From a virus, in the IMG/VR virus record IMGVR_UViG_3300025849_000010, positions 95,619 to 159,618 of that record: a stretch of 64,000 bases of DNA, one strand, 5' to 3'. The notes beneath the pieces are model-generated. The model did no database searches. It worked only from the letters and a program-made list of their open reading frames with translations, and was not told the DNA's origin. Each line of letters opens with the position of its first letter. Within the stretch, counting starts at the first letter, position 1. A program made the translations under genes and the position numbers. Below, piece after piece: positions 1-64,000 of the stretch.

Positions 1-2
1 AT

Positions 3-2648
3 GCTGCTGAAGGTGACATATCAATCAATGCAGCTGACGGAACACAGCAACTAGAAATCACTGGTGGGCCAATTATTTTACGAGGAGAAATCCAACTTGG
101 TACTGATCCGCTATTACAAGGTGATGACTTTCCTCATGTAACTAAATTTAAATCGTTTGTTGAAAGCAACATACAGCCAGCTCCTGAATTTACAGGGATA
201 TGGGACTTAGGACAACCTGACGCAGTCTGGGCAACACTGTATGCAAGTGCAGTGCAAGTAGATGACATACGTTTAGAAGATAATAAAATCTCAGTTAATA
301 ATACTAACTCTGATTTAGAAATTATACCAAGCGGTGCAGGTAGTGTTCTCATTGGAGGTACAACTTATCTTAAAGTACCAGTAGGTAATACACCCGAACG
401 TGGTCCAAATGCACAAGCAGGTGCTATCCGATTCAACACACAAATTCAGCAGTTTGAAGGTTATCAGGGAACAGCATGGAGCTCACTAGGCGGCATTAAA
501 GACATTGACGGTAATACATATATTACTCCAGAAGTATCTCCAGGGTCTAACGATGATAGGTTTGATATATACGCTGGCGGAACATTAATCGGACAGTGGG
601 ATTTTGATGATCTTACAGTAAATTCTACTAGATTTAATAACAACAACTTTACGTTTGAAAATAATGTCATGAAAATGACAGACATTGATACTAACTATCG
701 TTTTGAAATAACTCCAGGTGGAACTGGTGAATTCTTCTTTAACAAAACAGTTCATATTGAAGGCGACATTGTATTGCCAGGCGGCACTATTAGTGCGCCT
801 AATGCAACGCTATCTATTACAAGTTTAGCAGCACAAAATTTTGCAAGTGATATTATTCCTGACGTTAATATGGCGTATGACATTGGTCATACAACTTCGA
901 TGTTTAGTGCAGCGTACATTGCAGAAGTTAACACATCAGATTTTAGATTATTTCAAAATAGAATTAGCACTATAAACACAAATGCTGATTTTGAAATTCA
1001 AGCAGCTGGCAGCGGTCAAGTTAGAATCATCGGCGATTCGGCATTAGTAATACCAGTTGGCGGCAATTCTGTAAGACCTGCAGGAGAACTTGGACAAGTA
1101 CGCTTTAATACTGATACTAATCAGTATGAAGGATACAACGGTATTGCATGGAGTTCATTAGGCGGCGTTCGTGATGTAGACGGCGACACTTACATAATTC
1201 CAGAAACAAGTCCAGGATCTAACGAAGACACATTGTTCTTCTATGGCGGCGGCATTGAGTTACTAAGACTTAACAATCAAGGCTTCCAAGGCGGAATATT
1301 AATTGATGGCAATTTAAGCATTGAAGGCAATGCAATTAAAACACTACAGTCAAACTCCGATATTGACATTATGCCAAACGGCACAGGCGAAGTTAATCTT
1401 GATGCAAATACAAACGTTACTGGTGTTTTAAATGCAAGCAATTGGGTAACTACTCCTAGAGCATTTATTACAGGCGAACTAATAAACAGAATTGCATACA
1501 TTGACTTTCAAAATGAAATACAAACTAGTGACAACTTGCAGTTTGATGACACTGAATTAACAGTAAATGTTCCTACAAATATTAACGGAAACACTACTAT
1601 TGATGGCATACTAAACATCACAGCAAATATTAACACCCCTGAAGTATTTTCGGATTTCTTAACTGTTGCTGAAGATGCATACTTCCTAAAGAATGTTTAC
1701 TTTGACGAAGTTGGAGTGTTTGGTACACGAATAGCTACACTTAATACAAATGCTCCGTTGCAACTTGATGCAGCAGGCAACGGTAGAATTGTTTCAATGA
1801 AAAACATGACCGTTGAAGGTGAGTTGTTTATTGAAGGTGACTTATACGGTAGTTCAACTACTCAGAATGTCTTTAACACAACAGCTACTACTATAAATGC
1901 ATTCGGTCAAGCAACAAACATTAGTTTTGGTAATGCAGCAGGTACAACTAGATTTAATTCTAACACCGGATCGTTAGCATATAATAGCGGCGCTGTTGTT
2001 ATTGGCGGCGGATTGGGAGTCGGAGAAAATATTAATGTACTCGGAGACCTAGCTGTACAAGGCGGTGAAATCCGTACTGCACAAGAAAACTTTGATCTTC
2101 TTAGAGATAACATACAGTTCTTAAGAGCATTTAACAGTGCAATTAGTATTGAATTTGGCGCAACAACTGGACAAACTTCCTTTGAGTCAACAGACTCTAG
2201 CACTAGTGTACTAACAGGTGGTGCAATATTTAAAGGCGGCATCGGTGTTGCTGAGAACGTTTATGTCGGCGGCATTATTAATGCTACCAATACAGTAGAT
2301 TCTACAAGTGCAGCAACTGGTGCAATAGTAACTGAAGGCGGAGTCGGTATTGGCAAAGCACTTTATGTTGCAGGCCTTACAAGACTTGAAGATCCAACTA
2401 GTTCTACATCTAGTACAACAGGAGCGTTATTAGTAACCGGCGGTGTTGGCATTGCTGAGAATATAAACGTTGCTGGCATTATGCAAATCGAATCAACTAC
2501 TGAGTCGGGAAGTACTACTTCCGGAGCATTAGTAGTAGAGGGCGGAGTTGGCGTTGGTAGAGATATCTACGTTGGACAAGATTTAGAAGGCGCTGGAATT
2601 GATTTAAGTTACATTAATAACTTCACAATTGATGGCGGCACATTCTAA
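3..2648 (+). CDS. Fibre-like virion structural protein, 5'-truncated by window edge
   Basis: The frame is open from the window edge (position 3) to the stop at 2648, giving 881 residues without the true N-terminus. It is low in Cys and built of repeated modules. A block with RFNT..Q.EGY.G.AWSSLGG, then a D-D-T-Y-I-x-P segment, occurs twice (about nt 400-560 and 1080-1240). The C-terminal 200 residues carry several copies of a TTGAL.V.GGVGI..NIYV.G module. Such glycine-rich beta modules are typical of long fibre or baseplate-wedge-associated proteins of marine T4-like phages. The next gene is an even larger fibre protein, so this is probably part of the same adsorption apparatus. No enzyme motif is seen. 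Structural role is likely; the exact fibre is unknown. Confidence 0.75.
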   Translation, partial: AAEGDISINAADGTQQLEITGGPIILRGEIQLGTDPLLQGDDFPHVTKFKSFVESNIQPAPEFTGIWDLGQPDAVWATLYASAVQVDDIRLEDNKISVNNTNSDLEIIPSGAGSVLIGGTTYLKVPVGNTPERGPNAQAGAIRFNTQIQQFEGYQGTAWSSLGGIKDIDGNTYITPEVSPGSNDDRFDIYAGGTLIGQWDFDDLTVNSTRFNNNNFTFENNVMKMTDIDTNYRFEITPGGTGEFFFNKTVHIEGDIVLPGGTISAPNATLSITSLAAQNFASDIIPDVNMAYDIGHTTSMFSAAYIAEVNTSDFRLFQNRISTINTNADFEIQAAGSGQVRIIGDSALVIPVGGNSVRPAGELGQVRFNTDTNQYEGYNGIAWSSLGGVRDVDGDTYIIPETSPGSNEDTLFFYGGGIELLRLNNQGFQGGILIDGNLSIEGNAIKTLQSNSDIDIMPNGTGEVNLDANTNVTGVLNASNWVTTPRAFITGELINRIAYIDFQNEIQTSDNLQFDDTELTVNVPTNINGNTTIDGILNITANINTPEVFSDFLTVAEDAYFLKNVYFDEVGVFGTRIATLNTNAPLQLDAAGNGRIVSMKNMTVEGELFIEGDLYGSSTTQNVFNTTATTINAFGQATNISFGNAAGTTRFNSNTGSLAYNSGAVVIGGGLGVGENINVLGDLAVQGGEIRTAQENFDLLRDNIQFLRAFNSAISIEFGATTGQTSFESTDSSTSVLTGGAIFKGGIGVAENVYVGGIINATNTVDSTSAATGAIVTEGGVGIGKALYVAGLTRLEDPTSSTSSTTGALLVTGGVGIAENINVAGIMQIESTTESGSTTSGALVVEGGVGVGRDIYVGQDLEGAGIDLSYINNFTIDGGTF

Positions 2649-2672
2649 AAAATCCGTATCCTTCTCAAAGAA

Positions 2673-2680
2673 ATAAATAC
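2673..2680 (+). promoter_or_regulatory. T4-type late promoter box ATAAATAC
   Basis: The octamer ATAAATAC lies in the 68-bp gap between the two fibre genes, 36 bp before the ATG at 2717. It matches the T4 late consensus TATAAATA except for the first base. The same box recurs before gp19, gp16, the LysM gene and others in this window. It would drive the giant fibre and probably the downstream plus-strand genes. Confidence 0.6.
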
Positions 2681-2716
2681 ATATACAAGAATATCGTAAC
2701 TGGGAAGTAACCAATA

Positions 2717-5700
2717 ATGGCAAATAAAATATTACACAAACGAAATAATGTTAGCGGACAAGAGCCTCTTGCAGAGCAATTAGACCTAGGCGAAATTGCT
2801 ATTAACACTGCTGATGGTAAAATGTTTATTAAACAGTCCGACGGCAGTATTAAAGATGTAACACAACAAATTGAAAAAGGTGACACACGAGTTGTAGTAA
2901 ACGACCAAGGAAATGGCGTTGTTACAATGGAAGTCGACGGCATTGAAAAATTACGTGTAGACGGTACAAAGGTTTATGTATCCGATGATTTAGAAATTGA
3001 TGATCAAGGATCGATTAAATTAAAAGAACTTGGACAATTTGGTAGTAGTTCAGTTAATATTAAAGCACCGCCAGAATTGGAAGAGTCTTATGATATTATA
3101 CTTCCAGATACCGATGCTCGCAAAGGACAAATTTTACAGAATCTAGGCTTTGGCCAAACTAAATGGAGTGACCCAGGCTCCTTAGGTGGTAACAGAGTTT
3201 ACGTAAGTGCAGAGTACGGTGACGATACAAATGACGGACGCACAGGCGCTGTTAAAACAATTAAACGTGCTGCACAAATTGCATCCGACGGTATTTTTAC
3301 ACCAGTTGTTGATCCAGGTGAAAGTGCATATGCAGCTAAAGACTTATTAGAAGTAAACAGAACTTTCTTGCAAACAGAAGTTCTAAACTTTAGTACTAAA
3401 GCATTTAACATTACTTATGATCAAGCTAAGTGTGAACGAGATGTTGGCTTAATTATTGATGCAATTGAAAATGACTTGCGCTTTGGCGGCGATGCAGCTA
3501 CCTCACACGCAGGTGCAGCATATTCATTAGAAAGTTCTGCACTAGTTAAACAAGCTCAAGATGTTGCTACATCATACGGTTTACAACGTGCTAGAGATCT
3601 TGCTAAATCAGTTGTTACTAACACGCCTATTATTGATACAACACAAGTAGCAGTAGCGCAGCAATTTGACGGTACAAAAACTGCAACAGCAAGCGAAGCA
3701 GCAACAGTTGAATCACTAGGACAAAAAGTTGTCGACTTTTACGACAACGGCGTTGGCGAAGCTCCTAACGAAACTCAAACACAAGATGTTGGTCTACTAA
3801 ATGCTGAAACATTAATTGACAACAACAAAACCTTTATTCAAAACGAAGTTATTGCTTTCTTAAATAATAAGTACAGCGGATTTAGTTTTGATGCAGCTAA
3901 ATGTTCTCGAGATACTGGGTATATTGTTGACGCTGCAAATTTTGACTTACTATACAGTGGTAATGCAGAATCTCATTATGCAGGTATAACTTACTTAAAT
4001 GCAACAGCATCTTTAGTACGTTCGGATCAAAAACAAGAAACACTTGCAGGCATTGACTATGCTAGATCTCTAGCAGAAAAAGTTGTATTAGGCCAGCAAG
4101 TTGATTACTTGTATCAAACAACAGTGGCACAAAACACTGAATTAACTCCTGGTACGCAAACTGAAGCAACAACAGTCTTTAATAACATTAGCAAAGTTTA
4201 TTCAATCCTAAACAACGGTATTGGTACTGCTAACGGAGTAGTAACGACTGATGCAGGCAAGTTAAATTCAGAAACACTTATTGATCAAAACCAAGACTTT
4301 ATTAAAGAAGAAGTTATTGGATACTTAACTACAACTTATCCAGGCTTTTCATACGATCAGAACAAGTGTCGTAGAGATGTAGGATATATTTTAGATGCTA
4401 TTAGTTACGACTTAACACATGGCGGTAACAATGAAAGTATTCAAGCAGCACTAGCGTATTACCAGTGGACTGCAAAAGATGCAGTTAACTTGCAATTGGC
4501 AGAAACAAGAGCAGGAATTACATATGCAATTGATCTTGCTAAACTTGTTATTGTTAACCAAGATCCTGCTACTAGTTATCAAGGTATATTTGCACAGTTT
4601 AAAGACGCAGGCAATCCAGGCGATGCAACTTCACAAACTATACTTACTGGATTAGGCAGCTTAATTGACGATATCATCACAGATGGCGATAGTACTACTA
4701 TTGGCCTAGACATTGATCCTAATAACTCTGTACCAAGTGCAGTTCAAGATACAGTAAATGCTAATGCAATTCTTGCAGCAAACAAAGAATTTATTCAAGC
4801 TGAAGTTGTAGCGTTTATTGAAGAAAACTTTGGCAACTTTAATTACGATCCAGTTGCATGTGAAAGAGATGTTGGCTTAATTGTTGATGCAGTTAAGTTT
4901 GATATTGAACACGGTGGCGATGCTGAAAGTATTTTTGCAGGGATAAGTTATTACAACAATGTAACAACTGGCACTGGGGAAATCACAGGCGATGCTATTG
5001 AAGTTCTAAGAAAGCAACTACAGCCTACATTAGACGCTGTAGAATATGCTAGAGATTTGCTTGCAAACGTTGTATTACAAAATGCAGTATCAAATCTTTA
5101 CCAAAGTGGAACAACGCAAACATTCGACGGCACAAATCCAAGCACAACAAGTGTAGCACAAACAGTTTTTAATCGTGCTAATACTATATTAACTATTCTT
5201 AAGAATGGGTTAGGTACAACTAACAGCTTTACAAAAACTACCGGAATTGGTGCGTTAAACACTGAAGCATTGTTGCAAGCAAACACTGCATTTTTGCAAG
5301 AAGAAGTACTTGGGTATATTAATAATCAATATCCTGGACTAACATATGACCAAGCTTCATGTCGCAGAGACGTTGAATTAATTGTTGATGCTATTGCGTA
5401 TGACTTAACACACGGCGGTAATACAAATAGTATTGCAGCAGGTACAGCATACTATAGACAAGCAGCAGCACTTGTAGTCACTGGACAAAGTACAGAAACT
5501 TTAGCAGGCCTAGTGCATCTAAAAGAACTTGCACAAAAAGTTGTTCGTAACGTAACAGTTGACGTTACATATAGTGCAACACCTCAAGTATTTGACGGTG
5601 CAAACCCAGGTGATGTAACAAGTGCAAACACAGTAGGAACACTAGCTGATATTGTTATTGATATTGTTGACGATGGACTAAGTCCTTATATTAACATTAC

Positions 5701-8700
5701 AGCAAACGGCGCATTAACAACTGATCAAGACATACTTGATGCAGGCGCATTGATTGCTTCGAACAAACTATTCATACAAAAAGAAGTAGTTGCTTATGTT
5801 GACGGAAGTTGGATTAACTTCTCAAGTAACTATAATCAAACAACTTGCAGTCGCGATGTTGGTTTAATTCTAGATGCAATTAACTTTGACTTAACATGGG
5901 GCGGAACATCTAATGCTGTTGCTGCTGGTATTGCATACTTTAAACAAAGCAGTCAGCTAACACTACAGCGTCAGTTAGTACAAACTATTGACGGTATCAT
6001 GCATGCTATTAGATTAGCACAGCAGGTAGTTGAAAACTATCCAGTAGTAAGTTTCCAAAATACTGCTGCACAAGTAACTGACAATTTAAATCCAGGTAGC
6101 GCAGAAGCAATTACTAAGATTGCAGAACTTGGCGCACTAATCGAAGACATTGTTATTGACGGAGCAAGTGCAACTGCAGGTGTTACTATCTTTGGAAACG
6201 GAATTGTTCCAAATTCAAACATAGCTGTACAAAACGCAGCAGATTTGATTGCACTAAACAGATCGTTTATTCAAGCTGAAGTAGTAAGTTACATTAATAC
6301 TTACTTTACAAACTTCACTTATGACACTGATTTCTGTTACAGAGATGTTGGCTTGTTTATTGATGCAATACAATATGATTTGATCTTTGGTGGTAACGAA
6401 CGTGCTATTGAAGCAGGTAAATCATACTATATTGGTAATACTATTGTTATTCCGGGACAAGAATTCCAAACAGTTCTTGCTAATAGATACTTCCAGTCAT
6501 TAGTAGACAACATATTACAAAACATTGTTAACAAGAAACTTTATCAAAATGTTACTGGTCAAATTACTGACCCAACTAAGATAGTTGACGGCACAACACT
6601 AGGAATTGTTGAAGCGGAATTTAATACTATTGTTGATATTATTGAAAATGGTCCTACATCGCCTAACATTCCTACAGAAGTTGAAGGCGCATTTAATATC
6701 AGTTACACAACTATTATGGTGTCAACTGGTGAATATAAAGAAGACAACCCAGTTATTATTCCAGACTATGTATCTATTGTTGGCGATAACTTGCGTACAA
6801 CTATTATTCGTCCGCTAAATGCTAACCAAGATATTTTCCGTATTCGTAACGGTGCTTATTTGTTAGGTGTTACATTTAAAGATGGACTAGATGCATTTAA
6901 CGTACCTAGCTTTACAGGTAGATATTGTACTGCGTTTGACGATCCGTTTGACACAGGTGTTGATCGTACTGGTTATATAGGACTAAGAGATCGTCCGCTT
7001 ATTACACAGTCGCCATACATACAAAACGTATCTATTATTTCGTTCTTAGGTCTAAGCGGTTGTTTAGTAGACGGTTCAAAAGTTATTACACCGAACGTAC
7101 CGCGTTTTGCTATCGAAGCTGAAAATCCAGTATTTGGTGAAACACCTGAACAAGGTAAGTCAATGGTTGCTAACGCATATACTATGCTATCATTTGGTGG
7201 TATTGGCTGGCGCTTAACTAACGATGCATACGCACAGATCGTTTCGTGTTTCCAAATTTTCCTTGGAAATGGTTGCTGGTGTCAGTCAGGTGCTTACCTT
7301 TCTGTTACTAACTCTGCTACTAACTTTGGTCTATACGCACTACGTTCGTCAGGTTACTCTGCAAACAGCTTTGTGTTTGACCGTGGTGTTATTGCAGAAG
7401 TCGGCGCCCAAGCATCGCAGCAAAAACTTATCACAGTTGGTACTAAGCGTACTCCAGTTAACCAATTCGTTATTAGATTGTACGACGATGACGAGTACAA
7501 TAACTTAGCAAACGATATTACAAACAGCTTTAAAACTATTCCAAATATTGTTTACTTTAATGCAGGCGAACTTGGAGAATTATATGGCGATGCTGCAAAC
7601 TACGAAGTTGTAGCAGTAGGGTCAACTACATTTACAGTACAAATAGGATCTGGCAAAAACTTAGGATCTTGGGTCGAAGGCGGCACAGTTGACATAAACG
7701 GTGCATTTAATCCAGCAGCAGTATTGTCAGCTTCGTATAATAATACAAACGGTGCTTTAGAAATTGAAGTAACTACTTTACCGAATATTGGTGACATAGT
7801 AACACTTACTACATTGACTTTTGACGGAACTAACTACCCTGTAAACGAAGAAGGTTCACTAAGTCTTGAAGACAATACTATTACTATTCCGGGACACGGC
7901 TTAGTAACAGGAGATGCATTAACATATCGCAGAAACGGTAATATTGAAATTAACGGCTTTGCAGACCAAGGTTTGTATTATGTCGAGGTTCTAACTGATG
8001 ATATTATTAGACTATATCAAGATGACTCAAGAGGATTCGTTGCAGATATTATTGACGTATCAACAGGACAACATTATTTCGAAACACAGACTGAAGAATT
8101 CTTTATCGATGATATCATTCTTGATGCAGATAGCAATAAACTAACACACAACAAGTATCAGGTGTTAACACTTGCACCAGGAACATATAACTTTGAACCA
8201 GGTGACACTATTGAAGCAACAACTGGGGTTTATAGAAACAAGGCGTTTGTTTATACCTACGAAGCTGCAACAAGACAGCTAACTGTATCAGTTGAGAAAG
8301 CAGACAATTCAGGTTCACTAACAAGAATCTTCTTTGATGCAACTTCGATTATTGATAGAGATAGTAGTGCTATTCCGCAAAGTAATATACCTGTAACAGG
8401 ATTTACTTCTAGAACAGACTTATTTACAGCAGAGTTTACAATTGATCCGACTATTGTAGGTGGCGTACTAACTAATACAGGTGCGTTAAAAGGAACATTT
8501 ATTCGCTTGCATAGACCTTCAATTGTTAACAGTTCGTCACACACTTGGGAATATGCAGGTTCAGGTACAGACTATAACGCTCTACCACAGAACGGCGGTA
8601 TTACAAGAGAAGAATTTGAACAGTTTAGTGACTTACCAGGACGAGTTTACTCTTCAGGTACTAACGAACTTGGTGACTTTAAAGTTGGTGACTTCATTGT

Positions 8701-11700
8701 TGCAGAAAACAGAACTGGTAACATTACATTTAAAAACACAGTTACAGTTGGTGAACTTTCAGCACTGAAACTTGCAGTTTCGGATGTTGTTATTGAAGCA
8801 ATTTCAACTGATCCAGGACTAGGCGACAACGAACCAGGTGGTGCTACAGATACACGTTTGATTACGCAGAATGCAGCACGTAGCTTCTTAGCAAACAGAC
8901 TAGGTGACTTCATTGACAAGAACGTATCTACTAACTCAGTTAGTGGTGCTGTTCCGCAGATGAACGCACAAGGCTTGTTAAACTCGGATATTATTCCAGC
9001 AACACGTAACTTTAGTTTGTTCACAACAGATAAGAAGTTTGGTAGATTTAACCTAACTGATGATATTCCTGCGCAGGAACCGCTACAAGGCGATATTGCA
9101 CAAGAACGTTACTCACGTACATTCTTTACATTAAGTGCGCCAATAGCATTGAATGAAGACGATGTTATTATTGAATTAAACACTGGAGCAACTGCTATTG
9201 TTGATGAAGACAACGGCGGCGCGGCTACTGTTTATCTTGCTAACATCGAAGGAACGTTTAGTAATAATATTAGCGGAAACGTACTTAATGTAAGAGGAAG
9301 TAACACTACTACATATATTACTAATACTGGTTCAAGTGAAGTACGAGACATTCAGTACACAATGGTACAAGACTCGTCGAGTCAGTTCCTAAGATACTTA
9401 CCATCAGGCGCAGCTTTTGTTAATGGACAAACCATTACAGCAGCTAATTCAAAGACACAAGGTGTAATTACCGGTCAAGTTGAAGGTGTTGCATTGGCAC
9501 TTGATCTTGGAAATATTAGTACAGGTAATGGATATGTTCCATCAACTGGTTCACAAACATATAAGGGTGTTGTACTTTCAAATGTTAGCGGAACAGGCAC
9601 AGGTGCTATTGCAGACATTAGTGTAACCAACGGCAAAGTTACAAACGTTGACCTTACAAGAGGCGGCAGCGGATATGCTGTTGGTAATGCATTAACTGCA
9701 ACAGTTGACCAACTAGGCGGACAGAACACACAAGACTTCCAGGTTAGCATACTTGGAGTTGATAATAGAGTGTTTGTTGAGTTGCTAGCAGGAAAGTTTG
9801 TTGCTACAACAAGTTCAAATGATTATACTGAAGACGGCAACGCAGTAGTAACTACTGTACCGTTAGGAAATACAACACTTACTGCATTTAATGCTGACAC
9901 TATTGGCAACGGCGGTAATGTTGATTATCCAACTTCACGAATAACAATTAATTCGCATATATTTGATAACGGAGATGTAGTTAACTATGCTAGTTCACCA
10001 AATCCAGCAATTGGCGGATTTATACAAGGTGAAAGTTACTTTGTTAAAGTTGTTGATGCAAACACTATTGAACTTTACAACAGATACGATTTAAATGCTG
10101 CAAATAAAGTAATATTTACTTCCAGTTCTACAGGCACACATGCGTTTATTATTAACTATGTTGACACACGTAAAGATCGCATTTATGCACAGGACCACGG
10201 ATTTACTAACGGACAAGCATTCCGTTTTGTAGGAGCTAATCCTCCAACTGGCATGGCAAGCGGCGGATACTACTATGCTGGTACAGTAAGTCAGAATACA
10301 TTCTCGGTACACGAATTCCAGCAAGACGCAGAAAACAGTGTTAATGGAGTAACTCAAGGTGCTATTAACTTTATTCAAACTGGTAGCGGTAGTGCAGACT
10401 TTATTCACCAAAATATTACAATTTACGGAGAAGTTAACACATCAGGTAATGTAGAAACTAACTGGGCACTAACTGGTAGTGCAAACGTAGACGCATCAAA
10501 CATTGTGTCGGGTGTTATTAGTACATCACGTTTGGCAGCAGTTGGTACAGCGAATAGTGATACTTACTTAAAAGGTGACAGCAGTTGGGATTATGCAACA
10601 CGTACAGTTCGTACAGCACTTAATTCACCGCTTAACATAACTGGTAACTTCTATACAAGCGGCGGTCAAAACTTCTACTTCAAGAACACACAGTTTGATA
10701 TTGACAGAACTGATGGCACTTTAGGTAACCAAAGTTTCACTAACCTTGGTGTTGCAGCATTTAGTAAAGCACAGTTTAACGTAAACTCAGGTGAAGTTGA
10801 ACTAAAAGCAGGAGTACTAGATGCAGGAACACTAGACGGACTAGATAGTCAATACTTCCTAGATCCAGGAAACTTACTAAATCCAGTTCCTGTATCACGT
10901 GGCGGTACACAGATAGATCAATATATTGCCGGGGATATGATTTATGCAACATCTCCAACAACACTAAACAGACTGCCAATTGGTAGTCAAGGTGCTGTTA
11001 TGGTTGTTGATGAATTAGGGAACCCAGCATGGTCAAATGACGTTGCTCCGTTTGTTGAAGATACTAATAACTTCGGTGTTTCAAGACCACTAGAAATACG
11101 ACATGACGTAACAAATACTCCAGCAGTTGGCATTGGTGTTGGTATGCAGTTCCAGGTTGAAACTGCTAACAATAACAGAGAAGTTGGCGGCACTATTGAC
11201 GCTGTTGCATCAGACGTAACATTTGGTTCAGAAGACTTTAGCTTTAAGTTTAACTTAATGGCAGCAGGCTTCTTAGCAGAGCGTATGGTACTAGACTCAT
11301 TAGGTAACTTAGCTATTGACGGTGACTTAAATGTTGACGGTGGTGATATTAAAACTACTAAAACAAGTGCAACTGTATACGATACTACAGTTACATCACT
11401 AAGCATTGGTAGAGCTGCAACTTCAGTTACTATTGGCGCAGATAAAACTGGTGAACTAAGAGTACGAAATGCAACTCTAGTAGTTGGCGGTGACTCAATA
11501 GAAACACAGCCAGTTGATGCAAAAATTAAAGCACCAAATTCACTAGGTACTAACAAGCAAGGTCCAGATTTAACTATTCAAGGCGGCGCAAGTACAGGTA
11601 GTGGCGTAGCAGGATCAGTATTCATTGATACTGGTGCTAGTGGATCAAGCGGCAGTACTTCAAATACACAAGTAAATCGTGTAGAAATTAGCGGATCAGA

Positions 11701-14479
11701 CAATCATACACATAACTTAGACTTTGGTAGAAGTTCACAAGGTACGCAGCAAATTGGTAAGGTTGGTGTTAAAGGTCCTATTACTGGACAGTTTAACGTT
11801 AACGGTTCGGTATTAGAACTAACGCCAGGCGCCGGTACAGGTTCGGGACAAGGTGCTAAAGTTAACATTTACGGTTCAAATAGTATCGGTTCTGGTAGTG
11901 GCATACAAAGTAGTGAACTAATTGCAAGTTTCTCAGGAGACGCTATTAGACTAAACAAAGATGTTATTACACAAGCAACTAGCTTAGGCACAAATCAATC
12001 AACATTTGATCTTGTTAATGATACTGCAACAACACTTAATATTGGTGGCGCTGCAACAGCTATTGACATCGGTGCATCAAGTGGTTACTTGCACGTTAAC
12101 TCCGCTGACCAAGCAGTTAGTACTACAACAGGTGCGCTACGTGTAGACGGAGGCGGTAGTTTTGGTAAGAACTTGTATGTTGGTGGTAACTTAGTTGCTG
12201 CTGAACTTACACTAACTGGTGCTATTGATGGTAACAGTTACAATGTAGGCGGTATTGAAGTAATTGACACTAACAGACGCTTTATTTCAAGCGGTGGCAC
12301 AACTGGTGAACTTTCAAAAGTACACGGCATTAGCTTTGACTGGGACGGCAACTACGGCGCAGTCGGCGGTTATGTAAACCATGGTATTAGTTCACGTAAC
12401 GAAACTTGGGGAGCTAACGATAGTTTAAGTATTAACTCGTACAACAATGTTAACGTAAGACTTGATACTAACTCTAACAATGCTGCTGCAAGTACATTCT
12501 TCCGCATTAACAATGACGTAAGTCAAACTAATGGTAACATTGTACTAAGTGCAAGAGGCGACGGCAAGGTTGGTATTAACAAAGATCCAAGCGGTACTTA
12601 CAACTTAGATGTTGGCGGTAGCTTTAATGCTACAACTGGTTACATTAACGGTGGTGCAATTTGGACTGACGCTAATGACGGTGATGGCTCAGGCTTAAAC
12701 GCAGACTTGCTAGACGGCTTACATGCATCCAGCTTCCTACGTGTTGATACTGGTGCTGCATTTAGTGGTGGTGTATTTAAGATTAGTGCTCCTGCAACAA
12801 CAATTCAAAACACTGGCGAAGTTAACACATTACAGTTATATCAAGGCAACGGTGCTAATAGTTACGATGCATTTATGACATTCCATATTGGCGGTGACTA
12901 TGCTGTACACTTTGGTTTAGATGGAAGTACAAACGATCTAGCATACGGCGGTTGGTCAGCTGGTGCAGTTGCACATAAAGTATGGCACGCTGGTAATGAT
13001 GGTAGTGGCAGTGGACTTGATGCAGACTTGTTAGATGGACAAGATAGTGCATTCTTCCGTAACGCAAGTAATATTAATGCTGGTACTTTCCCAGATAGAT
13101 TTAGTAGTAGCGAACGTTACAACATTGGATTTATTGACGGTTACGGCGGCGATAGCTACGACAAACTGCGTGTATGGAATAGTGGTTCGTACTCAATAGG
13201 TATGCACAGTGGCCAAACAATGGGTTGGCTAAACGACTATGCTATGACATTCACAATGAATAACGATAGTGATCGTGGCTTTAAATGGCGTCATGAAAGT
13301 GATGGTGTTGCTGATGGTGCTATGGCACTTACAACAGATGGTCGTTTAACAGTTAAGCAGTTCATCTCAGTAGGTAATCAAACTACACGTTACCTAAGAG
13401 AACCAACAGGTAACTACGGTTCGATTCAGATTAGCGGTAGTGGATTTGGTAACTGGGAAGGCTTTAGCATTGACGGTCGTGCAGTATTCATGCATGACGG
13501 TGGCACTGCAACTGGTATCTTCAACGATGTAGATAACGAATGGTTGTTCTACGGTGTACACAACGCACAAACTGAAATGATGCATAATGGTAGTTGGAAA
13601 GTTCAAACACGTTCCAATGGTGCAAACATTGCAGGCGAGCTATATGTTGATAACTGGGTACGCATTGAAAGCAATTCAGGTATTTACTGGGAAGGTGGCA
13701 ACTATGCTGGATGGCACATTTATCCACAAGCAACTAACAGAATCCACATGCGTTCAGCTAACAGCGGAAGTTGTGAAGTTTCTCTTGCTAACAGTGCAAA
13801 CACTATCTATGGTAGATTATATGCAGATGATGCATCACAAGGCTTCCTAAACGAAGATGGCAACTGGGCACTACGTAGCTACAACAACGACGGTGTTTCA
13901 CCTGGTTGGAGATTCTACGAAAACGGTAACGAAAGCTGGACAGGCAACCCAGGTAATGACGTTGGTAAGATTGAATATCACGCTAACAGATTCTACATTG
14001 CATCAGGTGCTAACTCCGATCGTGTTGTACAGTTTAGACGTGATGGAACAGATGTTTCATACGTTGATAACAGTGGTGTTTACCAAGGTACTGCTGCAAG
14101 TGCTAACTGGGCTGACTTGGCAGAGAAATACTTAGCTGACGAAGTTTACGCACACGGTACTGTACTTGCTATTGGTGGCGATGCTGAAGTTACATTGTTC
14201 AAACCAGGCATGAAACTAGCAGGCGTTGTTTCAACACAGCCGGGCTTGATGATGAACCAAACAGACGATAACAGAGATGATCCGATGTGGCCGTTCGTTG
14301 CACTTAAAGGTCGTGTACCAGTTATGATTAATGGTTCAGCTAAGAAAGGCCAGTATATCATTGCAGATCAAGACGGTAAAGGTCGTGCTGTAGACGAACT
14401 AAGTACTATAGCAGAATACACTTTATTAATTGGTACTGCATTAGAAGATGGTACAGATGTAGTTGAAGTGAAGGTATAA
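2717..14479 (+). CDS. Giant tail-fibre-type protein, 3920 residues, with seven-fold internal repeat and beta-helix
   Basis: This is a virion fibre/adhesin-type protein. Residues 1-210 resemble the start of many phage fibres (GEIAINTADGKMFIK). Residues about 210-1280 hold seven repeats, each with a single Cys in a C-x-RD-V/T-G/E context followed by a DA..xDL helix and a G-G-N/D segment. Residues about 1320-1560 look like a right-handed beta-helix/pectate-lyase-type domain. Beyond residue 2600 come GSGL.ADLLDG modules (near 3330 and 3435) and beta repeats common in marine T4-like fibres. The last 125 residues (from WADLAEKYLAD) form a conserved fibre C-terminal domain. Three bases separate its stop from the first CHxS gene, so translation is likely coupled. 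No catalytic residues are recognised. Fibre assignment is good; receptor specificity is unknown. Confidence 0.85.
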   Translation: MANKILHKRNNVSGQEPLAEQLDLGEIAINTADGKMFIKQSDGSIKDVTQQIEKGDTRVVVNDQGNGVVTMEVDGIEKLRVDGTKVYVSDDLEIDDQGSIKLKELGQFGSSSVNIKAPPELEESYDIILPDTDARKGQILQNLGFGQTKWSDPGSLGGNRVYVSAEYGDDTNDGRTGAVKTIKRAAQIASDGIFTPVVDPGESAYAAKDLLEVNRTFLQTEVLNFSTKAFNITYDQAKCERDVGLIIDAIENDLRFGGDAATSHAGAAYSLESSALVKQAQDVATSYGLQRARDLAKSVVTNTPIIDTTQVAVAQQFDGTKTATASEAATVESLGQKVVDFYDNGVGEAPNETQTQDVGLLNAETLIDNNKTFIQNEVIAFLNNKYSGFSFDAAKCSRDTGYIVDAANFDLLYSGNAESHYAGITYLNATASLVRSDQKQETLAGIDYARSLAEKVVLGQQVDYLYQTTVAQNTELTPGTQTEATTVFNNISKVYSILNNGIGTANGVVTTDAGKLNSETLIDQNQDFIKEEVIGYLTTTYPGFSYDQNKCRRDVGYILDAISYDLTHGGNNESIQAALAYYQWTAKDAVNLQLAETRAGITYAIDLAKLVIVNQDPATSYQGIFAQFKDAGNPGDATSQTILTGLGSLIDDIITDGDSTTIGLDIDPNNSVPSAVQDTVNANAILAANKEFIQAEVVAFIEENFGNFNYDPVACERDVGLIVDAVKFDIEHGGDAESIFAGISYYNNVTTGTGEITGDAIEVLRKQLQPTLDAVEYARDLLANVVLQNAVSNLYQSGTTQTFDGTNPSTTSVAQTVFNRANTILTILKNGLGTTNSFTKTTGIGALNTEALLQANTAFLQEEVLGYINNQYPGLTYDQASCRRDVELIVDAIAYDLTHGGNTNSIAAGTAYYRQAAALVVTGQSTETLAGLVHLKELAQKVVRNVTVDVTYSATPQVFDGANPGDVTSANTVGTLADIVIDIVDDGLSPYINITANGALTTDQDILDAGALIASNKLFIQKEVVAYVDGSWINFSSNYNQTTCSRDVGLILDAINFDLTWGGTSNAVAAGIAYFKQSSQLTLQRQLVQTIDGIMHAIRLAQQVVENYPVVSFQNTAAQVTDNLNPGSAEAITKIAELGALIEDIVIDGASATAGVTIFGNGIVPNSNIAVQNAADLIALNRSFIQAEVVSYINTYFTNFTYDTDFCYRDVGLFIDAIQYDLIFGGNERAIEAGKSYYIGNTIVIPGQEFQTVLANRYFQSLVDNILQNIVNKKLYQNVTGQITDPTKIVDGTTLGIVEAEFNTIVDIIENGPTSPNIPTEVEGAFNISYTTIMVSTGEYKEDNPVIIPDYVSIVGDNLRTTIIRPLNANQDIFRIRNGAYLLGVTFKDGLDAFNVPSFTGRYCTAFDDPFDTGVDRTGYIGLRDRPLITQSPYIQNVSIISFLGLSGCLVDGSKVITPNVPRFAIEAENPVFGETPEQGKSMVANAYTMLSFGGIGWRLTNDAYAQIVSCFQIFLGNGCWCQSGAYLSVTNSATNFGLYALRSSGYSANSFVFDRGVIAEVGAQASQQKLITVGTKRTPVNQFVIRLYDDDEYNNLANDITNSFKTIPNIVYFNAGELGELYGDAANYEVVAVGSTTFTVQIGSGKNLGSWVEGGTVDINGAFNPAAVLSASYNNTNGALEIEVTTLPNIGDIVTLTTLTFDGTNYPVNEEGSLSLEDNTITIPGHGLVTGDALTYRRNGNIEINGFADQGLYYVEVLTDDIIRLYQDDSRGFVADIIDVSTGQHYFETQTEEFFIDDIILDADSNKLTHNKYQVLTLAPGTYNFEPGDTIEATTGVYRNKAFVYTYEAATRQLTVSVEKADNSGSLTRIFFDATSIIDRDSSAIPQSNIPVTGFTSRTDLFTAEFTIDPTIVGGVLTNTGALKGTFIRLHRPSIVNSSSHTWEYAGSGTDYNALPQNGGITREEFEQFSDLPGRVYSSGTNELGDFKVGDFIVAENRTGNITFKNTVTVGELSALKLAVSDVVIEAISTDPGLGDNEPGGATDTRLITQNAARSFLANRLGDFIDKNVSTNSVSGAVPQMNAQGLLNSDIIPATRNFSLFTTDKKFGRFNLTDDIPAQEPLQGDIAQERYSRTFFTLSAPIALNEDDVIIELNTGATAIVDEDNGGAATVYLANIEGTFSNNISGNVLNVRGSNTTTYITNTGSSEVRDIQYTMVQDSSSQFLRYLPSGAAFVNGQTITAANSKTQGVITGQVEGVALALDLGNISTGNGYVPSTGSQTYKGVVLSNVSGTGTGAIADISVTNGKVTNVDLTRGGSGYAVGNALTATVDQLGGQNTQDFQVSILGVDNRVFVELLAGKFVATTSSNDYTEDGNAVVTTVPLGNTTLTAFNADTIGNGGNVDYPTSRITINSHIFDNGDVVNYASSPNPAIGGFIQGESYFVKVVDANTIELYNRYDLNAANKVIFTSSSTGTHAFIINYVDTRKDRIYAQDHGFTNGQAFRFVGANPPTGMASGGYYYAGTVSQNTFSVHEFQQDAENSVNGVTQGAINFIQTGSGSADFIHQNITIYGEVNTSGNVETNWALTGSANVDASNIVSGVISTSRLAAVGTANSDTYLKGDSSWDYATRTVRTALNSPLNITGNFYTSGGQNFYFKNTQFDIDRTDGTLGNQSFTNLGVAAFSKAQFNVNSGEVELKAGVLDAGTLDGLDSQYFLDPGNLLNPVPVSRGGTQIDQYIAGDMIYATSPTTLNRLPIGSQGAVMVVDELGNPAWSNDVAPFVEDTNNFGVSRPLEIRHDVTNTPAVGIGVGMQFQVETANNNREVGGTIDAVASDVTFGSEDFSFKFNLMAAGFLAERMVLDSLGNLAIDGDLNVDGGDIKTTKTSATVYDTTVTSLSIGRAATSVTIGADKTGELRVRNATLVVGGDSIETQPVDAKIKAPNSLGTNKQGPDLTIQGGASTGSGVAGSVFIDTGASGSSGSTSNTQVNRVEISGSDNHTHNLDFGRSSQGTQQIGKVGVKGPITGQFNVNGSVLELTPGAGTGSGQGAKVNIYGSNSIGSGSGIQSSELIASFSGDAIRLNKDVITQATSLGTNQSTFDLVNDTATTLNIGGAATAIDIGASSGYLHVNSADQAVSTTTGALRVDGGGSFGKNLYVGGNLVAAELTLTGAIDGNSYNVGGIEVIDTNRRFISSGGTTGELSKVHGISFDWDGNYGAVGGYVNHGISSRNETWGANDSLSINSYNNVNVRLDTNSNNAAASTFFRINNDVSQTNGNIVLSARGDGKVGINKDPSGTYNLDVGGSFNATTGYINGGAIWTDANDGDGSGLNADLLDGLHASSFLRVDTGAAFSGGVFKISAPATTIQNTGEVNTLQLYQGNGANSYDAFMTFHIGGDYAVHFGLDGSTNDLAYGGWSAGAVAHKVWHAGNDGSGSGLDADLLDGQDSAFFRNASNINAGTFPDRFSSSERYNIGFIDGYGGDSYDKLRVWNSGSYSIGMHSGQTMGWLNDYAMTFTMNNDSDRGFKWRHESDGVADGAMALTTDGRLTVKQFISVGNQTTRYLREPTGNYGSIQISGSGFGNWEGFSIDGRAVFMHDGGTATGIFNDVDNEWLFYGVHNAQTEMMHNGSWKVQTRSNGANIAGELYVDNWVRIESNSGIYWEGGNYAGWHIYPQATNRIHMRSANSGSCEVSLANSANTIYGRLYADDASQGFLNEDGNWALRSYNNDGVSPGWRFYENGNESWTGNPGNDVGKIEYHANRFYIASGANSDRVVQFRRDGTDVSYVDNSGVYQGTAASANWADLAEKYLADEVYAHGTVLAIGGDAEVTLFKPGMKLAGVVSTQPGLMMNQTDDNRDDPMWPFVALKGRVPVMINGSAKKGQYIIADQDGKGRAVDELSTIAEYTLLIGTALEDGTDVVEVKV
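3345..6560 (+). repeat. Seven tandem ~160-residue protein repeats inside the giant fibre
   Basis: The repeats are marked by a conserved pattern of F-I-Q/K-x-E-V, then a Y/F-D segment, C-x-R-D-V-G, D-A and a GG-N/D turn. The Cys codons lie at 3431, 3902, 4367, 4859, 5360, 5846 and 6335, a spacing of 465-501 nt. Nucleotide identity between units is low, so the repeats are old or have diverged under selection. I do not recognise the domain. Confidence 0.8.
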
Positions 14480-14482
14480 TTT

Positions 14483-14857
14483 ATGGGAAACATGACAAGA
14501 GCCTCGGCAAGAGATTACTTTACCGGAAATGCCGGGGCTCAGTTACGAGGATTTGACAAAACTATTAACTTTGCTGCTACAGTGTATGTTACAGGAAACG
14601 TGGACGGTGGCCGTGCTGGAACTGCATATGGTAATAGACGTTATGAATACGTAAATGCACCTAACAGTGATTACAACGGAAATGTTTATCCAAATACTAC
14701 ACAAGTAGATGCAACCCAATTAATTGATCAAGCACTTGATGCAATACAACGAACTTGCGATTTAATTGAAGGTCGTATTAGCAATAGTTACTTTGATTGG
14801 AGAATATGTCACGCAAGTTGTCATTATAGCTGCCACGGATCAAGAGGGAGAAGATAA
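14483..14857 (+). CDS. Small tail-linked protein with C-terminal (Cys-His-x-Ser)x3, copy 1
   Basis: A 124-residue protein that begins 3 bp after the giant fibre stop. The N-terminal half has an FDKTIN.AATVY segment and a GTAYGNRRYEYVNA block, both shared with the next gene. The C-terminus has NSYFDWRI followed by CHAS (109-112), CHYS (113-116), CHGS (117-120) and RGRR. Tandem His-x-Ser units are known from HxsA-type precursors of radical SAM maturases, and this gene is followed two genes later by six radical SAM genes. I infer a modified (RiPP-like) peptide substrate or a metal-binding fibre tip. A purely structural role without modification is possible. No signal peptide is seen. Gene call is secure; function is inferred. 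Confidence 0.8.
   Translation: MGNMTRASARDYFTGNAGAQLRGFDKTINFAATVYVTGNVDGGRAGTAYGNRRYEYVNAPNSDYNGNVYPNTTQVDATQLIDQALDAIQRTCDLIEGRISNSYFDWRICHASCHYSCHGSRGRR
14807..14842 (+). other. Tandem Cys-His-x-Ser repeat, copy 1
   Basis: Three contiguous 12-bp units encode CHAS, CHYS and CHGS, followed by RGRR. Both residue pattern and position (extreme C-terminus) are conserved in the neighbouring paralogue, which suggests this is the functional part of the protein. Confidence 0.9.
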
Positions 14858-15240
14858 TGGCAGGATTAAGTCATGCACAATTAGAAGCTCGGTACTATGG
14901 TAATGCATATACAAGAATACGCACATTTGATAAAACTATTAACGTAGCAGCTACAGTATATTATGCGCGATATAATGGTAGTGGCCAAGGAACTGCATAT
15001 GGTAATAGACGTTATGAATACGTAAATGCCGGGCAAGGTGCCTTTGCTAATACAGATATTCCAAATGGTGTAGGTGACAATTTATTAATAAGAGCAGGTG
15101 ATATACAAACATTTGCTTCAAATGCAATCAGCAGAACAGTAAATGGCATAGAAGGAAGAATTACAAATTCGTATTTCGACTTTAGAATATGCCATTCAAG
15201 TTGCCATTATAGCTGCCACGGCAGCAGAGGGAGAAGATAA
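14857..15240 (+). CDS. Small tail-linked protein with C-terminal (Cys-His-x-Ser)x3, copy 2
   Basis: A 127-residue paralogue of the preceding gene. Its ATG shares one base with that gene's TAA stop (TAATG), so the two are translationally coupled. Shared parts are FDKTIN.AATVY, GTAYGNRRYEYVNA, EGRI.NSYFD.RI and the C-terminus. Here the units are CHSS (112-115), CHYS (116-119) and CHGS (120-123), then RGRR. The middle and the N-terminal 20 residues differ, while the two ends of the shared region are almost identical. That pattern fits a conserved recognition region plus conserved core. The following gene starts at the next base after its stop. The proposed role is a radical SAM substrate carried on the tail; this is inference. 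Confidence 0.8.
   Translation: MAGLSHAQLEARYYGNAYTRIRTFDKTINVAATVYYARYNGSGQGTAYGNRRYEYVNAGQGAFANTDIPNGVGDNLLIRAGDIQTFASNAISRTVNGIEGRITNSYFDFRICHSSCHYSCHGSRGRR
15190..15225 (+). other. Tandem Cys-His-x-Ser repeat, copy 2
   Basis: Encodes CHSS, CHYS and CHGS followed by RGRR. Only the x residue of the first unit differs from copy 1 (A versus S). Confidence 0.9.
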
Positions 15241-16302
15241 ATGATAGGCGAAAGTTTTTACTATATCAGTAATAAAAAATACTTAGGACGATCTACTGCA
15301 ATGCTTTCGGCATTATCAGAAAGTCCGTGGAGCGGAGTTCAATCAAGACGTATTAGCATAATAATGCCAGATGGACATAGTGCAGTGCAAGAAAGTTATG
15401 CATCGTCGTTAAGTAATGATTATCCATTAGCAAACGCTGAAGATATGATAACATTTGCTAATTATAGCGATATTGATTCTTGGGAATATCTCAATAACAA
15501 TACTAAGGAATTTTTATTATTTGAATCAGCGCATGAGTTTTTGAAGATGTATGCAAAGTATACAGCTTCGCTATTAAAAACAACAACTAACAAAGATGTT
15601 AAACAAGTTGTTAAGGAATTTATTGTATTAGCAACTACTAGAGATGTAACATACTCGACAATGGGCGATTACAATGAAGGCGATATCAATGCAGCAGTAG
15701 AGGAAGTATTTGCAGAAAACGTATTCTATGATATTCCTAATGCAACCAGTAAGCACTGGGGTTACGATATTCTTTTCTTTATTAATGACAAGTACAATGA
15801 AAATGAAACCTATGCAGAAATTAATGTAACAACAACTGCATTTTTAAGAGAAAAGTTTACAGTACATAGTGATAAAATGATTCATGAAGTTATTAGTATG
15901 TTACAATCTAAAATTGGTTATGTAAGTGTTATTAACAATATTATTGATTGGTTTAATAATAACGGAAATACAGAATGGAATAGAGCTGAGTTTGTGAAAG
16001 ATGTATTTCAAAATACGAATCGCATGCAAGCACTATACAGATTACGTGACTTTTGGAACGATGTAGGTTCTAATAAAGAATTAATGACATTAATTGACGG
16101 GCATGACGAATGGGAATACGAAGAAGTATATAAAGAGTTTGCTAGAACTATTCCAATTGTCATACAAATTGCAGAGGGCGGATTTAATTTTGCAAATAAC
16201 GAAGCACTAAGAAGTGCATGGAGCGAGGTAGAGTTTTTCTATAAACGTAAAAGTCGTATTCCTTATTTGCTGTTTAAAATATTACCACTTGTACCGGAGT
16301 AA
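15241..16302 (+). CDS. Unrecognised 353-residue protein between CHxS genes and radical SAM cluster
   Basis: The ATG follows directly on the stop of the second CHxS gene. The protein is mixed alpha/beta and rich in acidic and aromatic residues (for example SDIDSWEYLNNN and HDEWEYEEVYKEF). It has no Cys motif, Walker motif, signal peptide or membrane segment that I can see. I do not recognise a family. Being located between the putative substrates and the maturases, and co-directional with both, it could be a substrate-binding partner, a chaperone or a fibre-assembly factor. None of these is shown by the sequence. Confidence 0.7.
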   Translation: MIGESFYYISNKKYLGRSTAMLSALSESPWSGVQSRRISIIMPDGHSAVQESYASSLSNDYPLANAEDMITFANYSDIDSWEYLNNNTKEFLLFESAHEFLKMYAKYTASLLKTTTNKDVKQVVKEFIVLATTRDVTYSTMGDYNEGDINAAVEEVFAENVFYDIPNATSKHWGYDILFFINDKYNENETYAEINVTTTAFLREKFTVHSDKMIHEVISMLQSKIGYVSVINNIIDWFNNNGNTEWNRAEFVKDVFQNTNRMQALYRLRDFWNDVGSNKELMTLIDGHDEWEYEEVYKEFARTIPIVIQIAEGGFNFANNEALRSAWSEVEFFYKRKSRIPYLLFKILPLVPE

Positions 16303-16304
16303 AA

Positions 16305-17012
16305 ATGACACAAGAAAATTACACACTGCCACTAAGTCCAACAGATTTAGCAGAAATATATAAAATAAAAACAAGCTCGGAAGATTACGTTCTCAAGGTT
16401 GATTATTTTAAAAGTAAGGAAGTACTGTCAGTAAAACATATACTCGTATATATTGCTAACACTAACTTTAAAGTACAGTTTGAAGGCATTGACGATGAAT
16501 TAATAAATGAATATATAATTTCTAATTTTATGGTTGATTGTCCGTTACTTTCTAGATACATTACGTTAATTGCTAAACGTAAACTAGGACAGGAATATAA
16601 TCAAGTTGACCAAGCATTAAATACTATAATGTCTGATGCTGACATTGATTCATATTTAGAAAAGAATGGCGAATTATTTGACGACTTGTTAGATAAACTA
16701 AAACATGTTACACTGTTTTGTTTAGATCAAGCTGGCAAATATGCCGACAAGTACAAAGAATTTATACCAGAAGAGATTGAACGTGCAGATGAAGAAACTC
16801 AAATTGGACTAAATATTGTATATATTGCAACATACTCGTTGGACTTGTTGTATTTGTTAGGTAATAAATTTGGTCCGTGGCCTACTAATAAATTAAATGT
16901 TAGAGTGTTTAATGATGTTAGTAAGTATCAAGGAGCAGACCTATATAATACATTACTAAAATATGGTGTTGCAACTAGTATGTTAGAATTATTTGACGAG
17001 GAATCAGCATAA
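16305..17012 (+). CDS. Unrecognised 235-residue helical protein
   Basis: Begins 2 bp after the previous stop, and its own stop shares one base with the first radical SAM ATG (TAATG). It is acidic and predicted mainly helical, with PLSPTDLAEIYKIK near the N-terminus and an FGPWPTNK segment near residue 190. The N-terminal 90 residues read like a small winged or beta-hairpin domain, but I cannot identify an RRE (RiPP recognition element) by eye. The tight packing with the radical SAM genes suggests a role in the same process. Confidence 0.65.
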   Translation: MTQENYTLPLSPTDLAEIYKIKTSSEDYVLKVDYFKSKEVLSVKHILVYIANTNFKVQFEGIDDELINEYIISNFMVDCPLLSRYITLIAKRKLGQEYNQVDQALNTIMSDADIDSYLEKNGELFDDLLDKLKHVTLFCLDQAGKYADKYKEFIPEEIERADEETQIGLNIVYIATYSLDLLYLLGNKFGPWPTNKLNVRVFNDVSKYQGADLYNTLLKYGVATSMLELFDEESA

Positions 17013-18193
17013 TGACAATGCAACAATCATATTGTAAACAGATGAAGTATAGTGGGCCAGAAAGTCTACCTCCTTCACACGCCCAGAAGTTTGACGTATT
17101 AATTAACTTTGAAGGCCTTACTGGCTGCGAATATGGTTGTTTAGGATGTTTTGTTAACAAGAATCAAGACGTTACTACAATGAATCAAATGCTAACAACT
17201 GCAAAAGAACTTGCAGATGGTGTAAAGCGTACAGGTTTAAACTTACGTGAGTTTGTTGTAGGTCCGACAGATTTATTCTCTGCGTCAAATACTGATAGCA
17301 TTCTTAATAATACTATTATACAAGATATAATGCGCGAACACACTAATGCACGTATTGCTACACCTAGTAAGATAGACGGCGTGAGCATGGAAAGGTTGCG
17401 AGAAGTATTTGCAATACTTGATGATCCTTCTAAGTATAGAGACGAAATGATCATTGAGTTTATTATGCCAGTTGGCGATGTTGATCGTATACTAAATGAC
17501 GAAGAATACTTTAAAGATATTAAATCAAAATTAGAATTCTTTAAATCCGAAACTCCCAAGAAAATTGACTGGAGTTGGACATTACAAGCAAGTAATGTTA
17601 TGCAAAAACATCTAACTAAAGAAAACTATAATAAACTGCTATATAAGATTCTTGATGAATATGAAACTATTCTAGAAATGAACCCAGCGTTCTCTAGAGC
17701 ACCGAGTGTATTGCACCAGCGTAAGAACTTAGTAGCATGGAATAACTTCCTAAAAGAAGTAGTAGATCAAGACAATTTTAAAGACGTTACAATGAGTATG
17801 GCTAACTTATATTGTAACTCCATGAACTTCATAGGGTTAACTGTTGTTCCTGGATTAGAGACGCCACGTGTATTTTTAAATGTAATGTTACACGAACAAG
17901 CATTCTTTACACAGCATAGGGATTTAGAAGTAACAGGACTAAGTTTTGAAGAAATTCTAGTCAAGAGGGATCACTTAATAGCACAAGGGTTAGCTAAGTC
18001 GTCTAAAGTTAAGGATTGTGCAGATTGCAAATATGCAGTAGCATGTGCAAACAGACTAATATTCCAAGCACAAGATGCAATGAACATGCACGAATGTTTA
18101 ATGCCGCTAGAAGTATTAGAACTGTATAATCCGTTTGTTACTAGTAACGAACAGTGGAACGACGATGCTTTAAAAATCGTCAATGCTCGTTAA
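17012..18193 (+). CDS. Radical SAM protein 1 (GPTD paralogue)
   Basis: A 393-residue radical SAM enzyme. The CX3CX2C motif for the [4Fe-4S]/SAM cluster is C39, C43 and C46, followed by FVNK. At the place of the usual SAM-binding GGE motif there is GPTD (84-87). A C-terminal four-Cys set, C336-x2-C339-x5-C345-x16-C362, fits an auxiliary Fe-S (SPASM/twitch-like) cluster. It is the first of five paralogues with the same plan. Its start overlaps the upstream stop and its end overlaps the next gene by 11 nt. The likely role is radical modification of a peptide; the nearest candidates are the CHxS proteins. Radical SAM assignment is strong; the reaction is unknown. Confidence 0.88.
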   Translation: MTMQQSYCKQMKYSGPESLPPSHAQKFDVLINFEGLTGCEYGCLGCFVNKNQDVTTMNQMLTTAKELADGVKRTGLNLREFVVGPTDLFSASNTDSILNNTIIQDIMREHTNARIATPSKIDGVSMERLREVFAILDDPSKYRDEMIIEFIMPVGDVDRILNDEEYFKDIKSKLEFFKSETPKKIDWSWTLQASNVMQKHLTKENYNKLLYKILDEYETILEMNPAFSRAPSVLHQRKNLVAWNNFLKEVVDQDNFKDVTMSMANLYCNSMNFIGLTVVPGLETPRVFLNVMLHEQAFFTQHRDLEVTGLSFEEILVKRDHLIAQGLAKSSKVKDCADCKYAVACANRLIFQAQDAMNMHECLMPLEVLELYNPFVTSNEQWNDDALKIVNAR

Positions 18194-19211
18194 CCTAAAC
18201 TCAACTCCTACAGGATTTAACAATTATATAGAAGGCATAAGCCCTAAGGATAATAACTTTCTTAGGACAGAAGTTCATGCTGATATATTACATGGATGCA
18301 GTCAAAAGTGTCCAGGGTGTTTCATTCCTAGAAAAAATCTTACTAATGCTGATCATCTTACAACACTATGCGATATATTGGAATCTAGTGCATATACACC
18401 TGATGATGTTGTAATAGGTCCTACTGATATATTTGATGCTGAAAACTTTTGGGACTTAATGGACCATCCTAGTATGAAACGTTTATACAGTATTGCAGCA
18501 CTAAGTTTTAACTCAACACTACTACAGGACTACGACACTGTACTTGCCAAACACACTAAGATTTGGAGTCTTTACGAAGGATTGGATCGTACGCCTGATA
18601 TAGATTTTAAAATAGTACTTGATATTACTAGATATTTACAAGGCGATATTGAAGACATGTGTCGCAAACTAGAACTTTTTAAACAAGGTAGTGTACAGTT
18701 TAGAGTAAACTATTACCCGGGTATATTTGATCGTGTGAGCTATAATGATTTATGTGATATGATTAAAGAAGACTTCAATGCTCCAGTAGTTATATTGCCA
18801 GGTTTCTTAACAGACAGAAATAGTCGAGGTAAAGTTAGTAAATTACTTCCGATGTTTTTAGACGAGCTACGTAAACAAGATATAAGACCCGAATACAAAC
18901 AGTTATACACGATGTTTGATGCAAACTTTAATAGTCACGGATGTACCAATTATAGTTTTTACAACGGCAGCTTGTATATGAATCCATTTGTGTTTGACGG
19001 AATATTGCAGCGTACACAAGAATTTAAAGTAGACAATCTTAATACTAAAAACTTTTTAGCTGAAAATTTATCATATGCAGCATCTACTAAAGAATGTGAA
19101 AGTTGCGAATACTTAATGAGCTGTGCAGAGCGCAATGTATTGTTCTATATGAAGTCGAGAAATTTAACAGAGTGTGTTACAGTAAAGGAGTATACAAATG
19201 CCGGTCATTAA
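18183..19211 (+). CDS. Radical SAM protein 2 (GPTD paralogue)
   Basis: 342 residues, the shortest of the five paralogues. C39, C43 and C46 form CX3CX2C (GCSQKCPGCF), and GPTD lies at 79-82. The auxiliary set is C305-x2-C308-x5-C314-x16-C331, only 11 residues before the C-terminus. It overlaps the preceding gene by 11 nt and the next by 14 nt, so the enzymes are probably made in fixed ratio. Within the family the segment between GPTD and the C-terminal Cys set is the most variable, which suggests different substrate positions for each copy. The function is inferred from motifs only. Confidence 0.88.
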   Translation: MLVNLNSTPTGFNNYIEGISPKDNNFLRTEVHADILHGCSQKCPGCFIPRKNLTNADHLTTLCDILESSAYTPDDVVIGPTDIFDAENFWDLMDHPSMKRLYSIAALSFNSTLLQDYDTVLAKHTKIWSLYEGLDRTPDIDFKIVLDITRYLQGDIEDMCRKLELFKQGSVQFRVNYYPGIFDRVSYNDLCDMIKEDFNAPVVILPGFLTDRNSRGKVSKLLPMFLDELRKQDIRPEYKQLYTMFDANFNSHGCTNYSFYNGSLYMNPFVFDGILQRTQEFKVDNLNTKNFLAENLSYAASTKECESCEYLMSCAERNVLFYMKSRNLTECVTVKEYTNAGH

Positions 19212-20379
19212 AAATAACTTGTATTATGAGCTTACTACAGAAACGCAAACTAAGCCAGTAAGTGCAGTAAAAATACAGCTTGATGTGTTAGACGGGTGTG
19301 TACACGCTTGCCCTGGGTGTTTTGTACATCGTAGAGGAAATGCACCTGAAGTTGATCATTTAAAAGATTGCCGAAACTTTGTAAAACGAATTACAGATGT
19401 AGGTGTTTTAGTTGACGAAATACTCATAGGCCCAACTGACTGTTTATCTAGTGAAAACTTTTATGAAGTAATGAGCAATACTGATTTGTTAGCAATGATA
19501 AATGAAAACTCTCCTATACTTGCTTTTACTACTACATTTTTAGAAAAGGATCTAACACATTTAGATCGTTGGATTACGTTTTTACATGACAATGTGAATA
19601 CTGACACTGAAATAGAAATTGGCATAGCAACTGATCCTATGCGATATAAAGATATACTTTATATACAGCAATTAAAACGCTGTATTGCATATGTCGACCA
19701 GCATTTAAAACATGAATGTACATATACGTTTATTGTTAATATTAGAAACTATGACCTAGACTACGAGCAAATACATGATTTTGTAGTGAAGCAATTTGAT
19801 ACAACAATTGACTTTATTCCAAGTGTAAGTCGCAGTCATAAAGCAAGTATCATACTACCTACACTAAATCAATTCAATGAATTTTTTGAAGCATTACCAG
19901 AAGATACTCATTTAAATAATATTATGGTAGATCACACACATGCTGGGCATAATTATACCGTATTAAATTTTAAAGGAGGACAGTGGTATCTAAGTCCGTT
20001 CCTTTATGAAAATATGGCATTGTATGATAATATGTTTGCAGTAAACAATCTAGACGAAGCATATGATCTTACTGTGTCACAAGTAGATCGAGCTAAAGGA
20101 ACAGTGTGCGAAAACTGTGATTTATTTTTTAGTTGCTACAATAGAAAAATTATTTTATTACGTGACTACTTGGGTACTAAAGAGTGTATAGCGCCTAAGC
20201 AAAATATGTTAAAAAATATACATAACTATAATAAAAGTGCTGCTGAAATGTATGACTGGACAGGATATACTGTTGAGGGTGATAAGCAAGGATATCGTAA
20301 AAAATTCTTAATAACTAAAGACGGCGATGAAAGATTAGATGAAATAAAAAAGGTGTATCATGTCAATCGTAAAGGATAA
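19198..20379 (+). CDS. Radical SAM protein 3 (GPTD paralogue)
   Basis: 393 residues. The SAM cluster motif is C34, C38 and C41 within LDGCVHACPGCFVHRR; the LDGC.HAC.GCFV.RR wording is shared almost exactly with copy 4. GPTD is at 78-81. The auxiliary Cys set is C304, C307, C313 and C330. A 63-residue extension follows the last Cys, rich in charged residues, and is absent from copies 2, 4 and 5. It overlaps its neighbours by 14 and 20 nt. Copies 3 and 4 look like the most recent duplication in the cluster. Confidence 0.88.
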   Translation: MPVIKNNLYYELTTETQTKPVSAVKIQLDVLDGCVHACPGCFVHRRGNAPEVDHLKDCRNFVKRITDVGVLVDEILIGPTDCLSSENFYEVMSNTDLLAMINENSPILAFTTTFLEKDLTHLDRWITFLHDNVNTDTEIEIGIATDPMRYKDILYIQQLKRCIAYVDQHLKHECTYTFIVNIRNYDLDYEQIHDFVVKQFDTTIDFIPSVSRSHKASIILPTLNQFNEFFEALPEDTHLNNIMVDHTHAGHNYTVLNFKGGQWYLSPFLYENMALYDNMFAVNNLDEAYDLTVSQVDRAKGTVCENCDLFFSCYNRKIILLRDYLGTKECIAPKQNMLKNIHNYNKSAAEMYDWTGYTVEGDKQGYRKKFLITKDGDERLDEIKKVYHVNRKG

Positions 20380-21454
20380 TTATTGGGAAGCAACAATGGG
20401 TCATAAAGACTATAATATCAGTGTAGGTGATGCACATGATATAAAAGTAAACATGACAGTTGACGTCCTTGACGGGTGCATACATGCTTGTGAAGGATGC
20501 TTTGTTAATCGCAGAAGACAGCAAGCATCTAATGATCAGTTTTCCAAAGTACTAGCTGCACAAAAAATGTTTAATCAAAATAACATTCGATTTAGCAGCA
20601 TAATACTTGGTCCTACTGATGTCTTTGGTAATTTAAATATACAGGACGTTTTAAAATTTGATAGTTTTAAAGAAGTAGTAAGTAACTGCACCACTGTCGG
20701 AATGATTAGTACACTGCTTAACGATGATACTCATATCAATCCTATAATAGATGGCTTCAACGCTATACCTAAATGTGAAGGTTTCTTATATGACTTTCAA
20801 GTAGTTATTGATGTTAAACGAGCACTTGATCCAGAATATAGAAAGAATCACTTAGCACGTATACATGATGTTTTAAATAGATTTACTGATCCCTTAAACT
20901 TTACTATAATTTTTAATATGGATCAAGACTTTGCTGAGTTTGGAAATCTAGCAGAAATATGTCGTGTAATAAAAGAAGAGTACGACACTATTGTAGAGCC
21001 TATTCCTAGTTATCAGCGTTATGGTAAAGGAAAAATACACAACGATATTATTAGGGCGTGGGTTGATATAATAGAAGACACGTTCACTAAAGAAAATCAA
21101 GAATACCTAGCCATGACAATAGCTGACAAAAATCAAGGTGGCGCACTTGAATTAAATTATACATATAGTGCAGGAGAATTTTATTCAACTCCGTTTGTTT
21201 ATGAAGTTGCACTTATACGTGACGAAAAGTTTAGAGTAAAAGATCCAACAGATATTAAAAGTTGGACTAGCTTAAAAACAGACTTGTATATAGATCAGCT
21301 TGCGTATTCCCCTAAAACGCTGCATTGTGAAACATGCAATCGTCGTGAAATATGTTTGAAAAAACACGTATTAAGTTATATGGAGCATTTTGACTTTACG
21401 GAGTGTGTGTATCCTAGAGAAGTATTAAATGAATATAGGCCGTTAACATGTTAA
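20360..21454 (+). CDS. Radical SAM protein 4 (GPTD paralogue)
   Basis: 364 residues. C40, C44 and C47 give CX3CX2C (LDGCIHACEGCFVNRR), GPTD is at 84-87, and the auxiliary Cys set is C323, C326, C332 and C349. The protein ends in an extra Cys (LTC). It overlaps the preceding gene by 20 nt and the next by 7 nt. No transmembrane segment or signal peptide is seen, so it should act in the host cytoplasm during infection, before or during virion assembly. Confidence 0.88.
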   Translation: MSIVKDNYWEATMGHKDYNISVGDAHDIKVNMTVDVLDGCIHACEGCFVNRRRQQASNDQFSKVLAAQKMFNQNNIRFSSIILGPTDVFGNLNIQDVLKFDSFKEVVSNCTTVGMISTLLNDDTHINPIIDGFNAIPKCEGFLYDFQVVIDVKRALDPEYRKNHLARIHDVLNRFTDPLNFTIIFNMDQDFAEFGNLAEICRVIKEEYDTIVEPIPSYQRYGKGKIHNDIIRAWVDIIEDTFTKENQEYLAMTIADKNQGGALELNYTYSAGEFYSTPFVYEVALIRDEKFRVKDPTDIKSWTSLKTDLYIDQLAYSPKTLHCETCNRREICLKKHVLSYMEHFDFTECVYPREVLNEYRPLTC

Positions 21455-22575
21455 AAAATGATTGGCAAACTTATCTGCAAAATAATAAACAATCTCTTTC
21501 ACCAGAGGGGTTTATAGATCCTGCTGATCAAAACAAGATAAAAATTCAGTTAATGCTTGAAATATTAGAAGGTTGTGCTTACAACTGTTCGGGCTGTTTT
21601 GTTAAAAGACGAAAAAACTTTGGACAGGGATTAGGGCTAGACTATGCTGCACAACTTGTTGACGAGTTAACTGATCAATATGTATTAGATGATATTATTG
21701 TAGGACCTACTGATTTCTTCTCCAGCGGAAATATAATACAAGTCTTAGAAGATCCTAGATTTAAAAAGATAGTAAACGCATTACCCGAAGACGGCGGACT
21801 ACAGCATAACTGTTCAATAGACTTTTTTATAGGAAATGATCGAGTAAAAGAAATTATTACTTATATTGAAAATAGCTATCTAAAGGATCGTCCGTTTGAT
21901 GTACAAATTGCAGTAGACTTGCATATGTTAGATAATCCACATGTACACGATTTAATAAGTGAACGCCTAGAAGCTATGGAAAATAGTTCTGTAGAATATG
22001 AAGTAAGCCTGCTGTGTAATATAACTCAAGACATTGACGACGATGTATTAGACAAAATTGAAACTGTTAGAAACAAGTGGAATACTGTTGTTGAATGGGG
22101 GCCTAGTTTAGTACGTGCCATGACAAATAGGCCTGATAAAATGTTAGGTATGATACAAGGATGGAATGAAAGTATAGGAAAGGTTGCTAGCATAGATGAA
22201 AAGCGTTTTACACAAAACTTTATATGGCAACAGAGCGATACTAGTCATAAAAACTTTAATGAAGTAATTGTTACAGTTAATAATGACCAGTTATATATAG
22301 TTCCGTTTTTATATGAAAATTCTCCTATATATCATCCTAGTTTCGAAGTACCGATAGGCGAAAATATATTAAACAGTATTTTTGATAAAAGGCACGAATT
22401 GCAATTAACACAATATGCTAACATTCCTAACTTAGTATGCAACGGATGTAAGTATGTAGAAAATTGTAGCTCTAGATTAATACCAACGCTAATCACAGAT
22501 GTAGTTAAGCATAACCAGTGTCTAATAAATAAAAACATAATGGCATTATACGACAATATAGGATATAATAAATGA
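21448..22575 (+). CDS. Radical SAM protein 5 (GPTD paralogue)
   Basis: 375 residues. C43, C47 and C50 form CX3CX2C (EGCAYNCSGCFVKRR), GPTD lies at 86-89 and is followed by FFSSGN, as in copy 1 (LFSASN). The auxiliary set is C331-x2-C334-x5-C340-x17-C358, with one residue more in the last gap than the other four. It overlaps copy 4 by 7 nt and the following radical SAM gene by 4 nt (ATGA). Same inferred role as the other paralogues. Confidence 0.88.
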   Translation: MLKNDWQTYLQNNKQSLSPEGFIDPADQNKIKIQLMLEILEGCAYNCSGCFVKRRKNFGQGLGLDYAAQLVDELTDQYVLDDIIVGPTDFFSSGNIIQVLEDPRFKKIVNALPEDGGLQHNCSIDFFIGNDRVKEIITYIENSYLKDRPFDVQIAVDLHMLDNPHVHDLISERLEAMENSSVEYEVSLLCNITQDIDDDVLDKIETVRNKWNTVVEWGPSLVRAMTNRPDKMLGMIQGWNESIGKVASIDEKRFTQNFIWQQSDTSHKNFNEVIVTVNNDQLYIVPFLYENSPIYHPSFEVPIGENILNSIFDKRHELQLTQYANIPNLVCNGCKYVENCSSRLIPTLITDVVKHNQCLINKNIMALYDNIGYNK

Positions 22576-23780
22576 GCTGCGGAACAGAAATACTAAAAGC
22601 ATTAATGCCGGATAACATTACTGATGATCACTTGTTGGACACAAAGGCACAGCAAGAAGCAAATGCAGTAACACACGCAATATTAGAGCGTAAGCGTCCT
22701 CTTATTGGCGAAATTGAAATAACACTTTTTGAAAACTGTCCTATTAATTGCGACTTTTGCTTCCATGATAAAGAAAGCGAAGTAGGCATGACATATGAAG
22801 AAATGCTAATGAAACTTCCTCTGGTAGAAGCACACTGTAAAAAGATGCAGGGCAAAGTACATGCTATGCAGTTTAATATGGTAGGTGGAGAGCTGTTTCA
22901 AGACCGTGCAAAAGATACACTGTATCCTATGTTTTTTGATTTAATGGTAGAAATTAAAAAAATAACAGATAGGTACGGACACGTTATACAAGTAGTTTGG
23001 GTTAGTAACTTTTTGTTTAAGTATCACGAAGATGTACGCAAACTGCTAGACGATCTAAATGCAGTAGACATACCAAGTAAACTGATTGCTAGTTATGATC
23101 TAAGTGGACGTCCTACAGGCGGACAATACACTAAAAATATCGAACGTTTTAAAGATTATATTTCTACTATCAATTTAGTAGCAACAACAGACAGTATCAA
23201 TGCATTGTTTGCAGGAGATGATTATTTCAATTATCTATATGAAAACTTTGATTTGTTCTTTGATGATTTTATTCCAGATCCGGGATACGACCATTTAGTA
23301 CCAGCTGATTCGCTTTACTTAAAGTTTATGAAATACATTGCTGATAATTATCCAGAAGTAAATCCGTATAAAGAACTTATAGAAAATGATGTTAATCAAA
23401 TGCATTGTATGAGCTTAAACAAGTTAACTATTTTTCCGGATAACACAACTGCAAATTGCCGTTGGCATCGTTATACACGCAATGATTTTCAACACGCATA
23501 TATTAGAAAAGACAACACTAACCTCATGCAAGCATACATGGACGAAGTTGGTTGTTTAAGTTGTCAATATTTTGATCGTTGCGGCTTCCGTTGTTATACG
23601 CAATGGGACTGGAAGAATCGTGCTAGGGATTTACCACCTGGCATTTGTCCTATAAAAGAGTTCTTTAATTATGTAGGGGATACTGATCAAACATCATCTC
23701 TTCCTCATAATAAGACCTTACGTCGGGCACCATTCCCGTCTGAGATGAAGGATCAGGAAGGCTTATATGGTCGAGAATAG
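22572..23780 (+). CDS. Radical SAM/SPASM-type protein 6 (GGE type)
   Basis: 402 residues, the last gene of the plus-strand run. It differs from the five before it: a 50-residue N-terminal extension precedes C56, C60 and C63 (ENCPINCDFCFHDKE), and the ordinary GGE motif is present at 105-107. The C-terminal part has CLSCQYFDRCGFRC and a later Cys (PPGIC), a SPASM-like auxiliary cluster pattern with W-rich sequence after it. It may catalyse a different step from the GPTD copies. Its last 116 bp overlap, tail to tail, the small minus-strand gene at 23665-24084. Confidence 0.86.
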   Translation: MSCGTEILKALMPDNITDDHLLDTKAQQEANAVTHAILERKRPLIGEIEITLFENCPINCDFCFHDKESEVGMTYEEMLMKLPLVEAHCKKMQGKVHAMQFNMVGGELFQDRAKDTLYPMFFDLMVEIKKITDRYGHVIQVVWVSNFLFKYHEDVRKLLDDLNAVDIPSKLIASYDLSGRPTGGQYTKNIERFKDYISTINLVATTDSINALFAGDDYFNYLYENFDLFFDDFIPDPGYDHLVPADSLYLKFMKYIADNYPEVNPYKELIENDVNQMHCMSLNKLTIFPDNTTANCRWHRYTRNDFQHAYIRKDNTNLMQAYMDEVGCLSCQYFDRCGFRCYTQWDWKNRARDLPPGICPIKEFFNYVGDTDQTSSLPHNKTLRRAPFPSEMKDQEGLYGRE

Positions 23781-24084
23781 CATTGTAAGTTTCTTTATCT
23801 TCGCTATAGGGTTTAAAGTACGGATCATTGCCGGCTAATAAATCTTTATCATCTAGTAGCTCGTAGAAATCGTATTTAAAATCTAAACTTATCCAATAAG
23901 CATAACAGATTGCTACGAAATAACTTTTAGCAGGATACACCCATTCGTCTACACGTTCGTAGAAATGTTTCACTGCCCAAATAACACTGTCTTCTTCTGT
24001 ACGAATGTCGACTTTGTTTAAGTCGTCAGTAAATTCTGTTGCAGTACTATTAAATAGTTGTAATCTAGTCTTCCAGTTCAGCAT
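23665..24084 (-). CDS. Small unrecognised protein at the end of the minus-strand radical SAM operon
   Basis: 139 residues. Its ATG overlaps the end of the upstream radical SAM gene by 20 nt, which supports it as a translated operon member. It is acidic, helical and aromatic-rich (for example DFKYDFYELLDDKDLL), with no Cys motif. The C-terminal 38 residues are encoded antisense to the end of radical SAM protein 6. I cannot name a family. A partner or substrate-binding protein for the radical SAM enzymes is one possibility suggested only by position. Confidence 0.6.
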   Translation of the reverse strand: MLNWKTRLQLFNSTATEFTDDLNKVDIRTEEDSVIWAVKHFYERVDEWVYPAKSYFVAICYAYWISLDFKYDFYELLDDKDLLAGNDPYFKPYSEDKETYNAILDHISLPDPSSQTGMVPDVRSYYEEEMMFDQYPLHN

Positions 24085-24982
24085 ACCAGTCTATTAGTCC
24101 CTTATATCCATTACAGCCGTTGTTTAAGTCTTTAACATATCGATAATGTTCAGTTAAGCATTTACCGTAGTATTTACAATTATGACATATTTCACTGACG
24201 TTTTCTGTAGACTCTTTTGAAGCCCACAACAAGTATTCGTCAAACGTATTATATTCTTCAAAAAACTCATTATCGTTCTTGTCAAATTCAAGCACACCGA
24301 ATTTAGCATCAGGCGTAATGTATACATGATCGTTACTAAATGCATTACGATTGCCTTCTAATACATCTTCTAAATCATCTACGTTAACAAAATCAAACTG
24401 CTTTAATACAGGAGATTCTATCCATTGCTGCACATGTTGTTCAAAATCTCTATGTGTAACAGGGTGTGCATTTGCTTGATTAGTTGAGTAAGGTTTTATT
24501 TCTACACACTTAACATTTTGCATCATATTAAATGTATTAATCATTAAGTCTACATTAGTAGCTAATACCTTAGGACTTGCTAAAACTAGTACACTAATAT
24601 CCTTAGGAAAAAGCATCATATTCTGTAATACTTTATCACTTTGTTCTCGAGCTTCGAAGTCATAGCTTACACTAATATGCACATCATCATCTAAAAAGAA
24701 ATCAGGCCTTGCACTTAAATTAGTATTGATGTTAATTCTACCACTAAAATATTTTCTAATAACAGTTTTCAAACTATAAAAATATTCTTTATCTAGCATA
24801 CCTATTTCGCCACCGTATAAATCTACGTGTGTAATCGGTACAGACACTTCACTAAGACGCTTGTCTAGATCTTCCGGAGTAATACGCTTTTTATTACCTA
24901 GTTGGGCTGTAGTAAGATAACAAAAGTCGCAGCGAAAGTTACAAAAATATGTAGGATTGATACTAACAGTAAATTCAGTCAT
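24065..24982 (-). CDS. Radical SAM protein 7
   Basis: 305 residues. C14, C18 and C21 (YFCNFRCDFCYLTT) form the SAM cluster motif, with GGE at 57-59 (LYGGEIGML). A C-terminal CHNCKYYGKC and a further Cys (NNGC) suggest an auxiliary Fe-S cluster. Its start overlaps the end of the upstream radical SAM gene by 8 nt, and the downstream small gene overlaps its end by 20 nt. It is divergent from the plus-strand GPTD family and closer to general SPASM-type peptide maturases in layout. Substrate unknown. Confidence 0.86.
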   Translation of the reverse strand: MTEFTVSINPTYFCNFRCDFCYLTTAQLGNKKRITPEDLDKRLSEVSVPITHVDLYGGEIGMLDKEYFYSLKTVIRKYFSGRININTNLSARPDFFLDDDVHISVSYDFEAREQSDKVLQNMMLFPKDISVLVLASPKVLATNVDLMINTFNMMQNVKCVEIKPYSTNQANAHPVTHRDFEQHVQQWIESPVLKQFDFVNVDDLEDVLEGNRNAFSNDHVYITPDAKFGVLEFDKNDNEFFEEYNTFDEYLLWASKESTENVSEICHNCKYYGKCLTEHYRYVKDLNNGCNGYKGLIDWYAELED

Positions 24983-26009
24983 ATTCCCTCACATAAGGAG
25001 TAACGCTATCAGGGTCTTGATTATTCAACTTTAAAATAGTTGGAGCAAGTTGTTTCATTTCAAAACAATGTTCTTCTACTTGACCTTCACGCTTGTGATC
25101 TCTAACAGTTTTACGACAGCCGTTACATATTCTAAACATAGGACACGTTAGGCATGCCTGCTTCATTGAAATTAGTTCTGGCGCATCTTGCAACGGTGTA
25201 CTAAATCCTCCTGACATTTCATATTCAAAGTCGATAGGATAATCTTTGTCGTCACCTAAACTACCGCAACTATAATAGTCGCCGCCTGGATTGAACGCAC
25301 GTATGCCTTCGTCACAATGTCTGTTTTGAGGACAAGTAGTTGTATCACTTTGTAGCCTACGAACCATTTGTTGTGTATTGTATTCCCAGTCCATTAGTCC
25401 AGCGTTGTAAATATCAATGTATGCTTTATATATTTTACTAAGACGATATGTATAGCCCTGCTCGCCGCTTGCCATTGCATAGTTTACTTTGCAAACTACA
25501 TTCATCTTTTTAGCAAGCTCTACTGTTTTAATAATAGTATGCTCGTTCATGTCGTCAATAACAGCAATAAACTCAGGACGATAACCACAAAGTTCTAACA
25601 TTTTATCTGATACTTTCCAGAAGTCTTCTTCTGTAAATATTGAAAAGTCACCTTTAAGTCTACCAGCACCGTATTGAAAACTAGTCGAGATTCCCATACG
25701 TGGGTGATTGAATAAATCTATCCACTTTTCGGGTTTAACGTAAAACGGCCATAAGTTGCTAGTAAAGCTAATAGTTGCCGGCATATCGTGTGTATCGAGA
25801 TATTCTATTATTTTCCAATAATATTCTGGAGACATCATGAGTGGATCACCACCGTTAACAATAATTGTATTAGTGTCGGGATATCTATCTAAAAATCTAA
25901 AGATATAATCGTGATCTAATTGTCCTGCATTATTAGGATCGATCTTAGTCGAAGAACAAAATGTACATTTGAAGTTACATGCTTCAGTGGGTTTAATAAT
26001 AAGATCCAT
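24975..26009 (-). CDS. Radical SAM/SPASM protein 8
   Basis: 344 residues. C11, C15 and C18 (EACNFKCTFCSSTK) bind the SAM cluster; NGGDPLM at 52-58 is the GGD/E motif. The C-terminal half contains CPQNRHC, YYSCGS and then CLTCPMFRICNGC with a late Cys, a full SPASM-type pattern for two auxiliary clusters. Such enzymes usually act on peptides or proteins (anaerobic sulfatase-maturating and RiPP maturases). The ATG shares one base with the stop of the upstream gene. Confidence 0.88.
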   Translation of the reverse strand: MDLIIKPTEACNFKCTFCSSTKIDPNNAGQLDHDYIFRFLDRYPDTNTIIVNGGDPLMMSPEYYWKIIEYLDTHDMPATISFTSNLWPFYVKPEKWIDLFNHPRMGISTSFQYGAGRLKGDFSIFTEEDFWKVSDKMLELCGYRPEFIAVIDDMNEHTIIKTVELAKKMNVVCKVNYAMASGEQGYTYRLSKIYKAYIDIYNAGLMDWEYNTQQMVRRLQSDTTTCPQNRHCDEGIRAFNPGGDYYSCGSLGDDKDYPIDFEYEMSGGFSTPLQDAPELISMKQACLTCPMFRICNGCRKTVRDHKREGQVEEHCFEMKQLAPTILKLNNQDPDSVTPYVREYD

Positions 26010-27037
26010 TACGGCGCTAACTCCAACATTAGTGTTTTAGGAGCAGGACATATATCGCCTTCCCATGCAAGTTTGTAACAATCGCCACCGCAGTAAAACT
26101 GCACAGGACATTCATAACATTTAGAATTTCTATTCATTTCAGTTGCAATATTACACATTCGACTTGGATGAAATAATACATGATCTATGTCATCAGAAAT
26201 GTGTGCATAGTGTGCAGTTGGCGCACTATTGGGACAACCTGCAATGCGACCGTCTGCATTTATAGTAAACAGTTTTTGTTCACAGTCTCTACAGAATGTA
26301 CTTGCACGAGTAATGCCATCCTCAAACTTCATATATACACTTTCAATTGTAGAGTTGTATATTTTATCTCTAAGATTTCTTGCTTGTGTTTCCTTGTGCA
26401 ACTGTAAGTACCAATCTTGTATTTCTATATTAGTAGGAAATATCTTAGGATTGCGCACAGCATTGCCGTCTGAAGTTAATCTTTCAAAGTCAACTTCTTG
26501 TATACCTAAGTCGATCAAATATTCGATAACATCTGCAGGATTTTCTTGTATCATATCTTTACTTAAACTAACAAAACACTTGATGTCTACTCCATCTGCT
26601 GTTAGTTGACGCACATTATCTTCCCATAGTTTTTGCTGTTTAGCATTAGCCCAACGTATAAACGGATCGTAACTTGTACCTAAACGTTTGTGTAGTATTC
26701 CGTATATTAGATCAAGTTTCTCGTCTGTAAGTTTATATGTTAAGTTAGTGGTCATGCCGTAGTAAGCTCTGTCACCCCAAACATCATAAGTCAGTTTGTG
26801 AAACAGTTTCATATCTTCTACGGGTGCAAGCATAGGTTCACCGCCGTGGAACTCGAAAGCTATTCCGCTATTGGGCATTTTAGCATACAGTCTATTAAAA
26901 AAATCTGCTGTAGCACGGGGATCAAAATAAATCTTACGTCCGTTGATGCCATTAGTAAAACAATGAGAACAGTTTAAATTACAAGTCTCAGTTGTTTTAA
27001 TATAAGACATATACTGTGTGGCGTTATGTACGGTCAT
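26009..27037 (-). CDS. Radical SAM/SPASM protein 9 (peptide-maturase type)
   Basis: 342 residues. C19, C23 and C26 (ETCNLNCSHCFTNG) and a classic HGGEPML motif (64-70) are clear. The C-terminus has CRDCEQKLFTINADGRIAGC, then CYECPVQFYCGGDC and a final DIC, which is a textbook SPASM arrangement. Of the nine it is the most similar in outline to RiPP maturases such as the HxsB/XyeB type; I cannot confirm the subfamily without a search. Its ATG overlaps the end of the upstream oxygenase gene by 14 nt. Confidence 0.9.
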   Translation of the reverse strand: MTVHNATQYMSYIKTTETCNLNCSHCFTNGINGRKIYFDPRATADFFNRLYAKMPNSGIAFEFHGGEPMLAPVEDMKLFHKLTYDVWGDRAYYGMTTNLTYKLTDEKLDLIYGILHKRLGTSYDPFIRWANAKQQKLWEDNVRQLTADGVDIKCFVSLSKDMIQENPADVIEYLIDLGIQEVDFERLTSDGNAVRNPKIFPTNIEIQDWYLQLHKETQARNLRDKIYNSTIESVYMKFEDGITRASTFCRDCEQKLFTINADGRIAGCPNSAPTAHYAHISDDIDHVLFHPSRMCNIATEMNRNSKCYECPVQFYCGGDCYKLAWEGDICPAPKTLMLELAP

Positions 27038-27482
27038 CTAATCCCCAAGATAGCATAATGCTATTGTCTTTATTTAAAGCACGGTGCGGTGTTTCTGCAG
27101 GCACAAACAAGCAATGTCCACTGTGTGCTGTTATCTCTGTACCGTTTATTTCTAATGTTTTACTTCCATGAGTAACTTGCAATACTAAGTCTACAGGATC
27201 GGTGTGAATACCGAATGATGGAGAATTAGGCTTTGCGTAGAACACATGACAAGTACCATTATTAAAATTACAAATCTGTTCATACTTTTCTAATTTAATT
27301 GTTATATCATCACGCAGCAAAAGATTATCTACTACTCCGAGATATGAAATATAATCATTTTCGGTTATATAATGTTGTAAGCCTTCACTGTCAATGTAGC
27401 TAGTCATTACTCTATTATATGCTAAGTCACTGCGGAGTATATCATAAAACTCTAACATTGACATTTTAACTTTAGGAATCAT
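27024..27482 (-). CDS. JmjC/cupin-type Fe(II) oxygenase-like protein
   Basis: About 152 residues from the ATG at 27482; an upstream TTG at 27500 is in frame but less likely. An H93-x-D95 pair (GIHTDPVDL) and H133 (PAETPHRAL), with GSKTLEI and GHCLFVP strands between, form a double-stranded beta-helix with the facial triad of Fe(II)/2-oxoglutarate oxygenases of JmjC/AspH-like type. It is next to another oxygenase and immediately upstream of radical SAM protein 9. A protein or peptide hydroxylase is a reasonable inference; a simple sugar-binding cupin is the alternative. Confidence 0.72.
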   Translation of the reverse strand: MIPKVKMSMLEFYDILRSDLAYNRVMTSYIDSEGLQHYITENDYISYLGVVDNLLLRDDITIKLEKYEQICNFNNGTCHVFYAKPNSPSFGIHTDPVDLVLQVTHGSKTLEINGTEITAHSGHCLFVPAETPHRALNKDNSIMLSWGLDDRT

Positions 27483-27483
27483 A

Positions 27484-28014
27484 TCAACACCACACGTCAA
27501 ACGGCATGCAAATTCGCATGTCTTTTACAGTCTCGACATTGTGCCAAACAAAGCTAGGAAATATAAACAAATCACCAGCCTGAGGCTTTAATACAACAGG
27601 TTCAAATATATGATTTAAGTTACTGTTGTAACCTCTATTAGCATTACCTCTAGGATCGTGTAATACTAGTTCTCCGCCTACAGGAGGAGTTGCAAGATAA
27701 AGTATTCCAGTAAACTGACTTCCTAAGTGGTTGTGTATATGATGTGTTGCACCTTGTCTATAAACATGTACCCACCAGCTAAAAGAAAATGATTTCTGTT
27801 TTGGAAAGTCTGATTCTAAATAAGATTTAATAGAATTGTCAATAAACTCGTGTGCTAATTTTAATTCTGAATACTCGTCAATATCAGGACGCTCGTGATC
27901 ACTTATACCATCAGGAAACTTCATGATAATATCGTTAACTACATTGCCTAACGCAATTTGATCATCCCACGTAAACTGTGCAAGTGTAGTAGGCCAAAGT
28001 TCATTAAGTATCAT
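27484..28014 (-). CDS. 2OG-Fe(II) oxygenase
   Basis: 176 residues matching the phage 2OG-Fe(II) oxygenase type common in marine T4-like phages. Seen are HHIHNHLGSQFTGILYL (91-107), GELVLHDPRG, GDLFIFPSFVWHNVE (147-161) and R167. H94 and H158 are probable iron ligands and R167 probably contacts 2-oxoglutarate; the acidic ligand of the HxD motif is replaced by Asn in H-x-N, or another residue serves. The gene overlaps the Nudix gene upstream by 11 nt. In this operon it may hydroxylate a protein or peptide, but small-molecule roles are equally known for the family. Confidence 0.82.
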   Translation of the reverse strand: MILNELWPTTLAQFTWDDQIALGNVVNDIIMKFPDGISDHERPDIDEYSELKLAHEFIDNSIKSYLESDFPKQKSFSFSWWVHVYRQGATHHIHNHLGSQFTGILYLATPPVGGELVLHDPRGNANRGYNSNLNHIFEPVVLKPQAGDLFIFPSFVWHNVETVKDMRICMPFDVWC

Positions 28015-28456
28015 TGTGATCCTCTATGTATTGCAAAACGTCAACTGCCGTCATGACTTTAGTCTTTATTGTAGCATTGTTTAATGTATTTCGCAACCCC
28101 TGATGTAAGGGTTTTGGCCAATTTCCAAATGTAACCCAACAGTAACCTGAGTGTTCGTCATTTAACAACGGAATAAATTCGTCATTTACAAAACATAGAT
28201 ATGTATGAAAATTAAACTTTTCATCATTTGATACAAATAGCTCTAATGGGATAACTTTAGCAAAAGAAGGAAGTTTGCCTAATTCTTCGGTTATCTCTCG
28301 TTGTAGACCTTCCCAAGGAGTTTCGCCATATTCATTTTTGCCGCCTACTAGTCCCCAGTGCTCAGGCTGTTTAACATGAGTTCGTTGTAATAGTAATACA
28401 CGTTTAGTTTTAAGGGAACAAATCAGAGCTCCACTACAAATTATTTTCTCGGACAT
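28004..28456 (-). CDS. Nudix hydrolase
   Basis: 150 residues with a Nudix box starting at G39: E45, R53, E54, E57, E58 and G60 are all in register (GX5EX7REXXEEXG). The family hydrolyses nucleoside diphosphates linked to another moiety, often for housecleaning or cofactor turnover. It lies 17 bp after gp15 and overlaps the oxygenase gene, so it belongs to the neck/radical SAM operon. Removal of a nucleotide by-product is conceivable, but a general nucleotide-pool role is just as likely. Confidence 0.88.
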   Translation of the reverse strand: MSEKIICSGALICSLKTKRVLLLQRTHVKQPEHWGLVGGKNEYGETPWEGLQREITEELGKLPSFAKVIPLELFVSNDEKFNFHTYLCFVNDEFIPLLNDEHSGYCWVTFGNWPKPLHQGLRNTLNNATIKTKVMTAVDVLQYIEDHNDT

Positions 28457-28472
28457 ATAATATATAGTAGTT

Positions 28473-29903
28473 TTAGAGGATGACTTGCCAGTGTCCTGGC
28501 TTATATAAACCTTCCCACGCCTTAATCCATTGCTCGCCGTCCCATTTAAATTGTAGGCCGCTGTTTGGATTAATGTTTGTTACATATACCGGGTCACCCG
28601 TGTACTCACTTGCGTCGAATATAATAGTCCAAGAAGTTCCGTCCCATTCGATAATGTCGTTTGCTCCAGCAACAAAGTCGACACCATTTGTGTTCTTCCA
28701 AAAGTCCGGCCCGTCAACGTTGCTTTCGCTTCCGATATCAGCTGTAAGTAAGAATCTAACACCTGGAACGATTGCCGGAGGATTTCTCACAGGATCAACT
28801 ACTGCATTAATATTTCCATCTGATCTTAATGGTCCTACTAAAGTACTATTTGTTGGCTGAGTGTCAATATCCCAATTAACAGTAAGTTGTGTCTCGTCTA
28901 GTGGATTCAAAGTTAAGTAACCAACAATTGGAGTTTTTGAATCGTCTCTACGTAAAAATACCTTAGATAGTCCTGCTCTATATGTTCCTGGCAATGCATC
29001 TAATACACCTTGCCAGTTACCTTGAGCACCACTAGGGGTTGATTTCTCAAGTTCAGAAGCATTACTAAGACCCATCGGTTTAACAAGTTTGATTGTGTTA
29101 CCAAACACAAGCGAATGCCAACTTGCTGCTGCGGTATCTAGATTAGCACTAAATGCATCAGGTACAGTTTGATCCCAACCTGGGAAGAGAATTGAATCAC
29201 CCGGTATGTTAATACCAGTTTCAATTGTGCCTCTGTCTTCGTCGCCAATGCTCATTGCAATAGCTGTAATAACACCTAGTTGTTTTACTTTTACTGGAGG
29301 ACTAATATAAATCGGAGTACTAAACGATAATGTTGACACATCAATTTCTGTTTCAGTACCTTGTGGTATTGAACGAGAGCTCCATGTAATTCCTTCTAAG
29401 TTTACAACACTTAAACTAGTCCAATCAATAAAGTTATCTGTAGTTTGTATTTCTAAACTTGGATTGAATAGCGTTAAAATTTGTTCTATAATTTGTAATT
29501 TTTGATCAGTGTTCGTTGACCAAATATCAGCACTTACTGTTAGAGTGTACGGACTTGGCATTAAGCGTTCAACTGTATACGAGTTGCCTTGCTGTGTAGT
29601 GTAACGCTGGTTTACTTCGTCAAAAGCACGTTCTCTAATGTTTACTTTACTAACTAGTGTTGCATCAGACGTTCTAGTCCTGTCTTGCTCCATTGCTGTA
29701 ACATACATACCTATGCGAGGTGCGCTTGGTATTTTATTTTCTGAATTATCACGAATAATACTTGACACCTGACGTGTGATATCGCCATACATTACGGGCA
29801 CAGGAGTAATTTTTCCTGATCCGTCTTTGTATGTAAAGTTGCTTAGTAAACGCAACATTTGATTTAAATATCGTCTTACTTGGCCGTCATAAAAGTGCTG
29901 CAT
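28473..29903 (-). CDS. gp15: Proximal tail sheath stabiliser/neck protein, gp15-like
   Basis: 476 residues; the first half follows T4 gp15 closely in layout. FYDGQVRRYLNQML at the N-terminus corresponds to the T4 FYNSSFRRYATLM region, followed by a PV.YGDI segment and then SPYTL..SADIWS and IIEQILTLFNP, matching T4 I..IVEQILPYFQP. gp15 caps the tail tube and sheath and attaches the tail to the neck. T4 gp15 has about 270 residues; the C-terminal 200 residues here are an extension found in marine relatives. ATG overlaps the gp14-like stop by one base (TAATG on the minus strand). Confidence 0.85.
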   Translation of the reverse strand: MQHFYDGQVRRYLNQMLRLLSNFTYKDGSGKITPVPVMYGDITRQVSSIIRDNSENKIPSAPRIGMYVTAMEQDRTRTSDATLVSKVNIRERAFDEVNQRYTTQQGNSYTVERLMPSPYTLTVSADIWSTNTDQKLQIIEQILTLFNPSLEIQTTDNFIDWTSLSVVNLEGITWSSRSIPQGTETEIDVSTLSFSTPIYISPPVKVKQLGVITAIAMSIGDEDRGTIETGINIPGDSILFPGWDQTVPDAFSANLDTAAASWHSLVFGNTIKLVKPMGLSNASELEKSTPSGAQGNWQGVLDALPGTYRAGLSKVFLRRDDSKTPIVGYLTLNPLDETQLTVNWDIDTQPTNSTLVGPLRSDGNINAVVDPVRNPPAIVPGVRFLLTADIGSESNVDGPDFWKNTNGVDFVAGANDIIEWDGTSWTIIFDASEYTGDPVYVTNINPNSGLQFKWDGEQWIKAWEGLYKPGHWQVIL

Positions 29904-31270
29904 TAATTATCGCTCCTTGCTCTCAAAGCTTCTGATAAACTTTGACGCTGTTTGACTCTGTCATTATAGAAGATAACTTCCCATAAGCCTGCATCAATAA
30001 TTTCAATAGGCAAGTTAAGTTTTACTAGATTCGGAATATTGTTTCTAGTATGAGTATCGTACATATTAGGATGTTCGTTAGAATCAAATTCTACCTTGTA
30101 TCCATTTATTTTAAGCATAATAAATCTAGGATTAGCAACTTGTGATTCTACATCAGTTAGTACTACAGTGTCGCCTTTAGCAAGTGATACTAAGTCGGTT
30201 GCTATTTGGTCAATATATGTATATTCGTTATTGTTAATAAACGATGTTTTTTGTGTTTGTCTTGCATCGTCGCTTGTTAAGTTCATTCTCATATTATCAC
30301 GCATCTTAACCCAACGTTCGCCGTCATATCTAAAAAGTCTATTTGGCATAAAGTCTACACGTAAGAAATAATCGCCTTCGGCTACTTCTAGTGGAAATGT
30401 AATACCACTACCAAACGGTGCACCATCAGGTGCTTCTGTAGAGCCCAGTAAGTAACCACTGTATCCGTCTTTTCTAGGAGTGTTTCTTAATGCATCTACT
30501 GTAGCTAAACTTCCTGCATTTAATGAACTATCATCAACTGTGGCTAAATCAACAGTTCCGTTTTCAGTTGACAACGTATAAAAGTTAGTAATGTCATATC
30601 CTGATTTAGGAGCATCTTTTTCAGCTTCTAATAAGTTAGCATTATTAATTTGCATTTCTGCATCATATGTTGATAACAAGTCACGCAATGATCCTTGATC
30701 AGGTGCATCTTCATTCATTGGAAGATCAAGTATTTCTTTAAATTCTTGACTATCGACAATTTGTTTTAGTTTAACACGGTACAAGTGCGGATACCACGTG
30801 GGCGAAAATCCTTCAGCTGCACGGTTAACATCTTCTACAACATAAAAGCGTTTAAGTGCTACTTCATAGTCGTTAGCAGCATATTCATCTTTTAAATGTG
30901 GCAATTCAATTACGTCTCCAGGCATAATTTTTCTGCCTAAAGAATCAACGCTACTGTTAATATGAATAGTCATAAACACTGTATCGTTTTGTAAAAACAA
31001 TCCAAACTGACTTAGATCAAAGTCGATATCTTGGACATTATATATTCCTCTTAAGGAGTAAATATCCTGGTCGTACTTTCTATCTCTATTTTCTAAAAAC
31101 AACAGATCTTGAATTTGTCGCTCGTCTTTCACAGTGGTGCCGTCGTCTGTACCAATGTATTTGTGTACTAGAACATCTGTCCCACCAATTTGGAACATTT
31201 CGTATATCTGTCGATCTAAAAATTTATAGTCTCGACCTTTTTCTGGTTTATATAAACTGAGTCTGGGCAT
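29903..31270 (-). CDS. gp14: Neck protein, gp14-like
   Basis: 455 residues from the ATG at 31270, which gives the start MPRLSLYKPEKG. An in-frame ATG at 31300 would add ten residues, but it would place the late-type promoter box inside the gene. Segments YKFLDRQIYEMFQIGG, FGLFLQND and GDVIELPHLKDEY match neck protein gp14 of T4-like phages (compare T4 GDLIYFP...). gp14 with gp13 forms the head-side neck on which the tail docks. It is longer than T4 gp14 (256). It heads the minus-strand operon that continues into the oxygenase and radical SAM genes. Confidence 0.78.
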   Translation of the reverse strand: MPRLSLYKPEKGRDYKFLDRQIYEMFQIGGTDVLVHKYIGTDDGTTVKDERQIQDLLFLENRDRKYDQDIYSLRGIYNVQDIDFDLSQFGLFLQNDTVFMTIHINSSVDSLGRKIMPGDVIELPHLKDEYAANDYEVALKRFYVVEDVNRAAEGFSPTWYPHLYRVKLKQIVDSQEFKEILDLPMNEDAPDQGSLRDLLSTYDAEMQINNANLLEAEKDAPKSGYDITNFYTLSTENGTVDLATVDDSSLNAGSLATVDALRNTPRKDGYSGYLLGSTEAPDGAPFGSGITFPLEVAEGDYFLRVDFMPNRLFRYDGERWVKMRDNMRMNLTSDDARQTQKTSFINNNEYTYIDQIATDLVSLAKGDTVVLTDVESQVANPRFIMLKINGYKVEFDSNEHPNMYDTHTRNNIPNLVKLNLPIEIIDAGLWEVIFYNDRVKQRQSLSEALRARSDN

Positions 31271-31277
31271 AGTACAA

Positions 31278-31285
31278 GTATTTAT
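31278..31285 (-). promoter_or_regulatory. T4-type late promoter box for the gp14/gp15/radical SAM operon
   Basis: The minus strand reads ATAAATAC, ending 7 nt before the gp14 ATG at 31270. It faces away from a second identical box at 31304-31311 on the plus strand. With a start site about 6 nt after the box, the gp14 transcript would be nearly leaderless. Confidence 0.55.
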
Positions 31286-31303
31286 TAGATTCCTGCTCAT
31301 AAG

Positions 31304-31311
31304 ATAAATAC
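31304..31311 (+). promoter_or_regulatory. T4-type late promoter box for the 1557-residue fibre gene
   Basis: ATAAATAC, 33 bp before the ATG at 31345, with an AGGAAA ribosome binding site between. Together with the box at 31278-31285 it forms a compact divergent late promoter pair. Confidence 0.6.
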
Positions 31312-31344
31312 TTTAACAAATGCAATGCTAGGAAATAGGATACT

Positions 31345-34300
31345 ATGACTCAAGAAATTATTAACGTTGGCAGCAGCCCGGACGCAGGTGATGGCGATAC
31401 ATTACGTTCTGCGCTAACAAAAACAAATTTAAATTTTACAGAATTATACGGTAAGGTAGGCGGATTTCCGCAATGGCAAGACGGCCTACAAGGTCAAGTT
31501 CTTATTGTAGGTATTGACGGATCCATTCAATGGGGCAGTGCAACATCATCAAGTACTGACGCTGCTACATTAGGCGGCCAACCTCCTAGCTTTTATTTAG
31601 ATTATGACAATTTTGCAAACGTTCCGGCATTAGTTACTTCGCTTTCAGCATTAACTGATACAAGTGTAGGTTCTGCAACAACAGGCCAAGTACTATCATA
31701 CGACGGCGCTGTGTGGACAGCAACTACTCCAGCAGCAGTAGCACAAGCATTAGGTGATTTAACAAACGTAAGTGTAGCCAATCCTAGCAGTGGGCAAGCA
31801 CTTGTGTGGAATGGCGCTGCTTGGGTACCTGGAAGTGTTGCAGCGGATATTGGGTCAACTAGCATTAACGCATTAAGTGATGTAGATACAACTACAACTG
31901 CTCCTAACAATGGTGAAGCACTTGTGTGGGACGGATCTAACTTTGTACCGGGAACAGTATCGTCTACAGACATTTCAACAGCAAGCATTAACGACTTATC
32001 AGATGTAGATACAGCTGGTGCAGTATCAGGTAGTGTATTAAAGTATAGCGGAACTGCTTGGATAGTAGGAACTGACGATAGTGCAGGCGGTATTGCATTA
32101 ACTGACTTATCAGCTAATACTGTTGCTGCCAGCGGCACTGGTACACTAACATATAATAATACACTAGGACTGTTTACTTTAACACCTCCTGATTTATCAA
32201 CATATGCAACAACAGCAAGTTTAGCAACTGTAGCAACAAGTGGAGCATATGCAGACTTAACAGGTACACCAACATTAGCAACTGTAGCAACAAGTGGCGC
32301 ATATGCAGACTTAACAGGTGCTCCTACCATTCCTACAAACGTAGGTGACTTAGCAGATGTAAGTGCTGTTGCGCCTACAACAGGTCAAGTATTAAAATGG
32401 GACGGAGCTGTATGGGCACCAGCAGCTGACTTAACATCAGACGGCGGCGTAGGCATTGCACTAACAGATATTAGCGGCACTGGAGATATTGACTTTAATC
32501 AGGTTACTGGTGTTATTAGCTTTACTAATAGTACCGGTTATATTACAGGTATAGGCTCTTTTAGTGTAGGCGCACTTAGTGATGTAGATATCACAACAGC
32601 AGCACCTACTAATGGCCAAGCACTTGTATGGGATGGAAACGATTTTGTTCCGGGCAGTGTTGCAGCTGATATTAGTGCTACAAGTATTGATGCATTAGCA
32701 GACGTAGATACAACTACAGCAGCACCTACTAACGGACAAGCACTTGTATGGGACGGATCTAACTTTGTACCTGGAAGTGTTGCTAGTGATTTAAGCACAT
32801 CAAGTATTGATGCATTAGCAGACGTAGATACAACTACAGCAGCACCTACTAACGGACAAGCACTGGTATGGGATGGTTCAAACTTTATACCAGGAGATGT
32901 AGCAAGTGTAGACGGAGTTATTAACTTTGCAGTAACAGCTGATGGAACAAATAACTACGTATTCAATGGTGGCGGCACAACAGCAGCATTAGATCCAGAA
33001 ATATATCTATCAAGAGGACAAACATACACATTCTCAATGGATGCAACTGGTAGTCCATTGTTCATTAAAACTGTAAATTCTACGGGGACTGCAAATGCAT
33101 ATAATGATGGCGTTACTGGCAACGGATCAGAAACAGGTACTATTACATTTACAGTACCAATGAATGCACCTGATACACTGTACTATAATTCACAGTACTA
33201 TCCGGGAATGTCGGGTACAATTAATGTACTTGATGTGTTTACACAAGCAGACTGGAATGTAATGTTTAGTACTAAGTCAACTGATGATATATCAGAAGGC
33301 TCACTTAATCAATGGTACACAGATGAGCGTGTTGATGACCGCGTAGCTGCATTATTACAAGCTGGTGACGGAATTGCATTAACATATGACGATGTTTCCA
33401 ATACACTATCAATTGCAACTACTGGCGGCGGCACAGGCGGCTCAAGTACATTCTTAGGATTAACAGATACTCCAAGTAGCTTCTTAGGCTTTAATAACAA
33501 AGTTCTTGCTGTAAATGCAGATGCAACAGCAGTTGAGTTTACAGATATTTCTTCAGCAATATGGGGCAGTGATGTCAAAGGTAGTGTGTTTGGTGATGAC
33601 TCAACAGTACTTGTTGATGCAGTATCTAATTTAATCACAGGCGATGTAGTCAACGATAGTGTACGTACAGACAACCTAGGCGGATCAACTGGCACAACAA
33701 TTAATATTGCTAATAGTTCAATCCTTAGCTTTGGCACAGGCGGGTACATTTTAGGTCGCCCATTAGCAACACTAGGTGCTTCGCGCATTGAACAGGGCGG
33801 ATTAACATTCTATAGTACATTGCCTATGACAGTTAAAGTAGATCCGACAAGTCCAAGCCAAAACTTGAGCTTTGAAGGCTTCTTTACTGGTAGTTTAAAC
33901 GGTAGCGTTAATGGTACACTAAGTGGAGATGTTACAAGTACAAACACATCAACGTTTAATAATTTAACAGTTAATGGAACATTTACTTCAACAGGAACAT
34001 TAGAGTCTGACTTGCAAGGTACTATTATCCTTGGTGGCTTAAATAGTGCAATAATTAAAACTGAATTTGATGATGTTATTATTAACGAGTTCGGCGAAGT
34101 ACAAAACCTAAACGGTCAGCTCCCTAGCTACTTCCTTGATTGGGACAACTTTGTAAACAAACCTGCTATTCCTACAATTACTGATCAAATATCAGAATCG
34201 GGCGCTGGTGCAACTAACAAGTACTTTACAGATGCAAGAGCAAGAGCAGCACTAAGTGGCGGCACAGGCGTAACATATAATAATACAACTGGTGTTATTG

Positions 34301-36018
34301 CACTGGGTCAAGATATTGCAACTAATGCAAGTCCGACATTCCTTAACTTAACACTTACTGGCAATTTAACAGTACAAGGCACAACAACAACTATTGACAC
34401 AACACAATTACTAGTTGAAGACAACATTGTAACTCTTAACTCAAATGTTACAACTGGTGCTCCTACAATAAATGCAGGTATCGAAGTAAGGCGCGGCGAT
34501 GAAGGTGTTAAACAACTTGTTTGGGACGAAGCCGTTGATAAATGGTCAGTCGGTGCAGACACGTTTGTAGCAGCAACGTTTGAAGGTAACTTAAACGGAA
34601 GTATTACAAGCCCAAGTGCAACTATTGAGTTGACTAGTGCAACTAACAAAATTAGAAGTTACTATGCAACACTAGTTGACTTACCAGATGCAACCACATA
34701 TGCAGGTATGATTGCAACAGTACAAGCAACTGGCGAAGTTTATAGTGCTGTTAGCGGAACATGGAATCAACTTGTTAGAGTAGGCGGCGGACTAAACACT
34801 GATGGAGTTCCAGAAGGTGATAATAATCTATACTTTACTGAAGCAAGAGGTGATGCTAACTTTACTGAAAACTTGTTAGCAATATCAACTGACAGTTTAG
34901 CAGAAGGTAGTTCAAATAGATATTACCAAACTAGTTACTTCAATCAAGATTTTGATTATCGTTTAACTAACTTACTATCGAGTGATATTGAAGAAGGCAC
35001 AACTAACTTATACTGGACTGAGCAACGATTTGACGATAGCTTTAGTTTAAAAACTTCAGATGATTTAGCAGAAGGCATTTCAAACTACTACTTTACAGCA
35101 GCACGTTTTGACACCGAGTTTGGAAATAAAACTATTGACGATCTAAGCGGTGTACAATTAGGAGCACCAGCAACTGGCGATGTACTACAATGGGACGGTA
35201 CACAATGGACTAACGGGAATACATTTGCTACACTAGCAGGTGACTTGAAAGGTTCTGTATTTGCAGACGATTCGAGTGTAATGGTAGACGGTCTAACTGG
35301 TGAAATCAAAGGTACTATTAACAACGACGATATTAGTATATTAAAACAAGGTTCAGATGTATACATTACTCCAGCTACAGTAACAGATGGAATTAGACTT
35401 ACTATTGGTGCTAGCAGCTTATTTTATGTCGACGGCAACACTGATTTAGCAGGCAGTGTAACTATTCGTGATTCTGTGCAGACAATGACTGGAGTTAATA
35501 TTCTACCAGAATTTGACTTAGACGGAGATATCGGTAGTGCAGATTTTAGATACGGAAATATATATGCAGGTACTATTGTTTCTAATGACATTAGAGGCGA
35601 CATTACAGGTAGTGTATTTGCACTAGACAGTACACAAATTATTAACGATATTGATGGCACTGTAGTAGGTGATGTAAATAACGCTAATGTAACAACTGGC
35701 GTATTAAAAACAGGAAAACTATCTAGAGGTTGGACTGAACTAATAACTAATGTAACTGCTGAAGCAGGCAGTCATTATATTGTAGATACTAGTGTAACAG
35801 GCGGAGTAACTATTACGCTTCCTACTGTTGCAGAACTAGGTGACGAAATAAGAGTAATAGACGGATTTGGCACAGCTAGCCAGTTTAACATTACTATTGC
35901 AAGAAATGGACATAATATCCAGGGTAGAGCAGACGATTTAATTATCCAAACTGATCGTTCTGCGTTTGGATTAGTTTATTACAATGCAGAGCAAGGTTGG
36001 ATACTAACGGAGAACTAA
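31345..36018 (+). CDS. Repeat-rich tail-fibre-type protein, 1557 residues
   Basis: The N-terminus (INVGSSPDAGDGDTLRSAL and TNLNFTELY) is the common start of fibre-like proteins in marine T4-like phages. Residues about 100-520 hold 40-residue repeats around ALVWDGSNFVPG, interrupted by a duplicated LATVATSGAYADLTG segment. Further on are SEGSLNQWYTDERVDDRV, GATNKYFTDARARAAL and GSSNRYYQTSYF modules, also repeated fibre motifs. The last 90 residues (GSHYIVDTSVTGGVTITLP onward) look like a fibre-tip beta-domain. Followed after 1 bp by the next gene. A structural adsorption protein is the best call. Confidence 0.8.
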   Translation: MTQEIINVGSSPDAGDGDTLRSALTKTNLNFTELYGKVGGFPQWQDGLQGQVLIVGIDGSIQWGSATSSSTDAATLGGQPPSFYLDYDNFANVPALVTSLSALTDTSVGSATTGQVLSYDGAVWTATTPAAVAQALGDLTNVSVANPSSGQALVWNGAAWVPGSVAADIGSTSINALSDVDTTTTAPNNGEALVWDGSNFVPGTVSSTDISTASINDLSDVDTAGAVSGSVLKYSGTAWIVGTDDSAGGIALTDLSANTVAASGTGTLTYNNTLGLFTLTPPDLSTYATTASLATVATSGAYADLTGTPTLATVATSGAYADLTGAPTIPTNVGDLADVSAVAPTTGQVLKWDGAVWAPAADLTSDGGVGIALTDISGTGDIDFNQVTGVISFTNSTGYITGIGSFSVGALSDVDITTAAPTNGQALVWDGNDFVPGSVAADISATSIDALADVDTTTAAPTNGQALVWDGSNFVPGSVASDLSTSSIDALADVDTTTAAPTNGQALVWDGSNFIPGDVASVDGVINFAVTADGTNNYVFNGGGTTAALDPEIYLSRGQTYTFSMDATGSPLFIKTVNSTGTANAYNDGVTGNGSETGTITFTVPMNAPDTLYYNSQYYPGMSGTINVLDVFTQADWNVMFSTKSTDDISEGSLNQWYTDERVDDRVAALLQAGDGIALTYDDVSNTLSIATTGGGTGGSSTFLGLTDTPSSFLGFNNKVLAVNADATAVEFTDISSAIWGSDVKGSVFGDDSTVLVDAVSNLITGDVVNDSVRTDNLGGSTGTTINIANSSILSFGTGGYILGRPLATLGASRIEQGGLTFYSTLPMTVKVDPTSPSQNLSFEGFFTGSLNGSVNGTLSGDVTSTNTSTFNNLTVNGTFTSTGTLESDLQGTIILGGLNSAIIKTEFDDVIINEFGEVQNLNGQLPSYFLDWDNFVNKPAIPTITDQISESGAGATNKYFTDARARAALSGGTGVTYNNTTGVIALGQDIATNASPTFLNLTLTGNLTVQGTTTTIDTTQLLVEDNIVTLNSNVTTGAPTINAGIEVRRGDEGVKQLVWDEAVDKWSVGADTFVAATFEGNLNGSITSPSATIELTSATNKIRSYYATLVDLPDATTYAGMIATVQATGEVYSAVSGTWNQLVRVGGGLNTDGVPEGDNNLYFTEARGDANFTENLLAISTDSLAEGSSNRYYQTSYFNQDFDYRLTNLLSSDIEEGTTNLYWTEQRFDDSFSLKTSDDLAEGISNYYFTAARFDTEFGNKTIDDLSGVQLGAPATGDVLQWDGTQWTNGNTFATLAGDLKGSVFADDSSVMVDGLTGEIKGTINNDDISILKQGSDVYITPATVTDGIRLTIGASSLFYVDGNTDLAGSVTIRDSVQTMTGVNILPEFDLDGDIGSADFRYGNIYAGTIVSNDIRGDITGSVFALDSTQIINDIDGTVVGDVNNANVTTGVLKTGKLSRGWTELITNVTAEAGSHYIVDTSVTGGVTITLPTVAELGDEIRVIDGFGTASQFNITIARNGHNIQGRADDLIIQTDRSAFGLVYYNAEQGWILTEN
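31840..32930 (+). repeat. 120-bp tandem repeats in the 1557-residue fibre gene
   Basis: Units of 120 bp (40 residues) run twice in the interval, separated by unrelated sequence. From 32691 and from 32811 the two neighbouring units are almost identical over some 60 bp, so slippage or recombination is recent there. The 54-bp unit around 32218-32325 (LATVATSGAYADLTG) is also duplicated in tandem. Confidence 0.75.
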
Positions 36019-36019
36019 T

Positions 36020-37537
36020 ATGTTTTTAGCAGAAATAAGAAACGAAGCGGCCAAACCAAAAGTAGTTGAAGAAGGCTACAACGCTGGGGCAGGCGACACA
36101 GTCATTGTAGAGGCTCTAAGTAGAGTTGCTTCGGATGGGTTAGCAGATTACAGACCAGGATTTGCAATCAACTTTCCGACTACTCCAGCAGATGGCGATG
36201 TAATAAGAGTTATTGTAAAGGGATATGGACACACTCAAAATGCTGTAAGCATTAGAGCACAGCATCCTATAGATTTTAGAACTACAGCACAAATACCTGA
36301 TGCAACATATGTTAATCAGTTTCTTGGAGATCCTAAAACACTACTACTTTCAGATGATAATCTAGAAACAGTATTTGTGTATAACGGCATATCAAGTAAA
36401 TGGGATAGTAGCACAAGTGCTGCATCTTTAGATTTTAGAAGACTACGTCCGACAGAAGCAGAACTAGCAACTAAAAACGTGCAGCTAGTAACGTGCGACT
36501 TTCAACCAGCAATGTGGGACAATCCTTTCAATTATGATCCATTAATTGCACAAGAGTCTGTGTACGGATGGAGTGCTCCAACTGCCGCAGCAAACCATTT
36601 AGGCTTTATTGAAAACAGATACGGCTTCCAAACTAACTTCGGTGATGGAGCAGATTTCCCTAGTAGTGGAATATATGTACAAGGCGATCCGCAATGGCAT
36701 GATCATCAATACGACGGAAACAGACCTGCTAACACTGTAACACGAGCAACCCAAGCAGCGGGTGCTGTTACTGACTTTGGATGGTACTTCGGAACTAATG
36801 CAACTGGGGCAGCAGATGCTGATCCATTTGCAGGCGGAATAACTGTAGGAACAACTATTAATAACTTCTTGTTTGGTTATCGCGCATTTAATTCACAAAT
36901 CGGCCAAGGTGCCCTAAACGCTACTGCAACCTCAGTTAGTTACAACACACAGGACACTTTTCCAGATCCACTAGCTAACGAAGGTTACGCTGCAACGCTG
37001 AACGAAAACTTTGATGTTAACTTTCAAATTGTTCGTGACGACATTGCTAATAACCGTCCATTCTTTGTATGTTGGAAACACTGGAACATTACTGAAAAAA
37101 CAACTCCTGCTAACAAACTGCCCCCTGAAACAGTCGGTGGCACAAGTATGTGTAAGAGTTTACCAGTTAAGTTTTACGACTGGGGAGCAGTTCAAACAAC
37201 AGGACCGTTTAACGAACAATATTACGTAGGCGGCGTCGACGACTTTGAATCGTCAGTAGGGCACTGGACCTTATGTGTTGGTTATATAGAAGTCGGCGCA
37301 GGTTATGCTGCTACTCCTGAAAATGCAACACATCCGCATATTTCGCCTTCGAGTAAATACTTAATAGTAGTAGACGACAATGCAATGACAGATGCTAATG
37401 GTGCAAGTGCGCTAAACGGAATGGAACAGCGTGTTCTAAAAGCGATACCTGTAATTGAAAATGGTGTTACTACTGGCAGAACAAACTTAATGGCAACAAT
37501 CCACGTAGATATTACACAAGCAACTTACGCGGTATAA
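36020..37537 (+). CDS. Fibre-associated protein with C39/papain-like fold, Ser in place of catalytic Cys
   Basis: 505 residues. Residues 1-170 resemble the end of a fibre-type protein. From about 178 the pattern resembles C39-like cysteine peptidases: YGWSAPTAAANHLG (182-195), where the nucleophile Cys of the usual C-x-P-T is Ser185; NNRPFFVCWKHW (345-355); GHWTLCVGY with H415; and a VVDDN strand (450-454). This gives a Ser-His-Asp set instead of Cys-His-Asp. It may be an inactive binding domain or a variant hydrolase. The gene starts 1 bp after the fibre gene, so it probably sits on the virion. The fold is proposed from motif spacing only. Confidence 0.6.
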   Translation: MFLAEIRNEAAKPKVVEEGYNAGAGDTVIVEALSRVASDGLADYRPGFAINFPTTPADGDVIRVIVKGYGHTQNAVSIRAQHPIDFRTTAQIPDATYVNQFLGDPKTLLLSDDNLETVFVYNGISSKWDSSTSAASLDFRRLRPTEAELATKNVQLVTCDFQPAMWDNPFNYDPLIAQESVYGWSAPTAAANHLGFIENRYGFQTNFGDGADFPSSGIYVQGDPQWHDHQYDGNRPANTVTRATQAAGAVTDFGWYFGTNATGAADADPFAGGITVGTTINNFLFGYRAFNSQIGQGALNATATSVSYNTQDTFPDPLANEGYAATLNENFDVNFQIVRDDIANNRPFFVCWKHWNITEKTTPANKLPPETVGGTSMCKSLPVKFYDWGAVQTTGPFNEQYYVGGVDDFESSVGHWTLCVGYIEVGAGYAATPENATHPHISPSSKYLIVVDDNAMTDANGASALNGMEQRVLKAIPVIENGVTTGRTNLMATIHVDITQATYAV

Positions 37538-37547
37538 GGACTAATTA

Positions 37548-38312
37548 ATGGCTAATAATTTAACAGAAGAAAAAAGTAAAATATTTGATTATGTAGACGC
37601 TATGTTAGGCGGCGGCATGGTCGATGTCGAACTTGATCCAAGACATTATGAAATTGCACTTAGTAAAGCTCTTACTAGGTTTAGACAACGATCAGATCAC
37701 TCTGTTGAAGAAAGCTATAGTTTTTTAACATTGATAGAAGATCAAAATACTTATACTCTACCTAACGAAGTTATTGAAGTACGTAAAATATACAGACGTA
37801 GTATTGGATCTAGATCAAGTGGCAGCAATGGCGGAAGTTCTTTCGATCCGTTTAACTTGGCATACACTAATACATACTTAATGAGTTCTAGTTCAATCGG
37901 CGGCCTATTAACATACGAATTGTTTTCAGGATATCAAGAACTTGTAGGCAGAATGTTTGGTAGTTTTATTGAGTTTAAATTTAACAGTAGTTCAAAGCAG
38001 CTAACAATACTACAACGTCCAAGATCGGATATAGAAGAAGTCCTATTATACACCTATAACTACAAGCCTGATATTGTAATAATGACTGATACGTATTCGG
38101 GACAATGGATTAAAGACTATACTGTAGCAGCATGTAAAATGATGTTAGGCGAAGCACGTAGTAAATTTGCTACTATCGCAGGACCACAAGGTGGATCAAC
38201 ACTTAATGGCGATGCACTAAAGAATGAAGCTCAAGCAGAGATGGAAAAACTTGAAGAAGAAGTTAAAATGAACATCGCAGGCGGCACTGGCTACGGATTT
38301 ATTATAGGATAA
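37548..38312 (+). CDS. gp13: Neck protein, gp13-like
   Basis: 254 residues. IFDYVDAMLGGGMVDVELDP, then YEIALSKAL.RFRQRSD, EESYSFLTL and YTLPNEVIEVRKIYRR are the hallmark segments of gp13 neck proteins in marine T4-like phages. The protein works with gp14 at the head-tail junction after DNA packaging. Length is slightly below T4 gp13 (309). Unlike in T4, the gp14 and gp15 homologues are not next to it but on the other strand, beyond the fibre genes. A one-base stop/start overlap joins it to the small downstream gene. Confidence 0.85.
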   Translation: MANNLTEEKSKIFDYVDAMLGGGMVDVELDPRHYEIALSKALTRFRQRSDHSVEESYSFLTLIEDQNTYTLPNEVIEVRKIYRRSIGSRSSGSNGGSSFDPFNLAYTNTYLMSSSSIGGLLTYELFSGYQELVGRMFGSFIEFKFNSSSKQLTILQRPRSDIEEVLLYTYNYKPDIVIMTDTYSGQWIKDYTVAACKMMLGEARSKFATIAGPQGGSTLNGDALKNEAQAEMEKLEEEVKMNIAGGTGYGFIIG

Positions 38313-38503
38313 TGAGTAAGCCCATTCATAAAGACGCTTATAGGCTTTTTTGGATGGTAAAGGGGCATCTTAACATAACCGAAGAAACAGTGTATGCTTG
38401 TTACGATGGTTATTTTAAAAGACTTTGGGGCAACCACGAAGCATCATTCCACGAAGAAGGTTTTGAAGAAGCCTATCAAAAAGTTCTTGACAAGCAACTA
38501 TAA
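38312..38503 (+). CDS. Small hypothetical protein
   Basis: 63 residues, starting at the last base of the gp13 stop (TAATG). It is charged and aromatic with no motif I recognise. Coupling to gp13 suggests it is translated. The promoter of the next gene overlaps its 3' end. Confidence 0.55.
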   Translation: MSKPIHKDAYRLFWMVKGHLNITEETVYACYDGYFKRLWGNHEASFHEEGFEEAYQKVLDKQL

Positions 38504-38514
38504 GATGCTATAAT
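38487..38514 (+). promoter_or_regulatory. Sigma70-type promoter TTGACA-N16-TATAAT
   Basis: A perfect -35 hexamer at 38487-38492 and a perfect -10 hexamer at 38509-38514, spaced 16 bp. It lies 30 bp before the ATG of the nucleotide-kinase-like gene and partly inside the end of the preceding small gene. An AAGGAG ribosome site follows at about 38528. Confidence 0.7.
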
Positions 38515-38543
38515 ATACATATTCGTTAAGGAGATGATATTAT

Positions 38544-39113
38544 ATGTTACCTAAGTTACTAGTTGTAGGACACGGTCGCCACGGCAAAGATACTGTATGT
38601 GAAATGCTACAAGCATATGGTTACAATTTTGAATCAAGTTCAAAGTTTTGTAGTGAGCTGTTTATTTTTAACGAACTAAAAGACAAGTACGGATATGCAG
38701 ACGAAGAAGCATGTTATGCAGACCGACACAATCATCGTACCGAATGGTACAACATGATTCATGATTACTGCAAAGATGATCTAGCGCGACTAGGCCGTAA
38801 CCTATTTAAAGAACATAATATCTATTGCGGATTGCGTAATCGTCGCGAATTCTTTGCAATGCAAAATGAACAAATTTTTGATTATGCTATTTGGGTAGAT
38901 CGCTGTGATCACTTGCCTAAAGAAGATCCTAGTAGTATGAGTATTGAACAATGGATGTGCAACTATACTATTGACAATAATGGATCTCTAGAAAGATTAG
39001 AAAAGAACGTAGGAATACTAGTGCGTACTATATTTAAAAATCAGGGACTAGATCGCCTTGCTTCCATTGGACCCCTTCTTTCTGAAGAATCCTCTGACAG
39101 TTTGCACATATAG
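38544..39113 (+). CDS. P-loop nucleotide kinase-like protein (dNMP kinase type)
   Basis: 189 residues. GHGRHGKDT at 9-17 is a Walker A loop of the GKDT type seen in T4 gene 1 deoxynucleoside monophosphate kinase. No clear Walker B is assigned. A nucleotide-pool kinase is likely; the substrate is not. The gene has its own sigma70-type promoter, apart from the late genes around it, in keeping with early or middle expression. The last 26 codons overlap the convergent HNH-like gene, so the 3' end may have been replaced by that insertion. Confidence 0.7.
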   Translation: MLPKLLVVGHGRHGKDTVCEMLQAYGYNFESSSKFCSELFIFNELKDKYGYADEEACYADRHNHRTEWYNMIHDYCKDDLARLGRNLFKEHNIYCGLRNRREFFAMQNEQIFDYAIWVDRCDHLPKEDPSSMSIEQWMCNYTIDNNGSLERLEKNVGILVRTIFKNQGLDRLASIGPLLSEESSDSLHI

Positions 39114-39372
39114 TTTTTAAGTTAGTAGGTCGACAATTATCAAGTCGACCGTCTATGTGATATACATCGAATTGTTCTTGATGTTTACTTTTATATCCGC
39201 ATTTTTCACACTGCTCTTTTTTCTGATAACCTGATCTTTCCCATAATGGTACACCCTGAGGCACTCCGTATCTAGCACAACTTTCGCACTTAGATCTAAA
39301 ATATACTCTTCCAGCCTTGCGATAGTTAATTGCAGCTGGTTTTTTATTGCAAATTTTACAAATCGGTCTCAT
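39034..39372 (-). CDS. HNH endonuclease-like, zinc-finger protein
   Basis: 112 residues with four CxxC pairs: CKIC (5-8), CESC, CEKC and a final CANC. The segment FDVYHIDGRLDNCRPTNLKTIC followed by CANCQ is an HNH-type core in which His-Ile-Asp-Gly is typical and the last His is Gln. Such genes are mostly free-standing homing endonucleases in T4-like phages. It is convergent with, and overlaps by 80 bp, the kinase gene, an arrangement expected after insertion. Possibly active; no intron is seen next to it. Confidence 0.75.
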   Translation of the reverse strand: MRPICKICNKKPAAINYRKAGRVYFRSKCESCARYGVPQGVPLWERSGYQKKEQCEKCGYKSKHQEQFDVYHIDGRLDNCRPTNLKTICANCQRILQKEGVQWKQGDLVPDF

Positions 39373-39440
39373 ATTGTATTTAGCTGCCCTTTTCGGTCCC
39401 TTTTTTAGGTGGTTTACTAGGGTAATTTACAATCATTATG

Positions 39441-39448
39441 CTAAATAA
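39441..39448 (+). promoter_or_regulatory. T4-type late promoter box for gp18
   Basis: CTAAATAA, 34 bp before the gp18 ATG and upstream of a CAGGAG ribosome site. One mismatch to the ATAAATA core. CTAAATA variants occur in marine T4-like phages. Confidence 0.45.
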
Positions 39449-39482
39449 TATAAAGTAATAAACGCTCACAGGAGAATATAAA

Positions 39483-42400
39483 ATGGCTTTAGAATCACCA
39501 GGAGTACAGGTCAGTGTAATAGACGAAAGTTTTTACACACCAGCTGAACCAGGTACTACCCCACTTATTATTGTTGCGTCTGGACAAGACAAAACAAACA
39601 GTTCCAGTACAGGAATTGCAGCAGGAACATTGAAAGCAAACGCAGGCGAAGTATATACTATTACTAGTCAAAGAGAACTTGCAGAAACTTTTGGTGACCC
39701 TACATTTTACACAGATGCAAGCGGCGCAGCAGTACACGGCGGCGAGCAAAACGAATATGGTCTACAAGCAGCATACAGCTTTTTAGGTGTAGCTAACAGA
39801 GCATACGTAGTACGTGCAGATGTTAACCTAACAGAGTTAACTGCTACGTCAGAAGAGCCAGCAGCTGATCCAGAAGATGGAACATATTGGTTTGATACGT
39901 CAGCAACTAGTTTTGGTGTGTTTGAATGGAATAACGCATCAGCAGTAGCAGGCGGACAAAAGTTCAAAACTGTATCTCCAATTGTTATTACAAATGAATC
40001 ACAGCTAGACGGAACTGCTCCAGTACAGAGTGTAGGTAAAGTTGGCGACTATGCAGTAACAGCAGCTACTACAGCACCAATCAAACGCTTATGGTACAAA
40101 GCAAAAACAAACAACGGTACTTGGGTTGAAGTAGGTTCAAATGCATGGGCTATGGCATGGCCAACTATAGCAGGCACAAAATCAACTCCAACAATTCAAG
40201 GTGGCGACACTTTAACAATTAATGCTACTAACTTGTCTATTACAGCAACAGTTGGCGGCACAGGAGCACAGGATCTTACTTCCTTAGTGTCATCTATTAA
40301 TTCCGAACTTACTACAGCAGGCAAATCGAGCGTTATGTCAGCTGCTATTGTAAACGGTAAATTAGAAATTTATGCAAGCAATTCAATTGACGGCGCAGGC
40401 ACTGAAGCAGACAACTCAAATGCAATCACACTAGGTGGTACACTTGTAGCTGCACAAGCATCCGATAGTCCAATTGGTGTTGCAACAGGTACTTATTACC
40501 CACCAAGACTACAACTTTCTGCACACACAACTGTTCCAGAATTTAAAACAATTGATACGTTTAATCGTCCAAGTGGTAGTGTTTGGGTTAAAACAACTGA
40601 TCCAAACGGTGGTGCTAAATGGCGTGTTAAAGCATGGAACGGCGAAACAAAACTTTGGGATGACCAAGGCGCACCAGTTTATGCAAATAACCAAGAAGCA
40701 ATTTACAACCTAGATAGAGCAGCAGGCGGAGCAAACATTGGTGTAGGTACACTATATGTTCAGTCTAACGCAGGCGAAACATTTGGCGCAGATACAACTC
40801 CTTCACTAGCAACATTTAAAATCTTCCGTAGAGAAGTTTTAGGTGCAGTAAGCATTGCATCGGCTCCTATTGCAGGAACAACATTTACAAATGGTACAGC
40901 GTATGATTTTGTAATTAGTGAAACTATGCCAAACAGCAAAATGTTATCTACAAAGAACGGTAGCTTTGTTGGCTCAACTGACGCAACTACTAACGCTGAG
41001 CGCTTTGCAGCAGCAATCAATGGTATTGGCTTAGTTTATGTAACTGCAACTATTGATAGTCAAAACAGAGTAGTTATTACACACGCAGCAGGCGGTGACT
41101 TCCGTATTGGCGATGGTGCTAATCTACCATTTGCAGCAGCAGGCTTTAGTGCATATGTAAGTTCAGGAATCGGAACTGCAAACTTATACGGCGCACCAGG
41201 TGGCGACACAGTACATAACTTTGTAGCAAGTGGATGGAAATTCCTAGCACCAAAATCAAGTGCTGATAATCCAACTAGCTTAACAGCAGATGGCGCACTA
41301 TGGTATAATAGCATTGTTGATGAAATTGATGTTATGGTACACGACGGCACAAACTGGGTTGGCTATAAAAATCAATTTACTGACTTCTCAGGAGTTATTG
41401 TTAGTGCTACGCAACCGTACAGAAGACAAGACGGAACGTCTGCACTAAAATACGGCGACCTATGGGTTAGTACAGCAGATTTAGAAAATTATCCGCTAAT
41501 GTATCGCTATAACTTAGCAGGTACTTGGGAGTTGCTTGACGGTACTGATCAAACAAGTGAAGATGGTATCTTGTTTGCAGATGCACGTTGGGGAACAACA
41601 GGTGGAACACCAGATGGTCTTGCATCAGCAACTATTGATGAATTACTAACTAGCAACTACTTAGATCACGATGCTCCGGATCCAGCACTTTACCCACGTG
41701 GTATGTTGCTATGGAATACACGTAGAAGTGGTTTTAACGTTAAGAAATTTATTCGTAACTATGTTCCGTTGATTGAAGAAAACCAACGTGGTTCAGATGC
41801 TGACGCATCAATGAGCAACTACTATCCACATCGTTGGGTAACAGTTTCTACAAACAACGAAGATGGTACAGGCGCATTTGGTCGCAAAGCGCAGCGCAAG
41901 GTTGTTGTACGTGAGCTACAGGCTCTAGTTAACAGTAACGAGCGTATACGTGACGAAGAAGGTCTAAACTTTAACTTAATGGCTTGCCCAGGTTATCCGG
42001 AACTAATCGGCGAAATGGTAACACTAAACGTTGATCGCGGATTGACAGCATTTGTGTTAGGTGATACACCGTTTAGATTAAACTCAAGCGGCACAGAACT
42101 TAACAACTGGGGCTTGAATGTTGCAGGTGCATTTGAAGACAATGACGAAGGTCTAGTTACTTCAGATGAATACTTAGGCATTTATTACCCATGTGGCTTT
42201 ACAAGTGATAATGCAGGAAACAACATTGTTGTTCCAGCGTCACACATGATGATGCGCACTATTGCACTAAGTGACCAAGTTAGCTTCCCCTGGTTTGCAC
42301 CAGCAGGAACAAGACGAGGCGGAGTATCTAATGCAAGTGCAGTTGGATATGTAAGTGCAGAAGGCGAATTTAAAACAGTTGCATTAAATGAAGGTCAACG

Positions 42401-42824
42401 TAACGTTCTATATAACGTAAATGTTAACCCAATTACATTTATTACAGGCAGTGGTGTTATTGCAATGGGTCAAAAAACTCGTGCAAGAGGTGCTAGTGCA
42501 TTGGATAGAATTAACGTATCAAGACTAGTTGTGTACTTACGTAGACAATTAAATGCTCTTGCTAAACCTTATATCTTTGAACCGAACGATAAGATTACAC
42601 GCGATGAAATCAAACAACAAGTTGAGAGCTTAATGCTTGAGCTAGTTGGACAACGTGCGCTATATGACTTCTTAGTTGTATGTGACGAGTCTAATAACAC
42701 TCCAAGCAGAATTGACCGTAATCAACTTTATGTAGACATTGCTATTGAACCAGTCAAAGCAGTTGAATTTATCTACATTCCACTACGTTTGAAAAACACC
42801 GGTGAGATTGCAAGTCTTGGATAA
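39483..42824 (+). CDS. gp18: Tail sheath protein gp18
   Basis: 1113 residues, the contractile sheath subunit. The N-terminus SPGVQVSVIDESFYTP and the C-terminal third are characteristic, with LMACPGYPELI, a VVPASHMMMRTIA segment, SFPWFAPAGTRRG, NPITFITGSGV and the SRLVVYLRRQLNAL helix. T4 gp18 has 659 residues; the extra 450 residues lie in the middle (about 130-720) as Ala/Gly/Thr-rich beta domains that should be exposed on the sheath surface. A CAGGAG site lies 8 bp before the ATG. Followed by the tube gene as in T4. Confidence 0.93.
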   Translation: MALESPGVQVSVIDESFYTPAEPGTTPLIIVASGQDKTNSSSTGIAAGTLKANAGEVYTITSQRELAETFGDPTFYTDASGAAVHGGEQNEYGLQAAYSFLGVANRAYVVRADVNLTELTATSEEPAADPEDGTYWFDTSATSFGVFEWNNASAVAGGQKFKTVSPIVITNESQLDGTAPVQSVGKVGDYAVTAATTAPIKRLWYKAKTNNGTWVEVGSNAWAMAWPTIAGTKSTPTIQGGDTLTINATNLSITATVGGTGAQDLTSLVSSINSELTTAGKSSVMSAAIVNGKLEIYASNSIDGAGTEADNSNAITLGGTLVAAQASDSPIGVATGTYYPPRLQLSAHTTVPEFKTIDTFNRPSGSVWVKTTDPNGGAKWRVKAWNGETKLWDDQGAPVYANNQEAIYNLDRAAGGANIGVGTLYVQSNAGETFGADTTPSLATFKIFRREVLGAVSIASAPIAGTTFTNGTAYDFVISETMPNSKMLSTKNGSFVGSTDATTNAERFAAAINGIGLVYVTATIDSQNRVVITHAAGGDFRIGDGANLPFAAAGFSAYVSSGIGTANLYGAPGGDTVHNFVASGWKFLAPKSSADNPTSLTADGALWYNSIVDEIDVMVHDGTNWVGYKNQFTDFSGVIVSATQPYRRQDGTSALKYGDLWVSTADLENYPLMYRYNLAGTWELLDGTDQTSEDGILFADARWGTTGGTPDGLASATIDELLTSNYLDHDAPDPALYPRGMLLWNTRRSGFNVKKFIRNYVPLIEENQRGSDADASMSNYYPHRWVTVSTNNEDGTGAFGRKAQRKVVVRELQALVNSNERIRDEEGLNFNLMACPGYPELIGEMVTLNVDRGLTAFVLGDTPFRLNSSGTELNNWGLNVAGAFEDNDEGLVTSDEYLGIYYPCGFTSDNAGNNIVVPASHMMMRTIALSDQVSFPWFAPAGTRRGGVSNASAVGYVSAEGEFKTVALNEGQRNVLYNVNVNPITFITGSGVIAMGQKTRARGASALDRINVSRLVVYLRRQLNALAKPYIFEPNDKITRDEIKQQVESLMLELVGQRALYDFLVVCDESNNTPSRIDRNQLYVDIAIEPVKAVEFIYIPLRLKNTGEIASLG

Positions 42825-42825
42825 G

Positions 42826-42833
42826 ATAAATAC
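42826..42833 (+). promoter_or_regulatory. T4-type late promoter box for gp19
   Basis: ATAAATAC, 24 bp before the gp19 ATG and immediately after the gp18 stop; an AGGAG site follows at about 42847. Confidence 0.6.
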
Positions 42834-42857
42834 TAATAAGATAAACAGGAGCAAATA

Positions 42858-43484
42858 ATGGCTATATCAACTCTTTCTAAATTTACAGTTCCTCTTGCTA
42901 GCAGTGACTCTGCTAGCAACCAGGGATTGCTAATGCCAAAACTACAGTATCGCTTCCGCCTTACTTTAGAAAACTTTGGAGTTAGCACACCTACAACAGA
43001 ACTTACAAAACAGGTAGTGGACGTAACACGACCTACTGTAGGCTTTGAACAAATGACACTAGATGTTTACAACTCACGTGTTTACCTAGCAGGTAAGCAT
43101 AGTTGGGAACCTATCACTATTAACTTACGTGAAGATGTAAACAATAATGTACAAAAACTCGTTGGTGAACAATTACAGAAACAATTCGACTTTTACGAAC
43201 AATCAAGTGCAGCATCAGGTATCGATTACAAATTTACAACACGTATTGAGATCCTTGATGGCGGCAATGGCGCTAATACTCCAACAGTGTTAGAAACCTT
43301 TGAACTATACGGGTGCTATGTAGAAAATGCAAACTACAATCAGTTATCTTATAGTGCAAACGAACCAGTATCTATTACACTAGCAGTTAGATACGACAAC
43401 GCAATTCAGTCACCGCAAGGTACTGGCATTGGTACAAACGTTGGTCGTTCAACAGGCTCGTTAGTAACTGGCGGCGGTTCCTAA
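42858..43484 (+). CDS. gp19: Tail tube protein gp19
   Basis: 208 residues. YRFRLTLENFG, then TKQVVDVTRPTVGFEQMTLDVYNSR, and SWEPITINLREDVNNNVQKLV are the conserved tube fold (two beta-sheets plus helix), followed by LETFELYGCYVENANYNQLSY. It polymerises into the hexameric inner tube around which gp18 contracts. Length and gene order (sheath then tube) agree with T4. A strong terminator follows. Confidence 0.93.
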   Translation: MAISTLSKFTVPLASSDSASNQGLLMPKLQYRFRLTLENFGVSTPTTELTKQVVDVTRPTVGFEQMTLDVYNSRVYLAGKHSWEPITINLREDVNNNVQKLVGEQLQKQFDFYEQSSAASGIDYKFTTRIEILDGGNGANTPTVLETFELYGCYVENANYNQLSYSANEPVSITLAVRYDNAIQSPQGTGIGTNVGRSTGSLVTGGGS

Positions 43485-43510
43485 GCTAAAAAAAGAGTTG
43501 AGGTAATGTT

Positions 43511-43540
43511 AAGAGGGATCATGTGGTCCCTCTTTTCTAT
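43511..43540 (+). terminator. Rho-independent terminator after gp19
   Basis: A stem AAGAGGGATC/GGTCCCTCTT (10 pairs, one T-G wobble) with loop ATGT, followed by TTCTATT. It ends the abundant gp18-gp19 transcript. Confidence 0.85.
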
Positions 43541-43563
43541 TATATGCACATATAATTTAAAGG

Positions 43564-43571
43564 ATAAATAT
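43564..43571 (+). promoter_or_regulatory. T4-type late promoter box for the gp54-like gene
   Basis: ATAAATAT, only 4 bp before the ATG at 43576. Transcription would begin at or just before the start codon, giving an almost leaderless message. Confidence 0.5.
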
Positions 43572-43575
43572 TTAT

Positions 43576-44904
43576 ATGGCAAATAAACTAAACGGATTTT
43601 TAGATAACTTAACAAACGGCGTCTTAAACCCTAAGGGTAATTTAGGCGACTTTCAGCATGCTGCAAGATTATTTACTGATGATAATTTTCGCCTAGCACC
43701 GAAAAACAAGTTTGTCTATCATGTTGTCTTTAATATTAACCCAGCTGTACCTAATGTTAGGTTTGATAAATTAGAACTTAACATGTTAGTTAAGAGTGCA
43801 GAAATGCCAAGATTTGGTCTTGATACTAGCACAGTTAATCAGTATAATCGAAAAAGAATTGTTACTACAAAGATTAATTATGAACCTGTAAGTATTGTGT
43901 TTCATGATGATAATAACAACACTACTACTGATATGTGGAAAGCATATTACAAGTACATGATTGCAGACGGCAATTATACAGGCGTTGGCTTTAGTGAAGA
44001 CTCCGCAGGTAATCCACAAGGAAACAACAGTGCCTTTGGGTTAAATCCATATGTAAGTAATAACAATGCATATGGTTTAGATTACAATACTGCTGGCAGT
44101 AAAAAACGATTCTTTACAAGCATACAAATAAGCCAACTGTCTAGACACAGGCACTTTACATATACCTTAGTAAATCCAGTAATAAACAGTTGGACACACG
44201 ACACAGTGTCAGCAGGCGAAAGCGGCACAGCTGAAAGCTCTATGAGCATTGCATACGAAACAGTGTTGTACCATAATCCAGGACAAGTAAAACCAGATAC
44301 TCCTGCAGGATTTGCTGACAGACATTACGACAAAATGCCAAGCCCAATTACACCTGCCGGAGGCGGTAGTGCTACACTATTTGGCCCAGGTGGCGTTATA
44401 GACGGAGTTGCAAACATTTTTGATTTAGTCGGCAGTGGACAAATTAGTACAGTAGGCGGAGTTGTAGAAGCAATTACTACAGGTATTAATACTGCTAACA
44501 ACTTTAAGCAGCTTAATAGTTCCGGTGTTGTGGGCGAAGGATTAAACATATTAACTTCTGGCTTGCAATCCAATGTTAGTGTTTCTGGTCTAACTGATAC
44601 TTCATTCCCAACACCTAAAGTATCATCTGCAACAGTTGCTAGTTTAAATACTAATATCAATGCAAACTCTAGTGCTACTGTTGGAAATAACATATCAGAG
44701 TCTACTAGACAAATAACAGCAAGTGTTAAAAAGTTAGACGACTTCACATTGTCAACCGTGTACAAATCCGAATATATCACCAATAACGGCGACAGTGACA
44801 TAAACACTATTAAGTCATCGTACGATGCATTAAGCGAAACTAGAAAGCAAGAGTACAGAACACTTGCAGTAGAAAACATTGAAAATGAGTTGAGAGCAAG
44901 ATGA
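43576..44904 (+). CDS. Tail-tube-fold structural protein (gp19/gp54-like)
   Basis: 442 residues. NKFVYHVVFNINP, VKSAEMPRFGLDT, YNRKRIVTTKINYEPVSIVFHDD and the WKAYYKYM helix form a tube-type domain in residues 35-240, of the kind in T4 gp19 and gp54. The C-terminal 200 residues are Gly/Ser/Thr-rich and unrecognised. A baseplate tube initiator (gp54) or a tube-related protein is the likely role. Overlaps the next gene by 4 nt. Confidence 0.65.
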   Translation: MANKLNGFLDNLTNGVLNPKGNLGDFQHAARLFTDDNFRLAPKNKFVYHVVFNINPAVPNVRFDKLELNMLVKSAEMPRFGLDTSTVNQYNRKRIVTTKINYEPVSIVFHDDNNNTTTDMWKAYYKYMIADGNYTGVGFSEDSAGNPQGNNSAFGLNPYVSNNNAYGLDYNTAGSKKRFFTSIQISQLSRHRHFTYTLVNPVINSWTHDTVSAGESGTAESSMSIAYETVLYHNPGQVKPDTPAGFADRHYDKMPSPITPAGGGSATLFGPGGVIDGVANIFDLVGSGQISTVGGVVEAITTGINTANNFKQLNSSGVVGEGLNILTSGLQSNVSVSGLTDTSFPTPKVSSATVASLNTNINANSSATVGNNISESTRQITASVKKLDDFTLSTVYKSEYITNNGDSDINTIKSSYDALSETRKQEYRTLAVENIENELRAR

Positions 44905-45272
44905 GTGAAAAAATAACTACAAATTTAGAACCGTCGACTACTAATAGAGAAACGAAAACATTCTTTAACAAATACTATACAACAGAAATATCTTATCCTG
45001 CTAACGAAATAGATGCAGTTGTGTCGTTTTTTACTAAAAGAGGATTTGATACTACTGCTGCTATTAGTGTCGCTACTGCTATTTTACAACAATCAAAGAA
45101 CGAAAATGTTCCTGTATTCGAAGTATTGGATACATTAACAGGTTTAGATTCTGTGCAGATTAGTGGAGTAGTAGCTCAGGTAGTAAACCTTAATAGACCA
45201 ATAACAAGTGTAGTTGGATCTAAAAGTAAAAATCAAATTAAAAGTTTAGATACCAGAAATATATTACTCTAA
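44901..45272 (+). CDS. Small virion-operon protein, unknown
   Basis: 123 residues; ATG overlaps the previous stop (ATGA) and its stop shares one base with the next ATG. The middle is helical, with GFDTTAAISVATAILQQS, and the end is basic. No family is recognised. Position between a tube-type gene and a head completion gene in several overlapping frames suggests a baseplate or neck accessory. Confidence 0.6.
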   Translation: MSEKITTNLEPSTTNRETKTFFNKYYTTEISYPANEIDAVVSFFTKRGFDTTAAISVATAILQQSKNENVPVFEVLDTLTGLDSVQISGVVAQVVNLNRPITSVVGSKSKNQIKSLDTRNILL

Positions 45273-45709
45273 TGCCTAGATTTGCCCAAGGAAAGTTCGA
45301 GCTCAAAAATCCTGAAAAATACGCAGGTAACAGAACTCCAACTTATCGCAGTAGTTGGGAATGGGCAATGATGAAGTTTTGTGATGAAAACACTAACGTA
45401 TCGCAATGGGCAAGTGAAGCAATAAAAATACCCTATCGCAATCCTCTAACAGGCAAGTATACAGTATATGTGCCTGATTTTTTTATTGTGTATACAGATA
45501 AGACTGGCAAGAATAGAGTTGAACTAATTGAAGTTAAACCTGAAAACCAAGCTGACAGAAGTAAGCTAGGAAAATCAAAAGCAAATCAAGCACACTACAT
45601 TGTTAATATGGCAAAGTGGGAAGCTGCTAGAGCTTGGTGCAAACAAAAAAGCATTTACTTTCGTGTAATAACAGAGAATGATATTTTCCATAACGGCAAA
45701 AGAAGATAA
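45272..45709 (+). CDS. gp4: Head completion protein, gp4-like (TnsA-like nuclease fold)
   Basis: 145 residues. TYRSSWEWAMMKFCDEN (24-40), WASEAIKIPYRNPLTGK, VYVPDFFIVY and ELIEVKPENQ fit head completion protein gp4 of T4-like phages, whose fold is like TnsA/VSR nucleases (E in the S-x-W-E helix, D in PDF, E-x-K in the third strand). It finishes the head before tail joining. Length agrees with T4 gp4 (150). Confidence 0.82.
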   Translation: MPRFAQGKFELKNPEKYAGNRTPTYRSSWEWAMMKFCDENTNVSQWASEAIKIPYRNPLTGKYTVYVPDFFIVYTDKTGKNRVELIEVKPENQADRSKLGKSKANQAHYIVNMAKWEAARAWCKQKSIYFRVITENDIFHNGKRR

Positions 45710-45713
45710 ATAA
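45706..45713 (+). promoter_or_regulatory. T4-type late promoter box for gp16
   Basis: ATAAATAA overlapping the end of the gp4-like gene, 25 bp before the gp16 ATG, with AAAAGG as a ribosome site. Confidence 0.5.
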
Positions 45714-45738
45714 TAGTAGCATATAATGGTAAAAGGTC

Positions 45739-46221
45739 ATGACAAAAAAATTAGAAGAATTATTAAATTTACCTGAGAATAAAGATATTACTACCGAAGT
45801 TCCTTCAACTCCAGTAGTTAAATCTGACGTCGAAGAAACATTTGATGCAATGGCAGAGTTTGATAAAATTGCTGCTGCATTGCCTAAGGTATCAGGCCTT
45901 GGAACTAAAGCAGATACAGAATTAGATACGATTGCCGATAAAGCAATGCAAACATACGAAGACTTAATGAACTTAGGTATGAATGTTGAAAGCAGATACA
46001 GTGGCAGAATATTTGAAGTGGCAGGCGGCTTGCTTAAAACTAGCTTAGATGCTAAGACTGCTAAGTTAGATAAAAAACTTAAAATGATAGAACTACAGCT
46101 TAAAAAACAAAAAATGGATCAGGATAACAATTCCGATGATGATGATACATTTGTTGGTGAAGGTAAAGTAATTACAGATCGAAATAGTTTACTTGATAAA
46201 CTACGCAACATTGATAAATAG
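45739..46221 (+). CDS. gp16: Terminase small subunit gp16
   Basis: 160 residues. The central segment DLMNLGMNVESRYSGRIFEV and LLKTSLDAKTAKLDKKLKMI is the conserved helical core of gp16, and the lysine-rich helix after it (IELQLKKQKMDQ) matches T4. gp16 binds DNA and regulates gp17 during packaging. The gene lies two genes ahead of gp17; in T4 it is adjacent. Confidence 0.88.
   Translation: MTKKLEELLNLPENKDITTEVPSTPVVKSDVEETFDAMAEFDKIAAALPKVSGLGTKADTELDTIADKAMQTYEDLMNLGMNVESRYSGRIFEVAGGLLKTSLDAKTAKLDKKLKMIELQLKKQKMDQDNNSDDDDTFVGEGKVITDRNSLLDKLRNIDK
46214..46221 (+). promoter_or_regulatory. T4-type late promoter box before 46246
   Basis: ATAAATAG overlaps the last codons and stop of gp16, 24 bp before the next ATG. 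Confidence 0.45.
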
Positions 46222-46245
46222 TATTATAGTTTGGGAACGAATACA

Positions 46246-46764
46246 ATGAAAAAATTTACAGATTTTCTTACAGAGTCAAAAAAGACTTATGAATTTAGAA
46301 TTAGAGTAGCAGGAGATCTTCCAGAAGCATGTGAAGATCGTTTAGAAACTGCATTAAAGAAATTTAATGTACTAAACATGTCCAGTGGCAAAACAACACC
46401 TATTGTTGAGCGTCCATTAGACTTTCCGCAATTAAAAAACTGTGAAGTACACAGTTGGAACGTTGAATTAGAATACCCGACTACATCACATCAACTTCAA
46501 GAATATCTTAGAGACACTTGTAAAATTCCTTACTCTCACCTTATTGTACGTAACCCAAACGAGCCACAAGAAGATTATCAGGAAACTAAAGAAGATAAAG
46601 AGTACGAATCAGTACTTAATACTGACTATGCAGTTGAAACAGAAAATCAAAAAATGGCACCTAATAACCAAGTAATGGATCTACTTAAAGAACTTGAAGT
46701 AGCACGTAAAGAAAACAAGCACGATCCGATTGACAGTGTGCAAAAAGCACCGGAGGCAGAATAA
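46246..46764 (+). CDS. Conserved-type hypothetical protein between terminase genes
   Basis: 172 residues from the ATG at 46246, giving MKKFTDFLTES; a TTG at 46231 in frame is less likely. The K-F-x-x-F-L-x-E-S start is common in head-region proteins of marine T4-like phages. Residues 15-110 look like a ferredoxin-like beta-alpha fold, and the C-terminus is acidic and helical. Function unknown. Stop overlaps the next ATG by one base. Confidence 0.65.
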   Translation: MKKFTDFLTESKKTYEFRIRVAGDLPEACEDRLETALKKFNVLNMSSGKTTPIVERPLDFPQLKNCEVHSWNVELEYPTTSHQLQEYLRDTCKIPYSHLIVRNPNEPQEDYQETKEDKEYESVLNTDYAVETENQKMAPNNQVMDLLKELEVARKENKHDPIDSVQKAPEAE

Positions 46765-47417
46765 TGACTACTATTAAAGACATGATTCAACATATGGATC
46801 GAATTGAAGGAAATACAAAAAGTACTTCCATTATCACAGAAGCAAGTTTAAGCATTAATGCTAATGCAGAAACAGCAGCAGAAATTGGCGAACTAATGCG
46901 TGTAATGCAATTAGGCGGCATAGTGCATAATGATGGTACTACTAGTGAGCTTCCACACATGGAGCCAGACGGCGATGAAATGCCTACTCCATGCGGCGGT
47001 GAGCCAGAAGTACTAGCACTACCTGCACCAGAGCACGATGATCGTGAAATGATGAAACGCAGAATGATGTCACTTGACAGTATTGAGTCAGGCGATGTTG
47101 AAGAAGACTATGCTAATGAGCCTGAAGAAGAATATCACAGTACAGACGACTTACTAGCATCGGGTGATGATCTGCATAAAACTAAGAAGTCCTATGCACC
47201 TACAAATGGCGCAGATAATCCAATGGCAGAAGAAATTAAATCTATTGCAGAGCAGCTAATGGCAGCACTTGCTGAAAAGAAAGGCGACAAGCCAGACTTT
47301 GCAGACATTGATGGCGACGGCGACAAAGAAGAGCCAATGGCTAAAGCAGCTAAAGATAAAGAAGAAGGTAGCAAGCCTGAAAAAGGTAAAGTACCTCCAC
47401 AGTTCCAAAAGAAATAA
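46764..47417 (+). CDS. Acidic hypothetical protein with EF-hand-like loop
   Basis: 217 residues, very acidic, with Met-rich and Glu-rich middle sequence. Near the C-terminus PDFADIDGDGDKEEPM has the D-x-D-G-D-x-D-x-E pattern of a calcium-binding loop, followed by a Lys/Glu tail. Similar 'PDF.D.D.DG.K.EPM' ends occur in head/core proteins of marine phages. A scaffold-like or core role is possible but unproven. A terminator follows. Confidence 0.6.
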   Translation: MTTIKDMIQHMDRIEGNTKSTSIITEASLSINANAETAAEIGELMRVMQLGGIVHNDGTTSELPHMEPDGDEMPTPCGGEPEVLALPAPEHDDREMMKRRMMSLDSIESGDVEEDYANEPEEEYHSTDDLLASGDDLHKTKKSYAPTNGADNPMAEEIKSIAEQLMAALAEKKGDKPDFADIDGDGDKEEPMAKAAKDKEEGSKPEKGKVPPQFQKK

Positions 47418-47445
47418 GAACGTTCTACCGATAGAGCGAACGGCC

Positions 47446-47473
47446 AAATAGCACCTTCGGGTGCTATTTTTTT
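47446..47473 (+). terminator. Rho-independent terminator with UUCG tetraloop
   Basis: Ten-pair stem AAATAGCACC/GGTGCTATTT closed by TTCG and running into seven T. Lies between the acidic protein and gp17. Confidence 0.92.
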
Positions 47474-47475
47474 GA

Positions 47476-47483
47476 GTAAATAA
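47476..47483 (+). promoter_or_regulatory. Late-type box before gp17
   Basis: GTAAATAA directly after the terminator T-tract and 4 bp before the gp17 ATG. One mismatch to the ATAAATA core, so moderate support. Confidence 0.4.
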
Positions 47484-47487
47484 CATT

Positions 47488-49071
47488 ATGGCAGCATCAT
47501 TAGACGGCGTCTTAATTAAGAAGGCGAATAGAAAAGAAACATATACAGAAGAACAAGTTGCAGACTTACTTGCCTGTATGGACCCCGACACGGGCTATCT
47601 ATACTTTGCACGTAAGTTTGCATTTATTCAGCATCCTACAAAGGGCAAACTATTATTTGATCCGTATGAATATCAGTTACGATTAATGCACAGCTATCAC
47701 AGCTATCGCTTTAATATTAACATGATGCCTAGGCAAACAGGAAAAACAACGTGTGCAGCAATTTACCTAGCTTGGTACGCAATGTTTACTCCGGATCAAA
47801 CGTGCCTTATTGCTGCACACAAATACACAGGTGCGCAAGAAATTATGTCACGCATACGTTATGTATACGAAACTTGTCCAGACCATATTAGAGCAGGTGT
47901 TACATCGTATAACAAGGGCAGCATTGAATTTGAAAACGGATCACGTATTGTGTCGCAAACAACAACAGGCAACACAGGACGTGGTATGTCAATCTCGCTA
48001 CTATACTGTGACGAGTTTGCATTTGTGCAACCAAACATTGCTGAAGAGTTCTGGACTTCAATATCTCCTACACTAGCAACTGGTGGTAGAGCTATTATTA
48101 CAAGCACACCGAACTCAGATGAAGATACCTTTGCAACTATTTGGAAACAAGCAGAGAACAAATTTGATGAACATGGTAATGAACAAGAGCTAGGCACTAA
48201 CGGATTTCATAGCTTTATTGCACACTGGAACGAACACCCAGATCGTGATGAAAAATGGAAGCAAGATGAAATTGGTCGTATCGGCGAAGAGAAGTTCCGT
48301 CGTGAATACGGTTGCGAATTCCTAGTATTTGATGAAACACTTATTAACAGTCTTACACTTGCTGGATTAGAAGGCGCAGCTCCTATACTTAATATGGGGC
48401 AAACACGTTGGTATAAAAAGCCTACAAGTCAATACACATATGCAGTAGCACTTGATCCTAGTATGGGTACAGGTGGAGACAACGCAGCTATACAAGTGTT
48501 TGAATTGCCTACTTATATACAAGTAGCAGAGTGGCAACACAACCAAACTGCAATACCAGGGCAAATACGTGTACTTGCAGATATTTGTAAGTACATTGCA
48601 CAAGAAACTGGTAATGCTAATAACATATATTGGAGTGTTGAAAACAACGGTATCGGAGAAGCATGTTTGATTGTCATCAACGACTTCGGCGAAGAAAATA
48701 TTCCAGGGCTGTTTGTAAGTGAGCCAATGCGCAAAGGACATGTAAGAAAGTTCCGCAAAGGATTTAACACTACACACGGCACTAAGATTACAGCGTGTAG
48801 CAGATTAAAAACAATGGTAGAAGGGGGCAAGATGACAATCAAGTCTAAACCTCTACTGTCAGAACTAAAAGGATACATTGCCACAGGCAGTAGTTTCCAA
48901 GCAAAGTCAGGAATGACAGACGACTTGATAAGTGCTACACTATTAGCACTAAGAATGATGGCAGTATTAAAAGACTGGGATCCTAGAATATATAATACTT
49001 TCACACAAGCAGAGCAAGACGATGATTACGAAGCACCAATGCCGATCTTCATCAGTAGCAGTTTTGGATAA
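47488..49071 (+). CDS. gp17: Terminase large subunit gp17
   Basis: 527 residues. N-terminal ATPase: PRQTGKTT (Walker A, about 81-88), LLYCDEFAF (Walker B with catalytic Glu, about 171-179) and ITSTPNS (coupling motif). C-terminal RNase-H-like nuclease: ALDPSMGTGGDNAAI from about 321, and a late TDDLISATLLAL with the metal Asp. It drives DNA packaging into the prohead and cuts the concatemer. T4 gp17 has 610 residues, so this is a compact form. The C-terminus contains a false ATG at 49022 in another frame. Confidence 0.95.
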   Translation: MAASLDGVLIKKANRKETYTEEQVADLLACMDPDTGYLYFARKFAFIQHPTKGKLLFDPYEYQLRLMHSYHSYRFNINMMPRQTGKTTCAAIYLAWYAMFTPDQTCLIAAHKYTGAQEIMSRIRYVYETCPDHIRAGVTSYNKGSIEFENGSRIVSQTTTGNTGRGMSISLLYCDEFAFVQPNIAEEFWTSISPTLATGGRAIITSTPNSDEDTFATIWKQAENKFDEHGNEQELGTNGFHSFIAHWNEHPDRDEKWKQDEIGRIGEEKFRREYGCEFLVFDETLINSLTLAGLEGAAPILNMGQTRWYKKPTSQYTYAVALDPSMGTGGDNAAIQVFELPTYIQVAEWQHNQTAIPGQIRVLADICKYIAQETGNANNIYWSVENNGIGEACLIVINDFGEENIPGLFVSEPMRKGHVRKFRKGFNTTHGTKITACSRLKTMVEGGKMTIKSKPLLSELKGYIATGSSFQAKSGMTDDLISATLLALRMMAVLKDWDPRIYNTFTQAEQDDDYEAPMPIFISSSFG

Positions 49072-49075
49072 ATAC
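49068..49075 (+). promoter_or_regulatory. T4-type late promoter box before the LysM gene
   Basis: ATAAATAC spanning the gp17 stop, 6 bp before the ATG at 49082. The short distance implies a near-leaderless transcript. Confidence 0.55.
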
Positions 49076-49081
49076 TTTACT

Positions 49082-50950
49082 ATGATAAACTTAAACTTAA
49101 TAGCAGAAGACCTATTTAATAAAATACGTAGCCGTTACCAAAGTGTAACTATGGGCGACGAAAATGGAAAAGTGACTAGTGATCCTCAGTTGGCACGTTT
49201 TATTGATTTTGAATATAAATCACAAACAGAAGCCCTAGGACAAGTTAGCATAAGTTTAACTGAAACTGGACTTGTAGTTTATTATAGCACAGAATTTGTA
49301 AGTGAAGAATCCGATGAAGTAAAACGAGATTGGTACAGCTTCCTTAAAGAACTTAGAACATTTAGTAAGAAACGTAGACTTAATTTTGAACCGAGAGATA
49401 TCACAAAGTCTAATTTAGATAAAAGAGATTATCAGTTTCTAGCACAAAACTCCGGAGAGACCCAAATGAGTGAATCAAAATTATACGGCTCTGCCCGTAA
49501 AAGCTATCAAGATTTAGGTGGCGCAAAGTTAATGGTTACACATAGTAAACCTATTAATACAGAAATCGCAGGCGGACGTTCAATGCATATTGAAAGCATC
49601 TTTATTGAAAGTTCAGAAGGCGAACGCTTTAAATATCCTGTTAAGCATTTGAATGGTGCAAGAGCATTAGGTCGTCATATTGCAAATGGCGGTAAGCCAC
49701 ATGATTCATTTGGTACACATGTAATTGAAATGAGCCAAGAGCTAGGCAAGCTACGTAAGTTTAAAACTTATATGGGACGTTCGGGTGTTATGGCAGAAGC
49801 AATGGGTCCTGTTTCTGATCGTGTTAACGAGCGTATAGAAAAAATTAAAAAAGAAGTAATGCAATTGCAGCGCGAATCATATTACAAAGATGTAGTAGAG
49901 AATTTTGAAACTCGCGAACTATCAGAAGTTCCAGAAGAAGTAAAAGCAAGCTGGGTTGAAGCACTTACTATCAAATCATTCCAAGAAGAATTACAAGATG
50001 TATTTCCTTATATCTACAATCTTGTTAGTGAAACACAAGATATTAATCCAGAAGATTTTCAAACTGAAGGCGAACAGCCGGCAGAGTCATACGTAGTACG
50101 TAGAGGCGATACTATCTTTTCAATTGCAAAGAGATTCGCTGATTCTAACTACGACGGTGATGTCAAAGCTGGTGTTGAAGACATTATGGAATTAAATGGT
50201 ATTAGTGATCCAACATCACTACAGCCTGGCCAAAAATTAGAAATTGGTTACTTTATGGGCAGTATGAAAAGTGGCGGAACACGAGGACTACCGCCAGGCG
50301 GATTTAAAGCATATGAAGCAGAACTAGAATCATCAATTGGTGCAGTAACAAAGAAGTACGATGTTATTGAAAGTAATTCGGTGTTTAGTAGTGACGAAGG
50401 CGAGCAAGCTCAAGCAATTAAAAAATTACAATCACTAGTAGGAGATCATTTTCCAGCAGGCATAGATGGCATGAATGCAATCGAAAGTCTAAGCGGACTT
50501 ATTGACGATCCGATGCTAACTGATATGTTTAAAAAAGTTGGAGCGAAAGATTCAGATATGTGTGTACGTCCATTAGTACACAAATATATCAAAGCTAAAA
50601 ACCCACAGTTGCTAGCCAAGTTAGATTTTGGCGACATGACAAGTTCTTCAGAACCAAAAGAAACTGAAGTTACTGTAGGCAAAGACGGATCAATGTCACT
50701 AGACAAAGAAGAAGCAAAAGAGCAAAAGACTCCATTAGGTGAGTTCATCCTAAGCTACTTTGATCGCGAAACAGGTGAGTTTCCAAAAGGTGAAACAGCA
50801 GTACTAACTAGCGTTGAAAAGGACTACGGTGACAAGTATGTAGGCCCTGCAAAACAGTTTATTGAGCGTGTACGTCAAACATGCGAAGAATATGTTGCAG
50901 ACGACAGTACTGAAGAGTTTGATAGAATTAGAGCACTAGCCGGTTTGTAA
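49082..50950 (+). CDS. LysM-domain protein, probably virion or head-associated
   Basis: 622 residues from the ATG at 49082, just after the gp17 stop; a longer frame from 49022 would overlap gp17 and lose the promoter spacing. Residues about 334-385 are a LysM domain (SYVVRRGDTIFSIAKRF, then IMELNGI, then LQPGQKLEIG). The rest has no recognised domain. Residues 1-130 are mixed alpha/beta, 230-300 helical. LysM binds peptidoglycan-type glycans, so a role at the cell wall during entry or lysis is reasonable, but no catalytic domain is seen. Confidence 0.72.
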   Translation: MINLNLIAEDLFNKIRSRYQSVTMGDENGKVTSDPQLARFIDFEYKSQTEALGQVSISLTETGLVVYYSTEFVSEESDEVKRDWYSFLKELRTFSKKRRLNFEPRDITKSNLDKRDYQFLAQNSGETQMSESKLYGSARKSYQDLGGAKLMVTHSKPINTEIAGGRSMHIESIFIESSEGERFKYPVKHLNGARALGRHIANGGKPHDSFGTHVIEMSQELGKLRKFKTYMGRSGVMAEAMGPVSDRVNERIEKIKKEVMQLQRESYYKDVVENFETRELSEVPEEVKASWVEALTIKSFQEELQDVFPYIYNLVSETQDINPEDFQTEGEQPAESYVVRRGDTIFSIAKRFADSNYDGDVKAGVEDIMELNGISDPTSLQPGQKLEIGYFMGSMKSGGTRGLPPGGFKAYEAELESSIGAVTKKYDVIESNSVFSSDEGEQAQAIKKLQSLVGDHFPAGIDGMNAIESLSGLIDDPMLTDMFKKVGAKDSDMCVRPLVHKYIKAKNPQLLAKLDFGDMTSSSEPKETEVTVGKDGSMSLDKEEAKEQKTPLGEFILSYFDRETGEFPKGETAVLTSVEKDYGDKYVGPAKQFIERVRQTCEEYVADDSTEEFDRIRALAGL

Positions 50951-50996
50951 TTGGCTAGCGTACTATAAGTTTTATTTCTTTTTCTTTAAAAAAGAC

Positions 50997-51025
50997 TTGA
51001 CAATCGTTGTAGACCAGTATATAAT
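50997..51025 (+). promoter_or_regulatory. Sigma70-type promoter for gp32: TTGACA-N17-TATAAT
   Basis: Perfect -35 (50997-51002) and -10 (51020-51025) hexamers with the ideal 17-bp spacer, 81 bp before the gp32 ATG. This differs from the late boxes of the preceding structural genes and marks the change to early/middle replication genes. Confidence 0.88.
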
Positions 51026-51031
51026 AATAAC

Positions 51032-51097
51032 TGTGCTACAAACAAATAGGCACTTAGTAGCAATGTAGCTACGCAGCACATAGGCATTTATAGGAGG
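51032..51097 (+). promoter_or_regulatory. Structured gp32 leader, possible autoregulatory operator
   Basis: TGTGCT (51032-51037) can pair with AGCACA (51075-51080), enclosing a hairpin GTAGC/GCTAC (51057-51061 with 51068-51072). TAGGCA is repeated directly at about 51047 and 51081, and the ribosome site TAGGAGG is at 51091-51097. T4 gp32 represses its own translation through a leader pseudoknot; this could be the counterpart. Pairing was made by eye. Confidence 0.4.
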
Positions 51098-51105
51098 CAT
51101 TAACT

Positions 51106-52137
51106 ATGGCATCATTAGCAGAAATCCGAGCAAAGCTCAAAGAACAAGAAGCTGGCTCAAACGGCAATCGTACATCAGGCGGTGGCGATAACGCAATTTA
51201 CCCATTTTGGAATATCAAAGAAGGCGAGAGTGCAATTCTACGTTTCCTTCCAGATGGTAACACATCCAATGACTTTTTCTGGGCAGAACGATTGATGATT
51301 AAACTACCTTTCGCAGGTGTTAAAGGTCAAACTGATTCACGTCCAGTACAAGTACAAGTTCCTTGTATGGAGATGTACGGAGAGTCATGTCCAATTCTTG
51401 CAGAAGTACGCGGTTGGTTCAAAGACCCTTCACTAGAAGATATGGGTCGTAAGTACTGGAAAAAGCGTTCGTATATCATGCAAGGGTTTGTAACTGACAA
51501 CCCGTTGTCAGAAGATACAACACCAGAAAACCCAATTCGTAGATTTATTATTGGTCCACAAATCTTCCAGATTATTAAGCAGTCTTTGCTTGACCCAGAT
51601 ATGGAAGAATTGCCAACAGATTATACTGCTGGTGTAGACTTCCGTCTTAACAAAACATCTAAAGGCGGATATGCAGACTATGGTACATCGAACTGGGCAC
51701 GTCGTGAACGTCCACTTAGTGATGCAGAAATGAATGCAATCAATACACACGGATTGTTTAATATGTCAGACTTCCTTCCTAAGAAGCCTACTGAAGTTGA
51801 AGTTAAAGTGTTGCACGAGATGTTTGAAGCATCAGTAGATGGTGAAGCATACGATCCAGATCGTTGGTCACAGTACTTCCGACCAGCAGGTATGCAAGCA
51901 CGTACAGGTGACCCGACTAAGGCAGCAAGCCCACAGGCAACTGCTACAAGTCAAAGTGCTCCTGCTCCACAAGCAGCACCAGTAGCAGCAACACCTGCTC
52001 CACAAGCAGCACCAGCAGCACCGGCAGTTGAAGAGTCAGTACCATTTGATACTACTCCGCAAGAAGCAGCACCAGCAGCAGGTGGCGGCGGCGCAAGTGA
52101 CATTCTTGCAATGATTCGCGCACGTCAGCAAGGTTAA
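51106..52137 (+). CDS. gp32: Single-stranded DNA-binding protein gp32
   Basis: 343 residues. The N-terminus (LAEIRAKLKEQE) is the cooperativity domain. The core has YPFWNIKEGESAILRFLPDG, then CMEMYGESCPIL, YIMQGFV and an OB-fold with basic-aromatic strands such as NWARRERPL. A low-complexity Ala/Pro/Gln linker (about 275-310) leads to an acidic tail and a helical tip. The zinc-binding site of T4 is not conserved in an obvious way; C-x-EMYGES-C is a remnant. It coats ssDNA in replication and recombination with UvsX/UvsY, encoded just downstream. Confidence 0.93.
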   Translation: MASLAEIRAKLKEQEAGSNGNRTSGGGDNAIYPFWNIKEGESAILRFLPDGNTSNDFFWAERLMIKLPFAGVKGQTDSRPVQVQVPCMEMYGESCPILAEVRGWFKDPSLEDMGRKYWKKRSYIMQGFVTDNPLSEDTTPENPIRRFIIGPQIFQIIKQSLLDPDMEELPTDYTAGVDFRLNKTSKGGYADYGTSNWARRERPLSDAEMNAINTHGLFNMSDFLPKKPTEVEVKVLHEMFEASVDGEAYDPDRWSQYFRPAGMQARTGDPTKAASPQATATSQSAPAPQAAPVAATPAPQAAPAAPAVEESVPFDTTPQEAAPAAGGGGASDILAMIRARQQG

Positions 52138-52148
52138 TACAGCAAGCT

Positions 52149-52182
52149 AAAAGGGTTGCATCTTTAAAAAGCAACCCTTTTT
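52149..52182 (+). terminator. Rho-independent terminator after gp32
   Basis: Stem AAAAGGGTTGC/GCAACCCTTTT with an 11-nt loop, followed by T residues. Separates gp32 from uvsX. Confidence 0.85.
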
Positions 52183-52217
52183 AGTTGCTCTACTTTTCAG
52201 CTTATTAGGAGAAACAA

Positions 52218-53303
52218 ATGGCTAAATCATTCGATGTTAGTAAGTTCCGTAAGGACTTGACTAAAAGTATCTCAGGCATGAGTGCTGGATTTAACGATCC
52301 TACTGATTGGATTTCAACAGGATCATATGCGCTAAACTATCTTATCTCAGGAGACTTTCACAAGGGTGTTCCGCTGGGTAAGGTAACTGTGTTTGCAGGT
52401 GAATCAGGAGCAGGTAAGAGTTATTTCTGTTCAGGTAACATTGTAAAACACGCACAGGATCAAGGAATCTTTGTAGTACTAATTGACTCGGAGAACGCAC
52501 TTGATGAGAGCTGGCTACAGGCTCTAGAAGTTGACACAAGTGAAGAAAAACTTCTTAAACTTAATATGTCAATGATTGACGATGTAGCAAAAACTATCTC
52601 AACTTTTATTACAGACTACAAATCAATGGCGGAAGAAGACCGTCCTAAAGTGTTGTTTGTAATTGACTCATTGGGTATGTTGCTAACACCTACTGATGTT
52701 GATCAGTTTAACAAGGGTGATATGAAAGGTGATATGGGTCGTAAGCCTAAGGCGTTGACTTCACTTGTTCGTAACACAGTTAATATGATTGGCTCATTGA
52801 ATGTTGGACTAGTATGTACTAACCACACATACGCATCGCAAGATATGTTTGACCCAGATGACAAAATCAGTGGTGGCTCGGGCTTTATCTATGCATCAAG
52901 TATTGTTGTTGCAATGAAGAAGATGAAGTTGAAAGAAGACGAAGACGGCAACAAGATCTCAGAAGTTATGGGTATCCGTGCTGGTTGTAAAGTAATGAAG
53001 ACTCGCTATGCAAAACCGTTTGAAGGTGTGCAGGTTAAGATTCCTTACGAGACTGGTATGAATCCTTACTCAGGTCTAGTTGAATTGTTTGAGAAGAAAG
53101 GCTTGTTGACAAAGCAAGGCAATCGACTCAAGTATGTAAACTTAGCAGGCGAAGAAGTTCTTGAATATCGCAAGGCTTGGATGCAAGAAGGTAAACTCGA
53201 TTTGATTATGTCGGAATACAACGAAAAAATTGCACCTGTGGTAAATACCGACGATGCAGAAGTAGTTGATGCAGACTTAATTGAAGAAACATACGAGGAG
53301 TAA
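52218..53303 (+). CDS. uvsX: UvsX recombinase (RecA/Rad51 family)
   Basis: 361 residues. Walker A is GESGAGKS (61-68), Walker B is VLFVIDSLG (about 149-157), and CTNHTYAS and GGSGFIYASSIVVAM follow in the positions of the RecA core. Length agrees with T4 UvsX (391). It forms filaments on ssDNA with the help of UvsY and gp32 and drives strand exchange and recombination-dependent replication. An AGGAG site precedes the ATG. Confidence 0.94.
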   Translation: MAKSFDVSKFRKDLTKSISGMSAGFNDPTDWISTGSYALNYLISGDFHKGVPLGKVTVFAGESGAGKSYFCSGNIVKHAQDQGIFVVLIDSENALDESWLQALEVDTSEEKLLKLNMSMIDDVAKTISTFITDYKSMAEEDRPKVLFVIDSLGMLLTPTDVDQFNKGDMKGDMGRKPKALTSLVRNTVNMIGSLNVGLVCTNHTYASQDMFDPDDKISGGSGFIYASSIVVAMKKMKLKEDEDGNKISEVMGIRAGCKVMKTRYAKPFEGVQVKIPYETGMNPYSGLVELFEKKGLLTKQGNRLKYVNLAGEEVLEYRKAWMQEGKLDLIMSEYNEKIAPVVNTDDAEVVDADLIEETYEE

Positions 53304-53306
53304 CCT

Positions 53307-53546
53307 ATGAACAACGAAGAGCAGATCGTAGAGATATGGAATCTGTTTAAACCATATCTTGACAAGAAACAGATTGACATTATCGCAGAAAAGTTTATTG
53401 ATCATCTTGTTGACTCTGGTACACATGACGAAGTATTAACAGCATGCTTAGGTAACAGTCAGAGTTTAGATAATGCAATTCATTATTATCTAGATATGGA
53501 AGACGAACTTAAAGATGATGCTGATATAGACGAATGGGATGATTAA
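53307..53546 (+). CDS. Small acidic hypothetical protein between uvsX and uvsY
   Basis: 79 residues starting 3 bp after the uvsX stop and ending 2 bp before the next ATG. Helical N-terminal half, then a strongly acidic end (MEDELKDDADIDEWDD). No family is recognised. The tight spacing to uvsX and uvsY suggests a recombination accessory. Confidence 0.65.
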   Translation: MNNEEQIVEIWNLFKPYLDKKQIDIIAEKFIDHLVDSGTHDEVLTACLGNSQSLDNAIHYYLDMEDELKDDADIDEWDD

Positions 53547-53548
53547 AC

Positions 53549-54004
53549 ATGGGTTGGTATTCAGAAGTATCGCGTGATATATCTAAGATTCCTGCGGCTG
53601 TACAGTTCTTTGAAGATGAGCTAATTAGTGCTCGTGTTGAAGTAAAGCTAAAGGGCAATGTGGAACGTGCTGCTGCTGAAATGCCGGGCATTGTTGAACA
53701 TCGTTTCAATCAGCTTCAAGAGATTGAAGCAATCCTAAACTACTTGAACATCGAGCTACGTAGGTTGCGTAGCTCGTACTTTAAGAAATATCTCGAAAAC
53801 TATCAACGAGCTCTGTCAAGCCGTGACGTTGAAAAATACGTTGACGGTGAGGCAGACGTTGTTGACTATGAAAAGATTATCAACGAGTTTGCTCTTATGC
53901 GCAACAAATGGTTAGGTGTTCTTAAAGCACTTGATCAAAAGCAATGGCAAATTACAAACGTTGTTAAGCTAAGAGTAGCAGGTATGGAAGACGCTTCGAT
54001 ATGA
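53549..54004 (+). CDS. uvsY: Recombination mediator UvsY
   Basis: 151 residues, all helical. The segment LRRLRSSYFKKYLENYQRAL, the VEKYV and the C-terminal LGVLKALDQKQWQITNVVKL match UvsY in pattern, size (T4: 137) and gene order (after uvsX). UvsY loads UvsX on gp32-coated DNA. It overlaps the next gene by 4 nt (ATGA). Confidence 0.82.
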   Translation: MGWYSEVSRDISKIPAAVQFFEDELISARVEVKLKGNVERAAAEMPGIVEHRFNQLQEIEAILNYLNIELRRLRSSYFKKYLENYQRALSSRDVEKYVDGEADVVDYEKIINEFALMRNKWLGVLKALDQKQWQITNVVKLRVAGMEDASI

Positions 54005-54216
54005 ATTGTGTAAAGTGTGGTACATCACTCAACAAAGGTTATTTAAGATGCAGAGCCTGCGGACACGATAATCCGCCGCCAGAGCCTCTTGACATTGTTG
54101 GGTATATGTTAGCAGGTGCTATACCTCTTATATGGTACCTTACTGGTTCGCTCATAAGTGCTGTATTAACTGTGGTAGGACTAACTGGCATATACTATCT
54201 AATGCTTCGCAAATAA
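54001..54216 (+). CDS. Small zinc-ribbon membrane protein
   Basis: 71 residues. C3-x2-C6 and C17-x2-C20 form a zinc ribbon, followed by a PPPEPLD linker and one or two hydrophobic helices (about 30-68) that should span the inner membrane. Zinc-ribbon plus transmembrane proteins of this type are known from phage and bacteria with unknown role. Overlaps uvsY by 4 nt. Confidence 0.7.
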   Translation: MNCVKCGTSLNKGYLRCRACGHDNPPPEPLDIVGYMLAGAIPLIWYLTGSLISAVLTVVGLTGIYYLMLRK

Positions 54217-54251
54217 TTATCAGTTCTAACATACTGGGCTAATCTTATTGT

Positions 54252-54259
54252 GTAAATAT
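54252..54259 (+). promoter_or_regulatory. Late-type box before the sugar-nucleotide gene
   Basis: GTAAATAT, 4 bp before the ATG at 54264, one mismatch to the late core. If active, the glycan genes are expressed late, apart from the recombination genes. Confidence 0.35.
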
Positions 54260-54263
54260 CTAC

Positions 54264-55043
54264 ATGAGCAGAGTAGTATTAGTAACAGGCGGCTTTGATC
54301 CGCTACACAGTGGGCATATTGCTTACTTTAAAGCAGCAAAAGAACTAGGCGATCACTTAGTTGTTGGACTAAATTCAGATGATTGGCTTACCCGTAAGAA
54401 AGGTAGGCCTTTCATGCCCTTAGAAGAACGTGCAGCAATTATTAAAGAACTTGCATGCGTTGATGAAGTAATAGCTTTTAACGACAATGATGATAGTGCA
54501 TGTAACGCTATTATGCAAGTACTACAAACAAAAGGCAGTAGCTGGACTGTTGTATTTGCTAATGGTGGCGACAGGATAAACACTAACACTCCTGAATACA
54601 AAGTATATGGTGAACACCCTTCTGTTGAATTTAAATGGAAGGTCGGCGGCAGTAATAAGGCCAATAGTTCGAGTTGGATACTAGACGAGTGGAAAACACA
54701 AAAGACCGAACGTGACTGGGGTTACTGGCGTGTGTTAGATCACAAGCCTGAGCAAGGTTACAAAGTAAAGGAACTTGTAATATATCCTGGCAAAAGTTTA
54801 AGTGACCAACGACACCTTAAACGTTCGGAGCAATGGACAGTTTTAGAAGGCACTGTTAAAATGGAAACAGAGTGGAACAACTTAAAAAATGCTGTTCATT
54901 TACAAGCACACGAACGCCCTTATGATATAGGTGTTAAAGTTTGGCACAAAGCATCAAACCCAGGAACAGAGAATGCACACATACTTGAAATACAACGAGG
55001 TAGTGAATGTATTGAAGAAGATATTGAAAGAAGAGATAAATGA
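54264..55043 (+). CDS. Nucleotidyltransferase-cupin fusion protein
   Basis: 259 residues. The N-terminal 130 residues are a cytidylyltransferase-like domain: TGGFDPLHSGH (8-18) carries the HxGH motif, and VVGLNSDDWL and RAAIIKELACVDEVI follow as in RfaE/TagD-type enzymes. Residues about 150-245 form a cupin of the mannose-6-phosphate isomerase type II kind (LSDQRHLKRSEQWTVLEGT). It may activate a sugar or polyol phosphate for transfer. First gene of the glycan cassette; overlaps the next by 4 nt. Confidence 0.82.
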   Translation: MSRVVLVTGGFDPLHSGHIAYFKAAKELGDHLVVGLNSDDWLTRKKGRPFMPLEERAAIIKELACVDEVIAFNDNDDSACNAIMQVLQTKGSSWTVVFANGGDRINTNTPEYKVYGEHPSVEFKWKVGGSNKANSSSWILDEWKTQKTERDWGYWRVLDHKPEQGYKVKELVIYPGKSLSDQRHLKRSEQWTVLEGTVKMETEWNNLKNAVHLQAHERPYDIGVKVWHKASNPGTENAHILEIQRGSECIEEDIERRDK

Positions 55044-55720
55044 AAGTATTTGTAGGTTACGACCCTAGAGAAGACATTGCATATCAAGTGTGCAAACACA
55101 GCATTGAACGGCACAGCCCTCTGGCAAATGTCATTCCGCTTAAACAATCAGAGCTCAGAAGTGCAGGGTGGTATAATCGCCCTGTAGATAAACTAGCCAG
55201 CACTGAGTTTACGTTTACTCGATTTTTAGTTCCGGAACTTGCTAACTTTAATGGTTGGGCAGTGTTTATGGACTGCGATATGTTGCTTAGAACAGACATT
55301 GCAGAGTTATTTGCACAAGCAGATGATACAAAGGCAGTAATGTGTGTACAACATGACTATTCACCTAAAGAAGGTATTAAGATGGATGGACAAAAACAAA
55401 CAGTTTATCCACGTAAAAATTGGTCTAGTGTGATGCTTATTAACTGTGGACATCCTGCTAACAAAAGACTTAACATAGACTTAGTAAATGAAAAAGAACT
55501 TAACGGAGCATACTTTCATAGATTTAGTTGGTTAGAAAGTGACGAGTTGATTGGCGAGATATCACACGAATGGAATTGGTTAGTAGGACACTATAAAGAG
55601 CCAGAGGACGGCACTCCAAAATTATTACATTACACAGAAGGCGGCCCGTGGTTTGAAAACTATCGCGAGTGCGAATATAATCAAGATTGGAAAACTGAAC
55701 TTTTTGAGATGATGAAATGA
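55040..55720 (+). CDS. Glycosyltransferase-like protein (GT8-type)
   Basis: 226 residues. KVFVGYDPRED at the N-terminus and VFMDCDMLL with D78-x-D80 as metal motif are the signs of a GT-A fold similar to GT8 family glycosyltransferases. LLHYTEGGPW near the C-terminus is the conserved HYT/G-P-W region. It transfers a sugar from a nucleotide donor; acceptor unknown. Overlaps both neighbours by 4 nt. Confidence 0.78.
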   Translation: MKVFVGYDPREDIAYQVCKHSIERHSPLANVIPLKQSELRSAGWYNRPVDKLASTEFTFTRFLVPELANFNGWAVFMDCDMLLRTDIAELFAQADDTKAVMCVQHDYSPKEGIKMDGQKQTVYPRKNWSSVMLINCGHPANKRLNIDLVNEKELNGAYFHRFSWLESDELIGEISHEWNWLVGHYKEPEDGTPKLLHYTEGGPWFENYRECEYNQDWKTELFEMMK

Positions 55721-56514
55721 TAATCTTTGACCATACAGATTCTATACTAGAACTGTGGAGGACCGGTACTAACGGTACATACGGACACTTAGAGCAGTTA
55801 CACCTTATTGATAAGTCTATTCCCGTTGCAATACGAGGAATGACTAAACGAAAAATAATGGCCCGCTGTAACGAAGAAGGTCGTGATTATTATTATATAG
55901 ACACTGGATACTTAGGAAATTTAGGCAAGCGTAAAGATTTTCACAGAGTTGTTAAAAATAATGTACAACACTTAACTCCAATAGAAGTTCCTGATGACAG
56001 ATACAAAGCACTAGTACAGCATACTAACGAATGGCCGATATATTTTCCAGGTTGGCGTAAAGGAGGACATGCTATACTAATTGTTACTCCTAGTGAAAAA
56101 CCCTGCAAGTATTACGGCATTACTAGAGACGAATGGCTTAATGATACTATTGTTAAAATAAAACAGCACTCCGATAGGCCAATTATTATTAGAGATAAGC
56201 CGCCTCGCAGAGAGCGTGTAGGCGATAGCAGCATCTTTAATCAAATGATACAAGATAAGATATTTGCAGTAGTTACATACAATAGTATTGCTGCAACTGA
56301 AGCAGTTTCCTTTGGCGTACCTGCATTTGCTAATGCTCCAAACGCTGCACATTCTGTATGTTCGAACGACTTTACACAAATTGAAAATCCATATTACCCT
56401 CCACGTGAGCAGGTTGCTAAATGGATACACTGGTTAGCTTACTGTCAGTATAATACTTCTGAATTAAACAGTGGCCGTGCATACAAGATACAGGAGAAGT
56501 ATAATCTATGTTAG
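55717..56514 (+). CDS. KpsC/capsule-type glycosyltransferase-like protein, copy 1
   Basis: 265 residues. The C-terminal half has SDRPIIIRDKPP, then VVTYNSIAATEAVSFGVPAF and a final WIHWLAYCQYN, the pattern shared with the genes at 56508 and 58944. The T-Y-N-S...G-x-P-x-F segment is like the nucleotide-sugar site of KpsC/LpsZ-type capsule transferases. The N-terminal half is not recognised. The acceptor could be host envelope glycan or phage protein. ATGA overlap with the gene before. Confidence 0.65.
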   Translation: MIIFDHTDSILELWRTGTNGTYGHLEQLHLIDKSIPVAIRGMTKRKIMARCNEEGRDYYYIDTGYLGNLGKRKDFHRVVKNNVQHLTPIEVPDDRYKALVQHTNEWPIYFPGWRKGGHAILIVTPSEKPCKYYGITRDEWLNDTIVKIKQHSDRPIIIRDKPPRRERVGDSSIFNQMIQDKIFAVVTYNSIAATEAVSFGVPAFANAPNAAHSVCSNDFTQIENPYYPPREQVAKWIHWLAYCQYNTSELNSGRAYKIQEKYNLC

Positions 56515-57437
56515 TAGCAAGTTATATGAGAGGTATCCCTGCAAACAACAGAAATCCAGAGAAGCCCGAAATTATTAACAACTTTGTAAAAGGCGTTAAC
56601 ATTCACGAAGGAGACCGCGGAGTAGTATGCTGGGACAATAATCCAATAGAGTGCGATGTAGCAGTTATACAAGGCTATGTACACGAACGATCTGAAGGTA
56701 GCCCTCACCTAAGACTTCGCCGAGCAGTTTTAGACCATCAAGAAAAAAGAAACAAGCGTACGATTGTAGTTGATAGTAATTTGTTTTTATATAAAGATTC
56801 AGGCAATACTAATCGATACTTGCGCTATAGTTATGACGGAGTTTTTCCTACTACTGGCGAATACTGCAATGATAGTTATGATCCAATGCGCTGGGAAAAA
56901 CTCAGCAAAGATATTGGATTTTCTTTGCAGCCTTATCGAGGCAACAAAGGTAAGTTCATAGTTATATGTGCGCAACGTGATGGCGGGTGGAGCATGGGAG
57001 GCAAGAGTGTTGTAGACTGGGTATTAGAAATATTGCCAGAAATTAAAAAATATTCTGACAGACCTGTAATGCTACGTTTTCATCCTGGCGACGGCAATTG
57101 GAGAATGCACTACAAACGATTAATTAAATCTGGCATCATTTTAAGTAGAAGTAAGACACTAATGGACGATCTAGGACAAGCAGCAGCAGTTATCACATAT
57201 AACAGTAGCCCTGGTGTTGCAGCAGCTATTGAAGGTATTCCTGTGTTTGTTACAGACCCGTTGCCTGAACAGAGCCAAGCATTTGCAGTAGCACATACTA
57301 GTTTAAGTAGGTTAACAAATCCAGAAGAATTTGACAGAGAAGAATGGATTAAGAAACTAGCAATGTGTCACTGGAATCAAGAAGACTTAAAAAACGGTGA
57401 GTGTTGGAAATGGATGCGGCGCTGGGCTACCAAGTAA
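56508..57437 (+). CDS. KpsC/capsule-type glycosyltransferase-like protein, copy 2
   Basis: 309 residues. Shared features are YSDRPVMLRFHPGD, VITYNSSPGVAAAIEGIPVF and LAMCHWNQEDLKNGECW. Its start overlaps copy 1 by 7 nt and its end overlaps by 11 nt, convergent, the FkbM gene on the minus strand. The R-F-H-P pattern is common in GT-B-like transferases. Substrate unknown. Confidence 0.68.
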   Translation: MLVASYMRGIPANNRNPEKPEIINNFVKGVNIHEGDRGVVCWDNNPIECDVAVIQGYVHERSEGSPHLRLRRAVLDHQEKRNKRTIVVDSNLFLYKDSGNTNRYLRYSYDGVFPTTGEYCNDSYDPMRWEKLSKDIGFSLQPYRGNKGKFIVICAQRDGGWSMGGKSVVDWVLEILPEIKKYSDRPVMLRFHPGDGNWRMHYKRLIKSGIILSRSKTLMDDLGQAAAVITYNSSPGVAAAIEGIPVFVTDPLPEQSQAFAVAHTSLSRLTNPEEFDREEWIKKLAMCHWNQEDLKNGECWKWMRRWATK

Positions 57438-58071
57438 GTATCCAATCTTTGTTAAAGTTAATGACACGCTTCATGCCCCAACTTTCTAATAGTTGTACAG
57501 CAGGAAGCGTTTCTCTATCTTCCTGATATTCGTGATTTTGTTGTTCAACAATCATCATAGGACGATTACGTAGTATAGTTTCTTTTGCTCCATTAAGGAT
57601 CGGAACTTCATATCCTTCGCAATCAACTTTAATTAAATCAACTTCGTTAAATACAAAACTATCAAGAGTACGCATAGGAGTTTTGCCCTTACCGAAACTG
57701 TTAGGATTAACGTGACTATGTCCAGTATTATCAGGAGTAATAATCATATCAATTTCACTTTCAACTTCGCCTAGTGCAACAGGGTGTAGTGTATAATTGT
57801 CATGCTTCGTATTTTTAAACAAGCAATCTTGAAAGTCATTTACAGGTTCAAACGAATGTACATGATCAAAATCTTTTACAAGATCCATAGTCCATAAACC
57901 TACATTAGCACCTATGTCTAGAGCAAGTCGTTTAGATTCTAATAAGCTAATTGCGTGGTCTCTTACACGATGTTGATAGCGTACACAGTTATCTTTTTTA
58001 AGACTTTTGTCTAGCATACGTTGAAAATGAGTTTCTACATCAGGGAGAAATATTCCTAAGTGTTCTATCAT
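57427..58071 (-). CDS. FkbM-family methyltransferase
   Basis: 214 residues. ALDIGANVGLW (50-60) is the SAM-binding motif I, HSFEPV motif II, and MRTLDSF followed by LIKVDCEGYEVPIL is the FkbM signature. Family members O-methylate sugars or glycans. The start overlaps the upstream glycosyltransferase-like gene on the minus strand by 4 nt, so the two form a short operon within the glycan cassette. Confidence 0.85.
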   Translation of the reverse strand: MIEHLGIFLPDVETHFQRMLDKSLKKDNCVRYQHRVRDHAISLLESKRLALDIGANVGLWTMDLVKDFDHVHSFEPVNDFQDCLFKNTKHDNYTLHPVALGEVESEIDMIITPDNTGHSHVNPNSFGKGKTPMRTLDSFVFNEVDLIKVDCEGYEVPILNGAKETILRNRPMMIVEQQNHEYQEDRETLPAVQLLESWGMKRVINFNKDWILTW

Positions 58072-58904
58072 TTCCAGTAATCCTCTGTTCTAGTAACCAT
58101 AATATCTTTCTTATCAGACTTGCCTTTGTCTTTACGTCCGCCTTTCATATGGTCAATCCATTTTCCTAACGGTCCGTTAATCAAAGGATGTCCGCCACCG
58201 CCCGACTTTGCTTCTCTAAGATACATGTCTGCACTATAGTCATGTGATGGAAATTCTTTATACTTCTTTAGTAGCTCGCCAAACACATAACTGTCGTGCC
58301 ATTCGTCGAGTGTAAAGATACCGTTCTCTGCATCTTCGTACATACGTTCAAAGTCTTCTAAGAAGCTGTGGCACACAGGATGATTTAAGTTCATACCATA
58401 GAAGCCGCACTCAGGCCAAGTCTGTGATCCTTTGCCTCTGCCTACATATGTAATGTAAGCATTGTCAGGTAACAGCTCACTAAACTGTTCGTAACTCCAA
58501 TCACTGTGTACAAACGTATCTGCATCCATCCATACACACCAACCCTTAGAGCGTGTACAAGCGTCATATACTGCGTATGTTTTATTAGCAAATCTAACAG
58601 CATCCCACTTGAATTCTTTCATCCAATCGCGACGTGTGTGACGCTGTGGTTCATTACTAACATCGCCATTAGCTTTAGGAACATTGCCCCACTTTTCTTT
58701 AAATGCATTTAGTTTAGGTAACGCTTGTTTTGCGTCAATGATTTCAATGCGATCTGGATCAGGGTTATTAGGTTTACAATCTTCTGCATATACCAACAAC
58801 TTAATACGCTTGTCTACCCTTGCTGCAAAACTGTCTAAAAATCTTTGTCCGTATTTTGTTAATCCTGCTGGGTGAAAAGTTGTAACCACAGTTATTGCTG
58901 GCAT
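58068..58904 (-). CDS. Glycosyltransferase-like protein (GT-A type)
   Basis: 278 residues from the ATG at 58904, which has AAAGGA upstream; an in-frame ATG at 58943 lacks this and would abut the divergent gene. ITVVTTFHPAGL opens the fold, VWMDADTFV holds the D-x-D metal motif, and WHDSYVF is a later conserved segment. A Lys/Gly-rich tail follows. Probably a sugar transferase together with the FkbM enzyme. Confidence 0.72.
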   Translation of the reverse strand: MPAITVVTTFHPAGLTKYGQRFLDSFAARVDKRIKLLVYAEDCKPNNPDPDRIEIIDAKQALPKLNAFKEKWGNVPKANGDVSNEPQRHTRRDWMKEFKWDAVRFANKTYAVYDACTRSKGWCVWMDADTFVHSDWSYEQFSELLPDNAYITYVGRGKGSQTWPECGFYGMNLNHPVCHSFLEDFERMYEDAENGIFTLDEWHDSYVFGELLKKYKEFPSHDYSADMYLREAKSGGGGHPLINGPLGKWIDHMKGGRKDKGKSDKKDIMVTRTEDYWK

Positions 58905-58932
58905 GTTAAATCCTTTGTTAAATATAGTATAG

Positions 58933-58940
58933 GTATTTAA
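58933..58940 (-). promoter_or_regulatory. Late-type box for the minus-strand glycosyltransferase pair
   Basis: On the minus strand TTAAATAC, 28 bp before the ATG at 58904. A second imperfect box, TTAAATAT, lies on the plus strand at 58918-58925, before the gene at 58944. One mismatch each. Confidence 0.35.
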
Positions 58941-58943
58941 CAA

Positions 58944-59783
58944 ATGAAATTTAGTTTATGGACAAATTATGGCGCACTTAATAGCAGACCGGTGTTTGAT
59001 GCTTTTGCAAATAGTATTATGGATGCTGGGCATACTGTTAGTTACAATGATAACACTGCCGACATTGATGTTATTTGGAGTGTGCTTTTCCACGGCCGCA
59101 TGGCTAGAAACAAAACTATCTGGTGCAACAAAAAGCCTACTATAGTTCTCGAAGTAGGCGGCATACAACGTGGCACAACTTGGAAGGTAGGACTCAATGG
59201 AATTAATAGAGATGCTTATTTTGGTCCCGTGGGGAATAGCAGTAACCGTGCTAATCTTCTTGGACTTGTTTTAAAACCTTGGCAAACAGACAGTGAATAT
59301 ATTCTTATATGTGGACAACACGATAAGAGTTTACAGTGGCAAGGCATGCCAAGTATGAGCGATTGGTTTATGCAAACTTACAGAGAAATCCGCAAGCATA
59401 CTGATCGTCCGATAATATTTAGACCGCATCCGCGATGTCAGCTACCACATATTATAGAACTAGGACTAAAAAATGTTTACAGACAAAATCCTATAAAGAT
59501 AGACGGCTCGTACGATGACTTTGACATGCAGTTTGACCGTGTACACGCTACTGTAAGCTGGAGTAGCAATCCAGGTATACACAGTGTACTCAACGGCGTT
59601 CCAGCGTTTGTAGGGCCCAGCTCGTTGGCGTATGACGTATCTATAAAGACACTTGCCAACATAGACAATCCTCCAGTAGTAGACAGACAGCAATGGCTTA
59701 ATGACTACGCACACACTGAATGGACTGTTGAAGAAATTTCTCAAGGAATACCTTTAAAACGCTTGACATCTAAACTGTTTTAG
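58944..59783 (+). CDS. KpsC/capsule-type glycosyltransferase-like protein, copy 3
   Basis: 279 residues. HTDRPIIFRPHPRC, VSWSSNPGIHSVLNGVPAFVGP and a final DYAHTEWTVEEISQG are parallel to copies 1 and 2. IWSVLFHGRM and NKKPTIVLEVGG in the N-terminal half fit a GT-B-like domain. It stands apart from the other two copies and is divergent from the minus-strand pair. The sigma70-type promoter of the next gene overlaps its 3' end. Confidence 0.68.
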   Translation: MKFSLWTNYGALNSRPVFDAFANSIMDAGHTVSYNDNTADIDVIWSVLFHGRMARNKTIWCNKKPTIVLEVGGIQRGTTWKVGLNGINRDAYFGPVGNSSNRANLLGLVLKPWQTDSEYILICGQHDKSLQWQGMPSMSDWFMQTYREIRKHTDRPIIFRPHPRCQLPHIIELGLKNVYRQNPIKIDGSYDDFDMQFDRVHATVSWSSNPGIHSVLNGVPAFVGPSSLAYDVSIKTLANIDNPPVVDRQQWLNDYAHTEWTVEEISQGIPLKRLTSKLF

Positions 59784-59791
59784 TATATAAT
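59763..59791 (+). promoter_or_regulatory. Sigma70-type promoter TTGACA-N17-TATAAT before the uvsW region
   Basis: Perfect hexamers at 59763-59768 and 59786-59791 with a 17-bp spacer, identical in design to the gp32 promoter. An AAAGGAG ribosome site at about 59803-59809 serves the ATG at 59819. Confidence 0.88.
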
Positions 59792-59818
59792 AGTAATATT
59801 ACTAAAGGAGCATTATGG

Positions 59819-61003
59819 ATGTTAAACGTTACTGTAGAAGATTGTTTAGAACTTCTAACTGGTTTAAATAAAATAGAAAACTATAAATTTGAACTAGAAA
59901 GCTCTGACTACAATATTCTAACCAGTGTTGCTAGGCAAGTATTCAAAGGTGTTGCGCTGACTGATAGACAGTATGACATGTTAGCACAAAAGTTAGAGAA
60001 ATATACTACACAGTTCGAAGCTCAAGGTATTGATTTGACAAACGTATTAGAACGTAAAATTTTAAGAAATCCTTTTAGAGAAGTTGACCGAACACAGCGC
60101 ATTTATATAGATAACAAACTTATTGTTGCACAATTTCCCTTTAACAAGAAACTTATTTCTAAAATACAAAAACTTCGTGACGATGCTGACGGCCAAATTA
60201 CCAATAATGAAAATAAATGGAAGTTTGAACTATCAGAAGGAAACGTGTTGCTTATAGGAAAAACTTTAGACAAGTTTGAATTTTCAAATGAGTTTCAAGA
60301 GTTATTTGACCAAGTTAGTAGTTTTGTATACGAAGAACACGTTCCTGGAATATACAAAGAAGACAATCAGTATGTATTAAAGAATGTGCATCCAGACGCA
60401 ATAAAAAATGTTACAACTGATTGCGGTCCTATTGATTCAAATGTTTTAAAGTATGTTGATCGCAGAAATCAATATGGCATTGTACACTGTGATGTAGAAT
60501 CTACTCTTGACACTTTAGAAGAAAAAATAGCATATAGAAAGACGTCATCAGTTTATATTCCAGATGACTATAGTATAGACGAACTTGTTGACTCTATCGA
60601 AACGCTAGGCAGATATCCTGTATTAGTTGTAGCAGACGAGACTAATTTAATTCACTTGTATGAATATTACAATAGCTTTTCAAGATATGTACCTAACAAT
60701 AAACAGTCGGTGATGTTTCGTCTTTCTAACGAAACGCAAACAGAACGAAACTTTAACCAGTGGGTTAAAGATAACAAATTAAACAATTGGGTTGACAACA
60801 CTACTAAAATAGTGTATATTAATGCTAGTAAAGTTCCTAAACCGGTACTAAAGAATTATGACCCTCAGTGTTTACTTAATTTGTCTACTAGTATTAGGAC
60901 ATATGGAATTAAACAATTATGGTTAGAACACATTAGCGATTTAAGAATATTTTATGCAACCAAGCCTTTGGCTATGAGAAATATGGACACTATTACTAAA
61001 TGA
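59819..61003 (+). CDS. Hypothetical protein upstream of uvsW
   Basis: 394 residues. The ATG at 59819 is preceded by AAAGGAG; a nearer ATG at 59815 is out of frame. No nucleotide-binding motif is recognised; residues 270-390 look like a Rossmann-type or helicase-accessory fold (VLVVADETNL, KIVYINASKVPKP). It overlaps uvsW by 4 nt, so a role in recombination or replication is suggested by position only. Confidence 0.6.
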   Translation: MLNVTVEDCLELLTGLNKIENYKFELESSDYNILTSVARQVFKGVALTDRQYDMLAQKLEKYTTQFEAQGIDLTNVLERKILRNPFREVDRTQRIYIDNKLIVAQFPFNKKLISKIQKLRDDADGQITNNENKWKFELSEGNVLLIGKTLDKFEFSNEFQELFDQVSSFVYEEHVPGIYKEDNQYVLKNVHPDAIKNVTTDCGPIDSNVLKYVDRRNQYGIVHCDVESTLDTLEEKIAYRKTSSVYIPDDYSIDELVDSIETLGRYPVLVVADETNLIHLYEYYNSFSRYVPNNKQSVMFRLSNETQTERNFNQWVKDNKLNNWVDNTTKIVYINASKVPKPVLKNYDPQCLLNLSTSIRTYGIKQLWLEHISDLRIFYATKPLAMRNMDTITK

Positions 61004-62463
61004 GTACCTGCAAACTAATTATTGAAGATGAAGTAAACATTAAGATTGAAGGTCTAGAAGTAGATGTTCGTCGACAACTTGCTAATGCTCTTAAGTTTGA
61101 AGTGCCGTATGCAAAGCATATGCCGCAGTATAAACTAGGACGCTGGGATGGTAAAGTTGCTTTCTTTGGTATTGGCGGCAGCGGATATGTTAATCACCTT
61201 GATGTAGTACAGCAAGTACTTGCAAAGAATCGAGTACAAATTGTTGACATTGAAGACAGACGCCATCCAATACAATTTAACTTTACTCCAGTTACAGAAC
61301 GTTACTGGGCAGACCAAGGTGTTTGTTGGCCAGACGGTCATCCTGTAGCAGGTACAGAAATCATTCTACGTGACTATCAAGTAGAAGCAATTAATAACTT
61401 TCTACAAAACCCACAGAGCTTGCAACAGATTGCTACTGGTGCAGGTAAGACAATTACAACAGCAACGCTGTCACACATAACTGAACCCTACGGTCGTAGT
61501 CTTGTTATTGTTCCTAACAAATCACTTGTTGAACAAACAGAAGAAGACTATATTAACTGTGGGCTCGATGTAGGGGTGTACTTCGGCGACAGAAAGAACT
61601 TAGGTAAGACTCACACAATATGCACTTGGCAGAGTTTAAACATTCTAGACAAGAAGCACAAGGACGGTTCAGCAGTGTTATCACTTGCAGAGTTCCTAGA
61701 AGGTGTAAGCACTATTATTGTTGACGAAGTACACCAAGCCAAAGCAGAAGTTCTTAAGAACCTGCTCACTCGCAACCTACGTAATGCACCCATTCGTTGG
61801 GGACTAACTGGCACAGTGCCCAAAGAGAAGTTTGAATTTGAAAGTATTCATGCTAGCTTGGGTCCTGTTATTGGACAGATTAGTGCTAAGGAATTACAAG
61901 ACAAAGGTGTGCTATCACAGTGTCATGTTAATATTGTACAATTAATTGATACTGTATCACACGCCGGCTATCAAGAAGAATTAAAATATCTTGTAACTAA
62001 TACTGACAGGATTGAATACTTAGGCAAACTATTAAACAACGTAAAAGAATCAGGCAACACACTTATACTCGTAGATAGAATCAGCGCAGGACAAATGCTT
62101 GCTGAACTAATACCTAACAGCACGTTTATTAGCGGTGCTGTCAAAGTTAAAGACAGGAAGGAAACATATGATACAATTCGCGAAGGAACTAATGAAGTCA
62201 TTATCGCAACCTACGGGGTCGCTGCGGTGGGACTTAATATACCTCGTATTTTTAACTTGGTGCTTTTGGAGCCTGGCAAATCATTTGTAAGGGTAATTCA
62301 AAGTATTGGACGCGGCGTAAGAATAGCAAAAGACAAAGACTTCGTGCAAATATGGGATCTTACATCAACGTGTAAGTTTGCGAAGCGACATCTAACTCAG
62401 CGTAAGAAATTTTACAAAGAAGCAGAATATCCCTTTACAATTGAAAAGGTAGATTGGAACTAA
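61000..62463 (+). CDS. uvsW: UvsW recombination DNA/RNA helicase
   Basis: 487 residues, a superfamily 2 helicase. An N-terminal domain (about 1-110) precedes the motifs: IATGAGKT (I, about 144-151), IIVDEVHQA (II, about 239-247), LTGT (III), and TYGVAAVGLNIPR and QSIGRGVRI (V and VI). T4 UvsW has 503 residues with the same layout. It resolves branched DNA and unwinds R-loops, ending origin-dependent replication. Confidence 0.93.
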   Translation: MSTCKLIIEDEVNIKIEGLEVDVRRQLANALKFEVPYAKHMPQYKLGRWDGKVAFFGIGGSGYVNHLDVVQQVLAKNRVQIVDIEDRRHPIQFNFTPVTERYWADQGVCWPDGHPVAGTEIILRDYQVEAINNFLQNPQSLQQIATGAGKTITTATLSHITEPYGRSLVIVPNKSLVEQTEEDYINCGLDVGVYFGDRKNLGKTHTICTWQSLNILDKKHKDGSAVLSLAEFLEGVSTIIVDEVHQAKAEVLKNLLTRNLRNAPIRWGLTGTVPKEKFEFESIHASLGPVIGQISAKELQDKGVLSQCHVNIVQLIDTVSHAGYQEELKYLVTNTDRIEYLGKLLNNVKESGNTLILVDRISAGQMLAELIPNSTFISGAVKVKDRKETYDTIREGTNEVIIATYGVAAVGLNIPRIFNLVLLEPGKSFVRVIQSIGRGVRIAKDKDFVQIWDLTSTCKFAKRHLTQRKKFYKEAEYPFTIEKVDWN

Positions 62464-62970
62464 ATGCAAATATTAACATTAGAAAACACAACATACAATT
62501 TAAACAATCTTCCAGATAAAATTAACGATGACATACGGTTTGCTGTTTTAGATAACAATGTACCTGCAGAATCAGACTTTTACTGGATACCATTAATATT
62601 TTTGGAATCGTTTAATAGCCCGGCCATTGTGCTAAACATAGGCGGTACAGAAATAACAATGCCAATTGATTGGAACATAGTTGTTGGTTGTCAAGAAAGT
62701 GGCACCGACTTAGAAGTTATTCCACTAACAAGTGTAGCAGACAGAGGCTTTGATGTATTCCTCTTTAATCCACATACATCATTCGTAGCTCAGTGGGGAA
62801 GCCTTGAAGTAACAAACTTTTACAATGATGTGAAATGGTTCTTTCCTAAAATGAAAAATAATCAAATGCTAGCTGTTCCGCTAGAAGAAGGCAGTAATCC
62901 AATGTGTGCATTCTTCTGCAAAGACGTTAGTAGATCCAGCGAGCTAATAGATTTTGGAAACTTACTATGA
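62464..62970 (+). CDS. Hypothetical protein downstream of uvsW
   Basis: 168 residues starting directly after the uvsW stop. Mostly beta, with FYWIPLIFLESF and a TEITMPIDWNIVVGCQESG segment. Not recognised. Overlaps the methyltransferase gene by 4 nt. Confidence 0.6.
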   Translation: MQILTLENTTYNLNNLPDKINDDIRFAVLDNNVPAESDFYWIPLIFLESFNSPAIVLNIGGTEITMPIDWNIVVGCQESGTDLEVIPLTSVADRGFDVFLFNPHTSFVAQWGSLEVTNFYNDVKWFFPKMKNNQMLAVPLEEGSNPMCAFFCKDVSRSSELIDFGNLL

Positions 62971-63542
62971 CATTATACAGTAAAGACTATACAAATCAAC
63001 TTAAACAGTTGCACGAAAAGAAACAATCATTTGGCAGCCGAACCGGACTAGGCGACATTCAACAATGGATTGAAAAGTATAATCCGGAGACCTTTTTAGA
63101 CTACGGATGCGGCAAAGGCGGACTAGTTAACACACTCAACGACATGATTCCAAATAGTTGTGTTGGTTATGATCCGGGCAATGCCGAGTACGCTGCTGAG
63201 CCGCCAGGTCCTGCAGAGATGCTTATTAGTACTGATGTACTAGAACATATCGAGCCCGAGTATATCGATGCTGTGTTACAACACATAGATAAACACTTTA
63301 CTCGAGTAGCGTACTTGCTGATTGCAACTTGTCCTGCAAAGAAAAGTTTACCTGATGGCCGCAACGCACACTTAATTCAAGAAGAGCCAGACTGGTGGCG
63401 CCCCCTACTACTAAAAAATATTAATGCAAAGATTGTAGACGAAAAGTATAAACTAGGTACTTGGACTAATAAGAAGACTGGACAAGACCATCCAAACAAC
63501 AAGTTTATCGTAGTATTAGAAAAGAGTAGCAATGGGAATTAA
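62967..63542 (+). CDS. Class I SAM-dependent methyltransferase
   Basis: 191 residues. LDYGCGKGG (44-52) is motif I; CVGYDPG motif II; and STDVLEHIEPE the post-II motif common in small-molecule methyltransferases. ATCPAKKSLPDGRNAHLI follows. Substrate unknown; sugar or nucleotide-linked molecules are possible given the neighbouring cupin. Overlaps the next gene by 11 nt. Confidence 0.82.
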   Translation: MTLYSKDYTNQLKQLHEKKQSFGSRTGLGDIQQWIEKYNPETFLDYGCGKGGLVNTLNDMIPNSCVGYDPGNAEYAAEPPGPAEMLISTDVLEHIEPEYIDAVLQHIDKHFTRVAYLLIATCPAKKSLPDGRNAHLIQEEPDWWRPLLLKNINAKIVDEKYKLGTWTNKKTGQDHPNNKFIVVLEKSSNGN

Positions 63543-63897
63543 GGCAGGAAAAATTTGGGGTTCAACGGAACTGATCCACGCTAACGGTGTACTAGAGTTT
63601 CATCGTATTGAATATAAAGCAGGATATAAATGTTCAGAACACGAACACGAATTTAAATGGAATGGATTTTTTGTTGAATCGGGCAAGATGATTGTTCGAG
63701 TTTGGCAAGATGATCAAGGACTAGTTGACGAGACTATTCTTGAAGCAGGCGACTTTACACAAGTAAAGCCCGGCAAGATCCATCAGTTTGAAGGTTTAGA
63801 AGACGGTGTCGCTTTTGAACTATACTGGGCGGAATTTAATCACGATGACATTGTTCGTCGTACAAGCGGCACAGAAGTAGAAAGTAAAAAGAAATGA
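63532..63897 (+). CDS. Small cupin protein
   Basis: 121 residues. SEHEHEFKWNGFFVESGKM and the later GDFTQVKPGKIHQFEG form the two cupin motifs with H-x-H and a final H as metal ligands. Cupins of this kind bind or isomerise sugars or serve as small oxygenases. Its start lies within the end of the methyltransferase gene, so the pair is probably coupled. Confidence 0.75.
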   Translation: MGIKAGKIWGSTELIHANGVLEFHRIEYKAGYKCSEHEHEFKWNGFFVESGKMIVRVWQDDQGLVDETILEAGDFTQVKPGKIHQFEGLEDGVAFELYWAEFNHDDIVRRTSGTEVESKKK

Positions 63898-64000
63898 AAG
63901 AATATTTTAATTTTAACGGCGTAGCAAAGCGTCAAGAGTTTTGGGCAGTGCATATTGTCTCAATTCTAGTACTGATTGTTGCTATGGCAATGCTAGAAGG
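63894..64000 (+). CDS. DUF805-type membrane protein, 3'-truncated by window edge
   Basis: ATG at 63894 overlaps the cupin stop (ATGA). The 35 visible residues begin MKEYFNFNGVAKRQEFWAVH, the typical DUF805 start, and run into a hydrophobic helix. The rest is beyond the window. Confidence 0.72.
   Translation, partial: MKEYFNFNGVAKRQEFWAVHIVSILVLIVAMAMLE

Follow-up and report, generated by a model that had tools for sequence, protein, structure and literature searches.

A multi-enzyme radical SAM module adjoining phage proteins with an invariant Cys-His-x-Ser tail

Gene organization of the locus

The window analyzed in this study, a stretch of viral DNA of 64,000 nucleotides, possesses a giant fibre gene, two small genes whose products end in Cys-His-x-Ser (CHxS) repeats, and nine radical SAM (rSAM) genes, namely five of the GPTD type (R1-R5), R6, and R7-R9. 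Their arrangement is as follows.

2717..14479, plus strand: tail fibre-like protein, 3,920 aa, directly before both CHxS genes
14483..14857, plus strand: CHxS tail protein 1, 124 aa; C-end ...WRICHASCHYSCHGSRGRR then stop; tail CHASCHYSCHGSRGRR
14857..15240, plus strand: CHxS tail protein 2, 127 aa; C-end ...FRICHSSCHYSCHGSRGRR then stop; tail CHSSCHYSCHGSRGRR
15241..16302, plus strand: helper h353, no function assigned
16305..17012, plus strand: core helper h235
17012..18193, plus strand: R1, GPTD-type rSAM, one auxiliary Cys set (CX2CX5C...C)
18183..19211, plus strand: R2, GPTD-type rSAM
19198..20379, plus strand: R3, GPTD-type rSAM
20360..21454, plus strand: R4, GPTD-type rSAM
21448..22575, plus strand: R5, GPTD-type rSAM
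22572..23780, plus strand: R6, core rSAM, SPASM-like Cys set
23665..24084, minus strand: h139, small conserved companion (phrog_20737)
24065..24982, minus strand: R7, core rSAM with one auxiliary Cys set; matches Pfam PF04055 (E=1.1e-07)
24975..26009, minus strand: R8, core rSAM/SPASM, the most highly conserved, at 58-72% identity among the aligned phages
26009..27037, minus strand: R9, core rSAM/SPASM, complete SPASM Cys motif
27024..27500, minus strand: cupin/JmjC-like protein; in most phage lineages the next gene upstream of R9
27484..28014, minus strand: 2OG-Fe(II) oxygenase (PF13759, E=9e-18), a frequent accessory

The genes R7-R9 form one minus-strand operon together with the cupin, the 2OG-Fe(II) oxygenase and a NUDIX gene. 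An earlier note on this DNA had described two coupled CHxS genes after the fibre ORF, with three units plus RGRR, and this is read directly from the sequence. It had also placed six overlapping rSAM genes after two unknown genes; all six are there, but the three on the minus strand (24065-27037) were missed.

The C-end of the fibre (LKGRVPV...KGQ...IGTALE...VVEVKV) is found again in unrelated phages, immediately before the module. Four of nine upstream fibre-type proteins resemble Peptidase_G2 below the curated cut-off, and no such resemblance was found for the window's own protein. The motif ATAAATA is rarer in the window than expected (10 observed, 27 by chance), but its sites precede the fibre gene (at 2673) and several structural genes, a placement no more than suggestive of a T4-late promoter.

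The helper h353 holds the place taken in other lineages by a second helper family, h355, and no homology was detected between the two. The helper h235 occurs alongside the tail protein in all tabulated lineages. Its AF2 model is confident (pLDDT 92) and has no fold match in PDB; as modelled, h235 would be a helper of new fold, and its assignment as a RiPP recognition element (RRE) was rejected for lack of a fold match.

Tail proteins and their C-terminal motif

Both tail proteins end in CHxSCHxSCHGSRGRR by direct reading of the sequence. In the AF2 model of the second one the body is a helix-hairpin-helix and the tail is disordered; the body has no fold match in PDB or BFVD. Searching the phages with the window tail proteins by tblastn gave no match, because the bodies are too diverged and the tail is too short, and relatives were reached instead by searching with R9 and R8.

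The distance from the motif to the stop codon is exactly 16 residues in 108/108 distinct proteins, all of which close with R[G/S]RR and then stop. The pattern CHxxCHxxCH was built into the search expression and its own invariance is therefore conditioned, which does not apply to the R[GS]RR-stop end or to the constant spacing from it. A non-terminal motif was found in none of 180 loci in six-frame reading. The pattern matched 55 viral contigs, its reversed control matched nothing across 38 records, and the three chance matches among 129 bacterial genomes all lack both the ...RxRR end and an rSAM neighbour. These counts and the fixed terminal position argue that the motif is not due to chance.

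Identity between relatives is about 21% (median) in the bodies and about 81% in the tails. At the codon level, the tail is shown to be under selection as protein: among 87 distinct tail DNA sequences, synonymous changes occur at every fixed codon, including swaps between AGY and TCN for Ser. Six Cys and His residues within 10 positions are invariant, with no Cys/His swap or spacing change in the 108 distinct relatives, and the residue at i+2 after His is only S, N or A.

A division of the bodies into five unrelated families was dropped, since profile tests united the groups of 192, 257 and 178 aa into one family. In the same tests no clear relationship to this family was seen for the bodies of the window, FLC6 and Atu_ph07/Phosso; the window-family profile was contaminated by two truncated pieces, and apparent matches from it were not counted.

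Radical SAM enzymes

In each of R1-R6 a CxxxCxxC motif stands close to the N-terminus, with more Cys residues towards the C-terminus. The CxxxCxxC motif is kept in 100% of R6-R9 and GPTD relatives (73-147 members per family). C-x10-G-x4-C, CX2CX5CX3C and the final Cys are kept in at least 99% of the R9 family, and the SPASM Cys residues of R8 are likewise kept; R7 and the GPTD enzymes carry one auxiliary Cys set only. The combination of CxxxCxxC with SPASM/Twitch auxiliary Cys places the enzymes in the rSAM/SPASM superfamily. Their near-misses in NCBIfam are mostly peptide maturases such as PapB, DarE, DynA and YhhB, and against each known peptide-maturase model there the four core rSAMs stay far under the curated cut-off.

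Distribution and co-occurrence

R6, R8 and R9 each match the same 7 of 50,697 phage records, in a collection without Ralstonia RSF1 and RP31, phages named in the literature. The tail gene stands directly after R9 in every one of the seven, an order also seen in most other lineages; PA5oct and similar closest terminase relatives are not among them. A scan anchored on R8 found the tail motif in 24 of 38 contigs of at least 20 kb, and the other 14 end before its expected place, leaving a tail protein in all of the informative contigs. From the opposite side, an rSAM gene lies on 50 of 53 CHxS pieces; for two of the remainder such genes are present in another part of the contig, and the last piece measures just 1,083 bases. 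CHxS proteins widespread without rSAM genes, the case named earlier as refuting, were looked for and not seen. The co-occurrence of tail protein and rSAM set is thus near complete both ways. A precursor with a conserved core motif always beside modifying enzymes is one mark of a RiPP cluster, and this was found in 24/24 contigs, 7/7 phage records and 5/5 true bacterial matches. A search of plasmids gave only generic rSAM matches, to R7.

Based upon a presence table over 24 lineages, the core of the module is the tail protein with R9, R8, R7, R6 and the h235 family (16305-17012). The GPTD enzymes, singled out by the earlier note, do occur with CHxS here, but they are accessory and the universal set is R6-R9. 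Its view that the adjoining rSAM enzymes take the CHxS tails as substrates is supported by the two-way co-occurrence.

The module, carried by some marine and giant phages, is not confined to phages and also lies in the chromosomes of a few predatory bacteria (Bdellovibrionota), adjoining pilin-like Peptidase_S74 proteins; there the tail protein is kept and the phage fibre is absent. Two of the bacterial matches (L167 and L170) were considered as misbinned phage contigs, which was rejected owing to COX1, SecA and IPPT genes on the same contigs. Rhodobacteraceae Water_Bin34, a further candidate, proved to be a phage contig wrongly binned.

Comparison with known systems

Like the Hxs system, in which HxsA is accompanied by the rSAM enzymes HxsB/HxsC (TIGR03978, TIGR03977), the module has repeated His-x-Ser in a ribosomal protein beside more than one rSAM gene. 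It differs in that the unit is Cys-His-x-Ser, present exactly three times and fixed at the C-terminus with RGRR, and in being phage-borne with four to nine rSAMs. Neither tail protein matches the HxsA models of NCBIfam, and R9 reaches 33.5 bits against TIGR03978 (cut-off 370) and R8 22.8 against TIGR03977 (cut-off 267.9), so that the curated models do not place the module in the Hxs family.

Triceptide or three-residue cyclophane-forming enzymes (HaaB, YhhB, MscB) are likewise SPASM rSAMs. They join a His or Phe to the Cbeta of the residue two places on, as C2(His)-Cbeta(Ala) for HaaB, C2(His)-Cbeta(Arg) for YhhB and Phe-Cbeta(Ser) for MscB (PMC11002830), and this i to i+2 spacing matches the His-x-Ser/Asn/Ala of the module. 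Their substrates are leader-core peptides and not a protein tail, and the cross-link here is a prediction from the spacing and the S/N/A tolerance; the scores lie below the cut-offs for YhhB (33.3 against 445 bits, R9), FxsB (29.5 against 370) and AmcB (25.7 against 425). Ranthi- and sactipeptides (PapB, SCIFF), with Cys thioethers, share repeated Cys in a ribosomal substrate and a SPASM rSAM. PapB is the best NCBIfam match of R9 (E 3.5e-11), yet at 42.9 against a cut-off of 340; His follows every Cys here, and the precursor is not shared. Finally, the anaerobic sulfatase-maturating enzyme (anSME) acts on a protein Cys or Ser side chain, and 4k37 is among the best solved-structure sequence matches of R8 and R9, but sulfatase and sulfatase motif are absent here and the score is 42 against 349.

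Phage rSAM genes have been reported as auxiliary metabolic genes in FLC6, S13, DT01, 332-Vera and a TARA T4-like contig with 12 rSAMs. They were read as Fe-S, metabolic or DNA-repair genes or not at all, and in none was a substrate protein linked (PMC8066314, PMC11898562, PMC8541153, PMC12390700, PMC5332604). At the loci examined, FLC6, S13 and DT01 carry the same genes as the window module. No described equivalent of the CHxS/rSAM module was found in the literature, and the proposed protein modification would be of a kind not yet described for phages.

Proposed function and alternatives

Since a conserved rSAM set co-occurs with a protein of invariant tail, the enzymes very probably rework this tail. 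We consider it likely that the module matures the C-terminal tail of a CHxS protein, probably on the virion surface, that is assembled on the tail or fibre and might aid host attachment or entry. The small protein would be made with the disordered tail CHxSCHxSCHxSRGRR, and R9, R8, R7, R6 and h235, joined in this phage by the five GPTD enzymes, would act on Cys, His and Ser of the three repeats. RGRR would form a fixed tail end and possibly a docking signal. The matured protein would then be assembled on the apparatus encoded alongside and might help the phage to attach or enter, and the matured tail may have a role in adsorption. Among the chemistries, His-x-Ser i/i+2 cross-linking fits best by analogy; an intra-repeat cross-link, for example C2(His)-Cbeta(Ser) as in triceptides, together with Cys chemistry, might be formed. 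Against the proposal, the core rSAMs stay far under the curated maturase cut-offs, Pfam shows no PqqD-like recognition element and h235 does not qualify as an RRE, and among the genes tabulated there was neither a transporter nor a protease of the sort usual in RiPP clusters.

Alternatively, the product of tail maturation could be a true RiPP, cut from its carrier and released as a peptide or cofactor-like molecule. It would act inside the infected cell, for instance on superinfection or competitors, and would not decorate the virion. C-terminal motifs modified by rSAM are a RiPP hallmark, the terminal RR could serve as processing site, and the antibiotic maturases DarE and DynA are among the near-misses. 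However, the module showed no gene for export or for a dedicated protease, and the tail gene lies among baseplate and fibre genes, which precede the module. In Agrobacterium phage Atu_ph07 the virion-proteome cluster determined by mass spectrometry is 'CDS 170-215' (PMC6102473), and the CHxS protein (encoded end VDFCHSSCHASCHNSRSRR) is gp170, the exact start of it, its presence in the virion being read from this cluster boundary; the numberings of RefSeq and the paper agree at gp181, gp198, gp204 and gp215. These proteomics give good indirect support that the tail protein is probably displayed on the virion in phages, and we regard a released product as improbable.

The chance is slimmer that the tail is mainly a metal-binding device at the fibre tip, with Cys/His ligands for Fe, Cu or Zn that the enzymes tune or load. 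The dense invariant Cys/His would suit it, and a ribosomal peptide with His-to-butyrine cross-links binds copper (PMC10206099), but four rSAMs are not needed for metal binding alone, which would also tolerate the swaps and spacing changes that are absent. Metal binding may coexist with modification of the tail. Least probable of all is that the rSAMs act on another target (the giant fibre, a glycan, a nucleotide or a cofactor) with the tail protein merely linked, for example as scaffold: such genes are annotated as Fe-S, metabolic or repair genes in phages (PMC5332604, PMC8541153, PMC7150976), yet the co-occurrence is strict both ways for a short invariant tail on diverged bodies, and the tail protein persists in bacterial modules that lack the fibre.

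Implications

On the reading that the rSAM set matures a virion tail protein, one mass-spectrometry experiment could decide, since the substrate is a short, fixed sequence and there are cultured hosts (e.g. Atu_ph07 on A. tumefaciens C58). Phage rSAM genes, which have been reported repeatedly and assigned to Fe-S or auxiliary metabolism or to repair, gain a concrete candidate substrate, and enzyme chemistry gains nine rSAMs with a defined 16-residue target. More tentatively, and with somewhat less than an even chance in our view, a mobile machine of at least four rSAMs and a new-fold helper, present in several unrelated phage lineages and some Bdellovibrionota predators, may furnish surface attachment proteins with a fixed chemical tip that DNA does not encode as such. 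This would be a new protein-modification class, giving cell-attacking particles and predators the same cross-linked (or metal-binding) tail. The module links phages with predatory bacteria. If the proposal is true, phage particles carry residues that DNA does not encode and that a dedicated line of enzymes makes, and the study of receptor binding and virion chemistry would change accordingly.

Gene organization around the CHxS tail genes

The virus record comprises 159,618 bases, with the window at its positions 95,619-159,618. The terminase is 54% identical to that of Pseudomonas phage PA5oct and kin, and the source virus is accordingly classified here, by sequence, as a T4-like myovirus. The genes of interest are arranged as follows.

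Immediately before the two tail genes: fibre-like ORF of 3,920 residues
14483-14857 and 14857-15240, plus strand: two translationally coupled tail genes following this ORF, with products ending RICHASCHYSCHGSRGRR and RICHSSCHYSCHGSRGRR
Between the tail genes and the radical SAM (rSAM) run: two genes of unknown function
Plus strand: six overlapping rSAM-type genes, R1-R5 (GPTD type) and R6 (22572)
24065-27037, opposite strand to R1-R6: three more rSAM genes, R7 (24065), R8 (24975) and R9 (26009)
After R7-R9, in the same operon: cupin, 2OG-Fe(II) oxygenase and NUDIX genes

The count of six rSAM genes in the earlier note thus falls short by R7-R9 on the other strand. A cluster of cytidylyltransferase-like, glycosyltransferase-like and methyltransferase-like genes also lies within the phage genome (window 54264-59783). 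The sequence ATAAATA is rarer in the window than expected (10 observed versus 27 expected), with copies at 2673, 31304, 42826 and 45706; several are located 25-45 bases ahead of structural genes, a placement resembling T4 late promoters, and none was found immediately ahead of the tail genes.

Conservation of the C-terminal motif

The DNA pattern [I/M]CHx[S/T..]CHx[S/T..]CH matched 55 viral contigs, and further related loci were added by protein search. Among 180 loci examined, CHxxCHxxCH is present in 108 distinct proteins; all 108 have the first Cys at a distance of exactly 16 residues from the C-terminus and finish with R[G/S]RR, and no internal copies were found in the 180 loci. Two positions downstream of His stands Ser or, in some proteins, Asn or Ala, and no other residue. 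Synonymous variation occurs at all fixed tail codons, with Ser codons swapping between AGY and TCN, and among 16 representatives the bodies share about 21% identity versus about 81% for the tails. By these comparisons, the tail is a real unit under selection. AlphaFold gave a modest model of the protein body (pLDDT 77), for which no fold match was found, and a disordered tail. One Oligoflexia MAG contig carrying R6-R9-like genes has, where the tail gene is expected, a degenerate tail, ICHSNCYTPPPKSRSRR (L169:4938-5264), possibly a natural variant or a decaying copy.

Co-occurrence of tails and rSAM enzymes

Of 53 pieces selected by the pattern and containing a full-length tail ORF, 50 carry rSAM genes; of the remaining three, two come from contigs with rSAM genes at another site, and the last spans only 1,083 bases. 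The end of R9 abuts or overlaps the tail-gene start in most lineages. For the reverse search an R8 profile was used that took no account of the tail, and the best 80 of 320 viral loci were taken. The motif was found in 24 of the 38 contigs of at least 20 kb among them, and a reversed-pattern control on those R8 contigs gave 0 matches. The other 14 stop short of the tail gene's place in complete relatives, as compared by hand from two tables. R9, R8 and R6 each hit one identical set of seven out of 50,697 phage records: Burkholderia phages FLC6, FLC8 and SURPRISE13 (S13), Agrobacterium phage Atu_ph07 (two records), Sinorhizobium phage Phosso and Pseudomonas phage pPa_SNUABM_DT01. The tail protein follows R9 directly in all seven, ending ...TVCHSSCHTSCHGSRGRR, ...DFCHSSCHASCHNSRSRR, ...DYCHTSCHASCHSSRSRR or ...TICHTSCHTSCHSARGRR.

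Constant and variable parts of the module

The tail protein, R9, R8, R7, R6 and the core helper h235 (16305-17012) are constant across 24 lineages; where one is missing, the gap falls at a contig end, the one exception being L166, in which no R7 was found. A cupin directly upstream of R9 is frequent, as are a small companion (23665-24084 family), 2OG-Fe(II) oxygenases and a second helper, either h355 or, within the window's clade, h353 (15241-16302). One 151-kb viral contig holds two separate modules (L113, 19877-20646; L173, 6146-8571), one of paired-gene type and one of single-gene, R9-adjacent type. In FLC6, two adjacent dihydrofolate reductase genes lie between R6 and R8 (L073:18304-19517), and S13 has the same pair.

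All five rSAM families retain CxxxCxxC at 100%; a full SPASM set of auxiliary Cys is present in R9 and R8, a SPASM-like set in R6, and one set in R7 and the GPTD enzymes. The GPTD enzymes are accessory. In 18 loci without most of them, a B12-binding-type rSAM inside the module replaces them (Pfam matches mostly slightly below cut-offs); it has about 600 aa and starts '...SPPHADW' or '...NPPHADW' (L101:6506-8419, L109:6587-8551, L045:5798-7432, L170:12079-13839), pointing to methylation or a comparable reaction in part of the lineages. The h235 structure was predicted confidently (pLDDT 92, pTM 0.90), and a role as PqqD-type recognition element was rejected because the model matches no solved fold.

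Copies in Bdellovibrionota

R8 relatives include Bdellovibrionota contigs (GTDB genomes), two of them clearly chromosomal, with SecA, COX1 and IPPT on the same contigs. Peptidase_S74 proteins adjoin the module on both, one also with a pilin-type N-methylation motif. Among 129 genomes of the order of one example, true tail genes with R9 occur in five, with h235 in four of these (short piece read); three others have chance motif matches with neither R9 nor h235. In the R8 tree, the bacterial copies show the greatest divergence and phage copies cluster (93/93), within the limits set by long branches.

Proposed action on the tail

The earlier note proposed that the CHxS tails are substrates of the neighbouring rSAM enzymes and that cross-linked or thioether-linked residues are displayed on the phage tail. 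Action of the rSAM set on the tail is the best-supported step, because no other component of these genomes is known to match the R6-R9 distribution so exactly. Triceptide enzymes link His C2 to Cbeta of residue i+2, HaaB to Ala and YhhB to Arg, and MscB links Phe to Ser (PMC11002830). His-x-Ser/Asn/Ala of the tail has the same i+2 spacing, and the substitutions retain Cbeta, not the hydroxyl; triceptide-like His-to-Cbeta chemistry may serve as a lead by analogy. Each His is preceded by an invariant Cys, which suggests that other core enzymes catalyse a second reaction. The matches of R9 and R8 to PapB, DarE, DynA and anSME fall far below cut-offs and do not discriminate among C-C, C-N, thioether and oxidation chemistry.

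No description of such a system was found in the full-text literature, a search that most subscription papers and preprints lie beyond. Papers on these phages list radical SAM or Fe-S oxidoreductase genes with no substrate (PMC8066314, PMC11898562, PMC8541153); eight rSAM genes within the structural cluster of 332-Vera were termed 'highly unusual' (PMC12390700), and 12 in a T4-like marine genome were interpreted as Fe-S metabolism (PMC5332604). The module resembles RiPP-type rSAM systems in its putative mechanism, and its substrate, helper, enzymes and carrier organisms belong to none of the families tested.

Probable virion location

In phages the module comes after baseplate and fibre genes. 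By ESI-MS/MS of Atu_ph07, the majority of virion proteins fell into three clusters, among them CDS 170-215 (PMC6102473). The RefSeq and paper numberings agree (gp181 baseplate wedge, gp198 portal, gp204 prohead core, gp215 major head protein) and gp170 is the CHxS protein; thus, by gene numbering and indirectly, this cluster opens with the tail protein. Two rSAM genes, gp165 and gp168, are not part of the cluster, and gp171 (R9) falls within the numbered range. From the fibre neighbours in phages and the pilin-like neighbours in the predators, we infer a role in host-surface binding.
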